NCBI GenBank assembly: GCA_014879865.1
Contig: JACSRG010000272.1
Span: forward strand, 1 to 40,774
Direction: 5' to 3'
Source: Anaerolinea sp.
GTDB taxonomy: Bacteria > Chloroflexota > Anaerolineae > Aggregatilineales > Phototrophicaceae
Length of the DNA: 40,774 nucleotides
Shown here: one piece after another, positions 1 to 40,774 of the stretch
Numbering within the stretch: position 1 is the stretch's first letter
How the letters are laid out: each line of letters starts with the position of its first letter
Position numbers and translations under genes: made by a program
The notes under the pieces: model-generated
What the model saw: only the letters and a program-made list of their open reading frames with translations
What the model was told of the DNA's origin: nothing
The model's database searches: none

Positions 1-14
1 TGTAGTCGAGTCGT

Positions 15-773
15 TTGCCCATGCCTTTATTTTATCCCCATGTTGGACGACATTCGACCTCTGGCTTAGCGCTGTTGGCTGCCTATCCCTCCAAACAATC
101 CATGGCTGAAGCTTCGGAAACTGCACTGGCGACGGTGGTACGCAGCGCCAGTCACGGGATACGAGGACTAGCATTTGCGCGCAAGATCCAAGCGTTGGCG
201 CGGGTGTCGGTCGGATTGGACGATCCGTGGTTGGTCACGGGACTGCGCTTGGTTGTCCGCCAAGTGATGAGCCTCGTCGAGACCATTCAGCAGTTGGAAG
301 AAGACATTGAGGTGTTGGTCGAGAGGTGGTTGAGCGAACATCAAGTCCTCCTCAAGCACGAAACTCGGTTAAGACTGGCAGATTTCCCCATCCACAGCGC
401 GCTGTCCGTAGGAACCTTATTGGGCGAACTGGGCTCGCTCGAGCGCTTCCCATCGTTCAAGCAGTTGTTAGGTTACATCGGTTGGTGTCCACAGACACAG
501 GAGAGCGGAACGTTCTCCCATCCACATCCGAAATTGTCCAAACGCGGTAATCGTTTCATCCGGCGCATTCTCTGGTCAATGGCCGTAAATGCTGTTCGCT
601 GGCTCCCGGAGTACCGACACTACTTCCAGCAGCGCGTGGCAGCCGGCAAGAGCAAAATGAACTCGGTCGTCGCCGTCGGACGTAAACCCCTGAGTGTGTT
701 CTGGGCGATCCTCCACAGCGGACAAGCTTATGATCCGCAGCGCTATTTGCATCGCTCCGCCCTTGCCCCTTGA
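15..773 (+). pseudogene. IS110-family transposase, C-terminal part (IS116/IS110/IS902 domain); N-terminal catalytic part not in this frame in the window
   Basis: Translation contains the IS110 C-terminal signature LLGYIGWCPQTQESGTFSHPHPKLSKRGNRFIRRILWSMAVNAVRW. In-frame TAG at 3-5, so the DEDD N-terminal region is missing or frameshifted. Confidence 0.8.
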
Positions 774-785
774 CTTCCACATAGT

Positions 786-1720
786 CATTAAGGCACTGAA
801 GTTGTTCGCGGAGGATGTGCGATGAAGTACGCACTCATCCAGGCGGAGCGCGGCAGCTTGCCCCTCCAGCGAGCATGCCGTGTACTGCACGTCTCCGTGA
901 GCGGGTACTATGCGTGGCAGCAGCGTCGCCAGCCCGCCAAAGCGAAGGACGTAGACGAACGCTTGGTGGCGCACATTCGCCGGTGTTTGCTGACAGCCGG
1001 GGGACGTATGGCAGCCCGCGGGTGACCGCTGCCTTGCGTCAGCAGGGGATGGTGTGCAACCGCAAGCGCGTTGCCCGTCTGATGCGCCAACACGGACTCG
1101 TTGCCAAACACCGTCGTCGGCGACGTGTCAAAACCACCGACAGTCGCCATGCCTTTCCCATCGCCCCGAACCGCTTGCAGCGCGAGTTTAGCGCCGAGCG
1201 TCCCAGTGAGAAGTGGGTGGCAGATTTCACATATATCGACACGGCTGAAGGATGGTTGTATCTTGCGTTGGTGCTCGACATTTTTTCGCGCAAGATTGTG
1301 GGCTGGGCAATGGATGAACACATGGAGTCGGCACTCGTGGAACGGGCGCTCCGTATGGCATTCGCTCAACGGCAGCCAACCAAAGGCGATCTGATGCACC
1401 ATTCCGACCGCGGCAGCCAGTACGCCAGTGCCAGTTACCAGCGGTTGTTGGCGAGTGAAGACGTAACCGTATCCATGAGCGGAACGGGCGACCCGTATGA
1501 TAATGCCTTGATGGAAAGCTGCATTGGCACCCTCAAAACCGAATGTGCGGATCATCGCTTTCCATCCCGGCAAGTGGCACGTACCGAACTGTTTGCTTAT
1601 CTTGAGGGCTGGTACAACCGTCAGCGACTGCACTCAGCACTGGACTATCTTAGTCCTGACCAGTTTGAACAACGCCATTTTCAGGACAAGTTTTTGTTCC
1701 ACTCACCGGGGTAAAGCTCA
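786..1720 (+). mobile_element. IS3-family element copy 1, 5'-truncated at the IS110 junction; right end at 1720 (GGGGTAAAGCTCA)
   Basis: orfA tail (KALKLFAEDVR) and orfB homologous to copy 2. The right end matches the left end of copy 2 as a terminal repeat (22 of 31 positions). Confidence 0.75.
822..1714 (+). pseudogene. IS3-family OrfB transposase (rve integrase core), disrupted by a 1-nt frameshift near 980-985
   Basis: Frame starting at 822 gives MKYALIQAERGSLPLQRAC...VAHIRR, then homology to copy 2 continues in the other frame (VFADSRGTYGSPRV...DFTYIDT...HHSDRGSQYAS...LMESCIGTLKTE). Confidence 0.85.
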
Positions 1721-2314
1721 GCCCCGGTCGGAATGATGCAGCAGGTCGTTGGGTTGGGGTTGTCGTTGTGTCAGCGCCATCCGTAACGCCTGCTCAACCA
1801 ACGCGGTCTCCATGTGATTTTCCATTGCCCAGCCAACGATCTTGCGGGAAAACACATCGAGTACCAGCGCCAGATACAACCACCCGTCGGCTGTATCGAT
1901 GTAGGTGAAGTCTGCCACCCATTTCTCATTCGGACGCTCGGCGCTGAAGTCGCGCTGCAAGCGGTTCGGCGCAATGGGAAACGGATGGCGACTGTTGGTT
2001 GTCTTGACCCGGCGCTGGCGCCGGTGCTTGGCAACCAGGTGATGTTTCCGCATCAAGCGTGCCACACGCTTACGGTTGCACACTACGCCCGCTTGACGCA
2101 GCGCGGCGCTCACCCTCGGACTGCCATACGTTCCTCGGCTCTCGTCGAATACCGCCCGGATCCGGGCGACTAAAGCATCCTCGTCCCCCCGCTCAACGGC
2201 TGCCTGACGACGCTGCTGCCACCCATAATACCCACTCACCGACACGCACAGCGTTCCACACGCTCGCTTCACCGGCAGTTCCCCTCGTTCCGCCTCGATG
2301 AGCGCATATTTCAT
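1718..2314 (-). pseudogene. IS3-family OrfB, truncated (lacks the C-terminal portion with the last catalytic Glu)
   Basis: MKYALIEAERGELPVKRACGTLCVSVSGYYGWQQ...GTYGSPRV...DFTYIDTADGWLYLALVLDVFSRKIVGWA...LLHHSDRG; the GCCCC/TGA junction coincides with 1720/1721. Confidence 0.85.
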
Positions 2315-2673
2315 CGCACATCCTCCGCAAACAACTTGACTGCCTTTTTTAGCAGTTCACGCTCCGCCTTGACTAACTCCAGTTCTCGACGTAACCGACG
2401 GTTTTCCGCTTCCAGTTCATGCTGTTCACTCGGTTTCACTTCGCCTGTTGTTGGATGCAAACGATAGCGCTGTTTCCACTTGTTCAGCAATCCCGGCGTG
2501 ATCCCCAGATCGTCTTCAATTTGGCGCACACTTTTGCCACTCATTTCCAGCAACCGTAGTGCTTCCTGCTTGAAGCTCGTATCGTATTTTCGTTTCTGTG
2601 TCGCCATGCCTAACACTCCCTTTCGTTGAGTATAACGGACATCCGTTTCCTCCACTATTCGGGGTGAAGCTCA
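1721..2673 (-). mobile_element. IS3-family element copy 2, 3'-truncated at the right end of copy 1; left terminal repeat at 2643-2673
   Basis: Left end on minus strand TGAGCTTCACCCCGAATAGTGGA matches the inverted right end of copy 1. OrfB stops abruptly after LLHHSDRG exactly at the copy 1 end. Confidence 0.75.
2311..2607 (-). CDS. IS3-family OrfA (HTH transposase); probable ATG at 2607
   Basis: MATQKRKYDTSFKQEALRLLEMSGKSVRQIEDDLGITPGLLNKWKQRY...ENRRLRRELELVKAERELLKKAVKLFAEDVR; ATGA overlap with orfB. Confidence 0.85.
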   Translation of the reverse strand: MATQKRKYDTSFKQEALRLLEMSGKSVRQIEDDLGITPGLLNKWKQRYRLHPTTGEVKPSEQHELEAENRRLRRELELVKAERELLKKAVKLFAEDVR

Positions 2674-2780
2674 AACAGCGGCGCTTGAGTAAGGATTACG
2701 AATTCTTACCTGAAACGGAGGAAAGTTGGTTGTATCTCACCATGACCCGTCTTATGACCCGGCGTTTAGCTCATGAATAA
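2674..2780 (+). pseudogene. 3' remnant of an IS5-type DDE transposase
   Basis: In-frame RRLSKDYEFLPETEESWLYLTMTRLMTRRLAHE resembles the conserved C-terminus of IS5-type transposases; it starts just outside the IS3 copy 2 end. Confidence 0.6.
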
Positions 2781-2782
2781 GA

Positions 2783-3949
2783 TTACGAACCAGCTTTCCA
2801 GACACTTTTTAGTCCCAAAGTTTGCCAGAAACGTGTTCGGAACTGTTCGTATTGATAGTAATTGTGAGCGCGTAAGCGACCAGCTACTCCATATTGCTCA
2901 GCTACTATAGGACTAGATAGAAGTCTAAGAATGGCAGACGCAACATCTAACGAACTAGTTGGGTTATCGACAAGCAAGCCTGTTTTTTCGTGCTGCACAA
3001 TATACTGTGCAGCATCGATGTGGCTCGCGATACAAGGTTTTCCCCACCTCATCGCTTCTACATAAACCAACCCAAATCCTTCTCCTCGGCTTGGCATTGC
3101 AAATAAATAGCAAGAACTGTATAGGCTCTCTAGTACATCATCTGGGACAAAACCCAGCATGAATATGTGTTCTTGCGTTTCCACAGACTCCGCTTTCGCT
3201 AAGTTGACCAACCGATTCGAATCATCTCCCTCTCCGACCAGCACAAGTTGCGCTTCGGGATATCGTTCTAGAATGTATGGCATCGCCTGAATCAGTACAT
3301 CTTGCCCCTTGTACCGCTCGGAGGATTCCATACGCCCGACCATTAGAATGACACGGTCTCCAAGCAATTGAACTGTTCCGTCGGTAGCTGTAAAAGCCAG
3401 TTCTTGCTGCGTTGCTTGCTCAGGTAGATCAAAGCTTGTTTGTGGTGGAAGCGATAGTGGGACAACGTCAATCTTTAAACTCGGGTATGCCCTCAACAAT
3501 TGCTGTCTGGCGTATTCTGAGGCATGGATTCGCCACGCATTATATAATCCCAAGCGACCTTGAAAATCTGGGTAAGGTGGCATTACTTCAATTAAATGTA
3601 CTCTAACCACATAACGGATTAGGCGCATCCATGCAAGTGGTGCGAGTACGGATGCAAGGTTGACATGATCGCAAAAAACGAGCGCGTACTTCTTCTTTAG
3701 CAATGCTCCCCATACTTTGAGTACAAAGTTGAACTTGCTGTTCTGGGTAGATGTATAATCCACTCTCTCAAACTGTTGATACTTCTCTCCCGAATCGATG
3801 GGTTCATTGAAAGCAACAATATCTATCTGATAACCGGCATCATGAAGCGCGTGTATAGCCAAACGGTTAGATGCAGCAATTCCTCCACCGAAATTAAACG
3901 CACCAGTAATGACCATCAGGCATCGTTTTTCTCTTGGTTGTGTCAGCAT
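2783..3949 (-). CDS. Glycosyltransferase family 4
   Basis: GxxN/GG N-terminal motif (GAFNFGGGIAASNRLAIHAL), VGRMESSERYKGQDVLIQAM, PSRGEGFGLVYVEAMRWGKPCIAS. Confidence 0.9.
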   Translation of the reverse strand: MLTQPREKRCLMVITGAFNFGGGIAASNRLAIHALHDAGYQIDIVAFNEPIDSGEKYQQFERVDYTSTQNSKFNFVLKVWGALLKKKYALVFCDHVNLASVLAPLAWMRLIRYVVRVHLIEVMPPYPDFQGRLGLYNAWRIHASEYARQQLLRAYPSLKIDVVPLSLPPQTSFDLPEQATQQELAFTATDGTVQLLGDRVILMVGRMESSERYKGQDVLIQAMPYILERYPEAQLVLVGEGDDSNRLVNLAKAESVETQEHIFMLGFVPDDVLESLYSSCYLFAMPSRGEGFGLVYVEAMRWGKPCIASHIDAAQYIVQHEKTGLLVDNPTSSLDVASAILRLLSSPIVAEQYGVAGRLRAHNYYQYEQFRTRFWQTLGLKSVWKAGS

Positions 3950-4032
3950 ATCGTTGATAAGACCTTATTTTGGGTAAGGGTAAATTCTGTGCTACTCTAC
4001 CATGAGTCAGATTGGTAGTGGTAGTCGCTTGA

Positions 4033-5199
4033 ATGCCGTCCAAACCCAAGATTCTAATTCTGGTCAATCATTATCTACCCGGATTCCATTATGGAGGACC
4101 TACTCGCTCCATCGTCAATCTGATTGAATGGCTAGGAGATGACTTTGATTTTTTCATCCTCACAAAGGATCGCGATCTAAACAGCAACGTCCCCTACCTC
4201 ACCATTAGCTATGGAAAATGGAATGCTGTGGGAAAAGCACACGTGCGCTACCTAACCCCGCAAGAACAGCAGCTAACGAACCTAGCGCGAATATACCGCC
4301 AAATCGACTATGACAGTCTTTACCTCAACGTTGTCTTTTCAGCGCTCACGATCGAAACACTATCTCTATACCGTACCGGTTTGTTGCCTAGAAAACCCGT
4401 CATCCTTGCTTCACGAGGCACCTTGAATCCTTCAGCACTTAATCTGAAGTCCCGCAAAAAGAGTTTTTTTCTTGATCTCGCACGCAAAACTGGTCTCTAC
4501 AAAAACCTTGTCTGGCACGCAACCAGCCCCGAAGAAGTTATAGAAATCCAGAATGTATTTGGCAGCAAGATAGCAAACCAAGTTTACTGTGTGGAAAATC
4601 TCCCCTCTCCTATTCCACAACTCGCTACTAGGGTTTCTGTCAACAAAATACCGGGAACTGCTCGCATTGTGTATCTATCCCGAATTGATCCGAAAAAGAA
4701 CTTACACTTTGCACTTGAGTGCTTAAGCCAGATAGAAAAAGACGTGGAGTTCGATATCTATGGACCGATCAAAGACGAAAAATACTGGCAAGAGTGCCAG
4801 CTCGCTATTCAAGCTTTACCATCCAATATCCGAGTAAATTACATGGGCGCGGTAGATTTGGATGCTGTAGCTGATGTGTTGCAACAGTATCACCTTTTCT
4901 TTCTGCCTACACTCAACGAGAATTTTGGACACACGATCCTCGAAGCGTTGTGCGCCGGGTGTCCTATCTTGATTAGCGATAGAACACCATGGAAAACAAA
5001 CAAGGTTCAATCCATTGGTTGGGTGTCACCTTTGGAGAAACCGGAATTATTTGTAAACTCAATATGTGAACTGATCGATATGGATACAGAAGCATTTGCT
5101 GCATTATCCGAGAACGCGCGTGATTTTGGACGCAACTACATAAACTCCTCAACTTCGGTTGAGGATATGCGCAAATTCTTACACGATGTTTCAATGTAA
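4033..5199 (+). CDS. Glycosyltransferase family 4
   Basis: NHYLPGFHYGGPTRSIVNLIEWL, YLSRIDPKKNLHFALECL, FLPTLNENFGHTILEALCAGCPILISD. Confidence 0.9.
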   Translation: MPSKPKILILVNHYLPGFHYGGPTRSIVNLIEWLGDDFDFFILTKDRDLNSNVPYLTISYGKWNAVGKAHVRYLTPQEQQLTNLARIYRQIDYDSLYLNVVFSALTIETLSLYRTGLLPRKPVILASRGTLNPSALNLKSRKKSFFLDLARKTGLYKNLVWHATSPEEVIEIQNVFGSKIANQVYCVENLPSPIPQLATRVSVNKIPGTARIVYLSRIDPKKNLHFALECLSQIEKDVEFDIYGPIKDEKYWQECQLAIQALPSNIRVNYMGAVDLDAVADVLQQYHLFFLPTLNENFGHTILEALCAGCPILISDRTPWKTNKVQSIGWVSPLEKPELFVNSICELIDMDTEAFAALSENARDFGRNYINSSTSVEDMRKFLHDVSM

Positions 5200-5236
5200 T
5201 TTCTGATTCTTCGCGACAAACACGAAGGAAAATTGA

Positions 5237-6988
5237 ATGGCAGTCATTCTGGGCATCAATACCCATCATGCGGGTTCTTCCGCCGCGTTGGTGATCGACG
5301 GCATCCCCGTCGCGGCAATTGGCGAAGAACGCCTTAATCGCGTCAAATACTACGCTGGCTTCCCAACCATGAGCATCCCTAAGGTGATGGAAATCGGCGG
5401 CGTGACCTTCAAAGACATTGATTACGTTGCTATCGGGCGCGATGCCAGCGCGAACATGAGCAAGAAGCTGGAATTCGTCCTGCGCAATCCGACCAAGCTG
5501 CTGAATCTGTTGAAAATCCGCGCTGCCCGCGAAGCCCTCGGCGACCTCAAGACCCTGCTGGTTACTGAATGCGGTGCTAATCCCGCCGATCTGCGCTTTG
5601 AGCAGGTCAACGTCGAGCATCACCTCGCGCACGTCGCCAGCGCCTACTTCATCTCCCCATGGGACTACGCCGCCGGGTTCAGCATCGACGGTTCCGGCGA
5701 TTTCGTCACCTGCATGCTGACCGAATGCGTCGGGCAGGAAATCAAGGTCAAGCAGCGCGTGTACGTCCCGCAGTCGCTTGGATCGCTCTACACGATGATT
5801 TGCCAGTTCATCGGCTACGGCAAATATGGCGATGAAGGCAAGGTCATGGGACTCGCGCCCTACGGCGAAGACGCCTATGCCGACACCTTCAAGGACATGA
5901 TCAGCATCACCGAAGATGCCTTTGAACTCAATCCGAAGTACTTCATGCCCTTCGGCTCCAATCAGGGCGTGGAGATGAACGACAAGGGTGAGATGGTCAT
6001 CTTGCAGCACTACTCTGACCTGATGGTCGAGTTGTTCGGCAAGCCGCGCGAACCCTACACGGAAATCACCAAGCGCGACATGGACTTGGCACACAGCCTG
6101 CAAGCGCGCTTTGAAGAAGTCTACATGCACATGCTGAATGTGCTGTACAAGCAAGTGCCGACCGATAAGATCGCGATGGCGGGCGGCGTCGTGCTGAACA
6201 GCGTCGCCAATGGCAAGATGTTCGATCACACGCCCTTCCGTGAGACCTGTATCCAGCCCGCCGCCGGGGATGAAGGCTTGTCGCTCGGCGCGGCACTCTA
6301 CGTCAGCCAGTCGGTGCTGCACGAAAAAGAACGCTTCGTCATGAAGAATGCCTTCATGGGACCCGAATACAGCGCCGCCGAGATGCGTACCGCGCTCGAC
6401 AAGTGCAAGGTCGAGTACCGCGAACTCTCGCGCGAAGAGTTATTGAGCGCGACGTCCGACGAAATCGAAGCGGGTAATGTCATCGGTTGGTTTCAGGGGC
6501 GCATGGAATGGGGTCCCCGCGCGCTTGGCAACCGCTCGATCCTCGCCCATCCCGGTCGCGCTGACATGAAAGACGTGCTCAATGCCCGCATCAAGCGGCG
6601 TGAGTGGTTCCGCCCGTTCGCACCCGTCGTCCTCGCCGAGCGCCAGAACGAGATCTTCGACTATCACCACCCATCGCCTTACATGCTGCACGTCTACAAA
6701 ATTAAGCCGGAATGGTTCGAGCGCCTAACCGCCGTCCGCCACGTCGATGACACCGGACGCCTACAATCCGTCTCACGTGACGAGAATCCGCTCTATTACG
6801 ATCTGGTCAAGACCTTCGGCGAACGCACGGGTATTCCTGTGCTGATCAACACCAGCTTCAACGAGAACGAGCCCATAATCTGCAACCCGGATGAGGCGGT
6901 GGACTGCTATCTGCGCACGAAAATGGATGTGCTGGTGCTGGGGAACTTCTTCTGCAAGAAAACTGCAGACGCTGAAGCAGGCAGTTAA
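5237..6988 (+). CDS. Carbamoyltransferase, NodU/CmcH family
   Basis: LGINTHHAGSSAALVIDG, VEHHLAHVASAYF, GRMEWGPRALGNRSILAHPGRADM, REWFRPFAPVV, LINTSFNENEPIICNP. Confidence 0.95.
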   Translation: MAVILGINTHHAGSSAALVIDGIPVAAIGEERLNRVKYYAGFPTMSIPKVMEIGGVTFKDIDYVAIGRDASANMSKKLEFVLRNPTKLLNLLKIRAAREALGDLKTLLVTECGANPADLRFEQVNVEHHLAHVASAYFISPWDYAAGFSIDGSGDFVTCMLTECVGQEIKVKQRVYVPQSLGSLYTMICQFIGYGKYGDEGKVMGLAPYGEDAYADTFKDMISITEDAFELNPKYFMPFGSNQGVEMNDKGEMVILQHYSDLMVELFGKPREPYTEITKRDMDLAHSLQARFEEVYMHMLNVLYKQVPTDKIAMAGGVVLNSVANGKMFDHTPFRETCIQPAAGDEGLSLGAALYVSQSVLHEKERFVMKNAFMGPEYSAAEMRTALDKCKVEYRELSREELLSATSDEIEAGNVIGWFQGRMEWGPRALGNRSILAHPGRADMKDVLNARIKRREWFRPFAPVVLAERQNEIFDYHHPSPYMLHVYKIKPEWFERLTAVRHVDDTGRLQSVSRDENPLYYDLVKTFGERTGIPVLINTSFNENEPIICNPDEAVDCYLRTKMDVLVLGNFFCKKTADAEAGS

Positions 6989-6993
6989 GCTGG

Positions 6994-8244
6994 ATGGCGC
7001 GTATTCTCGTTCATACGCTCGTCTTCGCGCCCGACGGAGTCTCGACCTCGCAGATTGTCTCGGAGCTAGCGCACGATCTTCACGACTATGGACACCAAGT
7101 CGTCGTGCTGACCACCCAGCCTCATTACAACCGCGACCTCGATGCCGAAGCGCAGCAACCGCTCCAGCGCCGTTTGTTCGGCATGTACTACACCAGCCAG
7201 TATCACGGCATCCGGGTGATCCATACCCGGATGCGGCGCAAAGCGGATCGCGTCAGCGGGCGTTTCAGCGACTACCTGATTTTCCATGCCCTCAGTCTGA
7301 TTCTTGCCGCCTTCCTTATCGGGCGGCAGGACGCCGTGCTGTCCGTCTCCCCTCCTCTCACCATCGGCGTGATCGGCTGGCTGCTGACGCTGATCAAAGG
7401 CGGCAAAGCGATCTACAACGTGCAGGAGATTTATCCCGCCGTGATGGTGCAAACGGGAATGCTCACCGAAGAATCACGGCTCTACCCGATCCTCAAGCGC
7501 ATCGAACGGTTTGTGTATCGCACCTCGCAGGTCATCGTCCCGATTTCCGACGGGTTCAAAGCGACCATCATCGCGGAAGGCATTGCGCCGGGCAAGGTAG
7601 TCACGATCCCGAACTTCGTAGATACCGAATTTATCTGCCCGCAGCCCAAAGACAACGAACTTTCCCGTGAGCTGAAGCTTGTGGACAAATACGTTGTCCT
7701 CTATGCGGGGAACATCGGGATCACGCAGAGCTTTGATATGATCATCGAGGTCATGGGACGCCTCGCCGACCATCCACACATCCACTTCTTGATTGTGGGT
7801 GATGGTGCCCGGCGCGCCCAGCTCGAAGCCCTGATCGGTGAGAAACGTTTCCCCAATGTAACCATGCTGCCCTACCAACCGCGTCATGTTGTGCCAAATA
7901 TCTACGCGACCGGTGATCTCCATCTTGTCCCTCTGATGGCTGGCACGGCGCGCACGACCATCCCGTCAAAAATTTATACAATCATGGCGAGTGGTCGCCC
8001 TGCCCTCGTCTCCGTTGATCACGACTCCGAACTCGTCTCGGTCGTGCAATCCGCGAATTGCGGTTTGGCAACGCCGCCCGATAACGCCGACGCCCTAGAA
8101 GCTGCCATCCTCCATGCCTATGCCGAACGCGAGGCATTCCAGCAGTACGGGGCAAACGGACGCCGCTACATCGAACAGCACTACTCGCGCAAAGCAGTCA
8201 GCGCACAGTATGATCGCCTCATTCGCCAACTAAACAACGGATAA
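6994..8244 (+). CDS. Glycosyltransferase family 4 (WbuB/WcaI-like)
   Basis: VVLTTQPHYNRDLDAE, YVVLYAGNIGITQSFDMIIEVM, PSKIYTIMASGRPALVSVD. Confidence 0.9.
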   Translation: MARILVHTLVFAPDGVSTSQIVSELAHDLHDYGHQVVVLTTQPHYNRDLDAEAQQPLQRRLFGMYYTSQYHGIRVIHTRMRRKADRVSGRFSDYLIFHALSLILAAFLIGRQDAVLSVSPPLTIGVIGWLLTLIKGGKAIYNVQEIYPAVMVQTGMLTEESRLYPILKRIERFVYRTSQVIVPISDGFKATIIAEGIAPGKVVTIPNFVDTEFICPQPKDNELSRELKLVDKYVVLYAGNIGITQSFDMIIEVMGRLADHPHIHFLIVGDGARRAQLEALIGEKRFPNVTMLPYQPRHVVPNIYATGDLHLVPLMAGTARTTIPSKIYTIMASGRPALVSVDHDSELVSVVQSANCGLATPPDNADALEAAILHAYAEREAFQQYGANGRRYIEQHYSRKAVSAQYDRLIRQLNNG

Positions 8245-8248
8245 TCTC

Positions 8249-9223
8249 ATGGGTGATCAACTAGCCCTCGTCACCGGTGCGACTGGCGCAATCGGTCCGC
8301 GCTTGGTCGCTGAACTCATTCAACAGGGCTGGCAGGTGCGCGTACTCAGCCGCCAACGCCCGACAAAACCACTGTTCCCGGATGGGGTCGAGTTCATTCC
8401 CGGCGACATCGGTGACCGCGAAATTGTGCGTGCTGCCGTCGCTGATGCACAACTCGTTTTTCACCTCGCCGCCCTGCTCCACGTGACCAATCCGCCGCCG
8501 GAACTGCGTGCTGAGTACGAGCGCGTGAACGTCGATGCAACCCGGATCGTCGCTCAAGAAGCCGCTAGTGCTAGCGTCCAGCGCATGATTTACTTCAGCA
8601 CCGTGAAGGTGTATGGGGTTCAGCAGGCGCAGCCGGTAACTGAGGATAATGCCCTCGATCCTAAAACTGACTATGCGAAATCTAAATTAAGTGGGGAACG
8701 TGCAGCCCTCGATCACATGGAGACGACGATCTTGCGCCTCTCGCCCATTTATGGCGCACGGTTGCGCGGTTCGTGGCGGTATCTGGTCACCGGGATTAAT
8801 AAGGGGTTGTTTTTGCCCGTTGGCAGCCTCAAGAACACACGCAGCTTGACCCATGTGGATGATGCGTCAAAAGCCGCCCTGCTCGTCGCTAATAGCCCTT
8901 CCTGCGCGAATCAGGCTTATAACCTCGTCGCCCATGATTCGGTCAATATGGAAGCCATCCTCGACGCAATCTACGCCGCTTTCGGCAAGCGCCGCCCGCG
9001 CATTGGTATCCCTGCTCCGCTCGTTCATGGGGGCGTAGGGCTAGCGGAAATCGGCTTAGGCTTGATCGGCAAGCGTTCTCCACTCACCCGTGAGAGCATC
9101 GGACAGTTGACGCAGAGCGAAACCTACAGCGGCGCGAAGCTGCGGGCGCTTGGGTTCCAACCACAGGTATCGCTGGCAGAAGGCTGGCAGCAAACCGTCA
9201 AGGCAATCCTCGCCGAGACTTAG
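8249..9223 (+). CDS. NAD-dependent epimerase/dehydratase (extended SDR)
   Basis: LVTGATGAIGPRLVAELIQQGWQVRVLSR; YAKSKLSGERA catalytic YxxxK; R-x-x-PIYG motif. Confidence 0.9.
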   Translation: MGDQLALVTGATGAIGPRLVAELIQQGWQVRVLSRQRPTKPLFPDGVEFIPGDIGDREIVRAAVADAQLVFHLAALLHVTNPPPELRAEYERVNVDATRIVAQEAASASVQRMIYFSTVKVYGVQQAQPVTEDNALDPKTDYAKSKLSGERAALDHMETTILRLSPIYGARLRGSWRYLVTGINKGLFLPVGSLKNTRSLTHVDDASKAALLVANSPSCANQAYNLVAHDSVNMEAILDAIYAAFGKRRPRIGIPAPLVHGGVGLAEIGLGLIGKRSPLTRESIGQLTQSETYSGAKLRALGFQPQVSLAEGWQQTVKAILAET

Positions 9224-10977
9224 TCCTGCGAACCAGAGACAGGCCCTGTCATGGCAATCGTCGTTTCTACAGGATTTCTTTTCGGTGAATACAAATAGGG
9301 CTTCTTGATCAGGGCGTACTCGGTGCTGATCACATAGGTCACCAGCATCGTGATGACGACACCCAGCGCGACCGCGCGTGCTAATGCATCGCCAGTGTAA
9401 TACAGGATGCCGCTCACCACACAAATCACCGTCATTAACCCGTACAACCCGGTGACGCCTCCGTGCGAGTGTCCACGCAAAACCAAGCGCTGGTACAAGT
9501 GCTTGCGATGCGCCTCAAGCACGTTCTCCCCGTTGCGCCACCGTTTGATGATGGTGTACGTGGCATCGACGACGAACGGCAGCACAAACATCGCACCCAC
9601 GACGAAAATATCGGGATTCACTGTGCCGACAAAGCCCAGTACCGGCAAGGACGCCAGCGTAAAGCCGAGGAAGACGCTACCGGAGTCGCCCATGAAGATG
9701 CGCGCCGGTGACGTGTTGTGGACAAGAAAACCGGCGCTCGTCGCCGCGATCAATAGGCTGATGAGCGTCAGGCTGGTTTCGCCCTCCAGCAAGAACAGAA
9801 CCGACCATCCAGTACCCGCCAGCAGCGTGTGCAATCCGGCGATCCCATCAGCTCCATCCATGAAGTTGAACATGTTGGTAAAACCGGTGATCCACACGAC
9901 CAGCAAACCAAAAGCGAGAATGCCAGACAGCAGCACCACTGTAACACCGGGAATCGGAAGCGCGATTTCCGCCGGGCGCAGCGTAAAAGTTGTGAGGACT
10001 ATGACCAGCGCCGCGATCAGGTGGAGCAGCAGCCGAATTTTCGTCGGCACGGCTTTGATCCAATCATCGTATAGACTGATACCCGTCAGCAGCACTGCCA
10101 TCGCCACGTAAGCGATCAATAATGGCGCTGGCAAATCCGAGAAATTCAGCGCAATAGCCATCAGCATCAACAGGCTCAGCGTCGAGATTACGACCCCGCC
10201 GCCGCGTGGCGTAGGAATTTTGTGCAAACTACGCTCATTGGCAAAATCAAGCATCTTACGCCGGATTGTGAACGAGCGCAGCGCAGCGACCAGCAGTCCA
10301 CTCAGGAGGAAAGCAACTCCGGCGTAGAACGTCACCAAACCAAAGGGGAAATCGCCTGACCAGCAGCCCGAAAACGGGATTTGATACGCAAAGGAATAGT
10401 AAGCGGATTTGGCAAGTTCAGTAGCGACGCTGATGACGCCGCGTTCAGAGGACCACCAGTTCGCCTCATTGAACGTGGACGGCATGCCAACAAATCCTAC
10501 CGGAGTCGATCTGCGCAGCGCGGTGTGCAGCACGCAAACCTCGCGCCGTCCCTGATACCATGCACCAGCAAGCGTGATATTCGTTGCAGGATTAGCGGTA
10601 AAGAACGCAGTGAGTTCAGCAGATGCGCGCGAAATGCTCCGGTTGTCGATCTCGTGCAGCCGGGGCGTGGTTCCATCTCCGACAAGATCATTCACCCATA
10701 TGGGCGCTGACTGAGACATATCATGGACAAGCACAACATATTTCGTCGCACCCGGTCGATACAAGCGGGCAAGAGTCTCCGGAAGTGGCTGCGTCTGTTC
10801 GCCCTCTTCCCATATGACCAACGCATCCGCATTGTTATTCACGAGCGGACCCTTGAGCGAGTTGGCGACCCGCTCCCCCACCCAAGAGATGTTGGTGAGC
10901 AGCACCCCCCCAATCAAAACAAGGAGTATCTGGAAGAGCAAGATTGCAACTGCATAGTTTCGAAAACGCAACCACAT
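9220..10977 (-). CDS. MraY/WecA-like polyprenyl-phosphate sugar-1-phosphate transferase with an N-terminal extracytoplasmic domain
   Basis: C-terminal two-thirds: RSLHKIPTPRGGGVVI, NMFNFMDGADGIAG, NTSPARIFMGDSGSVFLGFTLA, HRKHLYQRL. About 220 aa N-terminal extension flanked by TM segments. Confidence 0.88.
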   Translation of the reverse strand: MWLRFRNYAVAILLFQILLVLIGGVLLTNISWVGERVANSLKGPLVNNNADALVIWEEGEQTQPLPETLARLYRPGATKYVVLVHDMSQSAPIWVNDLVGDGTTPRLHEIDNRSISRASAELTAFFTANPATNITLAGAWYQGRREVCVLHTALRRSTPVGFVGMPSTFNEANWWSSERGVISVATELAKSAYYSFAYQIPFSGCWSGDFPFGLVTFYAGVAFLLSGLLVAALRSFTIRRKMLDFANERSLHKIPTPRGGGVVISTLSLLMLMAIALNFSDLPAPLLIAYVAMAVLLTGISLYDDWIKAVPTKIRLLLHLIAALVIVLTTFTLRPAEIALPIPGVTVVLLSGILAFGLLVVWITGFTNMFNFMDGADGIAGLHTLLAGTGWSVLFLLEGETSLTLISLLIAATSAGFLVHNTSPARIFMGDSGSVFLGFTLASLPVLGFVGTVNPDIFVVGAMFVLPFVVDATYTIIKRWRNGENVLEAHRKHLYQRLVLRGHSHGGVTGLYGLMTVICVVSGILYYTGDALARAVALGVVITMLVTYVISTEYALIKKPYLYSPKRNPVETTIAMTGPVSGSQD

Positions 10978-11296
10978 AGCGTTTCACCTAATCCTTGGAG
11001 ATGCGCTGCGCAGTAATCGCCGTCCTCGCTGTTTTTTTAAGAACTATTAATTGGTGCTTACTGATTTATGTAAGCTCAAATAGGCACTTCCCAATTATAT
11101 GGGTATCTCAACGATTCTATATTACGAAGTCTATTTCGTATTTGGATAGCTCGTGGTGACTACGGAGAAATTCGACGCTGTCTCTACGAAGAACGCCAAC
11201 TAATACAGAGAATATAGGGAATCTCTGATTAAGGCAAGTAATATTAAATCAAATATGCGTCAGCAAATTTCAGTGATATTGGCAGCGCCTCACCTC

Positions 11297-11323
11297 TTGC
11301 CGGACGCGCTCTACGTCCGGCAA
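11297..11323. terminator. Strong hairpin TTGCCGGACG-cgctcta-CGTCCGGCAA downstream of the GDP-fucose synthase gene
   Basis: Perfect 10-bp inverted repeat with a 7-nt loop; no clear U-tract, so intrinsic termination is inferred from position. Confidence 0.5.
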
Positions 11324-11340
11324 AGGCGAGTCTTGGGGAA

Positions 11341-12315
<975 letters not shown>

Positions 12316-12464
12316 TCACCAACTCCATTCGCTCAAAATGGCAGCAGACTGCCAGCGTGTAACGTGCTTCAGCAAGGTCGAAGCATTCTCAGTATAGCGA
12401 CAAAAATTCAAAACCATGAAAAACCACTAATAATGACCTACAAAGAGCTGGCCCTTAGCAGTGG

Positions 12465-13664
12465 TCAGTAGATTCGCAGCGGCGCGCGCAGTAGTCCGGC
12501 AGCGATCAAGCCCACTGCAACCAACTCGACCGCCCAAACCCCATATCTCCCCTGCATTGGCTTGCCCGTTGGCACAGCAACACTCAGCACAACAATCCCT
12601 GCCAGCGCCAGCGCAGGCATCATCAGCGGGAAATCGACCATTTGCTGGGCAAGTGCCCCGGTTACAGCAGCATATGCCCAGAGGCGTGATGAATCGCCGG
12701 GCGCAAGACGCAACCGCCAGAAGATTAGCAGCGACACCGCCAGCGCAATCAGCCCGACGATGCCCAACTCAACGGCGACGTGAAGCAGCAAGTTGTGCGC
12801 GTACAAACTCGTCCCGCCCGGAATTAAACCGGTGTGATAGTCCAATCGCACAGTGAACAAACCGGTGCCCGTCAGTATGTGATCCCAGTTCTCGCTAATC
12901 AAGTCGCCATAAATGGGCAAACGACCGCTGTCGCCACGTATGCCGATCAGTAACAGCACGCTGACAACGTAGATCAACGCCGACGCAACGCGCAGTTCGA
13001 TCCGCTTGAAGCTTCTGAACACAACGAACAAGAACGCTGTCAGCAATCCAAGCATCGCGCCCCGGCTGTCAGTGAGGAGCAAGACCGCGCCTGCCGCCAA
13101 TAAATACGCGCTCAACAACCAGCGCTCCAGCCCGCGCCTATTGATCCACCGCTCAAGCAACAGCGGGATGATCAGCAGCAACCAACCGCCGAGATTGTTA
13201 GGATTTTCCAGCGCTCCACCAATGCATGCCGGGTAGATGCGCACGGCTTCAATCAACGCGGACGCCAGCACCGGAACGCCCGCCACTAGCAGCAGCGACA
13301 ACAACACAGCGCGCTCAAGGATGCGATTTGCCAGCAGGTCTTGCAAGATGTACCACACGACGATATACAACCCGACGAACCACAGCCCGCTGGCGATCTG
13401 CCCACGCATACCAACGTTCGCCATGCTGGAAACGGCGAAGGCGATGCCCCACAGCGGCAGCACTGGATCAAAAGCTGTTTGGTGCCACGTCGCAGATCGC
13501 CGAAGCCACAGCCATACGCCGACCAGCAGCGCAAACAGAACCAGTGATACGCGCGCCGTCGTCGCCTCGGTAACTCCGCGCCACGTCCCGCCGATTAACA
13601 GCAAGTAACTGCTTGCTGCTACCGCGCCGACCATCAAAACAAGTCGTACCTGTCGATTCTGCAA
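12465..13664 (-). CDS. O-antigen ligase/polymerase-like multi-TM protein
   Basis: Multiple TM segments; LLTDSRGAMLGLLTAFLFVV and GTSLYAHNLLLHVAVELGIVGLIAL match the Wzy_C/O-antigen ligase pattern. Confidence 0.8.
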   Translation of the reverse strand: MQNRQVRLVLMVGAVAASSYLLLIGGTWRGVTEATTARVSLVLFALLVGVWLWLRRSATWHQTAFDPVLPLWGIAFAVSSMANVGMRGQIASGLWFVGLYIVVWYILQDLLANRILERAVLLSLLLVAGVPVLASALIEAVRIYPACIGGALENPNNLGGWLLLIIPLLLERWINRRGLERWLLSAYLLAAGAVLLLTDSRGAMLGLLTAFLFVVFRSFKRIELRVASALIYVVSVLLLIGIRGDSGRLPIYGDLISENWDHILTGTGLFTVRLDYHTGLIPGGTSLYAHNLLLHVAVELGIVGLIALAVSLLIFWRLRLAPGDSSRLWAYAAVTGALAQQMVDFPLMMPALALAGIVVLSVAVPTGKPMQGRYGVWAVELVAVGLIAAGLLRAPLRIY

Positions 13665-13854
13665 TCGCCACCCTCGCCATAGCGCACCCAGCCATACAAT
13701 ATAATTACTTAACTGTTAATTAGTGCAATTAAGGTTAGATGCAACTATATATAAAACACAATTAACAGAGGGTAATAATGTGATCAGAAATCGACACGTT
13801 AAATTGTGTCGGCTATACTGCCCTTTATGCGTATTGAATCCAAGGGGGATAGAT

Positions 13855-14625
13855 ATGAGTGATTGGCTTGTAAGGTTCGTAGGATTCCCAGCTACGCTGC
13901 TTCATGGCGACACTTTAGTACTGGATCGTTGGCTTTGGCTTGCACAGCGTTTAAGAAAGACGTCAACCTCAATCAAACTATTAGATGTTGGTTGTGGTTC
14001 TGGAGGTTTCACAATAGGGTTGGCGAAGCGAGGGTATAAGGCACTGGGGATCGATTATAGCGAGAAGGTAATCCAAAAAGCGTCTAAACGAGCACCAATA
14101 ATCAATGCACCTGCTATAGATTTTCGAGTAGTTGACGTGCGATTACTCGACAACGAGCAGGATTTGGCTAACCAGTTTGATGCTTTAATCTGTATGGAAA
14201 ACATTGAGCATATCTTGAATGATCAAAAGCTCATGAAAGATATGGCTAAATGCCTAAGGCTGGGTGGCAAGTTGTATCTGTCAACCCCTAACTATCACTT
14301 TCGTGCCATTACTAAAGGGGATAACGGACCGTTCTCAACCGTTGAAGACGGTGGGCATGTACGCAGGGGTTATACAGACGAGGATTTGACGCGCCTTTGT
14401 ACTAACAGTGGGTTGGTAGTTGATTGCATCTCCTATTGTAGCGGCTTCTTAAGCCAGAAAACTACATGGCTGTTGAGAAGACTCACCGATGTTATTGGTT
14501 ACAAAATCGCTTGGGTGTTAGTCCTACCTCTTCGTATCTTTCCGCCGTTGCTAGATCCTATTATCACATCCGTTACGCATTGGCCCGAGTTTTCGATCTG
14601 CCTTGAAGCGCATCGAAACGCCTAA
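13855..14625 (+). CDS. Class I SAM-dependent methyltransferase
   Basis: KLLDVGCGSGGFTIGLAKRGYKALGIDYSEKVIQKA; ATG at 13855 preceded by AAGGGGGAT. The ORF caller start at 13723 is probably too early. Confidence 0.85.
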   Translation: MSDWLVRFVGFPATLLHGDTLVLDRWLWLAQRLRKTSTSIKLLDVGCGSGGFTIGLAKRGYKALGIDYSEKVIQKASKRAPIINAPAIDFRVVDVRLLDNEQDLANQFDALICMENIEHILNDQKLMKDMAKCLRLGGKLYLSTPNYHFRAITKGDNGPFSTVEDGGHVRRGYTDEDLTRLCTNSGLVVDCISYCSGFLSQKTTWLLRRLTDVIGYKIAWVLVLPLRIFPPLLDPIITSVTHWPEFSICLEAHRNA

Positions 14626-14918
14626 GTCCCGTTTCGACGAAGCAGGTTATCGGAAATCTAGAATAGGGTTTACAGAAATTGCTATCTTTCCGATTTACGA
14701 GAAGTCCAATATCCTGAAGAGTCCTTCTACTTCCGATAATCTCCATTAGAAGAACTCATTTTGAGAAAACACAACGCTGTAGTTATTTTTAACAAACTAT
14801 ATATGCTAACAGATAATGGTGAAATGCGCCCTATATATTCCAAGACATAAGGTATTCAACCAAAAACACAGAAAGGTTGACTAGAGTTAATGAAGGGGTA
14901 GCACGTTCTTATGTCCGG

Positions 14919-15584
14919 TCACAACCCATACTTTTCTTGGTAAGCAATCAGATTCCGAACTGACAGCTCAACATCAACCGGGATAACTTGAGCTTCGATG
15001 TCGCCTTTCGCAGCATACCGCTTCAACCGTTCTATTTCCCCTAGCGTGCGGTGAACTTGCTCTCTGCTCCAAAATGAATCATCATCGAGGGAAGCGACTG
15101 CCTCCGCAGCGGGGCTACTGATGTAACTGTACTGCGGATAGGCTTTGCGACTGGTGGCAAGGGCGCGACGCTGGTGAATAGGTCGTGTGACCAGTGTTAT
15201 GCGCGACAAATCTGGAATCATCTGTTGAAGAACTGGGATTCCGAGAAGCACATCTTCTAATGTGTTGGTTGAGTCGGACATGACGTGGATTGCTTCATCC
15301 GGTATTCCCATTGACCTTAGGTAACGGTGAAACACGACGCCAATCGGCTCGTCCCAGTCAGGAACGGGGCGTGTGCCAGAGCCATCTTTGCCTGTTACCA
15401 TGATCTTGGGGGCGACACCGGTTCGATACAGGTCTCCGGCTTTCTTTGGGACAGACAGATGATAGCCTCCGAAGACGAAAATCACATCGCTTGCTTCAAG
15501 CGCATCCGTGACTGACAGGTAACGAAAGATGATCTCGTAGTCTGCCTGAAGCGCGCGCAAATCAGTTGGAGTTCTGGGCAGCAA
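14919..15584 (-). CDS. DUF218/YdcF-like (ElyC/SanA type) domain protein
   Basis: ASDVIFVFGGYHLSVPKKAGDLYRTGVAPKIMVTGKDG, DEAIHVMSDSTNTLEDVLLGIPVL, RITLVTRPIHQRRALATSRKAYP. Confidence 0.8.
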   Translation of the reverse strand: MLPRTPTDLRALQADYEIIFRYLSVTDALEASDVIFVFGGYHLSVPKKAGDLYRTGVAPKIMVTGKDGSGTRPVPDWDEPIGVVFHRYLRSMGIPDEAIHVMSDSTNTLEDVLLGIPVLQQMIPDLSRITLVTRPIHQRRALATSRKAYPQYSYISSPAAEAVASLDDDSFWSREQVHRTLGEIERLKRYAAKGDIEAQVIPVDVELSVRNLIAYQEKYGL

Positions 15585-15592
15585 TCTTCACC

Positions 15593-16393
15593 TCAAGGAT
15601 TGTATTTTCCCCGCACCACATCCAGCAGAATTCCGATCAACTTTGCATTGCCCTTGAAACCTTTGATCTTCGTGGGCGTTTTGCCGCTCGGCGGATAGGC
15701 GCGTGTGACCGGAATCTCTTTCGTCTTAAACTTCAACTGCGGGGCGCGCACGGACATGTACGCTAGGAGTTCATACGTTTCAAACACATCCCGGAACGGC
15801 TGTACACGCGGATCGAGCAGCAAACGGCGTGAATACCCCCGGTAGCCGTTCGTCGTATCGGTGTACGGGAAGCGCGCCCCAAAACTGATCAGCGGCGCAT
15901 GAATCAGCTTGATCGCCACCATCCGCGAGAGCGGTGTATTGATTGCCTTGCCGCCGGGGACGAAGCGTGACCCCTGTACCATATCCCATCCTTCACGCAT
16001 CGTTTGAATAAACGCCGGGATCGCATCGACGTTATCTTTATCGTTGCCGTCGATCGTGACGATTCCTTCATACCCCTGACGCAGCGCATAAGCGTATCCC
16101 ATGCGTAACTGGGCGCTGAGTTTGCCTTTCCCTGTTTTGACGAGCAGCGTCCGCACATTCTGAGAACGCAGATAGTCATGTGCTGTCGAGCCGTCTGTAC
16201 TCCCGCCATCGAGGATCAGAATGTCTGCGTGATCCGCGATCTTGTGCTGCATCAAATCCGCCAGCTCGCGCCGGATACGCTCACCCTCGTTGATGATCGG
16301 GATGCAGACACAGTAGTCGGTACGACGCGGCGCGAATTCGTAGAGTTCAAAGGTGGGAAGCTGCCACTGGGAGTCGTTGAGTAGTTCGGTCAC
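15593..16393 (-). CDS. Glycosyltransferase family 2
   Basis: DYCVCIPIINEGERIRRELADL, ADILILDGGSTDGSTAHDYL, GIVTIDGNDKDNVDAIPAFI. Confidence 0.9.
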   Translation of the reverse strand: MTELLNDSQWQLPTFELYEFAPRRTDYCVCIPIINEGERIRRELADLMQHKIADHADILILDGGSTDGSTAHDYLRSQNVRTLLVKTGKGKLSAQLRMGYAYALRQGYEGIVTIDGNDKDNVDAIPAFIQTMREGWDMVQGSRFVPGGKAINTPLSRMVAIKLIHAPLISFGARFPYTDTTNGYRGYSRRLLLDPRVQPFRDVFETYELLAYMSVRAPQLKFKTKEIPVTRAYPPSGKTPTKIKGFKGNAKLIGILLDVVRGKYNP

Positions 16394-17202
16394 GAATAAG
16401 CCTCAAGGGTAGTATCAAGCGCGATTTTTACCGCTTCCAGATCGGGTGTTTTCCACCCGCCGCGCATTTCGACAGCGACCCAGCCTTGATAGTTAATGCT
16501 TCTGAGCGCAGCAGCAAAACGCGGGTGATCGACCGCGCCTTCTCCGACCACGCCTAACTGCGGCTCGCTGACGTGAAAATGCGCCAGATACGGCGCGGCG
16601 CTGTCGATCGCAGCTTCGACATTCTCGCCGTTCATCGTCATGATCGCCGCATCCAAGTGCAGACGGAAGTGCGGGTGATTTACGCGGCTGACCAATTCCA
16701 CCGCCGGTGTGGTCGTACGGATGAAGTCACAGGCATATTCCGCCGGGTTGGGTTCAATGCACAGGATCACGTTTTCCTGTTGTGCGGTGTTCGCCAGTGT
16801 GGCAAAAAATTCGGCGGCGATGTCCGTCGCTTCACTTTCGGGGAGCTCGCCCTTAAGCCGATTCTTTGGCGAGCCAAACACGAGTGGACGCGCGCCGAGT
16901 TTGCCCGCCAGTTTGAGCACAGCGCGCATGTACTCGGTCATTTCGGCGCGTACTTCCGGTGACCCGAACAACATCAAATCAGGGCGACCATAAATCAACG
17001 ACTGCATGCCGATAATCGTTATCCCGTGCTGCGCCCAGAATGCGCGATAGTCCGCAAGTGCCTGATCGCTTGCGTCGGTAGGTGAAGCCCAGAATTTCGT
17101 ATACGCGACATCCACGCCAGTGATACCTCGCTCACGCAGATACGCCGCAACCGACGGTTCTTCCTCGTTTTTCCATGCGATGTTCGAAATCGAAACGTTC
17201 AT
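16390..17202 (-). CDS. Sugar phosphate isomerase/epimerase (AP-endonuclease-2-like TIM barrel)
   Basis: MNVSISNIAWKNEEEPSVAAYLRERGITGVDVAYTKFW, ILCIEPNPAEYACDFIRTT, FRLHLDAAIMTMNGE, HFHVSEPQLGVVGEGAVDH. Start at 17202 overlaps the stop of the upstream gene (CATCA). Confidence 0.88.
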   Translation of the reverse strand: MNVSISNIAWKNEEEPSVAAYLRERGITGVDVAYTKFWASPTDASDQALADYRAFWAQHGITIIGMQSLIYGRPDLMLFGSPEVRAEMTEYMRAVLKLAGKLGARPLVFGSPKNRLKGELPESEATDIAAEFFATLANTAQQENVILCIEPNPAEYACDFIRTTTPAVELVSRVNHPHFRLHLDAAIMTMNGENVEAAIDSAAPYLAHFHVSEPQLGVVGEGAVDHPRFAAALRSINYQGWVAVEMRGGWKTPDLEAVKIALDTTLEAYS

Positions 17203-17975
17203 CAGGCGGGTTTCTCCGCTTGTGCAAACGTGCGAATTTGGGCGTAAATCTCGTCGGCGCTGGCGATATACCGTCCGGTTCTTCCCCACAATCCCGCGTG
17301 AAGCGTTTGCATGTCATAGCTGACCGGCGGGTTGGCGGTCTGGTGCGTGTATTCCACATCAAAGGAGTAACGGGCAACAGCCCCGGCGCGCACGGGTTCG
17401 GTGGCAAAGTGGATCAGGCGCACAGGCGGATCGGCGCGCAAAACAATCTGCAGATCGCCCCACAGGTTCGCCATGTTGTAGAACTGGAATACACTGTCGG
17501 CGTGCGTCCATTCGGAAGACCCGCGATGAATCATGTCAAAGAGGAAGTTTTTTTTCAGCCCCGCGCCGAACAGTCCCGGCAGTCGCACGACGTACACATT
17601 CGGAAACTGTTCCAGTGCGAACTGTTCGAGTTCATAACGATTGCGTCCGTAGGCATCCAGTCGATCGAGCGTGATCGGCGTGTTTTCATCGACGGCAGGC
17701 GGCATCTTGAATACATCCACCGTCGAAATCAATACGAACTGACCCGCGTTGACATGTTTGAGATGCTCCATTAGGCTGATCAGGTTGGCGCGGTCGCCGT
17801 CCGGGTCTTGATTTGCCTTCCACTTGGCGGCGGGAGCGGCGGCGCACACAATGAGATCGTACTGCTGCCCGCGAATGTCCGCGATATTCTGCGAATGGTA
17901 CTGCGCATCAAAAACAGTTTGTCCGCGCAGTGTTGTGCCGACAAATCCGGTATAACCTAACAGGGCGTTGCTCAT
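17202..17975 (-). CDS. NAD-dependent epimerase/dehydratase-like protein
   Basis: NALLGYTGFVGTTLRGQ, FVLISTVDVFKMP, YGRNRYELEQFALEQFPNVYVVRLPGLFGAGLKKN. Confidence 0.82.
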   Translation of the reverse strand: MSNALLGYTGFVGTTLRGQTVFDAQYHSQNIADIRGQQYDLIVCAAAPAAKWKANQDPDGDRANLISLMEHLKHVNAGQFVLISTVDVFKMPPAVDENTPITLDRLDAYGRNRYELEQFALEQFPNVYVVRLPGLFGAGLKKNFLFDMIHRGSSEWTHADSVFQFYNMANLWGDLQIVLRADPPVRLIHFATEPVRAGAVARYSFDVEYTHQTANPPVSYDMQTLHAGLWGRTGRYIASADEIYAQIRTFAQAEKPA

Positions 17976-17986
17976 CGATTCCCCTT

Positions 17987-18970
17987 CTAGGACTGCACGA
18001 TATTGAGTTTTTCCTGCTCGATGGTGCGGCTGTAACTGCTCACCGTACTGTGATCTTCATACTCGACGAAGTAGAGCGGTTCGTCTTTCGCCTCTTCCAA
18101 CAGCCGCCCGATGTATTCCGCTAAAATCGCCAGAATGATGAACAGCAGAAAGAACATCGTCGTATTGGTGATGGAAGTTGTCAGCCACCCTTCGGCAAGC
18201 TGCCCCTCGCGCACAATCGTGACAAGAATAATATAGCCCACATACAGGAGATTGAGAAAACTCGCTCCCAAGCCGAGCAGTGCGGCGAGCCGCAGCGGCG
18301 CGATCGAGTTATTGATCACTAGATTGATCACCACCCCGATTTTCTCCGCGCGTTTCACACCGCTGATCGTGGTTCCGCTGTCGCTGAGGATGTACGCATG
18401 ACGATAGCCTACCATTGAACCGAAGTGCTTTAAGTGGCGGCGACGGCTGCGAATCTGCGTGAGGGCATTGACAGCACGGCGGCTAAACAGGCGCGTGAAT
18501 CCATCCTCAAGCACGACTTCATAGCCTAACATGCGGCTGGCAAAGCGATAGAGTGCCCGTCCTGCCCAACGGTCGAGCGGAGAGTAGAGGCGCGTCAGAT
18601 TGCGCCGTACCACGACAATATCGTTTCCCTCCTGCGCTTTTTCCACCAACTGAGGGATCAGCTTCACATCGGCATCCGGTTCGATCAGAATGACATAATC
18701 TCCGATCGCGCTGTCGAGCGCCGCCGTGACTGCCGTATCGAGGCTGTAAATCCGCGAAAGACGTAGCAGTCGCACATTGGGGATTTGCTTCAGCTTCGCT
18801 GCGACAAGCTGATCCGTCCCATCATTCGAGGCATTATCCAAGATGAGGAATTCGTAATACTGGTATAAGCTGGATATCACGCCGGTGAGCGCGTCGATCA
18901 GGGAGTCAATCCGCTGAGATTCATTGCGGATAATCATACAGACTGAGATAAGACTGTCAGGATTGGTCAT
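17987..18970 (-). CDS. Glycosyltransferase family 2 with C-terminal TM helices (DPM/ArnC-like)
   Basis: ISVCMIIRNESQRIDSLIDALTG, LILDNASNDGTDQLVAAKL, DYVILIEPDADVKLIPQLVEK; two C-terminal hydrophobic segments. Confidence 0.9.
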   Translation of the reverse strand: MTNPDSLISVCMIIRNESQRIDSLIDALTGVISSLYQYYEFLILDNASNDGTDQLVAAKLKQIPNVRLLRLSRIYSLDTAVTAALDSAIGDYVILIEPDADVKLIPQLVEKAQEGNDIVVVRRNLTRLYSPLDRWAGRALYRFASRMLGYEVVLEDGFTRLFSRRAVNALTQIRSRRRHLKHFGSMVGYRHAYILSDSGTTISGVKRAEKIGVVINLVINNSIAPLRLAALLGLGASFLNLLYVGYIILVTIVREGQLAEGWLTTSITNTTMFFLLFIILAILAEYIGRLLEEAKDEPLYFVEYEDHSTVSSYSRTIEQEKLNIVQS

Positions 18971-20114
18971 GCGGTGCTTCTACCATTTCTTGATCGATGG
19001 GTTGAGCAAACTGCTGTAAATACTTCAGCACATCGTAGATGTTGTCTATTTTGCCGCCCATCACTAGATACAAGTTTTTCAGTCCATAGTGCTCGCGGCA
19101 CAAAATCGGGCGACCATCATCCGTTTCGTTTTTGAGCAGCACGGTTTTCACCTCGTACAGTGAGCGGACGTACCGCGCCTTGCTCAACGCGGGCAGATAC
19201 CGCTGCGAGTCGTGGATCATATAGGTCGCGTGTGTCTGAATATCCAACTCAGCAAGATACGCATATGGGTTGCGGTAGCCGTTAACCAGATCCGCCCAGG
19301 ATTCGTGAGGCGTGTAGCGAACATGGCTCAGGCTGTGCAGTCCCGCCGCTGGAAACGGCATCGTCGAGAAGAACGCGCCATCCATCACCGTGATCCCCAA
19401 TTCGCGCAGTTCGGGCGGCGGCTCGATCAATGCTAGTTCGGTGATTTCATGCTTCATCGGCAGCATCGGCAGTCCGGAGTTTTGCAGCACGGTATTGATC
19501 TGCGCATAGGTGCAGTTAAAGACTGCTTGCGTGCGGATAGATTCCCCGGTCGAAAGAGTCACGTTCAATGTGTCGCCGTCCGCCTGCTCGATGTGATGCA
19601 CTTCCGTCTGAAATCGCATAGGTACATCCAACCGGGTCAGCTTATCGCGCATCAAATCACGCAGCACCGCCGCGTTAAAGGCGAACTCGCGCACGGTGAA
19701 TACTTCTTCGATGAGCGCTGTATTGAATAAGCGTTTGACTGGGGGAGGAGCAGGGTGGATCGGCGCGCCGATATTCCGGCAAAACTCCTTGAATTGGTAG
19801 GCGTTCACTTTGCTGCCGCGCCGCGCGATCGCATAGATTTTCTCGAAGCTGTTATCGACACATTCTCGAAACTCGAGTGTGAAGCGGGGGAAATTCACCA
19901 GCGAGCGCCACGCCGTGATGAAACTGCGCGGGTAATGGTAGCCATTGTGGATGCGAGCTTGATTCACGTAGCTGGCACGCTGCATCAGATCTTCACTTGC
20001 TTCTAGAATGACCGCCTTGTATCCGTTCTGACGCAAAAACACGGCAAGGGCGCACCCGTAAAATCCCCCGCCGATGATGACCGTATCCCAGCTCGTCAAC
20101 TGTCCACCCATCAC
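18957..20114 (-). CDS. FAD-dependent oxidoreductase (DAO-type)
   Basis: DTVIIGGGFYGCALAVFLRQNGYKAVILEASEDLMQRAS Rossmann GxGxxG-type motif; RARIHNGYHYPRS region. Confidence 0.85.
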   Translation of the reverse strand: MMGGQLTSWDTVIIGGGFYGCALAVFLRQNGYKAVILEASEDLMQRASYVNQARIHNGYHYPRSFITAWRSLVNFPRFTLEFRECVDNSFEKIYAIARRGSKVNAYQFKEFCRNIGAPIHPAPPPVKRLFNTALIEEVFTVREFAFNAAVLRDLMRDKLTRLDVPMRFQTEVHHIEQADGDTLNVTLSTGESIRTQAVFNCTYAQINTVLQNSGLPMLPMKHEITELALIEPPPELRELGITVMDGAFFSTMPFPAAGLHSLSHVRYTPHESWADLVNGYRNPYAYLAELDIQTHATYMIHDSQRYLPALSKARYVRSLYEVKTVLLKNETDDGRPILCREHYGLKNLYLVMGGKIDNIYDVLKYLQQFAQPIDQEMVEAPHDQS

Positions 20115-20147
20115 TTAATCCTTCGCTGCGGCGCGACACGGACAGCT

Positions 20148-21971
20148 TTACGGAACCTGAAAGATTGTATAGCTCGATCCACAGTAAGAAATCTGTCGAA
20201 TGTTTGTATAGCCATATTGAGTAAGGAGGTTGCTGCCCGTGGGCGTGTTGTCCGCGATTAACACGATATTGACATTGCTTTGTTGCAATTGCCGATTGAT
20301 CTCATCGAGTGTAATTTTCTCTGGGTTAAGATACCCCACGCTGCGCACCCCCGTGAAGTAAGCTATATCCATGCTTGCCCTCCAATTATCCCCTACACTC
20401 GCTATGGGGGCGATTAGATCGCTGGCAATGATTGTAGAGTCATCTAATGCGCATTCATCAGACTGTTCGTCACCTCGAACAATTGATAAAGTTGTGCCGA
20501 CTATGAAACGCATTGGAGAACTGGATGCGAGACCGATCAGAAGTCCCATTGTCGTAACCAGCATGATCGCTCTACTTAGCGAATAGGTTTCCAGAACATG
20601 CTGCAATATCAGCAGTGCCGCAAACAGGATAAAGATATAAGGCACAATAAAATATCGCACACCCCCACTCGAAAGCGTTAACATATAACCACTGATGTAA
20701 AGTGCTGCTGTGAGGAGTAAAAAAGCAACGCCATTGCGGTATTTGTTTTTGCTACGAAACATAATCAGTGCGCTCAGGCTGAGAATGCCTAGCACAGATA
20801 CGACTGTATTAATTCCAAGAAAGTAATAGATATTTTCAGCGATCAATGAGATTTGATGCTGGAAATTTTCGCTGCTTGAGAAGGGACTCCAGTTATAGTT
20901 AGGTTGTAATTCCGGCAAATGGTCTTCCCATGGAAACAGAATATCAGAAGGGAATGGGCACAGAACCTCGCCTGCTATACATGTGACAGAACGTTCCCTA
21001 TCCGCTCCAATTGCGACCAACCCGCGCGTGTGCGCAGCACTTGTGGAAAATGTGAAGTATCCGTAACGCTCACTCAACAGGATAATCCAAGGCGTAATCA
21101 CAAATGCTAACAGCAAGACAAAACTGGGCACAAATCGTAGGACCGGCTTGAGCGAACGTTTCTGTACCCACAACCATCCGCCATAAATCAAGAGATGAGC
21201 AACGATAAAGGTTAGGTTATAAGAACGAGCGAAATATGCTAAACCAGCAACAATACCGGCAGCCAAACCGAAGATAATAGGCTGTGAGACCACATTGCGA
21301 CTCATAATAATGCAGAGATAACCCAGTAAAAATGCTACACCAATGATATCTGCAGTGATGGATGTAATAGAAGAAAGCAGGATGGCGACAAAACCAGCAA
21401 TCACAAGCCGAAAGATGCGCCGAAGACCGAACTGCCCCGCAAGCACAACAGACAATACTGTTGATACCAGACCAGAGATGACAATCAAATAGCGTATAGC
21501 AAGTTCTGGGGTGATACCAATGCTCGTAACGATTGCTGTTAACCACGAGATCATGGGCGACCAATAGCCCCGCACGACAAAATCACCCGCTGCATATCGG
21601 CGGGCAATTTCTAAATATCCCAGTGCATCAGGGTTTAGAATCCACTCGAGGCGTTTTGCTTGAACAACTCCATACACTAGGAATGTGAAGGCAATAAGTA
21701 ACATTCCATTGATAAAAAAGCGCTTACCCTCGACAGTTTGCTGGATCCATCTCCAAGATTGCTTTGCGGATAAAACTGTCTTTGTGCCACTAGGCACTGC
21801 TTGCGCGACATAGTAGATTCCGATAATCGCGACAATTGCAAGTGCTAGAGCCACTATGTCACTTAAGGTGTGGTAAGTGTAAAAATGGAAAAGAAGTAGT
21901 CCGACGAGTACAAAAATAGTTAAAAATAGTGCTATCATGTTTACAAGGCGATTGCGTGTTGTTGCTACCAT
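20148..21971 (-). CDS. Large multi-TM membrane protein, GT-C/GT39-like
   Basis: About 607 aa, many TM helices; LEWILNPDALGYLEIARRYAAGDFVVRGYWSPMISWLTAI resembles the first loop of ArnT/PMT-type GT-C proteins. Confidence 0.65.
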   Translation of the reverse strand: MVATTRNRLVNMIALFLTIFVLVGLLLFHFYTYHTLSDIVALALAIVAIIGIYYVAQAVPSGTKTVLSAKQSWRWIQQTVEGKRFFINGMLLIAFTFLVYGVVQAKRLEWILNPDALGYLEIARRYAAGDFVVRGYWSPMISWLTAIVTSIGITPELAIRYLIVISGLVSTVLSVVLAGQFGLRRIFRLVIAGFVAILLSSITSITADIIGVAFLLGYLCIIMSRNVVSQPIIFGLAAGIVAGLAYFARSYNLTFIVAHLLIYGGWLWVQKRSLKPVLRFVPSFVLLLAFVITPWIILLSERYGYFTFSTSAAHTRGLVAIGADRERSVTCIAGEVLCPFPSDILFPWEDHLPELQPNYNWSPFSSSENFQHQISLIAENIYYFLGINTVVSVLGILSLSALIMFRSKNKYRNGVAFLLLTAALYISGYMLTLSSGGVRYFIVPYIFILFAALLILQHVLETYSLSRAIMLVTTMGLLIGLASSSPMRFIVGTTLSIVRGDEQSDECALDDSTIIASDLIAPIASVGDNWRASMDIAYFTGVRSVGYLNPEKITLDEINRQLQQSNVNIVLIADNTPTGSNLLTQYGYTNIRQISYCGSSYTIFQVP

Positions 21972-22137
21972 GTTTGGTTTACTCCGGCAGTGCGTGGTAT
22001 TGATGAGCTGAATTACAGAAAGATATTGATTATTATAAGGGAAGTCAGCTGTTGCAAGCGAGTTATGAGTAAAATATATAGTTTTTCGCTTGCAAGCCCA
22101 CGTTCGCAGAAATCCGCCAATGATAATTTATGGCATC

Positions 22138-22683
22138 TCAAACATGTTCAAGACCCACCCGCTTTGCCGCCGCGCGATATGTCCAGCGACGGTTTGCGTA
22201 ATAATTCCACACCATACTGACCCCCATCGCCGTCATTTGAGCGAAATTTGCGCCCAATGTACGAGCAAGTGCAGCATCACTCATCGCTGATGCCGCGCCC
22301 GATTGTGCTATTGGGAACAACAGCGACACAACGATCAGCCGCAGTACCAACGCCGAGAAACTAACAACCACGAATACAGGAAGCTGCCGCCCAACTGACT
22401 GCTGTTCCACGCCGCGGAATGTCCAATAGCGATGCAGCAGATAATTGGACGCCAGCCCACCAATAAATCCGCCCGCACTCGCCAGCATGACAGCTTCGCT
22501 ACCTAGATTTATCCCATTGATGAATATCCAGAGTAGGATATTCATGAGAGCTACATCAATGGCTGCACCAGTAACAAGGACGACCATGAAGCGCACAAAC
22601 TGGAGGTTCTCCGACATGAACTTGCGATAAGTGCTAAACGATCTACTTGAGGGCATATTCAAGTCCTTCATTGAAAGCGACAC
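22138..22683 (-). CDS. GtrA family membrane protein
   Basis: FVRFMVVLVTGAAIDVALMNILLW, ASAGGFIGGLASNYLLHRYWTFRG, NFAQMTAMGVSMVWNYYANRRWTYR. Confidence 0.9.
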   Translation of the reverse strand: MSLSMKDLNMPSSRSFSTYRKFMSENLQFVRFMVVLVTGAAIDVALMNILLWIFINGINLGSEAVMLASAGGFIGGLASNYLLHRYWTFRGVEQQSVGRQLPVFVVVSFSALVLRLIVVSLLFPIAQSGAASAMSDAALARTLGANFAQMTAMGVSMVWNYYANRRWTYRAAAKRVGLEHV

Positions 22684-22844
22684 TGACTCATCGCGAGTCG
22701 TCCGTTTTTGTACCTTAAGGAACTTTCAGCAAAGTGTATTCGGTTCCGCAAATATCCGTAGTGGTAATCACATCAAATCCCTGATGGTTAAATACTTGTA
22801 CTGCACCCTTGGAATTGGACACAAAAAGTGAGCTACTTAACTGA

Positions 22845-23981
22845 TTATTCATAATAGATTATTACCTGCAATAGTGCACTTATCGGAATGCGCTCTTGCT
22901 CTAACCTAAGATTGCGCTCCACCAACCAGCGATACAACCGTCGTTCTTCTTCATCGAGTTCCGGCAAATCGATCAAGGGTGCAGGCGTCCCCTCGACCAC
23001 ATACTCGGCGTAAGCATCGAAAGTCGTTCGATCCATCAATACCGCGCGAATGACTGCCGTTGGCAGTGATCGACGCAGCAGCGCCAAAATCTGAAACCCT
23101 TGTGCGTCCAGATCGCCCCAGTAGTACAGCGGACATTCAGACAACCATCCGACCTGCCCTAGCTGCTCTACTGCAAACCCCTGACCAAAAATTGCAAACG
23201 TCTCCGGGAGCATCGGCAGGCGGAGGAACGGCAATTTGTTCTCGACGATCAAACCGCGCTGCGATCGCAGATTTAGCTGGTTCAAATCCGGTACTGGCAA
23301 ACTGATGTCGGTCAGTGCCAACCCAAAGCGACTCTCAAGCTGATTGTCCAGCAGTCGTATCCGCACCAAGGGCGCATCTTCGTGCAGACCAAACCGTCCA
23401 GCGAAGTGACTTGCTTCCGACTCCCCCTGCCCCGGTGACAGCAGCGCGTCGAGCAGTTCGCGCAAGATACGTTGGTGGGTCTCGACGAACTTTGTATGCA
23501 CCGGGATCGGCAGTTCACGCATCGACAGCGCGGGCTGCGGATGCTCCTGAAAGTAGGCGCATACTTCGAGCAGCGCATCCCATTCGCCGTGATGAACGAT
23601 CACCTTCAGCGGTGAAGCGATCATCCACGCCTCTAAAGCCGGGACGCGCTGGCGGATCAGCGAAACGTCATTGACGAAAGCCTCATATTCGGCTTGTTTG
23701 TCGATGAGGCGCAGGAAAACATCGGCGCTATCCACCCACACAGCGCGCGGTACCGACTGCTTACCCCACTGCCGAAACGTACGAGTCTCGCGCTCGATGC
23801 GGCACCTTTCCCTTTCAAGCGGATCGAGACGCGCCGCCGCCGCGCGCAGTTCGCTGAACTGCTCAGGGAGTTTCCCGACCCGGACTGACAGCGCCGTGAA
23901 AGGCTTGTTCTCAAGCAACTCTCGCAGAAAAGTCTCGTAGTGGCGTGCGAATTTTTGCCGCACCGCATCGGGCGTCAACAT
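22845..23981 (-). CDS. jetD: Wadjet protein JetD (DUF3322/DUF2220, Toprim-type nuclease)
   Basis: WGKQSVPRAVWVDSADVFLRLIDK, LIVENKLPFLRLP, IFGQGFAVEQLGQVGWLSECPLYYWGDLDAQGFQILALLRR, LMDRTTFDAY; last gene of the jetABCD order. Confidence 0.92.
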   Translation of the reverse strand: MLTPDAVRQKFARHYETFLRELLENKPFTALSVRVGKLPEQFSELRAAAARLDPLERERCRIERETRTFRQWGKQSVPRAVWVDSADVFLRLIDKQAEYEAFVNDVSLIRQRVPALEAWMIASPLKVIVHHGEWDALLEVCAYFQEHPQPALSMRELPIPVHTKFVETHQRILRELLDALLSPGQGESEASHFAGRFGLHEDAPLVRIRLLDNQLESRFGLALTDISLPVPDLNQLNLRSQRGLIVENKLPFLRLPMLPETFAIFGQGFAVEQLGQVGWLSECPLYYWGDLDAQGFQILALLRRSLPTAVIRAVLMDRTTFDAYAEYVVEGTPAPLIDLPELDEEERRLYRWLVERNLRLEQERIPISALLQVIIYYE

Positions 23982-23987
23982 GGATGG

Positions 23988-26900
23988 CTATCGGGGCGCT
24001 GACTGCGTATTTTGTTCATATTCGGCGCGCTGCGCTTGATATTCTTCGACGGTCAGGTTGCGGATCCGTGACTCATTCCCCTCCATGTTATTGACCACAT
24101 AGTGATAAGCGCCGACGTAGTGTTCGACCACCGGAATCTTGTCCAGTGGCGTCACGACGAGCAGTTGCAGCCCAAGCCCTCTGAACAACTCCATAGCATA
24201 TCGGGCATTGGCGTCATCGACCTTGCTGAACGCCTCGTCGATCATCACGAAGCGGAAGCTCTGCCGCGCCGGAAGCTCATTGATTGCGTACTGGTATGCG
24301 ACCGCCGATGCCAAAATGGTATACGCCAGCTTGGCTTTTTGACCACCCGACATCCCCGCCGAGTCGCTGTGATACCGCCGCTGGCTGTGATCATCGCGCC
24401 ACAATTCCTCGGCAGCGAAGTTGAGCCAGCGCCGCACGTCAGTGACCTTTTCCGCCCAGCGTTCATCGGTTTCAAAGCGCCGGATCAAAGCCCGGATGCG
24501 CATAAACGCCGCCTCGTTCGCGGCAGCATCATTCCCGACCGTGTTTTCAGTGCAGTCGCGTAGTTCGGCACGAAACGCGCTGATCTCCGGTTCTTGCGTT
24601 AGCTCATAGCGAAGTTGAATATAGACCGAAGTCTCATACGGAATATGCACCAGCGAACTATTCAAGCGGTCAATGACATCGCGGTAGGTATCCACCTGCC
24701 GTTCGAGATCGGCGCGGAAGCCCGCGATATTGTCGATCATCTTCTTGTCCAGCAGTTCTTTGAACCGCCGCTCGAACCGGGGCAAATCCTCACTCTGGAT
24801 ACGTTTGAGCAAATCCTCTAAACCCGGCAGCGCGGCTAAACCACTGCCGATGCTTTCCGTTTCTGCCCTGAATTCTGAGCGGAAATTGGCGATGCGTTCG
24901 ACCAGCGACTGCTCAACTTTGGCGCGCTGATTCTGGTACGTCTGCGCCCGGTTAGAGAAGTATTGACGCATGCGGTCTTGCGCTGAACCAACGTTGTCGA
25001 GACTGAGCGGATCACGGATCAGCTTTTCCAACTCACGATGTATGACTTTCCCCTCTGTTTGCCACATTTCCACCGGATGCTCGCGTAACTCAGCCTCCGC
25101 CTGTTCCAACTGGCGCTTATGCCGGGACAGATCGCTGTTACACGTGCCGATCACCGAATTGAGCCGGTACAACGTATCTTGAAGGTCTTTAGCCTCTTCT
25201 TTCAGCGCATCATGCTGCTCTTGGAGCGTGCGGCGGCGATCTGAACTCGCCTCAAGTCGGCGCTGCTCCTCGATATTCGCTTCATACGCTTGCAGCGGAG
25301 TTCGCCAATCAATCTCTTGGAAGTCTTCAAAGCTCAAGAACTTCCGAATATTATCCTGCCGGGTCTGCGCCTGCCGTTCCCCCTGCTGCGCCCGTTGACG
25401 TTCCCCTTGCAGCTTTTCGATCTCCCCTTGTAGACCCTTAAGCTGTGCGCGCAGCGATTCGAGCTTAACGCGGTTGTCCCATCCTAAAACGTAGCGCGAA
25501 TAATCGCGGATGTTGTACCGGTCATCCTTTTCGTAGCGCGTTTCATCATGCTTGATCTGACCTTCAACGGTGATCCCGCGTCTCTCATGATGCAGTTCGT
25601 CAAGGCTCGCGCAGCACACGTAATCGAACTTCCGGCTGATCTCCGTGCGCAGCCACTCGCCAAACGTGGTATCAGGATGAACTTCAACCTTGCGGTAAAC
25701 AACGTTTGTGGGCAGGCGGGAAAGATTCACAGGGGATGTTTCCTGCACCCGCTGATAGACCAACCTCCCATTGAGGTGATGGTCATTCACATAGCGGCTT
25801 AAACGGGCATAAAAGCGCGACTCGACCAGCAGATTGAGCGCAAAGCCATGCAACAACCGTTCAATCGCCCCTTCCCACGCCGCCTCTTCTTCGCGCACGC
25901 GCAGCAGTTCGCCGGCAAAGGGCAGCGCATTCGCGTCAATTTTCAGCGCGCGCGCCACCTGTTCGCGGATTTCTAGACTCACGCGGGGAATTTGCGTGCG
26001 CCGCTGTTCCAGCGAAGCGATGTCAGCCTCAAGTTCCTTCAACGAGTTCATGCGCGGAGTAAGCTGTACAATCGCCCGGTCTGCATGTTTGCGCGCTTCT
26101 GCCTCAAAATTGATCAACTCAGGCAGTTCTGCTTCTGCCTGCGCGCGGTTGGCATGAAAACTCGCCGCGTCGATGGCTTCGCCCAAGCCGACATCCTCGG
26201 CGGCTTCCGTATAGCGGCGTGCCTTCTCTTGCTTTTTATTGCGCTCCCGACTTAAGTCTTGAGCCTCATCCTTGAGCCGCTGAAGCGCGCGCCCGATTTC
26301 ATCTGCTTCGAGTTCGGCGCGCAACCGGCTGATCTGGCTGTCGGTTTTCTGTTTCTCTGCCTCAAACTGCTGAAAACGCGTCTGATGTTCAGCTAAATCG
26401 ACCTGCACTTGCTTCATTGCCACAGTCAGCAGTTCGTATCGCTGATAGGCAAAATAGAGCGGCAGCACCCTTTCACAGCGCGTAGTCTCTTCGATTTGCC
26501 CATCAATCTGCTGCCAACGAATCGACTCATCGTGGATCGGCAGCAGTAGATCGCGCTGCCGCTGCGCCTTCAAAATCGCTTCGTGTGCTTTGGTCAAATT
26601 CTCGTAGTTATCGCGCAATAGCTGGATTTGCTGCTCGATGTTCGTTCGCTCCAGCATGTGATCGCGGACAAACTGATTCAGGCTGCCAATCTCTTTGATC
26701 GACACGGTTTGATTGAACAATTCGAGCGCCTTTTCCGAGCGCAACCCCAGCAAACCACGAAATTTACTGCTGTAGTCGTTGAATTGGTCGTTGACCTGTA
26801 CGCCTAAACCGCGCAGACGTCGCCGCAGCGCATTTAGCGTCTCAAATCCCGCAAAGTGTTCTTGAATTGAGAGTGGAATCGACGCTGTGAAGTAATCGAC

Positions 26901-27311
26901 CTTCGCCCCACCCTCGGTAAACACCTGTGCAATCGTGACGAATTCCGGCTTTGCCCCCGGACTATGAAAGACCGCCAGCAGCACACTGTAATTGGTCTCA
27001 TCGCGTAAGTACTGCACCTGCCCATCATAGCCGCTTGCCTCGCGCAGGCGGCTGTACGCGCCCCGGACATAGCTTTTGATCGACCGCTCCCGGCGGTTAT
27101 CACCCGACGCTTGGTTATAGCTGCGCTTTCTGCCCGGCACCAGCAGCGAGAGCATCCCATCGACCAGCGTCGATTTGCCCGAACCATTCGCGCCCGTCAG
27201 CAGTGCCGTGAACCGCTCTGGCGCAATCTGCCAGATACGCTTGTCGAACGTTCCCCAGTTATAGACCTCGAACCGGTACAGTGCGTAGCCTGCCTCAATG
27301 GGTTCAATCAT
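23988..27311 (-). CDS. jetC: Wadjet protein JetC (SMC/MukB-like ATPase); probable start at 27311
   Basis: Walker A TGANGSGKSTLVDGMLSLL; long coiled coil; signature SGGQKAKLAYTILASAVAYQY; Walker B FRFVMIDEAFSKVDDANARYAMELF. Confidence 0.95.
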   Translation of the reverse strand: MIEPIEAGYALYRFEVYNWGTFDKRIWQIAPERFTALLTGANGSGKSTLVDGMLSLLVPGRKRSYNQASGDNRRERSIKSYVRGAYSRLREASGYDGQVQYLRDETNYSVLLAVFHSPGAKPEFVTIAQVFTEGGAKVDYFTASIPLSIQEHFAGFETLNALRRRLRGLGVQVNDQFNDYSSKFRGLLGLRSEKALELFNQTVSIKEIGSLNQFVRDHMLERTNIEQQIQLLRDNYENLTKAHEAILKAQRQRDLLLPIHDESIRWQQIDGQIEETTRCERVLPLYFAYQRYELLTVAMKQVQVDLAEHQTRFQQFEAEKQKTDSQISRLRAELEADEIGRALQRLKDEAQDLSRERNKKQEKARRYTEAAEDVGLGEAIDAASFHANRAQAEAELPELINFEAEARKHADRAIVQLTPRMNSLKELEADIASLEQRRTQIPRVSLEIREQVARALKIDANALPFAGELLRVREEEAAWEGAIERLLHGFALNLLVESRFYARLSRYVNDHHLNGRLVYQRVQETSPVNLSRLPTNVVYRKVEVHPDTTFGEWLRTEISRKFDYVCCASLDELHHERRGITVEGQIKHDETRYEKDDRYNIRDYSRYVLGWDNRVKLESLRAQLKGLQGEIEKLQGERQRAQQGERQAQTRQDNIRKFLSFEDFQEIDWRTPLQAYEANIEEQRRLEASSDRRRTLQEQHDALKEEAKDLQDTLYRLNSVIGTCNSDLSRHKRQLEQAEAELREHPVEMWQTEGKVIHRELEKLIRDPLSLDNVGSAQDRMRQYFSNRAQTYQNQRAKVEQSLVERIANFRSEFRAETESIGSGLAALPGLEDLLKRIQSEDLPRFERRFKELLDKKMIDNIAGFRADLERQVDTYRDVIDRLNSSLVHIPYETSVYIQLRYELTQEPEISAFRAELRDCTENTVGNDAAANEAAFMRIRALIRRFETDERWAEKVTDVRRWLNFAAEELWRDDHSQRRYHSDSAGMSGGQKAKLAYTILASAVAYQYAINELPARQSFRFVMIDEAFSKVDDANARYAMELFRGLGLQLLVVTPLDKIPVVEHYVGAYHYVVNNMEGNESRIRNLTVEEYQAQRAEYEQNTQSAPR

Positions 27312-27903
27312 TATCGGCACGCTCCCCATGTTCCGCCAACCGCTGCTTGATCAGCTCAAGCTGATCCGAATCGATCTTGGCTTTCAAGACCGGTCGCACC
27401 AAATAGTCGATCTGCTTCTCGCGCTTGATCTCTTTCAGAAAGCCGAATTCAACCACCTGATTGAGGTCGCGCTCCATAAGCTTCAAACGGGCGCGTTCAT
27501 CTTCTTGCTGCGCGTAAAACGGCTGCATGATCGTCAGCAACGCTTCTCTCGCAAGGATCAGGCGGTAGTTATCGACGTCCGTTGTATCGAACTGATTCAA
27601 CTCCTCCCGCAGCAAAACCAGCAGCACCGTGACCGAATAGCTCAGCGCGCGCCGGCGCACCAAGCGCGGCAAAGGCGCGGTGATGCCTAACTCCTCCTCA
27701 TCCGGCTGCGTCAGATAAGCGAAGCCCTCATTTTCGTTCAGATAAAGCTGCACGCCCATTTGCGTGAAATAAGTGCTGATCGGCGTCTGGTAGCGCAGGA
27801 CAAGCCCCCACACGTCATCATCCGCATACACTATCCCTTGTAGAAGCCGGATGAGCGCCGCCGCGTAAGGGCTGGGTCCTTCTCGAATATCATCTTGAGT
27901 CAT
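27304..27903 (-). CDS. jetB: Wadjet protein JetB (DUF4194)
   Basis: LIRLLQGIVYADDDVWGLVLRYQTPISTYFTQMGVQLYLNENEGFAYL; sits between jetA (4-nt overlap) and jetC. Confidence 0.92.
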   Translation of the reverse strand: MTQDDIREGPSPYAAALIRLLQGIVYADDDVWGLVLRYQTPISTYFTQMGVQLYLNENEGFAYLTQPDEEELGITAPLPRLVRRRALSYSVTVLLVLLREELNQFDTTDVDNYRLILAREALLTIMQPFYAQQEDERARLKLMERDLNQVVEFGFLKEIKREKQIDYLVRPVLKAKIDSDQLELIKQRLAEHGERADND

Positions 27904-29345
27904 GGTCGATAGTGTCCGTAAACAATATGCGGAAGCCGCAAACGTAACTTACTGGTGCCGTCGGTGAGCGTAAGCGCGATCTCGTCATAACGCTCGGTAT
28001 CAATCTGGTGCTGTGGCGACTCGTCGGCGATTTGAAGATATGCCAGCAGTTCCGCCACCCCCTTCCCCGGTGGATAATGCTCCAATACTTCGACCAACGA
28101 AACGGACGGGGATTTTTCCAGCAGTCGTGCTAATTGTTCGCGCAGCAGATCAAGATCGACATAAAACTGAGCATACAGCGCCTGCAATGCGCTTAAATCA
28201 TCTTCCTCTCCGACCAGCAGATCGGGAGCATCCACTTTTGTATTCAAACCGGGACTCCACAAGGGACGATCCATGATCACGCTGATATCCGGCGCAGTTT
28301 CAAGCACGAAGAACGCGCCTTCCGGTGGATGTTGGCTATGCTCAAAGGCAAGCTGCTTGATCTCCGCGCACAATGCGCGTACTCGCTGATTCTCGGCAAG
28401 GGTCTGCTCGTCAAGCATGCGACGAAGCTGTTCGGAAAGCTGCTGGTTCGAAGCGATCACTTTTTGTCCGGCATCCAACAGGCGTCTTGTCAGCGACGGA
28501 AGGATCGAGGAGTCACGCAGCGCGGCAAGTTCCGGCAGCGCATGAATCGCCCTGATCAACTCTGCCAGTTCGTCCTTTTGCGCCGGGATCAGCAAATACT
28601 GCCAGAAAGCGCGAAAGCTCCGCCCCTCGTCAGACGATTCGAGCGCCTCGTCCGCATCCAACACATCACCCAGTACGACGCCTCTTTGAACATTCGGACG
28701 CAGAGTCGCCTCCTGTGTCTTCCGCGCTAAATCCCGGAAATTCTGCTCCACAGCGGCGAAGTCGCTTAATAGGCGGACAGCATTTTCATTCACCTGCAAG
28801 AATCGCTCGCGTATCTGCGTTTCGTTGTAGCGCTGCACCCGCCCTGTCGTCTCGATTGCGTCGATCTCGCGTTGCAGCGCCGCCTGCTGTGCGCGCAAAA
28901 ATAGCATACGCTGTTCCGGGTCTTCTGTACTGTTCGCGATAATCTCGCGCAGTGTCTCGAAAATACTGCGGAAGCGTGATTCAGTGCCAACAAACGGACG
29001 CTGGCGTAGTTCTTCAAACCACCGGATCACGCGCTCGGTTTCGGACGTGAGGTCAACCATCCACGCGTTTTCCGTACCGGCATAGATGCGCAGCAGCCTC
29101 AGCTCCTTGCTCCACGCATCAAGATATTCCTTTGCGGAACGCGGAAAACTGCCCGGTTGTTGTTCATTCAGCCGATCCAGCATGGCATCTAAGTTACCCA
29201 ACAGTTCGTCGTATGGAACAGTGACTCGCTGCTGCTGTTTGAACTGCTCGTAAAAGAAGCTGACGATCAGCGGAGCGTGCTGCTGGCGCAGAAGTTTTAA
29301 GCTGGGGCTGTTCTCCAAATCAGACTTGATCTGCGCGAAATCCAT
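27900..29345 (-). CDS. jetA: Wadjet protein JetA (DUF3375)
   Basis: SLKLLRQQHAPLIVSFFYEQFKQQQRVTVPYDELLGNLDAML...YLDAWSKELRLLRIY...; first gene of a four-gene operon in canonical order. Confidence 0.92.
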   Translation of the reverse strand: MDFAQIKSDLENSPSLKLLRQQHAPLIVSFFYEQFKQQQRVTVPYDELLGNLDAMLDRLNEQQPGSFPRSAKEYLDAWSKELRLLRIYAGTENAWMVDLTSETERVIRWFEELRQRPFVGTESRFRSIFETLREIIANSTEDPEQRMLFLRAQQAALQREIDAIETTGRVQRYNETQIRERFLQVNENAVRLLSDFAAVEQNFRDLARKTQEATLRPNVQRGVVLGDVLDADEALESSDEGRSFRAFWQYLLIPAQKDELAELIRAIHALPELAALRDSSILPSLTRRLLDAGQKVIASNQQLSEQLRRMLDEQTLAENQRVRALCAEIKQLAFEHSQHPPEGAFFVLETAPDISVIMDRPLWSPGLNTKVDAPDLLVGEEDDLSALQALYAQFYVDLDLLREQLARLLEKSPSVSLVEVLEHYPPGKGVAELLAYLQIADESPQHQIDTERYDEIALTLTDGTSKLRLRLPHIVYGHYRP

Positions 29346-29423
29346 CTTTTAAAGACGTCCTGTCTCACTACAAACCCGCTTAACAGTTTAATCCACAACC
29401 TTCCGTCAACAGCATAATGGACT

Positions 29424-29487
29424 TAAGTTACCCAACACTTGCTAAGTTACCCAACATGATTTACCATATATGTGTTGGGTAACTTAG
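29424..29487. repeat. Cluster of three TAAGTTACCCAACA(C) sites: two direct (29424-29438, 29443-29456) and one inverted (29472-29486); 15-bp perfect inverted repeat 29442-29456/29473-29487
   Basis: Read directly: taagttacccaacac / taagttacccaaca / gtgttgggtaactta between divergent jetA and the orphan gene. Confidence 0.95.
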
Positions 29488-29495
29488 AAAAGATC

Positions 29496-30194
29496 ATGCC
29501 GAGAAGCATTTACCGCAGCACACCACTGCTGCTAGACCAAGTCCTGCATCCACCCGGAGCTTCGCAGCGCGAAAGCGTTATTCCCGTCGATTCTCCGGAG
29601 TGGTTTCGATGGCTGGAAACAGGATCACGCTTCGCTTACCGGCTTGAACTCGCGGGCTGGCGTCCACACACGATCACCTTCCGCTCGGAAAAGAAGCAGC
29701 GCGGCGGCACGTACTGGTCAGCGTACATGAAAGATCAGCTCGGAAAACTGCATAAGCTCTACGCGGGCAAACTGGCGGAGCTAACTTGGGAGCGCATCAG
29801 TCACATCCTCGACGCTATGCGCGAGAAACTGACAGCCGCCGCCCCAACTTTAAGTTACCCAACACATCCGGCTGCAAAAGAGAAACAAGCAGCGGGCAAG
29901 CAGACACAAACACTACCGGCTTTGACCGCCCAAGATGTCGCGCAATTTCACCGCTATGATGCACTGCTAACTTTTTGCAGCGAGGCTTTCGAGCAGCGCT
30001 GGGGGCACGCTTGGCGCTGGGAAAACGGCAAGATTTACCGCAACACCTTCGACAAGTACTACTACGTGATGGATCAATCCGGCGAACAGAAGCATATTCT
30101 AGGAAAGCAGCGCTATTTCGTTGTAGTTCAGCTGCTGCATTGGGTAAATCACGGCTACGATGAAGGGTACAATGATAAGTTATCCAACACGTGA
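29496..30194 (+). CDS. Hypothetical protein with a putative integrase-arm/AP2-like DNA-binding region
   Basis: SPEWFRWLETGSRFAYRLELAG...ITFRSEKKQRGGTYWSAYMKDQLGKLHKLYAGKLAELTWERI resembles N-terminal regions of Chloroflexota LuxR/MalT-type regulators and integrase arm-binding domains (recalled, not searched). Confidence 0.6.
   Translation: MPRSIYRSTPLLLDQVLHPPGASQRESVIPVDSPEWFRWLETGSRFAYRLELAGWRPHTITFRSEKKQRGGTYWSAYMKDQLGKLHKLYAGKLAELTWERISHILDAMREKLTAAAPTLSYPTHPAAKEKQAAGKQTQTLPALTAQDVAQFHRYDALLTFCSEAFEQRWGHAWRWENGKIYRNTFDKYYYVMDQSGEQKHILGKQRYFVVVQLLHWVNHGYDEGYNDKLSNT
29851..29865. repeat. Fourth exact TAAGTTACCCAACAC site, inside the orphan ORF
   Basis: ctttaagttacccaacacatcc; encodes LSYPTHP in an Ala/Lys/Gln-rich linker. 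Confidence 0.9.
30176..30190. repeat. Fifth, one-mismatch site TAAGTTATCCAACAC at the 3' end of the orphan ORF, 15 bp before the recombinase ATG
   Basis: gataagttatccaacacgtgaggaggcgacgatg. Confidence 0.8.
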
Positions 30195-30204
30195 GGAGGC
30201 GACG

Positions 30205-31062
30205 ATGCTCGAAGAATTCGAACAACATCTGCGCGAAGAACTCGACTTATCCGACAAGACCATCCGTGCCTACCTCTCTGATGTACGTCAGTTCGGGCAG
30301 TGGTATGAGCGATGGGCAGACCGCGCCTTCATGCTCAAAGATATTTCTACCCCTACCCTCACTCGCTACCGTGCCAACCTTATCGAACGCCTCAAGCCAG
30401 CTAGCATCAACCGCCGCATTGTCAGCCTCAAGCGCTTCTTCGCATGGGCAGTCGCTACGGGCATGATCGAGCGTGACCCGGCGAAACCGCTCCGGCAGAT
30501 CAAAGACGTTCCACCACCACCGCGCCACCTGACCGACCAAGAAGAAGCAGCACTGATGTCCGCAGTTAGCAAATACGGCACCAACCGCGACGTTGCCCTG
30601 ATTACGCTGATGCTGCACACTGGCATCCGCACCGCCGAACTCTGCGACCTGACCCGTGCCGACATCAAAATCGCTCCTCGGAGCGGCACAATCACTATAC
30701 GCAAAGGCAAAGGCAGCAAGCGGCGCGAGATACCGCTCAACATCACCGCGCGCACCGCTCTCAACGCCTACCTGCCCGACCTAGCAAGCGATGCCGCTTA
30801 CCTGTTTCCCGGCAGGAATAACCAGCGCCTCACCGAGCGCGCGGTCGGCTATGTCATCGCCAAATTCGCCCATCTCGCCAAACTGAAAGACCTCAGTCCG
30901 CATGATTTGCGTCATCGCTTCGGCTACCGCATGGCAGAAAACACGCCGATCCACCGCCTCGCCCAGCTCATGGGACACGACTCGGTCGATACCACCCTAC
31001 TCTACATCGGCGCGACCGCTCAAGACCTTCAAGCTGAAGTGGACAAAATCGCGTGGGAGTAG
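30205..31062 (+). CDS. Tyrosine recombinase/integrase (XerC/XerD-like)
   Basis: N-terminal SAM-like domain FEQHLREELDLSDKTIRAYLSDVRQF; catalytic HTGIRTAELCDL, SPHDLRHRFGYRMAE, LMGHDSVDTTLLYI; ATG at 30205 with GAGGAGG upstream. Confidence 0.93.
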   Translation: MLEEFEQHLREELDLSDKTIRAYLSDVRQFGQWYERWADRAFMLKDISTPTLTRYRANLIERLKPASINRRIVSLKRFFAWAVATGMIERDPAKPLRQIKDVPPPPRHLTDQEEAALMSAVSKYGTNRDVALITLMLHTGIRTAELCDLTRADIKIAPRSGTITIRKGKGSKRREIPLNITARTALNAYLPDLASDAAYLFPGRNNQRLTERAVGYVIAKFAHLAKLKDLSPHDLRHRFGYRMAENTPIHRLAQLMGHDSVDTTLLYIGATAQDLQAEVDKIAWE

Positions 31063-31071
31063 GCTAGATTT

Positions 31072-31800
31072 CTAAGAAACCTGCCCTACCTGCTTCAACA
31101 GTTCGTGGATTTGTATCATCAACGTGTTGATTTCCCGCTCATGCTGTTCTTGAAGCTGTTTGATGGATTTCTCTTGTTCTGCCTGAACCTCCATCAGCTC
31201 TCTGCGAAGCGCCCTTACTTCGTCTTGGAGTACCTCAATAGTCAAGAGATAGCTCTCTCGCCGCTTACTTGAGATTCTCGCACTTTGCTCGAACTGTGTT
31301 ATTTGCGCCCGTTGACGATCTATAACAGCTTGCATCTCATCTAATGTTATGGGGTTTGGGGGCGAACTTTGGTGCCTAAAAGTCTCGCTAGAAGAGCTCG
31401 CTTGTGAAGTCGAAGAACTTTTGACAGTGTCAAAAGCCGCCGCCTTTTTAGCAAGTTGATCTCGTTTTACCTGAGCCTTATAAACGACTTGAGCAACCAA
31501 TTCATCACTGTCATTTTCAAACCAAGAATACACTTTTCGATAAACGGTTTCGCTGTAACGAAACCATTCTTTTCTATTTGGAAGGCTGTGAGCACCAACA
31601 GCTCGAGTTTTCGCCAAAAGCAAAGCTTCTAACTCAAGCGCCTCTATTTCATCAATACACGCAATGTGGCTTGCAAATCGCATGTGTAAGGCAGCAATAC
31701 GTTGTTTTGGGCGATTTGTTTTTCCGATCTTGAAGATCTGAATGTCCCTAAGTTCCCCTACAGCCAAGTAAACAAAGCTAACCATCAGCTCTCTTTTCAC
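31072..31800 (-). CDS. GIY-YIG/T5orf172-like nuclease-domain protein with long C-terminal coiled coil
   Basis: VYLAVGELRDIQIFKIGKTNRPKQRIAALHMRF, ALELEALLLAKTRAVGAHSLPNRKEWFRYS; heptad-rich C-terminus. Confidence 0.72.
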   Translation of the reverse strand: MKRELMVSFVYLAVGELRDIQIFKIGKTNRPKQRIAALHMRFASHIACIDEIEALELEALLLAKTRAVGAHSLPNRKEWFRYSETVYRKVYSWFENDSDELVAQVVYKAQVKRDQLAKKAAAFDTVKSSSTSQASSSSETFRHQSSPPNPITLDEMQAVIDRQRAQITQFEQSARISSKRRESYLLTIEVLQDEVRALRRELMEVQAEQEKSIKQLQEQHEREINTLMIQIHELLKQVGQVS

Positions 31801-32398
31801 CTAAGCGATATTTTAACTCTGCAATTTGTGTGCGGAGTTCGCTGAGCTTTTCCTCGTACTCTCGGACAAGCCTAATCGACTCTGAAGTCATTTCACGAAC
31901 AACTACATCGCGATAATCACGTTCTTCTCGGATTACACGAGCTTCTACTTTACTAAGCGCTTGTTGCAGCTCGGCGATCTGGGCACGTTGTTCTTCTTCT
32001 ATCTCTCGTAGTCGAGTGATCTCTGTTTCCAACTCTGCTACTTTCGCAAGCGCGTGATCTCGCTCTGCCGAAGTAATCAGCGCTCGTGCAGACTGCTCCA
32101 CTTGATGCATTGGCACTGTGCGAGGATCGGCGCTAAGAGCATTTTGAGGAAACTCTTCAGCCCGCTCACCTGCATCCAGCGCGTCTGCAATTTCCTTCCA
32201 ATCCACAACACCTTGTGCGCGTTTGATTCGGATTGTGTTTAGCACGAGGAGATCAGATTGCGTCAAGATGCGCTGCGCAGAACCGTCCTCCATACGCGCG
32301 CTTGACGAAAAGAAACGAGATAACTCAGGATGTTGTGTCCAGTTGTAGATAGTGTTTCGATCCACTCCTAGGATTTTCGCAGCTTCTCCGGACCTCAC
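31778..32398 (-). CDS. MerR-like HTH protein with C-terminal coiled coil
   Basis: MRSGEAAKILGVDRNTIYNWTQHPELSRFF HTH; AELETEITRLREIEEEQRAQIAELQQALSKVEAR coiled coil; overlaps the GIY-YIG gene by 23 nt. Confidence 0.75.
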   Translation of the reverse strand: MRSGEAAKILGVDRNTIYNWTQHPELSRFFSSSARMEDGSAQRILTQSDLLVLNTIRIKRAQGVVDWKEIADALDAGERAEEFPQNALSADPRTVPMHQVEQSARALITSAERDHALAKVAELETEITRLREIEEEQRAQIAELQQALSKVEARVIREERDYRDVVVREMTSESIRLVREYEEKLSELRTQIAELKYRLGEKRADG

Positions 32399-32649
32399 CT
32401 TATGACTCCAATCTGATTTCGCTAAACCTCTGAATCTGAATTCTTGCTTTTGTTCCTTGAATGGCGTATTATACTTTTAAGTGCCGATTTATTCAAACAA
32501 GTTTATGAAAATCAGCAACCGGATTCACGTATTCACATTCTAAATCGACCCATTTATATAAACGAGATATAAAACTCGTGCTTTCCAGCCTATTCAGACT
32601 GCTTTCGCGAATCATAACTCGATTTAACCAGAATGGAGAAAAACCGCCA

Positions 32650-33816
32650 ATGCCTCCAAAAGCTGCAACATCCGACTCGTTAGTTGACGAAAATTTCATC
32701 TCTTCCGACGCAGGAAACGGTTGGGCAGCCTGCTACCGGCTGGTCAATGGCAAGGTGAAACAGCACGGCATTCCGCACGCGCGCGCCCGGGTCACCGGGG
32801 CAAAACTGGATACCGATATAGGCGCGCAGAACACCGCCGACTACGCCGATTTTATGGGGCAGCGTTATGGCTACGGTGATGGTATCTGGAACTTGACCGA
32901 CGCGCCCATCGACCTGCACCAGAACACCGCGCGCCGCTACGGCGGGAACATGCACATCTTCTTGATGCTGGTCAACATCGCCGAGATGAACGTTAAATCC
33001 GGCAGCGAGCTCACGCTCATCGTTCCAGCGCCACCCGGCTTACTGAACGAAGTAGGACCGCAAATCAAAAAATCCATCCTCGCCGGGGAATCCGGGAAAA
33101 ACGACGGAGTCTGGTCCATTCAACTGCGCAAGGACAAGAAGCCGCGCGAATACAAGTTCATCCGCGTGATTACGCTGCCGGAAGGGGCAGGAGCCGTCGC
33201 CGCCTACCGTTTCAACCTTGCCGGCGACCTCGTCGATCTCAAGGACAAAAGCGGCGGAGACATGCTCGCCGGGCGCATCGCCGTGCTTGACCTTGGCGCA
33301 GGTACGGGCGACACCTACACCATCTTCAACGGCAATCTCAACCCGGATGCCATCGCTACGGCAACTGACGACAAAGCGGGCGTGATTCACAACCTGCTCC
33401 GACCCATCCTCAGCGATGTGCTGAGCGCCGTTCCCGAAGCCCGCCACCTGACCACCGCTCATATCGACAGCTACCTGCGCCGCTACATCGCCAATCCAAC
33501 CCCCGAAGCCGCCACCGTGCGCGTCGCGGGCAAAAATGTCAACTTCGAGAAAAGCATCCTTGCCAACTGCGAACGCTATGCTGAATGGATCGGTGCCAAC
33601 AAGATCGATCCCCTCTGGGCGGCGGGGACAGACGCGATTGTCCAAGCGGGCGGCGGCTGGATTTACATTCAATCGTGGATCAGGAAATGGTACCCGGAAC
33701 GCCTCATCCTGTCGCCGGAAATGTTCCCACATACGCGCAACATGCCGCTCTATGACCTGAACGGCATCGGACAGCTTTCGTTTGCTGCCGCGATCATGCG
33801 CCAGCAGCAGCCGTAG
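32650..33816 (+). CDS. Actin-like ATPase, ParM/Alp-type
   Basis: Phosphate-1 SSDAGNGWAACYR, phosphate-2 AVLDLGAGTGDTYTIFNG, adenosine motif QAGGGWIYIQSWI; ATG at 32650 preceded by GGAG. Confidence 0.82.
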   Translation: MPPKAATSDSLVDENFISSDAGNGWAACYRLVNGKVKQHGIPHARARVTGAKLDTDIGAQNTADYADFMGQRYGYGDGIWNLTDAPIDLHQNTARRYGGNMHIFLMLVNIAEMNVKSGSELTLIVPAPPGLLNEVGPQIKKSILAGESGKNDGVWSIQLRKDKKPREYKFIRVITLPEGAGAVAAYRFNLAGDLVDLKDKSGGDMLAGRIAVLDLGAGTGDTYTIFNGNLNPDAIATATDDKAGVIHNLLRPILSDVLSAVPEARHLTTAHIDSYLRRYIANPTPEAATVRVAGKNVNFEKSILANCERYAEWIGANKIDPLWAAGTDAIVQAGGGWIYIQSWIRKWYPERLILSPEMFPHTRNMPLYDLNGIGQLSFAAAIMRQQQP

Positions 33817-33828
33817 GGGAGGAAAACC

Positions 33829-34224
33829 ATGCAGCGTTCTCAAACTCAAAAGCCGGGGAATGGCGAAGGGCAGGGCGGGGCGATCAGCCTCGTCTTCGAC
33901 CTCTCCGATCCGCTGGAGCGCGAAGCCTACGAGATGGCGAAACAGCTTGCCCGACCGCATGGACGCCGCAAGCATGTGATTGTGGCGCTGCTTTACGGGT
34001 TGAGCATGTATCAACGTCGCACTGGCATTGAGTTGAACACTGATTTGGTGATGGGGATGGCGGTTTCCGGTAATCTTATCGGCGGGGGCGGGCTGGATAT
34101 CTCAGCCACTTCACGACCAATGACCCTTGATGAGCCAACCGTCGTGATCGCCACCGCCGAGAAGGGGACTAAAGAAGAATTCGCCGCGAACTTCTTCTCT
34201 AGCTTCGGAAATTTCTTGGATTGA
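33829..34224 (+). CDS. Small protein downstream of the actin-like gene; possible segregation adaptor (ParR-like position)
   Basis: 131 aa, 12 bp after the actin-like stop; ISLVFDLSDPLEREAYEMAKQLARPHGRRKHVIVALLYGLSMYQRRTG. Function inferred from position and size. Confidence 0.55.
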   Translation: MQRSQTQKPGNGEGQGGAISLVFDLSDPLEREAYEMAKQLARPHGRRKHVIVALLYGLSMYQRRTGIELNTDLVMGMAVSGNLIGGGGLDISATSRPMTLDEPTVVIATAEKGTKEEFAANFFSSFGNFLD

Positions 34225-34668
34225 TTACAGTCTTATCTGGACGCGCCGGACGAGCGCCAACCACATACGCTGACTCATTCGTACAGGCAGTAGCATCACT
34301 CCAGCTACTGCCTGAAAGCCGCCACCCTCACGTTGAACCCCCGCCACCACTCCCAGCACTTGATCCGCGGCGACGCTTTCGGCGCGCCCGAACGACGCAT
34401 CTCCACGAACAAGATACGTAGAGCAGGGGGCATAACGCACCGCGACAATCCGGTGAACAACGGCGCGTCCCTGCCGGTCGCGGTACAAAATCACGCTGCC
34501 AACCCGCAGCTCGTCGGCGCGATGCAAGCACACGCGCAGCGTATCACCGTCTTGAATCGCGGGGGACATGCTGCTTCCCCGCGCGCAGAATTCCAGCACA
34601 CCGCCACGACTAAGCACCTCTTCCGCCAGTGCCAGAAACGACGCTTGATCGATCTTCAACGTGTGCAT
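34225..34668 (-). CDS. S24/S26 (signal peptidase I-like) family peptidase
   Basis: FCARGSSMSPAIQDGDTLRVCLHRADELRVGSVILYRDRQGRAVVHRIVAV: SxMxP serine motif and RxVVHRIV region. Confidence 0.8.
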   Translation of the reverse strand: MHTLKIDQASFLALAEEVLSRGGVLEFCARGSSMSPAIQDGDTLRVCLHRADELRVGSVILYRDRQGRAVVHRIVAVRYAPCSTYLVRGDASFGRAESVAADQVLGVVAGVQREGGGFQAVAGVMLLPVRMSQRMWLALVRRVQIRL

Positions 34669-35513
34669 CGTACAAGGTCGATGACGTCTGAGTCGGGGAC
34701 GAAATGCAGACTAGAGCAGGGGACTTTTCTCGCCAGCGCGGTCATAAAATCGATCGTATAAACCGTCGCCGCCGTGTTCCAAATGACGGGAAAACAGCGC
34801 GTCAGCAAGCCTGCGACAGCGGCGCTGCCATCCACTGCATTGACCACATTCTTCGGCGCATGATACAGAAAAAAGATGCGTTCCAACTGGACACGCTCCG
34901 GTCGAAATTCGGGAAACAGCCCGTGCCACGGAGTGCCGTACATCCAGACCGCGCCATCTTCGACGCGCAAGATGATCCGGTCATCATTCAATACCGCGCC
35001 TTGTCCACTCTCCGTCCACAACCGCGCCAGCGTCGATTTACCGCTGCCCGAACTCCCGCTAAACAAATACCCGCGTCCGTGATCATCCACGCCGCACGCA
35101 TGCATCATGACCCCGCGCCCCTGCGCTAGCAGCAGCACGGTGAGCAGTTCCGGGAGAGGGTGGGGGATAGGGCTGTAAGCGAGTTTCGTCAGATATAGAT
35201 TGCCTTGACTGAAATCCGAGGAGAATACGCCGGTCAAGTGTGGCAAACCGGATTCTTCATGCACGCCGAGCGTGATGACCTGCTGATTGCCGACTCCGTA
35301 CAGCTTCCATACACCACCGGAGTCAAACAGCAGTTTTGCATTCCCTAAACACACCGGCGGCTCAATACCATAATGCACATTGAGGTGACAGTCAGCAGGT
35401 TTATCGGTGAGGAAGCCGCGAAATTGGCGCGATACCCAATCCTCGTCCAGCGGGAGATCGCTGGTGATTTCGATGACAATCCCCGCGATTTCGACAGCGA
35501 CAGACGTGATCAT
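34656..35513 (-). CDS. HPr kinase/phosphorylase-like P-loop protein
   Basis: GYLFSGSSGSGKSTLARLWTESGQGAVLNDDRIILRVEDGAVWMYGTPWHG; ATG at 35513. Confidence 0.8.
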   Translation of the reverse strand: MITSVAVEIAGIVIEITSDLPLDEDWVSRQFRGFLTDKPADCHLNVHYGIEPPVCLGNAKLLFDSGGVWKLYGVGNQQVITLGVHEESGLPHLTGVFSSDFSQGNLYLTKLAYSPIPHPLPELLTVLLLAQGRGVMMHACGVDDHGRGYLFSGSSGSGKSTLARLWTESGQGAVLNDDRIILRVEDGAVWMYGTPWHGLFPEFRPERVQLERIFFLYHAPKNVVNAVDGSAAVAGLLTRCFPVIWNTAATVYTIDFMTALARKVPCSSLHFVPDSDVIDLVRCTR

Positions 35514-35523
35514 GCCATGTCTC

Positions 35524-35703
35524 TCACGATCCCATATCAAAGCACTGGAAGAATCGCCCGCAAAACTCGCCAACCCACGCGTTGATCAACCCATCATTTG
35601 CTTTACACACCGCGAGTACGGCTTCCTCTGGCACCAGCCGCACTTTGCCCAACTGCGGCTTTTCATACATCCGTCGTGACTCTTGCGCGTTAAGTTCATT
35701 CAT
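35524..35703 (-). CDS. Candidate RiPP precursor peptide, 59 aa: MNELNAQESRRMYEKPQLGKVRLVPEEAVLAVCKANDGLINAWVGEFCGRFFQCFDMGS
   Basis: Small ORF between radical SAM and HPrK-like genes; GGAGA Shine-Dalgarno before ATG at 35703; YxxPxL leader motif (YEKPQL); three Cys; C-terminal Ser. Confidence 0.7.
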   Translation of the reverse strand: MNELNAQESRRMYEKPQLGKVRLVPEEAVLAVCKANDGLINAWVGEFCGRFFQCFDMGS

Positions 35704-35711
35704 TCGAAAGC

Positions 35712-36791
35712 CTAATCTCCAAACTCTATGAGACGTCGCCCCGCAAGCGCGCACGCCGACGGGACAAATGCCTCAGCATCCCCATAGTGCATCTGCGCCA
35801 TGCCCGGACACTGCCCGCAGATCGCGCTCAGGTCGCATAGCTGGCACGGCGACTCCCGCGTGCGCTTCTGGAAGCGCGCCCGGCGCAAAAAGTCGTCCCA
35901 ACCTTCCTGAAACGATCCCTGACGCAGGTCGTAAGCAGGTTTACGCGCCATCAGGCACAGGCTCAACTGACCGTAGGCGTCGATATGAAAGCTGTGGATA
36001 CCCGCACCGCACAGAAACACCTCATCAGCACGGGTAGGAACGCGCCGGAGATCGCGCACAATCCGCCGGTACTCCGCCGCGCGCTGCTCATCCTCACGAT
36101 CCAGCACGAGAATCTCATCAATCGAAATGCTGCTGTCGAGCGGACGCGGATCGCCATCCAAGCGCGTATTCAGCACCGGATCGAAACGGTATGGAATGCC
36201 GAGATCCGCCGCTAACGCCTTCATCGCCGCGAGATCATGTCGATTCTGCTTGAGCACCATGCTTTTGAATTTGAGCGGCAGTCCGTGCGCCCTGACCATC
36301 CCAATGGCGTTCAAACAGCGTCCGAACGCGCTTGTGCTGCCGGTGACCCGTTCATAGGTCTCCACGCTTGCACCGTACAGCGTGATCTCCATCGAGTAGG
36401 GGGGGTATTCTGCGAAGCACTCAACCGCTTCTTCGGTGAGCAGCGTGCCATTGGTGAATACCGTGACGAGCAAACCGAGCCGCTTGGCATGGAGGTAAAT
36501 GTCCAGAAAATCGGGACGCAGCAGCGGTTCACCCCCGGTGATCAGCAGCTTGAGGCAGCCTGCCGCAGCGACCTGATCGAGCACATCGCACACCATCGCC
36601 GTATCCATTTCACGGCTGCGAATATCCCGATCTCCGGCAGGCTGGTTGATGTAGCAGTGAACGCAGCGCAAATTGCAGCGCTCGGTCAATTCGAGCGAAC
36701 CACTCAAGGGCAAGCGCGCCGAAGCCAATTTAGCAGCGAGGCGCTGACCAAATTCGCTTAACGAGAGCTCGGGTAGGGTAGGGCAGTTCAC
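35712..36791 (-). CDS. Radical SAM/SPASM protein
   Basis: ELTERCNLRCVHCYINQ (CxxxCxxC), ITGGEPLLRPDF, C-terminal SPASM-like C...C...CQLCDLSAICGQCPG. Confidence 0.93.
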   Translation of the reverse strand: MNCPTLPELSLSEFGQRLAAKLASARLPLSGSLELTERCNLRCVHCYINQPAGDRDIRSREMDTAMVCDVLDQVAAAGCLKLLITGGEPLLRPDFLDIYLHAKRLGLLVTVFTNGTLLTEEAVECFAEYPPYSMEITLYGASVETYERVTGSTSAFGRCLNAIGMVRAHGLPLKFKSMVLKQNRHDLAAMKALAADLGIPYRFDPVLNTRLDGDPRPLDSSISIDEILVLDREDEQRAAEYRRIVRDLRRVPTRADEVFLCGAGIHSFHIDAYGQLSLCLMARKPAYDLRQGSFQEGWDDFLRRARFQKRTRESPCQLCDLSAICGQCPGMAQMHYGDAEAFVPSACALAGRRLIEFGD

Positions 36792-37129
36792 TGGACGATT
36801 TCCTCGACCGCACCCACTTCGACGAGCTGCTGTAGGAACTCCAGCAAATCGATCTGCGCGACGGCTTGTTCGACGGCAAACTCTCGAACAAGCCTATCGC
36901 AGATCGTGTCGAGGCTGTTGTGACCGTCAAGCTGATCCCAAATGCACGCACCGACTGCGTTTAACGTGTAAATGGCATGCATATCCGCGCTCGTGCGTGC
37001 AATCGGCACGAGCAGCGCTTCATCCGCGATCTTGCGGAAAACGACTGAATGAGAACGTAAATACCGAGTAGTGGGTAGCGACGATGAATTCATGAGATGT
37101 ATTCTGTCTAACTCAAAGATAGTTGTCAT
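36788..37129 (-). CDS. PqqD-family (RRE) protein; start may be 37093
   Basis: VVFRKIADEALLVPI...HAIYTLNAVGACIWDQLDGHNSLDTICDRLVREFAVEQAVAQIDLLEFLQQLVEVGAVEEI; 4-nt overlap with the radical SAM gene. Confidence 0.9.
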   Translation of the reverse strand: MTTIFELDRIHLMNSSSLPTTRYLRSHSVVFRKIADEALLVPIARTSADMHAIYTLNAVGACIWDQLDGHNSLDTICDRLVREFAVEQAVAQIDLLEFLQQLVEVGAVEEIVQ

Positions 37130-37238
37130 GATTATCTTATAGTGTAATTAAGCGAAAAAGTGATAGATGTTATACTGCCACTATGACTATTTATTTTTTA
37201 CGAATCGAGCATATGATAGCTTCTACCGCACGATATCA

Positions 37239-38369
37239 ATGAGCACTCAAGACAACACACGCCTTACGCTAACTCATCTTATCGCCGGAGCGTTGAACCC
37301 CGCAGACATCGCCGACGACCAGTGGGATTTGCTCGCTCCGGCAGCACTTGCCGACGGCTTAGCCCCAATGCTGATCCACGTACTACATCAGCACGATTCA
37401 ACGCTGCTTCAACTGCCGATCTTTCGCCCGCTGCTCGCCGACGCTCAACTGGTCACATATCATGTGGCACAGCTTCAAGCCGTGCAGGAGAAGATCGAAA
37501 GTGTGCTCACCGCGCGGGGGATTACGCGCATCTGGCTCAAGGGGATCGCGTTGGCGCAGACCGTTTATCCTGCACCCAACTTACGCTCGATGAGCGATCT
37601 CGACTTCTTCATCCCCTACGAATGTAGAAGCGATGCCCTCACTGCGCTGAAAGACGCAGGCTTCCGCAGCATCGACAGCCATGAACCTGCCGCCGAACTG
37701 CTCGCCGCACAGCATCATGATCGCCTGATGGACGTTTACAGCCGGGGCTTCATCGAGATGCACTATCGTTTATTTGGCGGGGACGTACTCGCCGATGCCG
37801 CTGAAGCATGGTTTCGCCGGCAAGTCTATGTCACCCCGCACGGCTGGGCGGCGCTGACGCCCGAAGCGCAGCTTTTGCACCTGTGCATTCACCATGTGCT
37901 GGTGGACTTCGATCAGAAGCTCCGGCTGGTCCGCTACTTCGACATTCATCTACTGGTGAGTGCCGGAACGCTGAACTGGGAGGTGATCCTGCGCACAGCC
38001 GAGCGCTTCGGCTGGTCGAACGCACTTGCTTACGCGCTGGAGAAAGTATCGTACTGGTTCGGGACGCCTATCCCCGCGCATATCAGCGCGCAGTTGGAAG
38101 CTCAAACCGATGGGCGCAGATTGACGCCGGGCAAGCTGGCACGCGGCGCTGATGCTGCCGGAGCTGACGCCGCGCTGCACCTGTTACAGGCAAGTTCTCC
38201 AACGGAACGCCGGGCGCTGCTGCGCTGGTTCTTGCTGCCACCGGGGGACTATCTGCGCTGCCGCTACCCTGATTATGCGTATCTGCCGATCTGGGCGCTG
38301 TATCCGCTGCGCTGGTCGCTGCAAGCAATCAAACTTGCCAGACTGCTCCTCACACGCTTCACGCTGTAG
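37239..38369 (+). CDS. Nucleotidyltransferase-like protein (NTP_transf_5 type)
   Basis: GITRIWLKGIALAQTVYPAPNLRSMSDLDFFIPYE: LKGxxL and RxxxDLDxxI motifs typical of the family; divergent from PqqD. Confidence 0.8.
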   Translation: MSTQDNTRLTLTHLIAGALNPADIADDQWDLLAPAALADGLAPMLIHVLHQHDSTLLQLPIFRPLLADAQLVTYHVAQLQAVQEKIESVLTARGITRIWLKGIALAQTVYPAPNLRSMSDLDFFIPYECRSDALTALKDAGFRSIDSHEPAAELLAAQHHDRLMDVYSRGFIEMHYRLFGGDVLADAAEAWFRRQVYVTPHGWAALTPEAQLLHLCIHHVLVDFDQKLRLVRYFDIHLLVSAGTLNWEVILRTAERFGWSNALAYALEKVSYWFGTPIPAHISAQLEAQTDGRRLTPGKLARGADAAGADAALHLLQASSPTERRALLRWFLLPPGDYLRCRYPDYAYLPIWALYPLRWSLQAIKLARLLLTRFTL

Positions 38370-38437
38370 AGCAGTTTCAGCACGCCGGATATTGTCCCTA
38401 TCCGTTGAGCGATAGAGCAGGGCAATCCATGCTGATA

Positions 38438-38872
38438 CTATTCGTTTTCAGATCGGATAATCTCCTCGACCACTGTCTCTGGCGTGACAATCCGCAAACC
38501 AGATTTCTGGGCAACCTCAACCGGATCAATCAGATGTTTCCGGTCATACGTGACCAGATAATCGACCTGAGCTTGCTGTGCTGCTGCCACAATCGGCGCG
38601 TCTTTCTGTACAACATAGGACTCAACCTCGCGAACAGCCTCTAGGGAAGGGTCAGCTACGAGCTCAGCATTGATCAACTTGAGCAGCAGTCTATAACTCT
38701 CAAGTTTATCAGGAGCTTTGCGCGTGATATTGCGTTCCACTTCGGTGAGAACATCACTGCTAACCACCGCTTGCACTCGATTTTGCACAGCTAGCACAAG
38801 CAAATCTCGCGCATAGCCACCGGCGGAATAGGCTGCCGAAAACAGCACGCTGGCATCAAGAAAGACTTTCAT
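38438..38872 (-). CDS. PIN-domain toxin (VapC-like)
   Basis: MKVFLDASVLFSAAYSAGGYARDLLVLA...DVLTEVERNI...DAPIVAAAQQAQVDYLVTYDRKHL. Confidence 0.85.
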   Translation of the reverse strand: MKVFLDASVLFSAAYSAGGYARDLLVLAVQNRVQAVVSSDVLTEVERNITRKAPDKLESYRLLLKLINAELVADPSLEAVREVESYVVQKDAPIVAAAQQAQVDYLVTYDRKHLIDPVEVAQKSGLRIVTPETVVEEIIRSENE

Positions 38873-39149
38873 CGTCTATCTTTCGGGCGTACTTCTCTTC
38901 ATAGATTTCCTGCTTGATTTCACGCCCGCTCTCGATGATCTCCTCTAGCGTGATCCCCTTGCTGCGTAGACCCGCGCCAATATCATCTAATAACCGCTGG
39001 AGGAGCAGTTCTTTCGTGCTGATCAACAAACCTTCGTCCGTTTCCTCAAACACAACCTCGTCTCCTGCCTTGAGGTTGTACTTGCGACGGAAATCAACTG
39101 GCAGCGTGACCTGTCCGCTGTCCTGTATCACATAGCGTTTTTTATTCAT
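38856..39149 (-). CDS. SpoVT/AbrB-type antitoxin (VapB-like)
   Basis: YVIQDSGQVTLPVDFRRKYNLKAGDEVVFEETDEGLLIST; overlaps the PIN gene by 17 nt. Confidence 0.87.
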   Translation of the reverse strand: MNKKRYVIQDSGQVTLPVDFRRKYNLKAGDEVVFEETDEGLLISTKELLLQRLLDDIGAGLRSKGITLEEIIESGREIKQEIYEEKYARKIDDESLS

Positions 39150-39317
39150 CTGGAAGCCGCTCCACACACCCTGAATTATGGTTTTATGGAATTATGGTTG
39201 ATCTGTCGGTCAGAGTCAATTCCGCATCAACTAGAACAAAAGAGCGAAAACCATAGTATAATCAAGCGGCTTGACCCGAATGCTTCCGAAGGACAGTTTT
39301 TCTAGAGGAGAATCAGC

Positions 39318-39722
39318 ATGACAAATCAAGACACCGCGCAGAGCAAACAGCAGACCACCACGCTTAACTTGAACTCGATCATGATCGGCACGAGCCAACC
39401 GCGCGTACTCGCAGAATTCTATCAGAACCTCTTCGGCAGACCCGCCGACATGGCGGAAGAGGACTGGTACATGTGGCAGGCGGGCAGCACCTCGCTGAGC
39501 ATCGGCGAACACTCCGAAGTCAAGGGCACAGCCAAAGAACCGGCGCGCATCATCCTCAACCTTGAAACCCGGCAGGTCAAAGAAGAATTCGAGCGCCTCA
39601 AGTCCCTGCAAGCGACCGTCATCAAAGAGCCTTACGACATAGACGGCGGTTGGATCGCCACGCTTGCCGACCCCGACGGCAACTACATTCAGCTCATGAC
39701 TCCGTGGGAAATGGAAGGGTAG
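39318..39722 (+). CDS. VOC (glyoxalase/bleomycin-resistance) family protein
   Basis: SIMIGTSQPRVLAEFYQNLFGRPADMA...IATLADPDGNYIQLMTP; TATAAT at 39256-39261 upstream. Confidence 0.87.
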   Translation: MTNQDTAQSKQQTTTLNLNSIMIGTSQPRVLAEFYQNLFGRPADMAEEDWYMWQAGSTSLSIGEHSEVKGTAKEPARIILNLETRQVKEEFERLKSLQATVIKEPYDIDGGWIATLADPDGNYIQLMTPWEMEG

Positions 39723-39984
39723 GGCTAAGTTCAAAATCCTCTGTCAGTCCTGCCCGGTGATCCGCTAGCGCTTTGCGCGCCATCGCGTCGAGCTTCTCAC
39801 TCGACTGGGCAAACTGAGCATCCCAGAGTTGATCCTGCAGTCGCACGATCTCATGCAGTAGGGCAGGGAGCGCCGCGCTCAGGTCGTCAATGCCTTGCTC
39901 TGCTGCAAACGCTTCAAGCAGCGCATATTCCTCATCGGTGAACGTCGCCGTTACCGAATAACGTTTTACATCAACTGCCATCAT
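39694..39984 (-). CDS. Hypothetical protein (96 aa)
   Basis: Plausible ORF MMAVDVKRYSVTATFTDEEYALLEAFAAEQGIDDLSAAL...; 29-nt antiparallel overlap with the VOC gene. Confidence 0.55.
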   Translation of the reverse strand: MMAVDVKRYSVTATFTDEEYALLEAFAAEQGIDDLSAALPALLHEIVRLQDQLWDAQFAQSSEKLDAMARKALADHRAGLTEDFELSPTLPFPTES

Positions 39985-40006
39985 TCAGCCTCTTGCTATT
40001 TGACGT

Positions 40007-40258
40007 TTACTTTCCAACTCTATCACGCGCGCGGATTTTGAGCTGTGCCACAAAGTTATCCAGTTGAAGATACGCCTCTAACTCGGCGCGCTCGGCGTCA
40101 TTCAGGGTGTTGTTCCGGTTCCCATCCAGCAGATAGCGCAGCCGCTCCTGTGCGGTCTCCGACGCTTGCAGATTAACGACCTGCTCCGGTGTCGGCTGAG
40201 ACAGCAAGAACTCATACACTTCATCGGCTGGCGTGCGTTCCCATCGAACCGCAACCAT
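40007..40258 (-). CDS. Small acidic protein, antitoxin-like
   Basis: MVAVRWERTPADEVYEFLLSQPTPEQVVNLQASETAQERLRYLLDGNRNNTLNDAERAELEAYLQLDNFVAQLKIRARDR resembles small proteins often found before HNH or toxin genes (recalled). Confidence 0.6.
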   Translation of the reverse strand: MVAVRWERTPADEVYEFLLSQPTPEQVVNLQASETAQERLRYLLDGNRNNTLNDAERAELEAYLQLDNFVAQLKIRARDRVGK

Positions 40259-40337
40259 AGTTCACCTCATAGCTCTGATCCCATCATTCAGTATAAGCGA
40301 GTTCGCCAGCAGCCCGATCTTCACGAGAACTCTTTTC

Positions 40338-40419
40338 AGCCCCTTTAGTGGGCTTACAGGCTTTTGAAATAGCCGTAGGCTTGAGCCTACGGCGGGGGCT
40401 TGGGGTTTAAACCCCAAGC
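40338..40419. repeat. Three consecutive palindromes: AGCCC-ctttagt-GGGCT, GCCGTAGGC-ttga-GCCTACGGC, and GCTTGGGGTTTAAACCCCAAGC
   Basis: Perfect inverted repeats at 40338-40354, 40372-40393 and 40398-40419 read directly. Confidence 0.9.
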
Positions 40420-40638
40420 GGCAATAGCTCCAGCGGCGGGCACATAGCACAGCAGGGCAGGGCAAAAACCTTGACCGACCTTAGAACAGGTGTACGATGG
40501 TTATGATCTTGTAACACGCAGATCAGGGGATCGATCACTTGTCGAATTTTAAAATCTGGTTATAGTGTAACCAATGTCGGAATCTTCACTAATAGGGGAA
40601 CTGCTATAAACCCATACATTGACAGAAAGCGCCGTTAA

Positions 40639-40774
40639 ACAACACTTTGCCTTCTACAAAAGGAAAAGCTCTCAACCCAAGGTCTGGCAACCGAATTTGA
40701 GAGCTTCTCCACCCATACGGGTACATCTATCTCACCGCAAGGGCAGGAAGCCCCTTGGTTTGTTACTTCAAGAC
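40639..40774 (+). pseudogene. Possible TnpB C-terminal/omegaRNA (IS605-type right end) remnant, running off the window
   Basis: Frame after TAA at 40636: TTLCLLQKEKLSTQGLATEFESFSTHTGTSISPQGQEAPWFVTSR resembles TnpB tails (QEAP motif); successive stem-loops AAGCTCTCAA/TTGAGAGCTT, ACCC/GGGT and CAAGGG/CCCTTG. Confidence 0.3.

What the first reader, a model, noticed from the sequence alone, without database searches (positions are those of the whole stretch)
29424..30190. Array of a 15-bp motif TAAGTTACCCAACAC (4 exact/near-exact plus one 1-mismatch) around the Wadjet divergent promoter and orphan gene
Seen: sites at 29424, 29443 (19 bp apart, direct), 29472 (inverted; perfect 15-bp inverted repeat with 29442-29456), 29851 (inside the ORF) and 30176 (TAAGTTATCCAACAC, just before the recombinase). 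This far exceeds chance for a 14-15-mer in 770 bp. Inference: (a) operators for a regulator of jetABCD or the orphan gene, (b) recombinase core/arm sites, or (c) a dispersed repeat family. The 19-bp spacing and inverted pair between divergent genes favour protein binding.
Basis: partly seen in the sequence, partly recalled or inferred. Interest (0 to 1): 0.75.

Follow-up and report, generated by a model that had tools for sequence, protein, structure and literature searches.

The report
Self-control switch beside Wadjet defence genes
Six copies of a short DNA word around a bacterial anti-plasmid defence system are most likely landing sites for the small protein encoded next door, which appears to belong to an unnamed family of DNA-binding proteins whose genes carry the same word in their own promoters.

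Summary
The array is real and larger than reported: six copies, not five (29190, 29424, 29443, 29472 inverted, 29851, 30176). It is confined to this 1-kb locus in a 6.4-Mb genome. The sites are most likely operators of the orphan gene's own product (29496-30194), not recombinase sites. That protein's N-terminal domain has no Pfam, NCBIfam or PHROG entry. It also occurs in ~1000-aa MalT/LuxR-type regulators, in small stand-alone proteins, and on cyanobacterial plasmids. Sixteen of 26 such genes in the window's class have, just upstream, the same inverted pair GTTACCCAACA/TGTTGGGTAAC, 26-29 bp start to start; 0 of 2600 shuffles and none of 69 kb of flanking DNA do. The two half-sites co-vary. 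One half often sits between the promoter's -35 and -10 boxes, and sites 29443 and 29472 repeat that layout. A motif model built without the window ranks the six sites 1-6 of ~81,500 positions. A pattern scan of 396 genomes found exact pairs at three places, each just upstream of a domain gene. Cyanobacterial plasmid relatives sit in their own AGTTACAGA arrays. Autoregulation is likely. Control of jetABCD is plausible but unproven. The recombinase is TnpI-like, but its relatives use a different motif.

The parts
29190..29204 (+). site s1, TAAGTTACCCAACAG, inside jetA codons 48-52
   Evidence: rank 1 with the independent PWM
29424..29438 (+). site s2, exact, upstream of the putative -35 box
29443..29457 (+). 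site s3, first half of the conserved inverted pair; lies largely in the 17-bp spacer of the putative promoter
29472..29486 (-). site s4, second (inverted) half of the conserved pair, just after the -10 box
29851..29865 (+). site s5, inside the linker-coding part of the orphan gene
30176..30190 (+). site s6, TAAGTTATCCAACAC, last codons of the orphan gene, 14 bp before the recombinase start
29439..29444 (+). putative -35 box TTGCTA of the orphan-recombinase operon (4 of 6)
   Evidence: aligned with TTGACA in homologous promoters; not found by the generic scan
29462..29467 (+). putative -10 box TACCAT (4 of 6), 17-bp spacer
29496..30194 (+). orphan gene: unnamed N-terminal domain (WFxWL...RKExR..YWYAYR..GKL.K.YLGK..LT...LE) plus ~100-aa unknown C-terminal part; predicted binder of the sites. 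The GTG at 29472 lies inside s4 and is an unlikely start
30205..31062 (+). tyrosine recombinase, TnpI-like (48-56% identical to Tn3-family TnpI), probably co-transcribed with the orphan
22845..29345 (-). jetD, jetC, jetB, jetA of a type I Wadjet system, divergent from the orphan gene

Best explanation
The array is the autogenous operator set of the orphan gene. The orphan's N-terminal domain is the DNA reader of GTTACCCAACA (inferred from co-occurrence and co-variation; binding not shown). Two copies facing each other (s3, s4) flank the -10 box of the promoter that drives the orphan and the downstream recombinase, with s3 largely in the -35/-10 spacer, so occupancy should block RNA polymerase and repress the operon (inferred). 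The tandem copy s2 and the distant copies s1, s5 and s6 would strengthen this by cooperative binding or DNA looping, as auxiliary operators do (inferred). Because the same 150 bp separates divergent jetA, the protein may also tune jetABCD (plausible, not shown).
For: The same motif as an inverted pair lies 25-270 bp upstream of 16 of 26 usable domain-bearing genes from other genomes; 0 of 2600 shuffled upstream regions and 0 of 69 kb of flanking sequence have one. Most of the other genes keep a single half-site near the start codon. A PWM built from those sites without the window ranks s1-s6 as positions 1-6 of ~81,500, scores 15.1-21.5 against 11.2 for the next. The exact pair was sought in 396 genomes irrespective of genes: three places (window, G669:C118:4730-4766, G690:C392:19383-19420), each just upstream of a domain gene, with 0 reversed controls; only 26 of the 396 genomes have the domain. 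Half-sites co-vary within loci: mean distance 0.65 against 1.71 shuffled, 0 of 5000 permutations reach it. Half-site 1 falls between TTGACA-like and TATAAT-like boxes in several promoters. Proteins with YRW instead of YRR are those with a CTT start of the site (3 of 3 against 0 of 14). Distant relatives on cyanobacterial plasmids sit in their own AGTTACAGA arrays, absent or rare elsewhere on those stretches.
Against: There is no binding or expression data. The YRW correlation rests on three loci of one family (f123). The window's promoter boxes are weak (4 of 6 each) and the generic scan finds none. The single-sequence fold of the orphan was unusable (pLDDT 35). No other Wadjet locus with this gene was found. 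s1, s5 and s6 have only sporadic counterparts in relatives.
Confidence: 0.8

Rival explanations
1. The sites are binding sites of the TnpI-like recombinase, an internal resolution site plus extra copies, used to resolve dimers or cointegrates and to repress its own operon.
For: Recombinase homologues (48-56% identical) next to Tn3 transposases have upstream motif arrays (a core inverted pair plus two direct repeats ~35 bp apart) in the same general position. Tn5401 is reported to carry extra TnpI sites near its ends (PMC7157771).
Against: Those arrays use ATGTCYGCTAAY even at 41% identity; our motif scores poorly against that PWM (ranks 721-3716 of 81,526) and no canonical array lies near our recombinase. 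No core pair with a 6-bp spacer exists among the sites. No Tn3 transposase is in the window. Exact and near pairs of our motif lie upstream of domain genes, in most cases with no such recombinase nearby.
Confidence: 0.07
2. The orphan protein is a plasmid-maintenance protein of KfrA or ParB-like type: the array is both its operator and a centromere-like site, a relic of a plasmid that carried ParM and the recombinase.
For: Relatives on eight cyanobacterial plasmids, several with C-terminal coiled coils, two divergent from a ParA ATPase (Nostoc HK-01), genes studded with 9-bp repeats. A ParM-like partition protein (PHROG partition family) lies 2.5 kb away at 32578-33816. RA3 KfrA binds five 9-bp repeats over its own promoter and aids maintenance (PMC7783346).
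Against: Most relatives in the window's class are chromosomal-type MalT/LuxR regulators with one pair only. The contig's left flank is polysaccharide genes. ParA adjacency in only 2 of the plasmid loci examined.
Confidence: 0.15
3. The protein's main task is to regulate the Wadjet operon, as WYL-type BrxR does for BREX, with autoregulation incidental.
For: Divergent shared 150-bp region; s1 inside jetA; s2 between s3 and jetA. Autorepressors bound to inverted repeats next to defence genes are known (PMC9122601).
Against: No other domain gene examined adjoins Wadjet (no jet hit around the relatives tested). No clear jetA promoter identified.
Confidence: 0.3
4. Dispersed repeat family or chance.
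For: None found beyond the presence of copies inside coding sequence.
Against: Six copies in 1 kb, no further copies in 6.4 Mb; conserved upstream of homologous genes.
Confidence: 0.01

Closest known systems
MalT/LAL-type LuxR regulators and SARP-LAL regulators
   Same: Many relatives with the domain are ~1000-aa proteins; the two examined have a MalT-like ATPase/TPR region and a C-terminal GerE HTH, plus an extra N-terminal domain that here appears to read promoter repeats. SARP-LAL proteins likewise combine a DNA-binding SARP part with a LAL part and bind heptameric direct repeats (PMC5930380).
   Different: The N-terminal domain matches no Pfam, NCBIfam or PHROG family; sites are an inverted pair in the gene's own promoter; the window protein lacks the whole MalT/LuxR part.
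KfrA of plasmids RK2/RA3
   Same: Autoregulator; RA3 operator is five 9-bp direct repeats overlapping its promoter; coiled-coil tail resembles the cyanobacterial plasmid members (PMC7783346).
   Different: KfrA uses an HTH; the domain here has no HTH match; arrays extend into the coding region; the window protein has no long coiled coil.
BrxR family of defence-island repressors
   Same: Repressor gene beside a defence operon, 11-bp inverted half-sites at its own promoter (PMC9122601).
   Different: BrxR is a wHTH-WYL protein with a 5-bp spacer between half-sites; no WYL or HTH match here; spacer ~15-18 bp.
TnpI/IRS resolution system of Tn4430 and Tn5401
   Same: The adjacent recombinase is TnpI-like.
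   Different: Different motif, no core pair, no transposase.

Membership tests
Autogenous operator of the unnamed YWYAYR-domain family | Gene encodes the domain | tested here: met
   29-37% identity to 15 relatives, invariant W, L, R, E, W, Y, L, Y, G columns
Autogenous operator of the unnamed YWYAYR-domain family | Inverted GTTACCCAACA pair upstream of the gene at ~25-29 bp start to start | tested here: met
   s3/s4
Autogenous operator of the unnamed YWYAYR-domain family | Protein binds the pair | not testable with these tools
   needs EMSA or DAP-seq
TnpI/IRS of Tn3-family transposons | TnpI-like tyrosine recombinase | tested here: met
TnpI/IRS of Tn3-family transposons | Core of two inverted arms with ~6-bp spacer plus DR1 and DR2 | tested here: not met
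TnpI/IRS of Tn3-family transposons | Adjacent Tn3-family transposase | tested here: not met
   no credible TnpA match in the window
MalT/LAL-type LuxR regulator | MalT-like ATPase/TPR and GerE HTH | tested here: not met
   window protein has no Pfam match; relatives do
KfrA | HTH N-terminus and long coiled-coil tail | tested here: not met
   no Pfam match; tail only ~100 aa
BrxR (WYL) repressor | wHTH and WYL domains | tested here: not met
   no match
Type I Wadjet | jetA, jetB, jetC, jetD side by side on one strand | tested here: met
   JetA1, B1, C1, D1

The most novel reading that the evidence does not exclude
An undescribed DNA-binding domain family that carries its own operator in its promoter and, on plasmids, arrays inside its own genes: the domain has been fused to MalT/LuxR regulators, used beside ParA in plasmid maintenance, and here acts as the switch of a Wadjet defence island.
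Probability: 0.35. Interest if true: 0.7.

Novelty: new variant of a known kind. Interest (0 to 1): 0.58.

Why it matters
It gives a testable protein-site pair for a domain that had no name and no assigned function in the libraries searched, and so a likely readable operator for many MalT/LuxR-type regulators of the window's class and for plasmid proteins of cyanobacteria. If the protein also represses jetABCD, it would be a candidate local regulator of a Wadjet system, about whose control I found little in the papers searched. The half-site co-variation, and a candidate specificity residue (the residue after YWYAYR), make recognition directly testable.

Tried and rejected
Recombinase resolution site (TnpI/IRS): pursued through homologues in the window's phylum and Paenibacillus plasmids; their conserved motif differs and is absent here. 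Element-wide inverted or direct end repeats and an empty site in relatives: none found. Plasmid contig: no terminal overlap. Genome-wide regulon: near matches elsewhere do not clearly exceed the control. Exact 14-mer scans of large collections: single chance hits, uninformative. Relatives of the orphan or the recombinase in viral contigs: none; relatives of the Nostoc member in phages: none. Pfam, NCBIfam and PHROG names for the orphan: none. PDB profile search: only chance-level hits, E 0.9. Structure prediction: unusable. Literature by motif letters: no relevant paper.

Full report
Observation. I number them s1 29190(+), s2 29424(+), s3 29443(+), s4 29472(-), s5 29851(+), s6 30176(+). Nine matches with up to three mismatches stand against 0.38 expected. 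In the 6.42-Mb genome the motif occurs nowhere else, and near matches do not clearly exceed the reversed-pattern control. The copies inside genes use improbable synonymous codons (0.0003-0.001 each), so the DNA word itself seems to be kept.

Surroundings. jetA, B, C and D are a type I Wadjet operon on the minus strand. Divergent from it are the orphan gene, whose likely start is ATG 29496 since GTG 29472 lies inside s4, and a tyrosine recombinase at 30205-31062. Farther right are a GIY-YIG-type protein (T5orf172), a coiled-coil protein with a weak N-terminal HTH match, and a ParM-like partition protein. Polysaccharide genes lie on the left; a radical SAM protein and a nucleotidyltransferase lie on the right.

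First lead, rejected. The recombinase is 48-56% identical to TnpI-type recombinases next to Tn3 transposases. Those genes carry upstream resolution sites: a core of inverted arms and two direct repeats ~35 bp apart, motif ATGTCYGCTAAY. That layout agrees with the description of Tn4430 and Tn5401 in PMC7157771. No such motif lies near our recombinase, our six sites rank only 721st to 3716th of 81,526 with that model, no core pair exists and no transposase is present. The recombinase may derive from a transposon resolvase, but these are probably not its sites.

Second lead, accepted. The orphan's N-terminal ~110 residues are shared by stand-alone proteins and ~1000-aa proteins in 26 of 396 genomes of the class, with nine invariant columns in a 16-sequence alignment. 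Two of the long ones have MalT-like TPRs, an AAA ATPase match and a C-terminal GerE HTH. Upstream of these genes the same word recurs. Of 26 genes with enough upstream sequence, 16 have the inverted pair GTTACCCAACA...TGTTGGGTAAC, with halves 26-29 bp apart start to start. None of 2600 shuffled upstream sequences and none of 69 kb of flanking sequence has one. Our s3/s4 pair has the same form (GTTACCCAACA at 29446 and its inverse ending at 29483, 27 bp start to start).

Independent checks. A PWM from 42 sites at 23 other loci puts s1-s6 in ranks 1-6 of the window, scores 15.1-21.5 against 11.2 for rank 7. A pattern scan of 396 genomes for the exact pair, blind to genes, found three places, each just upstream of a domain gene, with no reversed control (compared). 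The two halves change together: mean distance within loci 0.65, shuffled 1.71, 0 of 5000 permutations. The three loci whose halves start with C instead of G (L260, L265, L271) are the three whose proteins read YRW instead of YRR or YRK; all three are from one family, so this is suggestive only. In promoters such as L260, L265, L268, L271 and L273 the first half lies between TTGACA and a TATAAT-like box, and the second half follows the -10 box. In the window TTGCTA (29439-29444), 17 bp, TACCAT (29462-29467) hold s3 in the same place, with s4 after the -10 box and s2 before the -35 box. The boxes are weak and the generic scan found none.

Wider family. Relatives on cyanobacterial plasmids (Oscillatoria, Nostoc, Aulosira, Tolypothrix) sit in arrays of AGTTACAGA-like repeats, upstream and inside the gene; the Oscillatoria promoter TTGACA-17-TATAAT has two GTTAC words in its spacer. 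Scytonema and Moorena relatives have other short repeats upstream. Several end in coiled-coil-like stretches, and two lie divergent from a ParA ATPase. This resembles KfrA, whose operator on RA3 is five 9-bp repeats over its own promoter (PMC7783346).

Mechanism. Shown: site distribution, conservation, co-variation and promoter geometry. Inferred: the domain binds the word; binding of the s3/s4 pair represses the orphan-recombinase operon; s1, s2, s5 and s6 help by cooperativity or looping; jetABCD may be co-regulated because the promoters share 150 bp. The last step is the least certain. A maintenance or partition role is a serious rival, given the plasmid relatives and the nearby ParM-like gene.

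Limits.

Noticed in passing
30205-31062: TnpI-like recombinase without any Tn3 transposase or canonical TnpI resolution site; possibly a transposon resolvase taken over by a mobile or defence island.
   Followed up: partly
L287, L302, L317, L319, L321, L325, L328: Several TnpI-type loci in the window's phylum, most with a Tn3 transposase match, with clear resolution-site arrays (core plus two direct repeats ~35 bp apart); PMC7157771 lists only three TnpI-carrying Tn3-family members, so the group looks under-described.
   Followed up: partly
L337:3882-5465 and L338:4047-5474: Two copies on Nostoc HK-01 plasmid3 of ParA divergent from a domain gene with AGTTAC repeats between and inside: a candidate undescribed partition cassette.
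   Followed up: partly
32578-33816: ParM-like gene with no Pfam or NCBIfam match (PHROG partition protein, E 1e-12), followed by a small ORF 33829-34224 that could be its partner.
   Followed up: no
815-2655: Two IS3-like (HTH_21/rve) transposase genes in opposite orientation forming a ~400-bp imperfect inverted repeat at the contig's left end.
   Followed up: no

Follow-up and report, generated by a model that had tools for sequence, protein, structure and literature searches.

In a 40,774-nt stretch of Anaerolinea sp. DNA, here called the window, we identified six clustered genes that probably constitute a RiPP cassette. In the proposed pathway, the leader of the precursor peptide (YxxPxL...VxLxxxxAVL) would hold it on a PqqD-like protein; a radical SAM (rSAM)/SPASM enzyme would put in one to three cross-links using C33, C48 and C54; an HPrK-like kinase would phosphorylate the C-terminal Ser59; an S26-type Ser/His/Asp peptidase would cut off the leader near AVLA/VC; and a PF14907 protein might glycosylate or otherwise cap the resulting phosphate. 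Gene content, conservation, active-site residues and co-variation were observed, and all chemical steps, as well as their order, are inferred. Judged by sequence alone, a conserved gene-encoded precursor, a recognition element and an rSAM maturase, as required of a RiPP system, are present; a modified product has not been shown.

More tentatively, and with slightly more doubt than belief on our part, the cassette could represent an uncatalogued RiPP class of at least five phyla, in which an rSAM-cross-linked three-Cys peptide bears a phosphorylated, possibly phosphoglycosylated, C-terminal Ser/Thr and, in numerous lineages, has a functional tie to a gingipain-like C25 protease. If this were true, C-terminal phosphorylation would be a transferable tailoring step used across unrelated peptide scaffolds and not by lasso peptides only. 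The class would also be predictable from sequence in phyla of ecological importance that are largely uncultured (Chloroflexota, Nitrospira nitrifiers, Acidobacteria), and the kinase motif and last-residue rule described below would provide a direct test and sort clusters without chemistry.

Gene content of the cassette

Five genes form a run on the minus strand, in the order PqqD, rSAM/SPASM, 59-aa peptide, HPrK/PEPCK-fold kinase and S26-type peptidase, and the PF14907 gene lies divergently alongside (Table 1). The original prediction had placed six genes here, and all of them were found where it put them. Its spacings held for the 4-nt overlap of the PqqD and rSAM genes, the 8-nt gap between the rSAM gene and the 59-aa ORF and the 13-nt overlap of the kinase and peptidase genes, but not for a 9-nt gap, as the 59-aa ORF lies 10 nt from the kinase ATG (35513). 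The divergent gene is real and spans 37167-38369, whereas the start implied previously gives 37239-38369. The family assignments that had been proposed for checking were borne out in Pfam for PqqD, Radical_SAM and NTP_transf_5 (PF14907), which passed the cut-off, but SPASM, S24/S26 and Hpr_kinase_C gave sub-threshold matches only, and NCBIfam models provided no over-cut-off assignment for any of the six genes. Despite these scores, the SPASM domain was accepted because its cysteines are conserved, the peptidase because its Ser, His and Asp are conserved, and the kinase because its fold matches. The window copy is the version with one rSAM; other loci carry three.

Table 1. Genes of the putative RiPP cassette and their positions in the window
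Feature	Position	Strand	Length	Basis of assignment
PqqD-like protein, stand-alone RiPP recognition element	36788..37129	-	113 aa	PF05402
Radical SAM/SPASM peptide maturase (predicted)	35712..36791	-	359 aa, GTG start	PF04055 and conserved cysteines
Precursor peptide (predicted), MNELNAQESRRMYEKPQLGKVRLVPEEAVLAVCKANDGLINAWVGEFCGRFFQCFDMGS	35524..35703	-	59 aa	Homologues at related loci
HPrK/PEPCK-fold kinase	34656..35513	-	285 aa from ATG at 35513	Active-site residues and fold
S26-type signal-peptidase-like protease	34225..34668	-	147 aa	Conserved Ser/His/Asp; TIGR02228 under cut-off
PF14907 nucleotidyltransferase-like protein	37167..38369	+	400 aa, or 376 aa if the ATG at 37239 is the start	

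The PqqD-like protein matched PF05402 with an E-value of 1.3e-16 (61.1 bits, cut-off 23.4), and the rSAM matched PF04055 above the cut-off (E 2.6e-22). In 33 homologues, the CxxxCxxC cysteines of the rSAM (C39, C43, C46) are invariant or at least 90% conserved, and so are seven others assigned to the auxiliary part (C261, C279, C316, C319, C325, C328, C347). This is the pattern of a SPASM domain with two predicted auxiliary clusters. Among the solved structures nearest to this protein are SkfB, PqqE and a CteB-type enzyme. It very probably cross-links the three-cysteine peptide; with cysteine donors in the core and cluster cysteines in the enzyme both observed, the inferred links would most likely be thioethers.

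The peptidase scored under the cut-off of the NCBIfam model TIGR02228 (E 2.8e-10). Its catalytic set consists of the Ser of GxSM (GSSM), the His of HR (VHR) and a late Asp of GD (RGD), which are kept in nearly all homologues shown. It is an S26-type signal-peptidase-like protein of the archaeal/ER Ser-His-Asp kind and a candidate leader protease.

The PF14907 protein matched NTP_transf_5 with an E-value of 3.9e-37 (128.6 bits, cut-off 31.2) and is a candidate enzyme for modifying the peptide end further once it is phosphorylated. The nucleotidyltransferase of the pseudomycoidin cluster adds hexoses to the C-terminal Ser phosphate (PMC8498205); by weak inference from this analogy, the window protein may glycosylate the Ser59 phosphate or cap it otherwise. 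Two other PF14907 genes occur in the window genome, distant from the cassette (G000:C126:1828-2589 and G000:C776:9106-9795).

Precursor family and its distribution

The members of the precursor family share the leader motif YxxPx(hydrophobic)xxVxLxxxxAVLxxC. In the window precursor, the leader ends near AVLAVC, and C33, C48 and C54 lie in the core. Alignment showed P16, C33 and C48 to be invariant, with Y13, V21, L23, L30 and C54 kept in at least 90% of sequences. The first two cysteines of three-Cys peptides (n=74) are separated by 11-17 residues, the second and third mostly by 4-8. The core closest to the window's CKANDGLINAWVGEFCGRFFQCFDMGS is that of locus L128, CKAIGGIIRAWFGNRCFWFFECRTVGS. 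None of the Pfam and NCBIfam models, including those for ranthipeptide and sactipeptide precursors, matched the family.

The rSAM, used as the query against genome contigs, yielded 35 loci, and further loci came from sampled genomes of Chloroflexota and of the phyla of the Nitrospira, Acidobacteria and Planctomycetota records. With a profile of the short peptides, a homologous peptide was detected beside the enzymes at 91 of 102 distinct loci. Precursors beside related enzymes matched at E-values of 1e-6 to 1e-20, and in a reversed-sequence control the best E-value over 26,184 segments was only 0.51. The conservation of the 59-aa ORF and this control rule out a chance short ORF; on sequence evidence it is a gene, and the lack of conservation beside homologous rSAM genes that would have refuted the original prediction was not encountered. 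Among the same 102 loci, PqqD adjoins the rSAM gene in 97, the order PqqD-rSAM-peptide-kinase is kept in 57, and the kinase, S26 peptidase and PF14907 genes occur in 94, 71 and 34, respectively. Related loci were found in at least five bacterial phyla, among them Chloroflexota, Nitrospirota, Acidobacteriota and Planctomycetota.

Within the family of the window genome, the rSAM was found in this genome only (98 genomes), and a relative turned up in 27 of the 396 genomes sampled from its class. Such patchy occurrence suggests that the cassette may have been acquired by horizontal transfer. The genome that holds the window is a MAG of 937 contigs with about 6% contamination; because of this contamination, and because it is the sole rSAM carrier among the family genomes, more confidence can be placed in the cassette than in its host.

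In one other Chloroflexota genome (G011; L068, L070-L074), several near-identical precursor copies ending in PT[IL]GT were found on separate contigs, most without enzymes adjacent. One of these loci (L073) contains a gene for a class II lanthipeptide synthetase (2653-6003) with DUF4135 and LANC_like domains; a member of the precursor family (6064-6213) precedes it by ~60 nt, suggesting a mixing of modification systems.

The kinase and the last residue of the precursor

When the kinase sequence was searched against PDB chains, the matches were dominated by P-loop ATPases, and its fold was settled by a fold search, in which an AF2 model (pLDDT 95.2) gave PEPCK and HPrK/P as the best folds. The protein scored below the HPrK cut-offs in Pfam and NCBIfam (14.8 of 33.3 bits for PF07475); as modeled, it is related to HPrK/P by fold only and is not a family member at the Pfam gathering score. 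HPr kinase/phosphorylase and PEPCK share with it the fold, the P-loop and the His and Asp-Asp residues, whereas the cassette kinase has its own N-terminal part and a peptide operon context. Its key residues in the window are H138, K159 and D181-D182-R183; in the homologue alignment, H138, G158, K159 and T161 are invariant and R183 is kept in at least 90% of sequences.

A rule which was absent from the original prediction, and is new here, connects this motif with the end of the peptide. Beside canonical kinases (H...GKST...D[DE][RK]), 75 of 75 distinct precursors end in Ser or Thr, comprising 33/33 in the first set, where the rule was formed, and 42/42 in loci fetched afterwards. A further 3/3 precursors from the Planctomycetota sample, two of them near-identical, do the same. 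A second group of kinases (L015-L023, L026, L048, L082, L085, L092, L094, L098, L099, L106), first recognized as a clade in Anaerolineaceae and further Anaerolineae, reads GED[QTSN] where others read D[DE]R, and next to these the C-terminal Ser is not kept. The peptides that nevertheless end in Ser/Thr in this group (5/17) count against the pathway. The peptide beside the one DEY kinase ends in proline (0/1 with Ser/Thr), and that of a locus without a kinase (L025/L096) in alanine.

The entropy of the last residue was 0.56 bits, compared with 2.2-3.8 bits at each of the seven preceding positions (46 non-redundant peptides), and apart from this residue the C-terminus could not be aligned. Since the Ser/Thr end tracks the kinase motif while the rest of the C-terminus is unalignable, the kinase most likely phosphorylates the C-terminal Ser (Ser59 in the window), an inference strongly supported by co-variation and backed by no assay. 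The association of kinase motif and Ser/Thr end was significant (Fisher p = 1.8e-10), but this test ignores descent. Tree-based independent contrasts offered only 1-2 pairs and were without power because the tree shows only about two losses of the canonical motif.

Co-variation, however, reveals linkage and not a reaction. The rSAM and recognition steps could be right and the C-terminal Ser/Thr could still be a recognition tag (for the protease, an exporter or kinase docking), with the kinase phosphorylating another site or another protein. In the GED branch, the second and third residues following the first Cys are Ser/Thr in most peptides (C-x-[ST]-[ST]), which makes another phosphorylation site possible there, perhaps a moved one. 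We regard a mere tag as unlikely, as only Ser/Thr is accepted under canonical kinases, with the kinase tree requiring at least four switches between the two but none to a residue that lacks a hydroxyl, and as the constraint on the end fades once the kinase motif changes. Moreover, the assayed lasso kinases PadeK, ThcoK and SyanK carry out exactly this reaction: they need His, Lys, Asp and Asp, act on the linear precursor, where they phosphorylate the hydroxyl of the C-terminal Ser, and are largely indifferent to the remaining peptide sequence (PMC9266682, PMC8498205). H138, K159, D181 and D182 of the window kinase, together with Ser59, match these requirements.

Relation to known systems and genomic neighborhood

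Phosphorylation of the C-terminal Ser, our preferred reading of the kinase step, links the cassette to lasso peptides. Clusters of the paeninodin and pseudomycoidin type likewise have a precursor with a C-terminal Ser and a YxxPxL-type leader, a PqqD-like (B1-like) partner, an HPrK-homologous kinase with His-Lys-Asp-Asp and, in some clusters, a nucleotidyltransferase (PMC9266682, PMC8498205). This might be taken to indicate a lasso-like pathway with the cyclase encoded elsewhere. However, neither a B2 protease nor a C protein (asparagine-synthetase-like cyclase) was detected among the neighboring genes scanned, in agreement with the original prediction. In addition, each of the lasso-precursor models matched a single family member at an E-value of only 0.06-0.08, neither the three conserved cysteines nor the obligatory presence of a neighboring rSAM is a lasso feature, and an S26 peptidase is present where lasso clusters have a B2 cysteine protease. 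A lasso pathway was rejected on these grounds, and a cyclase located elsewhere appears highly improbable. The original reading of a RiPP pathway with a peptide, PqqD, rSAM/SPASM, kinase and S26 peptidase, and without a lasso cyclase, was thus supported, although the enzyme chemistry is unproven.

Ranthipeptide and sactipeptide systems (CteB, PapB, SkfB) resemble the cassette in their rSAM/SPASM maturase with intact auxiliary-cluster cysteines and in a Cys-rich core, and SkfB and a CteB-type enzyme, as noted above, belong to the solved structures nearest to the window rSAM. Unlike them, the cassette has a separate PqqD protein, a C-terminal Ser kinase and an S26 peptidase, and thioether bonds have not been shown. 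By analogy, it may work like a ranthipeptide/sactipeptide pathway with an added paeninodin-type kinase step, the chemistry being inferred.

A mix of PqqD-like protein, rSAM/SPASM and HprK-like kinase is also found in SynChlorMet, to which the cassette had been considered related. Scores in NCBIfam were far under the cut-offs (20 of 125 bits for ScmC, 27.7 of 100 for ScmD, 80.9 and 74.1 of 400 for ScmE/ScmF), and Nitrospira and other relatives missed them as well. The distant likeness therefore stands but membership was rejected: the cassette is not SynChlorMet as defined. It has one rSAM instead of two and adds a conserved S26 peptidase and a precursor family. That it is nonetheless SynChlorMet, or a relative catalogued previously (HprK-rel-A/B systems), is quite unlikely, even with the weak matches to the ScmC, HprK_rel_A and HprK_rel_B models, as its precursor is matched by no model. 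A Methanothrix locus (L042) gave a better ScmC match (E 3e-9) and distantly shares the precursor motif; SynChlorMet may thus belong to the same superfamily as a distant branch. A literature search, which was weak in that most subscription papers lay outside it, returned nothing on SynChlorMet, on C25 with radical SAM and RiPP, on Nitrospira PqqD with radical SAM or on Herpetosiphon RiPPs.

C25 gingipain-like peptidases are encoded near 45 of 108 related-rSAM loci (L015, L018-L020, L022, L025, L026, L048, L077-L085, L092-L109 and others). Many carry Ig-like or cadherin-like domains, and their genes frequently come immediately after that of the kinase or peptidase. If the class is real, this recurrent neighborhood is the first clue to its role. 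Some PqqD/rSAM systems produce cofactors (PQQ), and the product here could be a cofactor, or else a partner of an extracellular gingipain-type protease in a maturation or inhibitor system, and not a secreted peptide. We find this rather unlikely, since a C25 gene was looked for in the window genome and none was found, and since the cores, unlike a cofactor, vary strongly in sequence and length, with several precursors per locus in some cases. For the peptide product that we favor, the missing exporter is a point against the pathway: as predicted originally, no ABC exporter was recognized in the window flanks examined. A Pfam tally of 73 neighboring proteins revealed no universal family, and a common exporter or other single obligatory neighbor was discarded. 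At L128, an ABC exporter (ABC_membrane and ABC_tran) is encoded at 3207-4970, beside the kinase gene.

Elsewhere in the window, a complete Wadjet type I defence locus (JetD, JetC, JetB, JetA) occupies 22845-29345. The region 30160-34224, a possible mobile-element segment adjoining the cassette, encodes an Xer/phage-type integrase (PF00589), a T5orf172-domain protein, an HTH coiled-coil protein and a 412-aa protein without a Pfam match, which looks actin/ParM-like and has a 131-aa partner. Directly past the nucleotidyltransferase gene, at 38438-39167, are genes for a PIN-domain toxin and an AbrB/MazE-like antitoxin.

Follow-up and report, generated by a model that had tools for sequence, protein, structure and literature searches.

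The window, the whole 40,774-nucleotide stretch of Anaerolinea sp. DNA that was analysed, contains an operon of five genes encoding a PqqD protein, a radical SAM (rSAM)/SPASM enzyme, a precursor peptide, a kinase with an HPrK/PEPCK fold, and a Ser-His S26-like peptidase. The genes overlap or stand within about 10 nucleotides of one another, and the gene of an NTP_transf_5 protein lies beside the operon in divergent orientation:

34225..34668, minus strand, S24/S26-like peptidase (TIGR02228, 2.8e-10, below cut-off; archaeal/ER-type Ser-His signal-peptidase fold)
34656..35513, minus strand, HPrK/PEPCK-fold P-loop kinase, 285 aa (weak HMM matches, AlphaFold2 model, Foldseek, alignments)
35524..35703, minus strand, precursor peptide gene, 59 aa (open reading frame with ATG start; homologue conservation)
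35712..36791, minus strand, rSAM/SPASM maturase, 359 aa (PF04055, 2.6e-22; SPASM weak)
36788..37129, minus strand, PqqD-type RiPP recognition element (RRE), 113 aa (PF05402, 1.3e-16)
37167..38369, plus strand, NTP_transf_5 nucleotidyltransferase-like protein (PF14907, 3.9e-37)

The PqqD gene precedes the rSAM gene and overlaps its start by 4 nucleotides. The rSAM gene, which ends at 35712, adjoins the precursor gene upstream. The next gene downstream of the precursor is that of the kinase, with its ATG at 35513, 10 nucleotides past the precursor stop, and its end is overlapped by the peptidase gene. No dedicated exporter is seen in the operon.

An integrase-like reading frame and a ParM-like ATPase adjoin the cluster (29472-34224), and by eye this region may be a mobile island. 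A full Wadjet type I defence system, JetA1 to JetD1 according to PADLOC models, occupies positions 22845-29345 on the minus strand. A PIN-domain-like and AbrB-like pair at 38438-39167, also on the minus strand, resembles a toxin-antitoxin module by eye.

The translation of the reading frame 35703..35524 agrees exactly with the 59-residue sequence quoted in the sequence-only reading of this DNA. The YEKPQL motif, the terminal serine, and the Shine-Dalgarno sequence (AGG/GGAG-like) overlapping the rSAM stop, all of which that reading had claimed, are present. YEKPQL spans residues 13-18, and residues 21-33 form a conserved VxL.....VLxxC block. The reading was also right about three cysteines, but they are Cys33, Cys48, and Cys54 instead of 34, 47, and 54, two of the three having been off by one. 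The C-terminus is ...DMGS, with Ser59 as the last residue. Because the only serines are Ser9 and Ser59, and threonine is absent, Ser59 is the sole Ser/Thr residue after the leader. None of the Pfam and NCBIfam models matches the peptide. About 57 distinct homologues, from Chloroflexota, Nitrospirota, Omnitrophota, Planctomycetota, Desulfobacterota, and Methanothrix, occupy the equivalent place beside rSAM, PqqD, and kinase genes, which puts the reading frame beyond chance. It is a genuine RiPP precursor, and both the gene and its family are established.

Nearly all homologues share the pattern Y-x2-P-x-[LIV]-x3-V-x-L-x5-[VI]-L-x2-C, a conservation that is partly by construction, since a leader pattern, and later a profile, served to find the precursors. 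The lasso-type leader with an rSAM partner, pointed out for this one peptide, extends across the family, except that position 6 of the motif may be L, I, or V and is not always L. The first cysteine is positioned exactly 20 residues past the motif Tyr/Trp in 30 of 30 precursors of the first alignment; in the later set of 57 precursors paired with kinases the distance is 20 residues in 51 and 21 in six. All but two precursors of the paired set have at least three cysteines.

A scan of named genomes with the rSAM protein, on which the sampling outside Chloroflexota rests, identified 36 loci. In most of them a small reading frame encoding the family leader adjoins the rSAM gene, accompanied by PqqD, kinase, S24/S26 protein, and often NTP_transf_5. 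The gene order is peptidase-PqqD-rSAM-precursor-kinase in Anaerolineaceae and PqqD-rSAM-rSAM-precursor-kinase-rSAM-NTP_transf_5-peptidase in Nitrospira. In profile searches of Chloroflexota, 24 of the 397 genomes searched within the class had a match, as did 14 of 301 at the level of the phylum; since so few genomes have one, the system is a scattered accessory. In the plasmid collection, NTP_transf_5 has no match and the kinase three weak ones.

Three tandem precursors share one cluster with three rSAM genes in a Nitrospiraceae locus (L052, 6998-7638). One genome (G442; loci L089, L100, and L102-L106) has approximately seven near-identical precursors ending in ...GT on separate contigs, most of them without an rSAM or kinase gene in the stretch examined. 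At L049, L075, and L078, the kinase and rSAM are encoded in one frame, and the precursors have W-x2-P-x-L leaders and a terminal Ser; these fused-kinase clusters look like a sister system nearer to SynChlorMet. C25 gingipain-type peptidases adjoin the cluster in Anaerolineaceae/Chloroflexota relatives (L022, 7472-11056; L029, 7692-11039; L032, 6103-9387), and some C25-bearing loci have a secreted SpaA/DUF11-type protein upstream. A general role of C25 peptidases was rejected, because they adjoin the cluster in several Anaerolineaceae loci but not in general, and no match came up in the source genome, although the control genomes gave none either.

The rSAM protein contains C39-x3-C43-x2-C46 and SPASM cysteines at 261, 279, 316, 319, 325, and (347). 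Its match to the SPASM model is below the cut-off, although the SPASM cysteines are invariant in the alignment; across its relatives all radical-SAM and most SPASM cysteines are kept. The locus thus has the make-up of an rSAM/SPASM RiPP system, with the precursor beside an SPASM rSAM gene, intact CxxxCxxC and auxiliary-cluster cysteines, and an RRE. That the enzyme acts at the core cysteines would be consistent with their conservation and is plausible, with chances of about even. Clusters of Nitrospira and those with a fused kinase contain two or three rSAMs, and the single enzyme here may act differently. A PqqD protein next to a PqqE-like SPASM enzyme, in an operon without an ABC exporter, would also suit a peptide-derived cofactor or redox factor comparable to PQQ or mycofactocin. 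However, the modified residues of cofactor precursors usually vary hardly at all, whereas the core of this family is hypervariable between and after the cysteines, which are its only invariant residues. A cofactor product is therefore very improbable.

Four components of the locus are of lasso type: the leader motif, PqqD, the kinase, and the nucleotidyltransferase. The family motif Y-x2-P-x-[LIV], here YEKPQL, is accompanied by a PqqD-type RRE that is predicted to bind it. The locus could accordingly be imagined as a lasso cluster whose B2 peptidase and cyclase genes were lost, or are borrowed from the other lasso cluster of the genome. PF13471 is found in the source genome on contigs C266 and C419 only, and C419 (locus L111) has a lasso-type cluster of precursor, HPrK-like kinase, Asn-synthetase-like cyclase, B2, and PqqD. 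The precursor of this cluster, MNNENQAKKVYTQPQVSELGQVSNFVQQNGLAGPIDGPIEYISGFGFSPHQS, has a YxxPxV motif and a terminal Ser and stands next to its own kinase. The two precursors have only the leader motif in common, with a weak profile match, and the PqqD proteins of the two clusters show 25% identity. A lasso cluster was rejected because B2 and cyclase were not found at the locus, where the nearby reading frames of the window carry other domains. Moreover, related loci repeat the set of PqqD, rSAM, precursor, and kinase, and the cysteine-bearing core has no conserved Gly1 or Asp/Glu at positions 7-9, so that a reduced or borrowing lasso cluster is improbable in the extreme. The locus probably belongs instead to a RiPP family that pairs an rSAM/SPASM maturase with the tailoring set of phosphorylated lasso peptides.

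The kinase contains H138, the P-loop G153-x4-GKST, and the motif NDDR at 177-180. Its HMM matches are weak (TIGR04355, TIGR04249, PF07475), and those to HPr kinase proper are below the cut-offs (TIGR00679, 13.5 versus 240 bits; PF07475, 14.8 versus 33.3 bits). By its sequence, the protein is classed as a superfamily relative of HPrK and not as HPrK itself. An AlphaFold2 model calculated from a 25-sequence alignment has a mean pLDDT of 92. Its best Foldseek matches in the PDB are PEPCK and HPr kinases, in this order, with high probability and modest TM-scores, and the fold thereby bears out the HPrK-like assignment of the sequence-only reading. A sequence search of the PDB with the kinase profile yields mainly P-loop matches. 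The alignments show the P-loop together with its preceding histidine and the acidic pair that follows. The acidic pair is located 18-19 residues past Ser160, compared with 16-17 residues between P-loop Ser161 and the conserved Asp177/Asp178 of Mycoplasma pneumoniae HPrK (PMC11204831).

An HPrK-fold kinase gene beside a precursor ending in Ser is the arrangement of phosphorylated lasso tailoring. Pairing of kinases with precursors covered 57 distinct precursors at 52 loci, with seven kinase motifs added by eye from alignments and the rest by script. Kinases with D at position 2 of the motif after the P-loop (D[DE]R; NDDR, SDDR, SDER, NDER, GDER, CDDR, NDDK, NDEY) were designated D-type, and those with E at this position (GED[QTSN]; GEDQ, GEDT, GEDS, GEDN) E-type. 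Precursors paired with D-type kinases end in Ser or Thr in 40 of 41 cases (Ser 34, Thr 6), the sole exception being L074 with the motif NDEY. In this group 97-98% of the precursors have Ser/Thr as their last residue, as opposed to 10-37% at positions -2 to -12. The first precursor set had been gathered without using the C-terminus, and in it all precursors that accompany a D-type kinase have a terminal Ser. Only four of the 16 precursors paired with E-type kinases have a terminal Ser/Thr, whereas C-x-[ST]-[ST] follows the first cysteine in 15 of these 16 and in five of the 41 D-type precursors. Retention with D-type kinases and loss in the E-type clade also answer the objection, anticipated in the sequence-only reading, that homologues might lack the terminal Ser.

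The E type forms a single clade in the kinase tree (support 92/86), and the Fisher p-values of about 1e-8 for the association of motif and terminal residue are not those of independent trials, because one or very few switch events underlie it. What gives the sequence comparison its strength is that one terminal residue persists in several phyla and along very long branches, even though the remainder of the core varies. The earliest-branching member of the E clade, L077, resembles an intermediate in a D-to-E switch: it still has a terminal Thr, and C-x-[ST]-[ST] is absent. Precursors whose kinase has R or K at the last motif position end in S/T in 40 of 40 cases, and the others in four of 17. 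The Arg of NDDR is thus an attractive candidate for a reader of the terminal carboxylate, but it is not required, as SDNL takes the place of this motif in the lasso kinase of the source genome, whose neighbouring precursor also ends in Ser.

These comparisons make it likely that the kinase phosphorylates Ser59. The phosphorylation of a terminal Ser proposed in the sequence-only reading gains support from the D-type pairs, but the E-type precursors reveal that the residue is not universal. A less likely reading, though one deserving consideration, is that the kinase targets the leader, a small molecule, or a different protein, and that retention of the terminal Ser/Thr has another cause, such as its recognition by NTP_transf_5, the peptidase, or a transporter. 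HPrK/PEPCK folds phosphorylate varied substrates, PEPCK ranks above HPrK in the fold search, and the D/E switch is confined to one clade. Furthermore, BsfK of the Bradymonas lasso cluster bsf phosphorylates core Ser3 and not the C-terminus (PMC10368454). Set against this are the way in which the terminal residue tracks the kinase motif, with C-x-[ST]-[ST] in E-type precursors and mostly absent from D-type ones, and the position of Ser59 as the only possible acceptor in the core. The near-start site of BsfK parallels C-x-[ST]-[ST] of the E-type clade. We tentatively extend the preferred reading, phosphorylation of the precursor, to the family: D[DE]R kinases might act on C-terminal Ser/Thr and the GED[QTSN] clade on C-x-[ST]-[ST], in peptides with rSAM-modified cysteines and a sugar on the phosphate. 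If so, the family would yield phospho(glyco)-rSAM peptides, a combination of which no report was found.

Ser33 and His72 of the S24/S26 protein are invariant in 11 of 11 aligned proteins, pointing to an active Ser-His peptidase. Leader removal is most naturally assigned to this protein, the probable leader peptidase. NTP_transf_5 recurs in related clusters, and is tied to the pathway by sharing one open frame with the S24 peptidase at L031. Phosphorylated lasso systems include paeninodin, ThcoK, SyanK, and pseudomycoidin; the last combines a kinase with a nucleotidyltransferase reported to add a group, e.g. a sugar, to the phosphate (PMC8498205, PMC10368454). By analogy, the NTP_transf_5 protein may follow the kinase in the pathway as a sugar or nucleotidyl transferase.

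We infer the following chemical steps. The PqqD protein would bind the YxxP-x-[LIV] leader and hand the peptide to the rSAM enzyme, which would modify the cysteine-bearing core, most simply by forming thioether or other cross-links at Cys33, Cys48, and Cys54. The kinase would then phosphorylate Ser59, and the NTP_transf_5 protein may add a group such as a sugar onto this phosphate, as in pseudomycoidin, a sugar at this site being possible rather than likely. Finally, the S26-like peptidase would cut off the leader.

The system has in common with phosphorylated lasso peptides the YxxPxL leader, the stand-alone PqqD-type RRE, the HPrK-homologous kinase, and the terminal Ser. A nucleotidyltransferase belongs to the cluster as in phosphorylated lasso clusters, whose enzymes may or may not be of the PF14907 family. 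It differs in having an rSAM/SPASM enzyme and conserved cysteines instead of B2 and the Asn-synthetase-like cyclase, with the S26-like peptidase in the place of B2. The cluster bsf is similar in its YxxPxL leader, kinase, and nucleotidyltransferase, but also has B2 and cyclase, as befits a true lasso cluster (PMC10368454). SynChlorMet (SCM; NCBIfam TIGR04248-TIGR04251) likewise brings together PqqD, SPASM rSAM, and the P-loop kinase-like ScmC, with weak sequence matches. An SCM cassette was rejected, because the scores are far under the curated cut-offs (ScmC 20.2/125, ScmD 27.7/100, ScmE 80.9/400, and ScmF 74.1/400 bits), and, unlike SynChlorMet, the operon has one rSAM. Sactipeptides and ranthipeptides resemble the system in their SPASM rSAM and conserved core cysteines, but the stand-alone PqqD, kinase, and S26-like peptidase set it apart; the StsB, AlbA, SkfB, and PapB models give no match above cut-off.

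Each part has a known relative, whereas both their combination and the joint shift of kinase motif and acceptor seem not to have been described in the literature searched; open-access articles contained no description of RiPPs with rSAM and HPrK. Because kinase motif and acceptor site vary in nature, the specificity of the kinases can be tested directly, and the window precursor offers a clean substrate for this, its core having only one Ser/Thr that could be the acceptor. One gene set, occurring in uncultured Chloroflexota, Nitrospira (with three rSAMs), Omnitrophota, and a methanogen, joins rSAM-modified peptides and phosphorylated lasso peptides.
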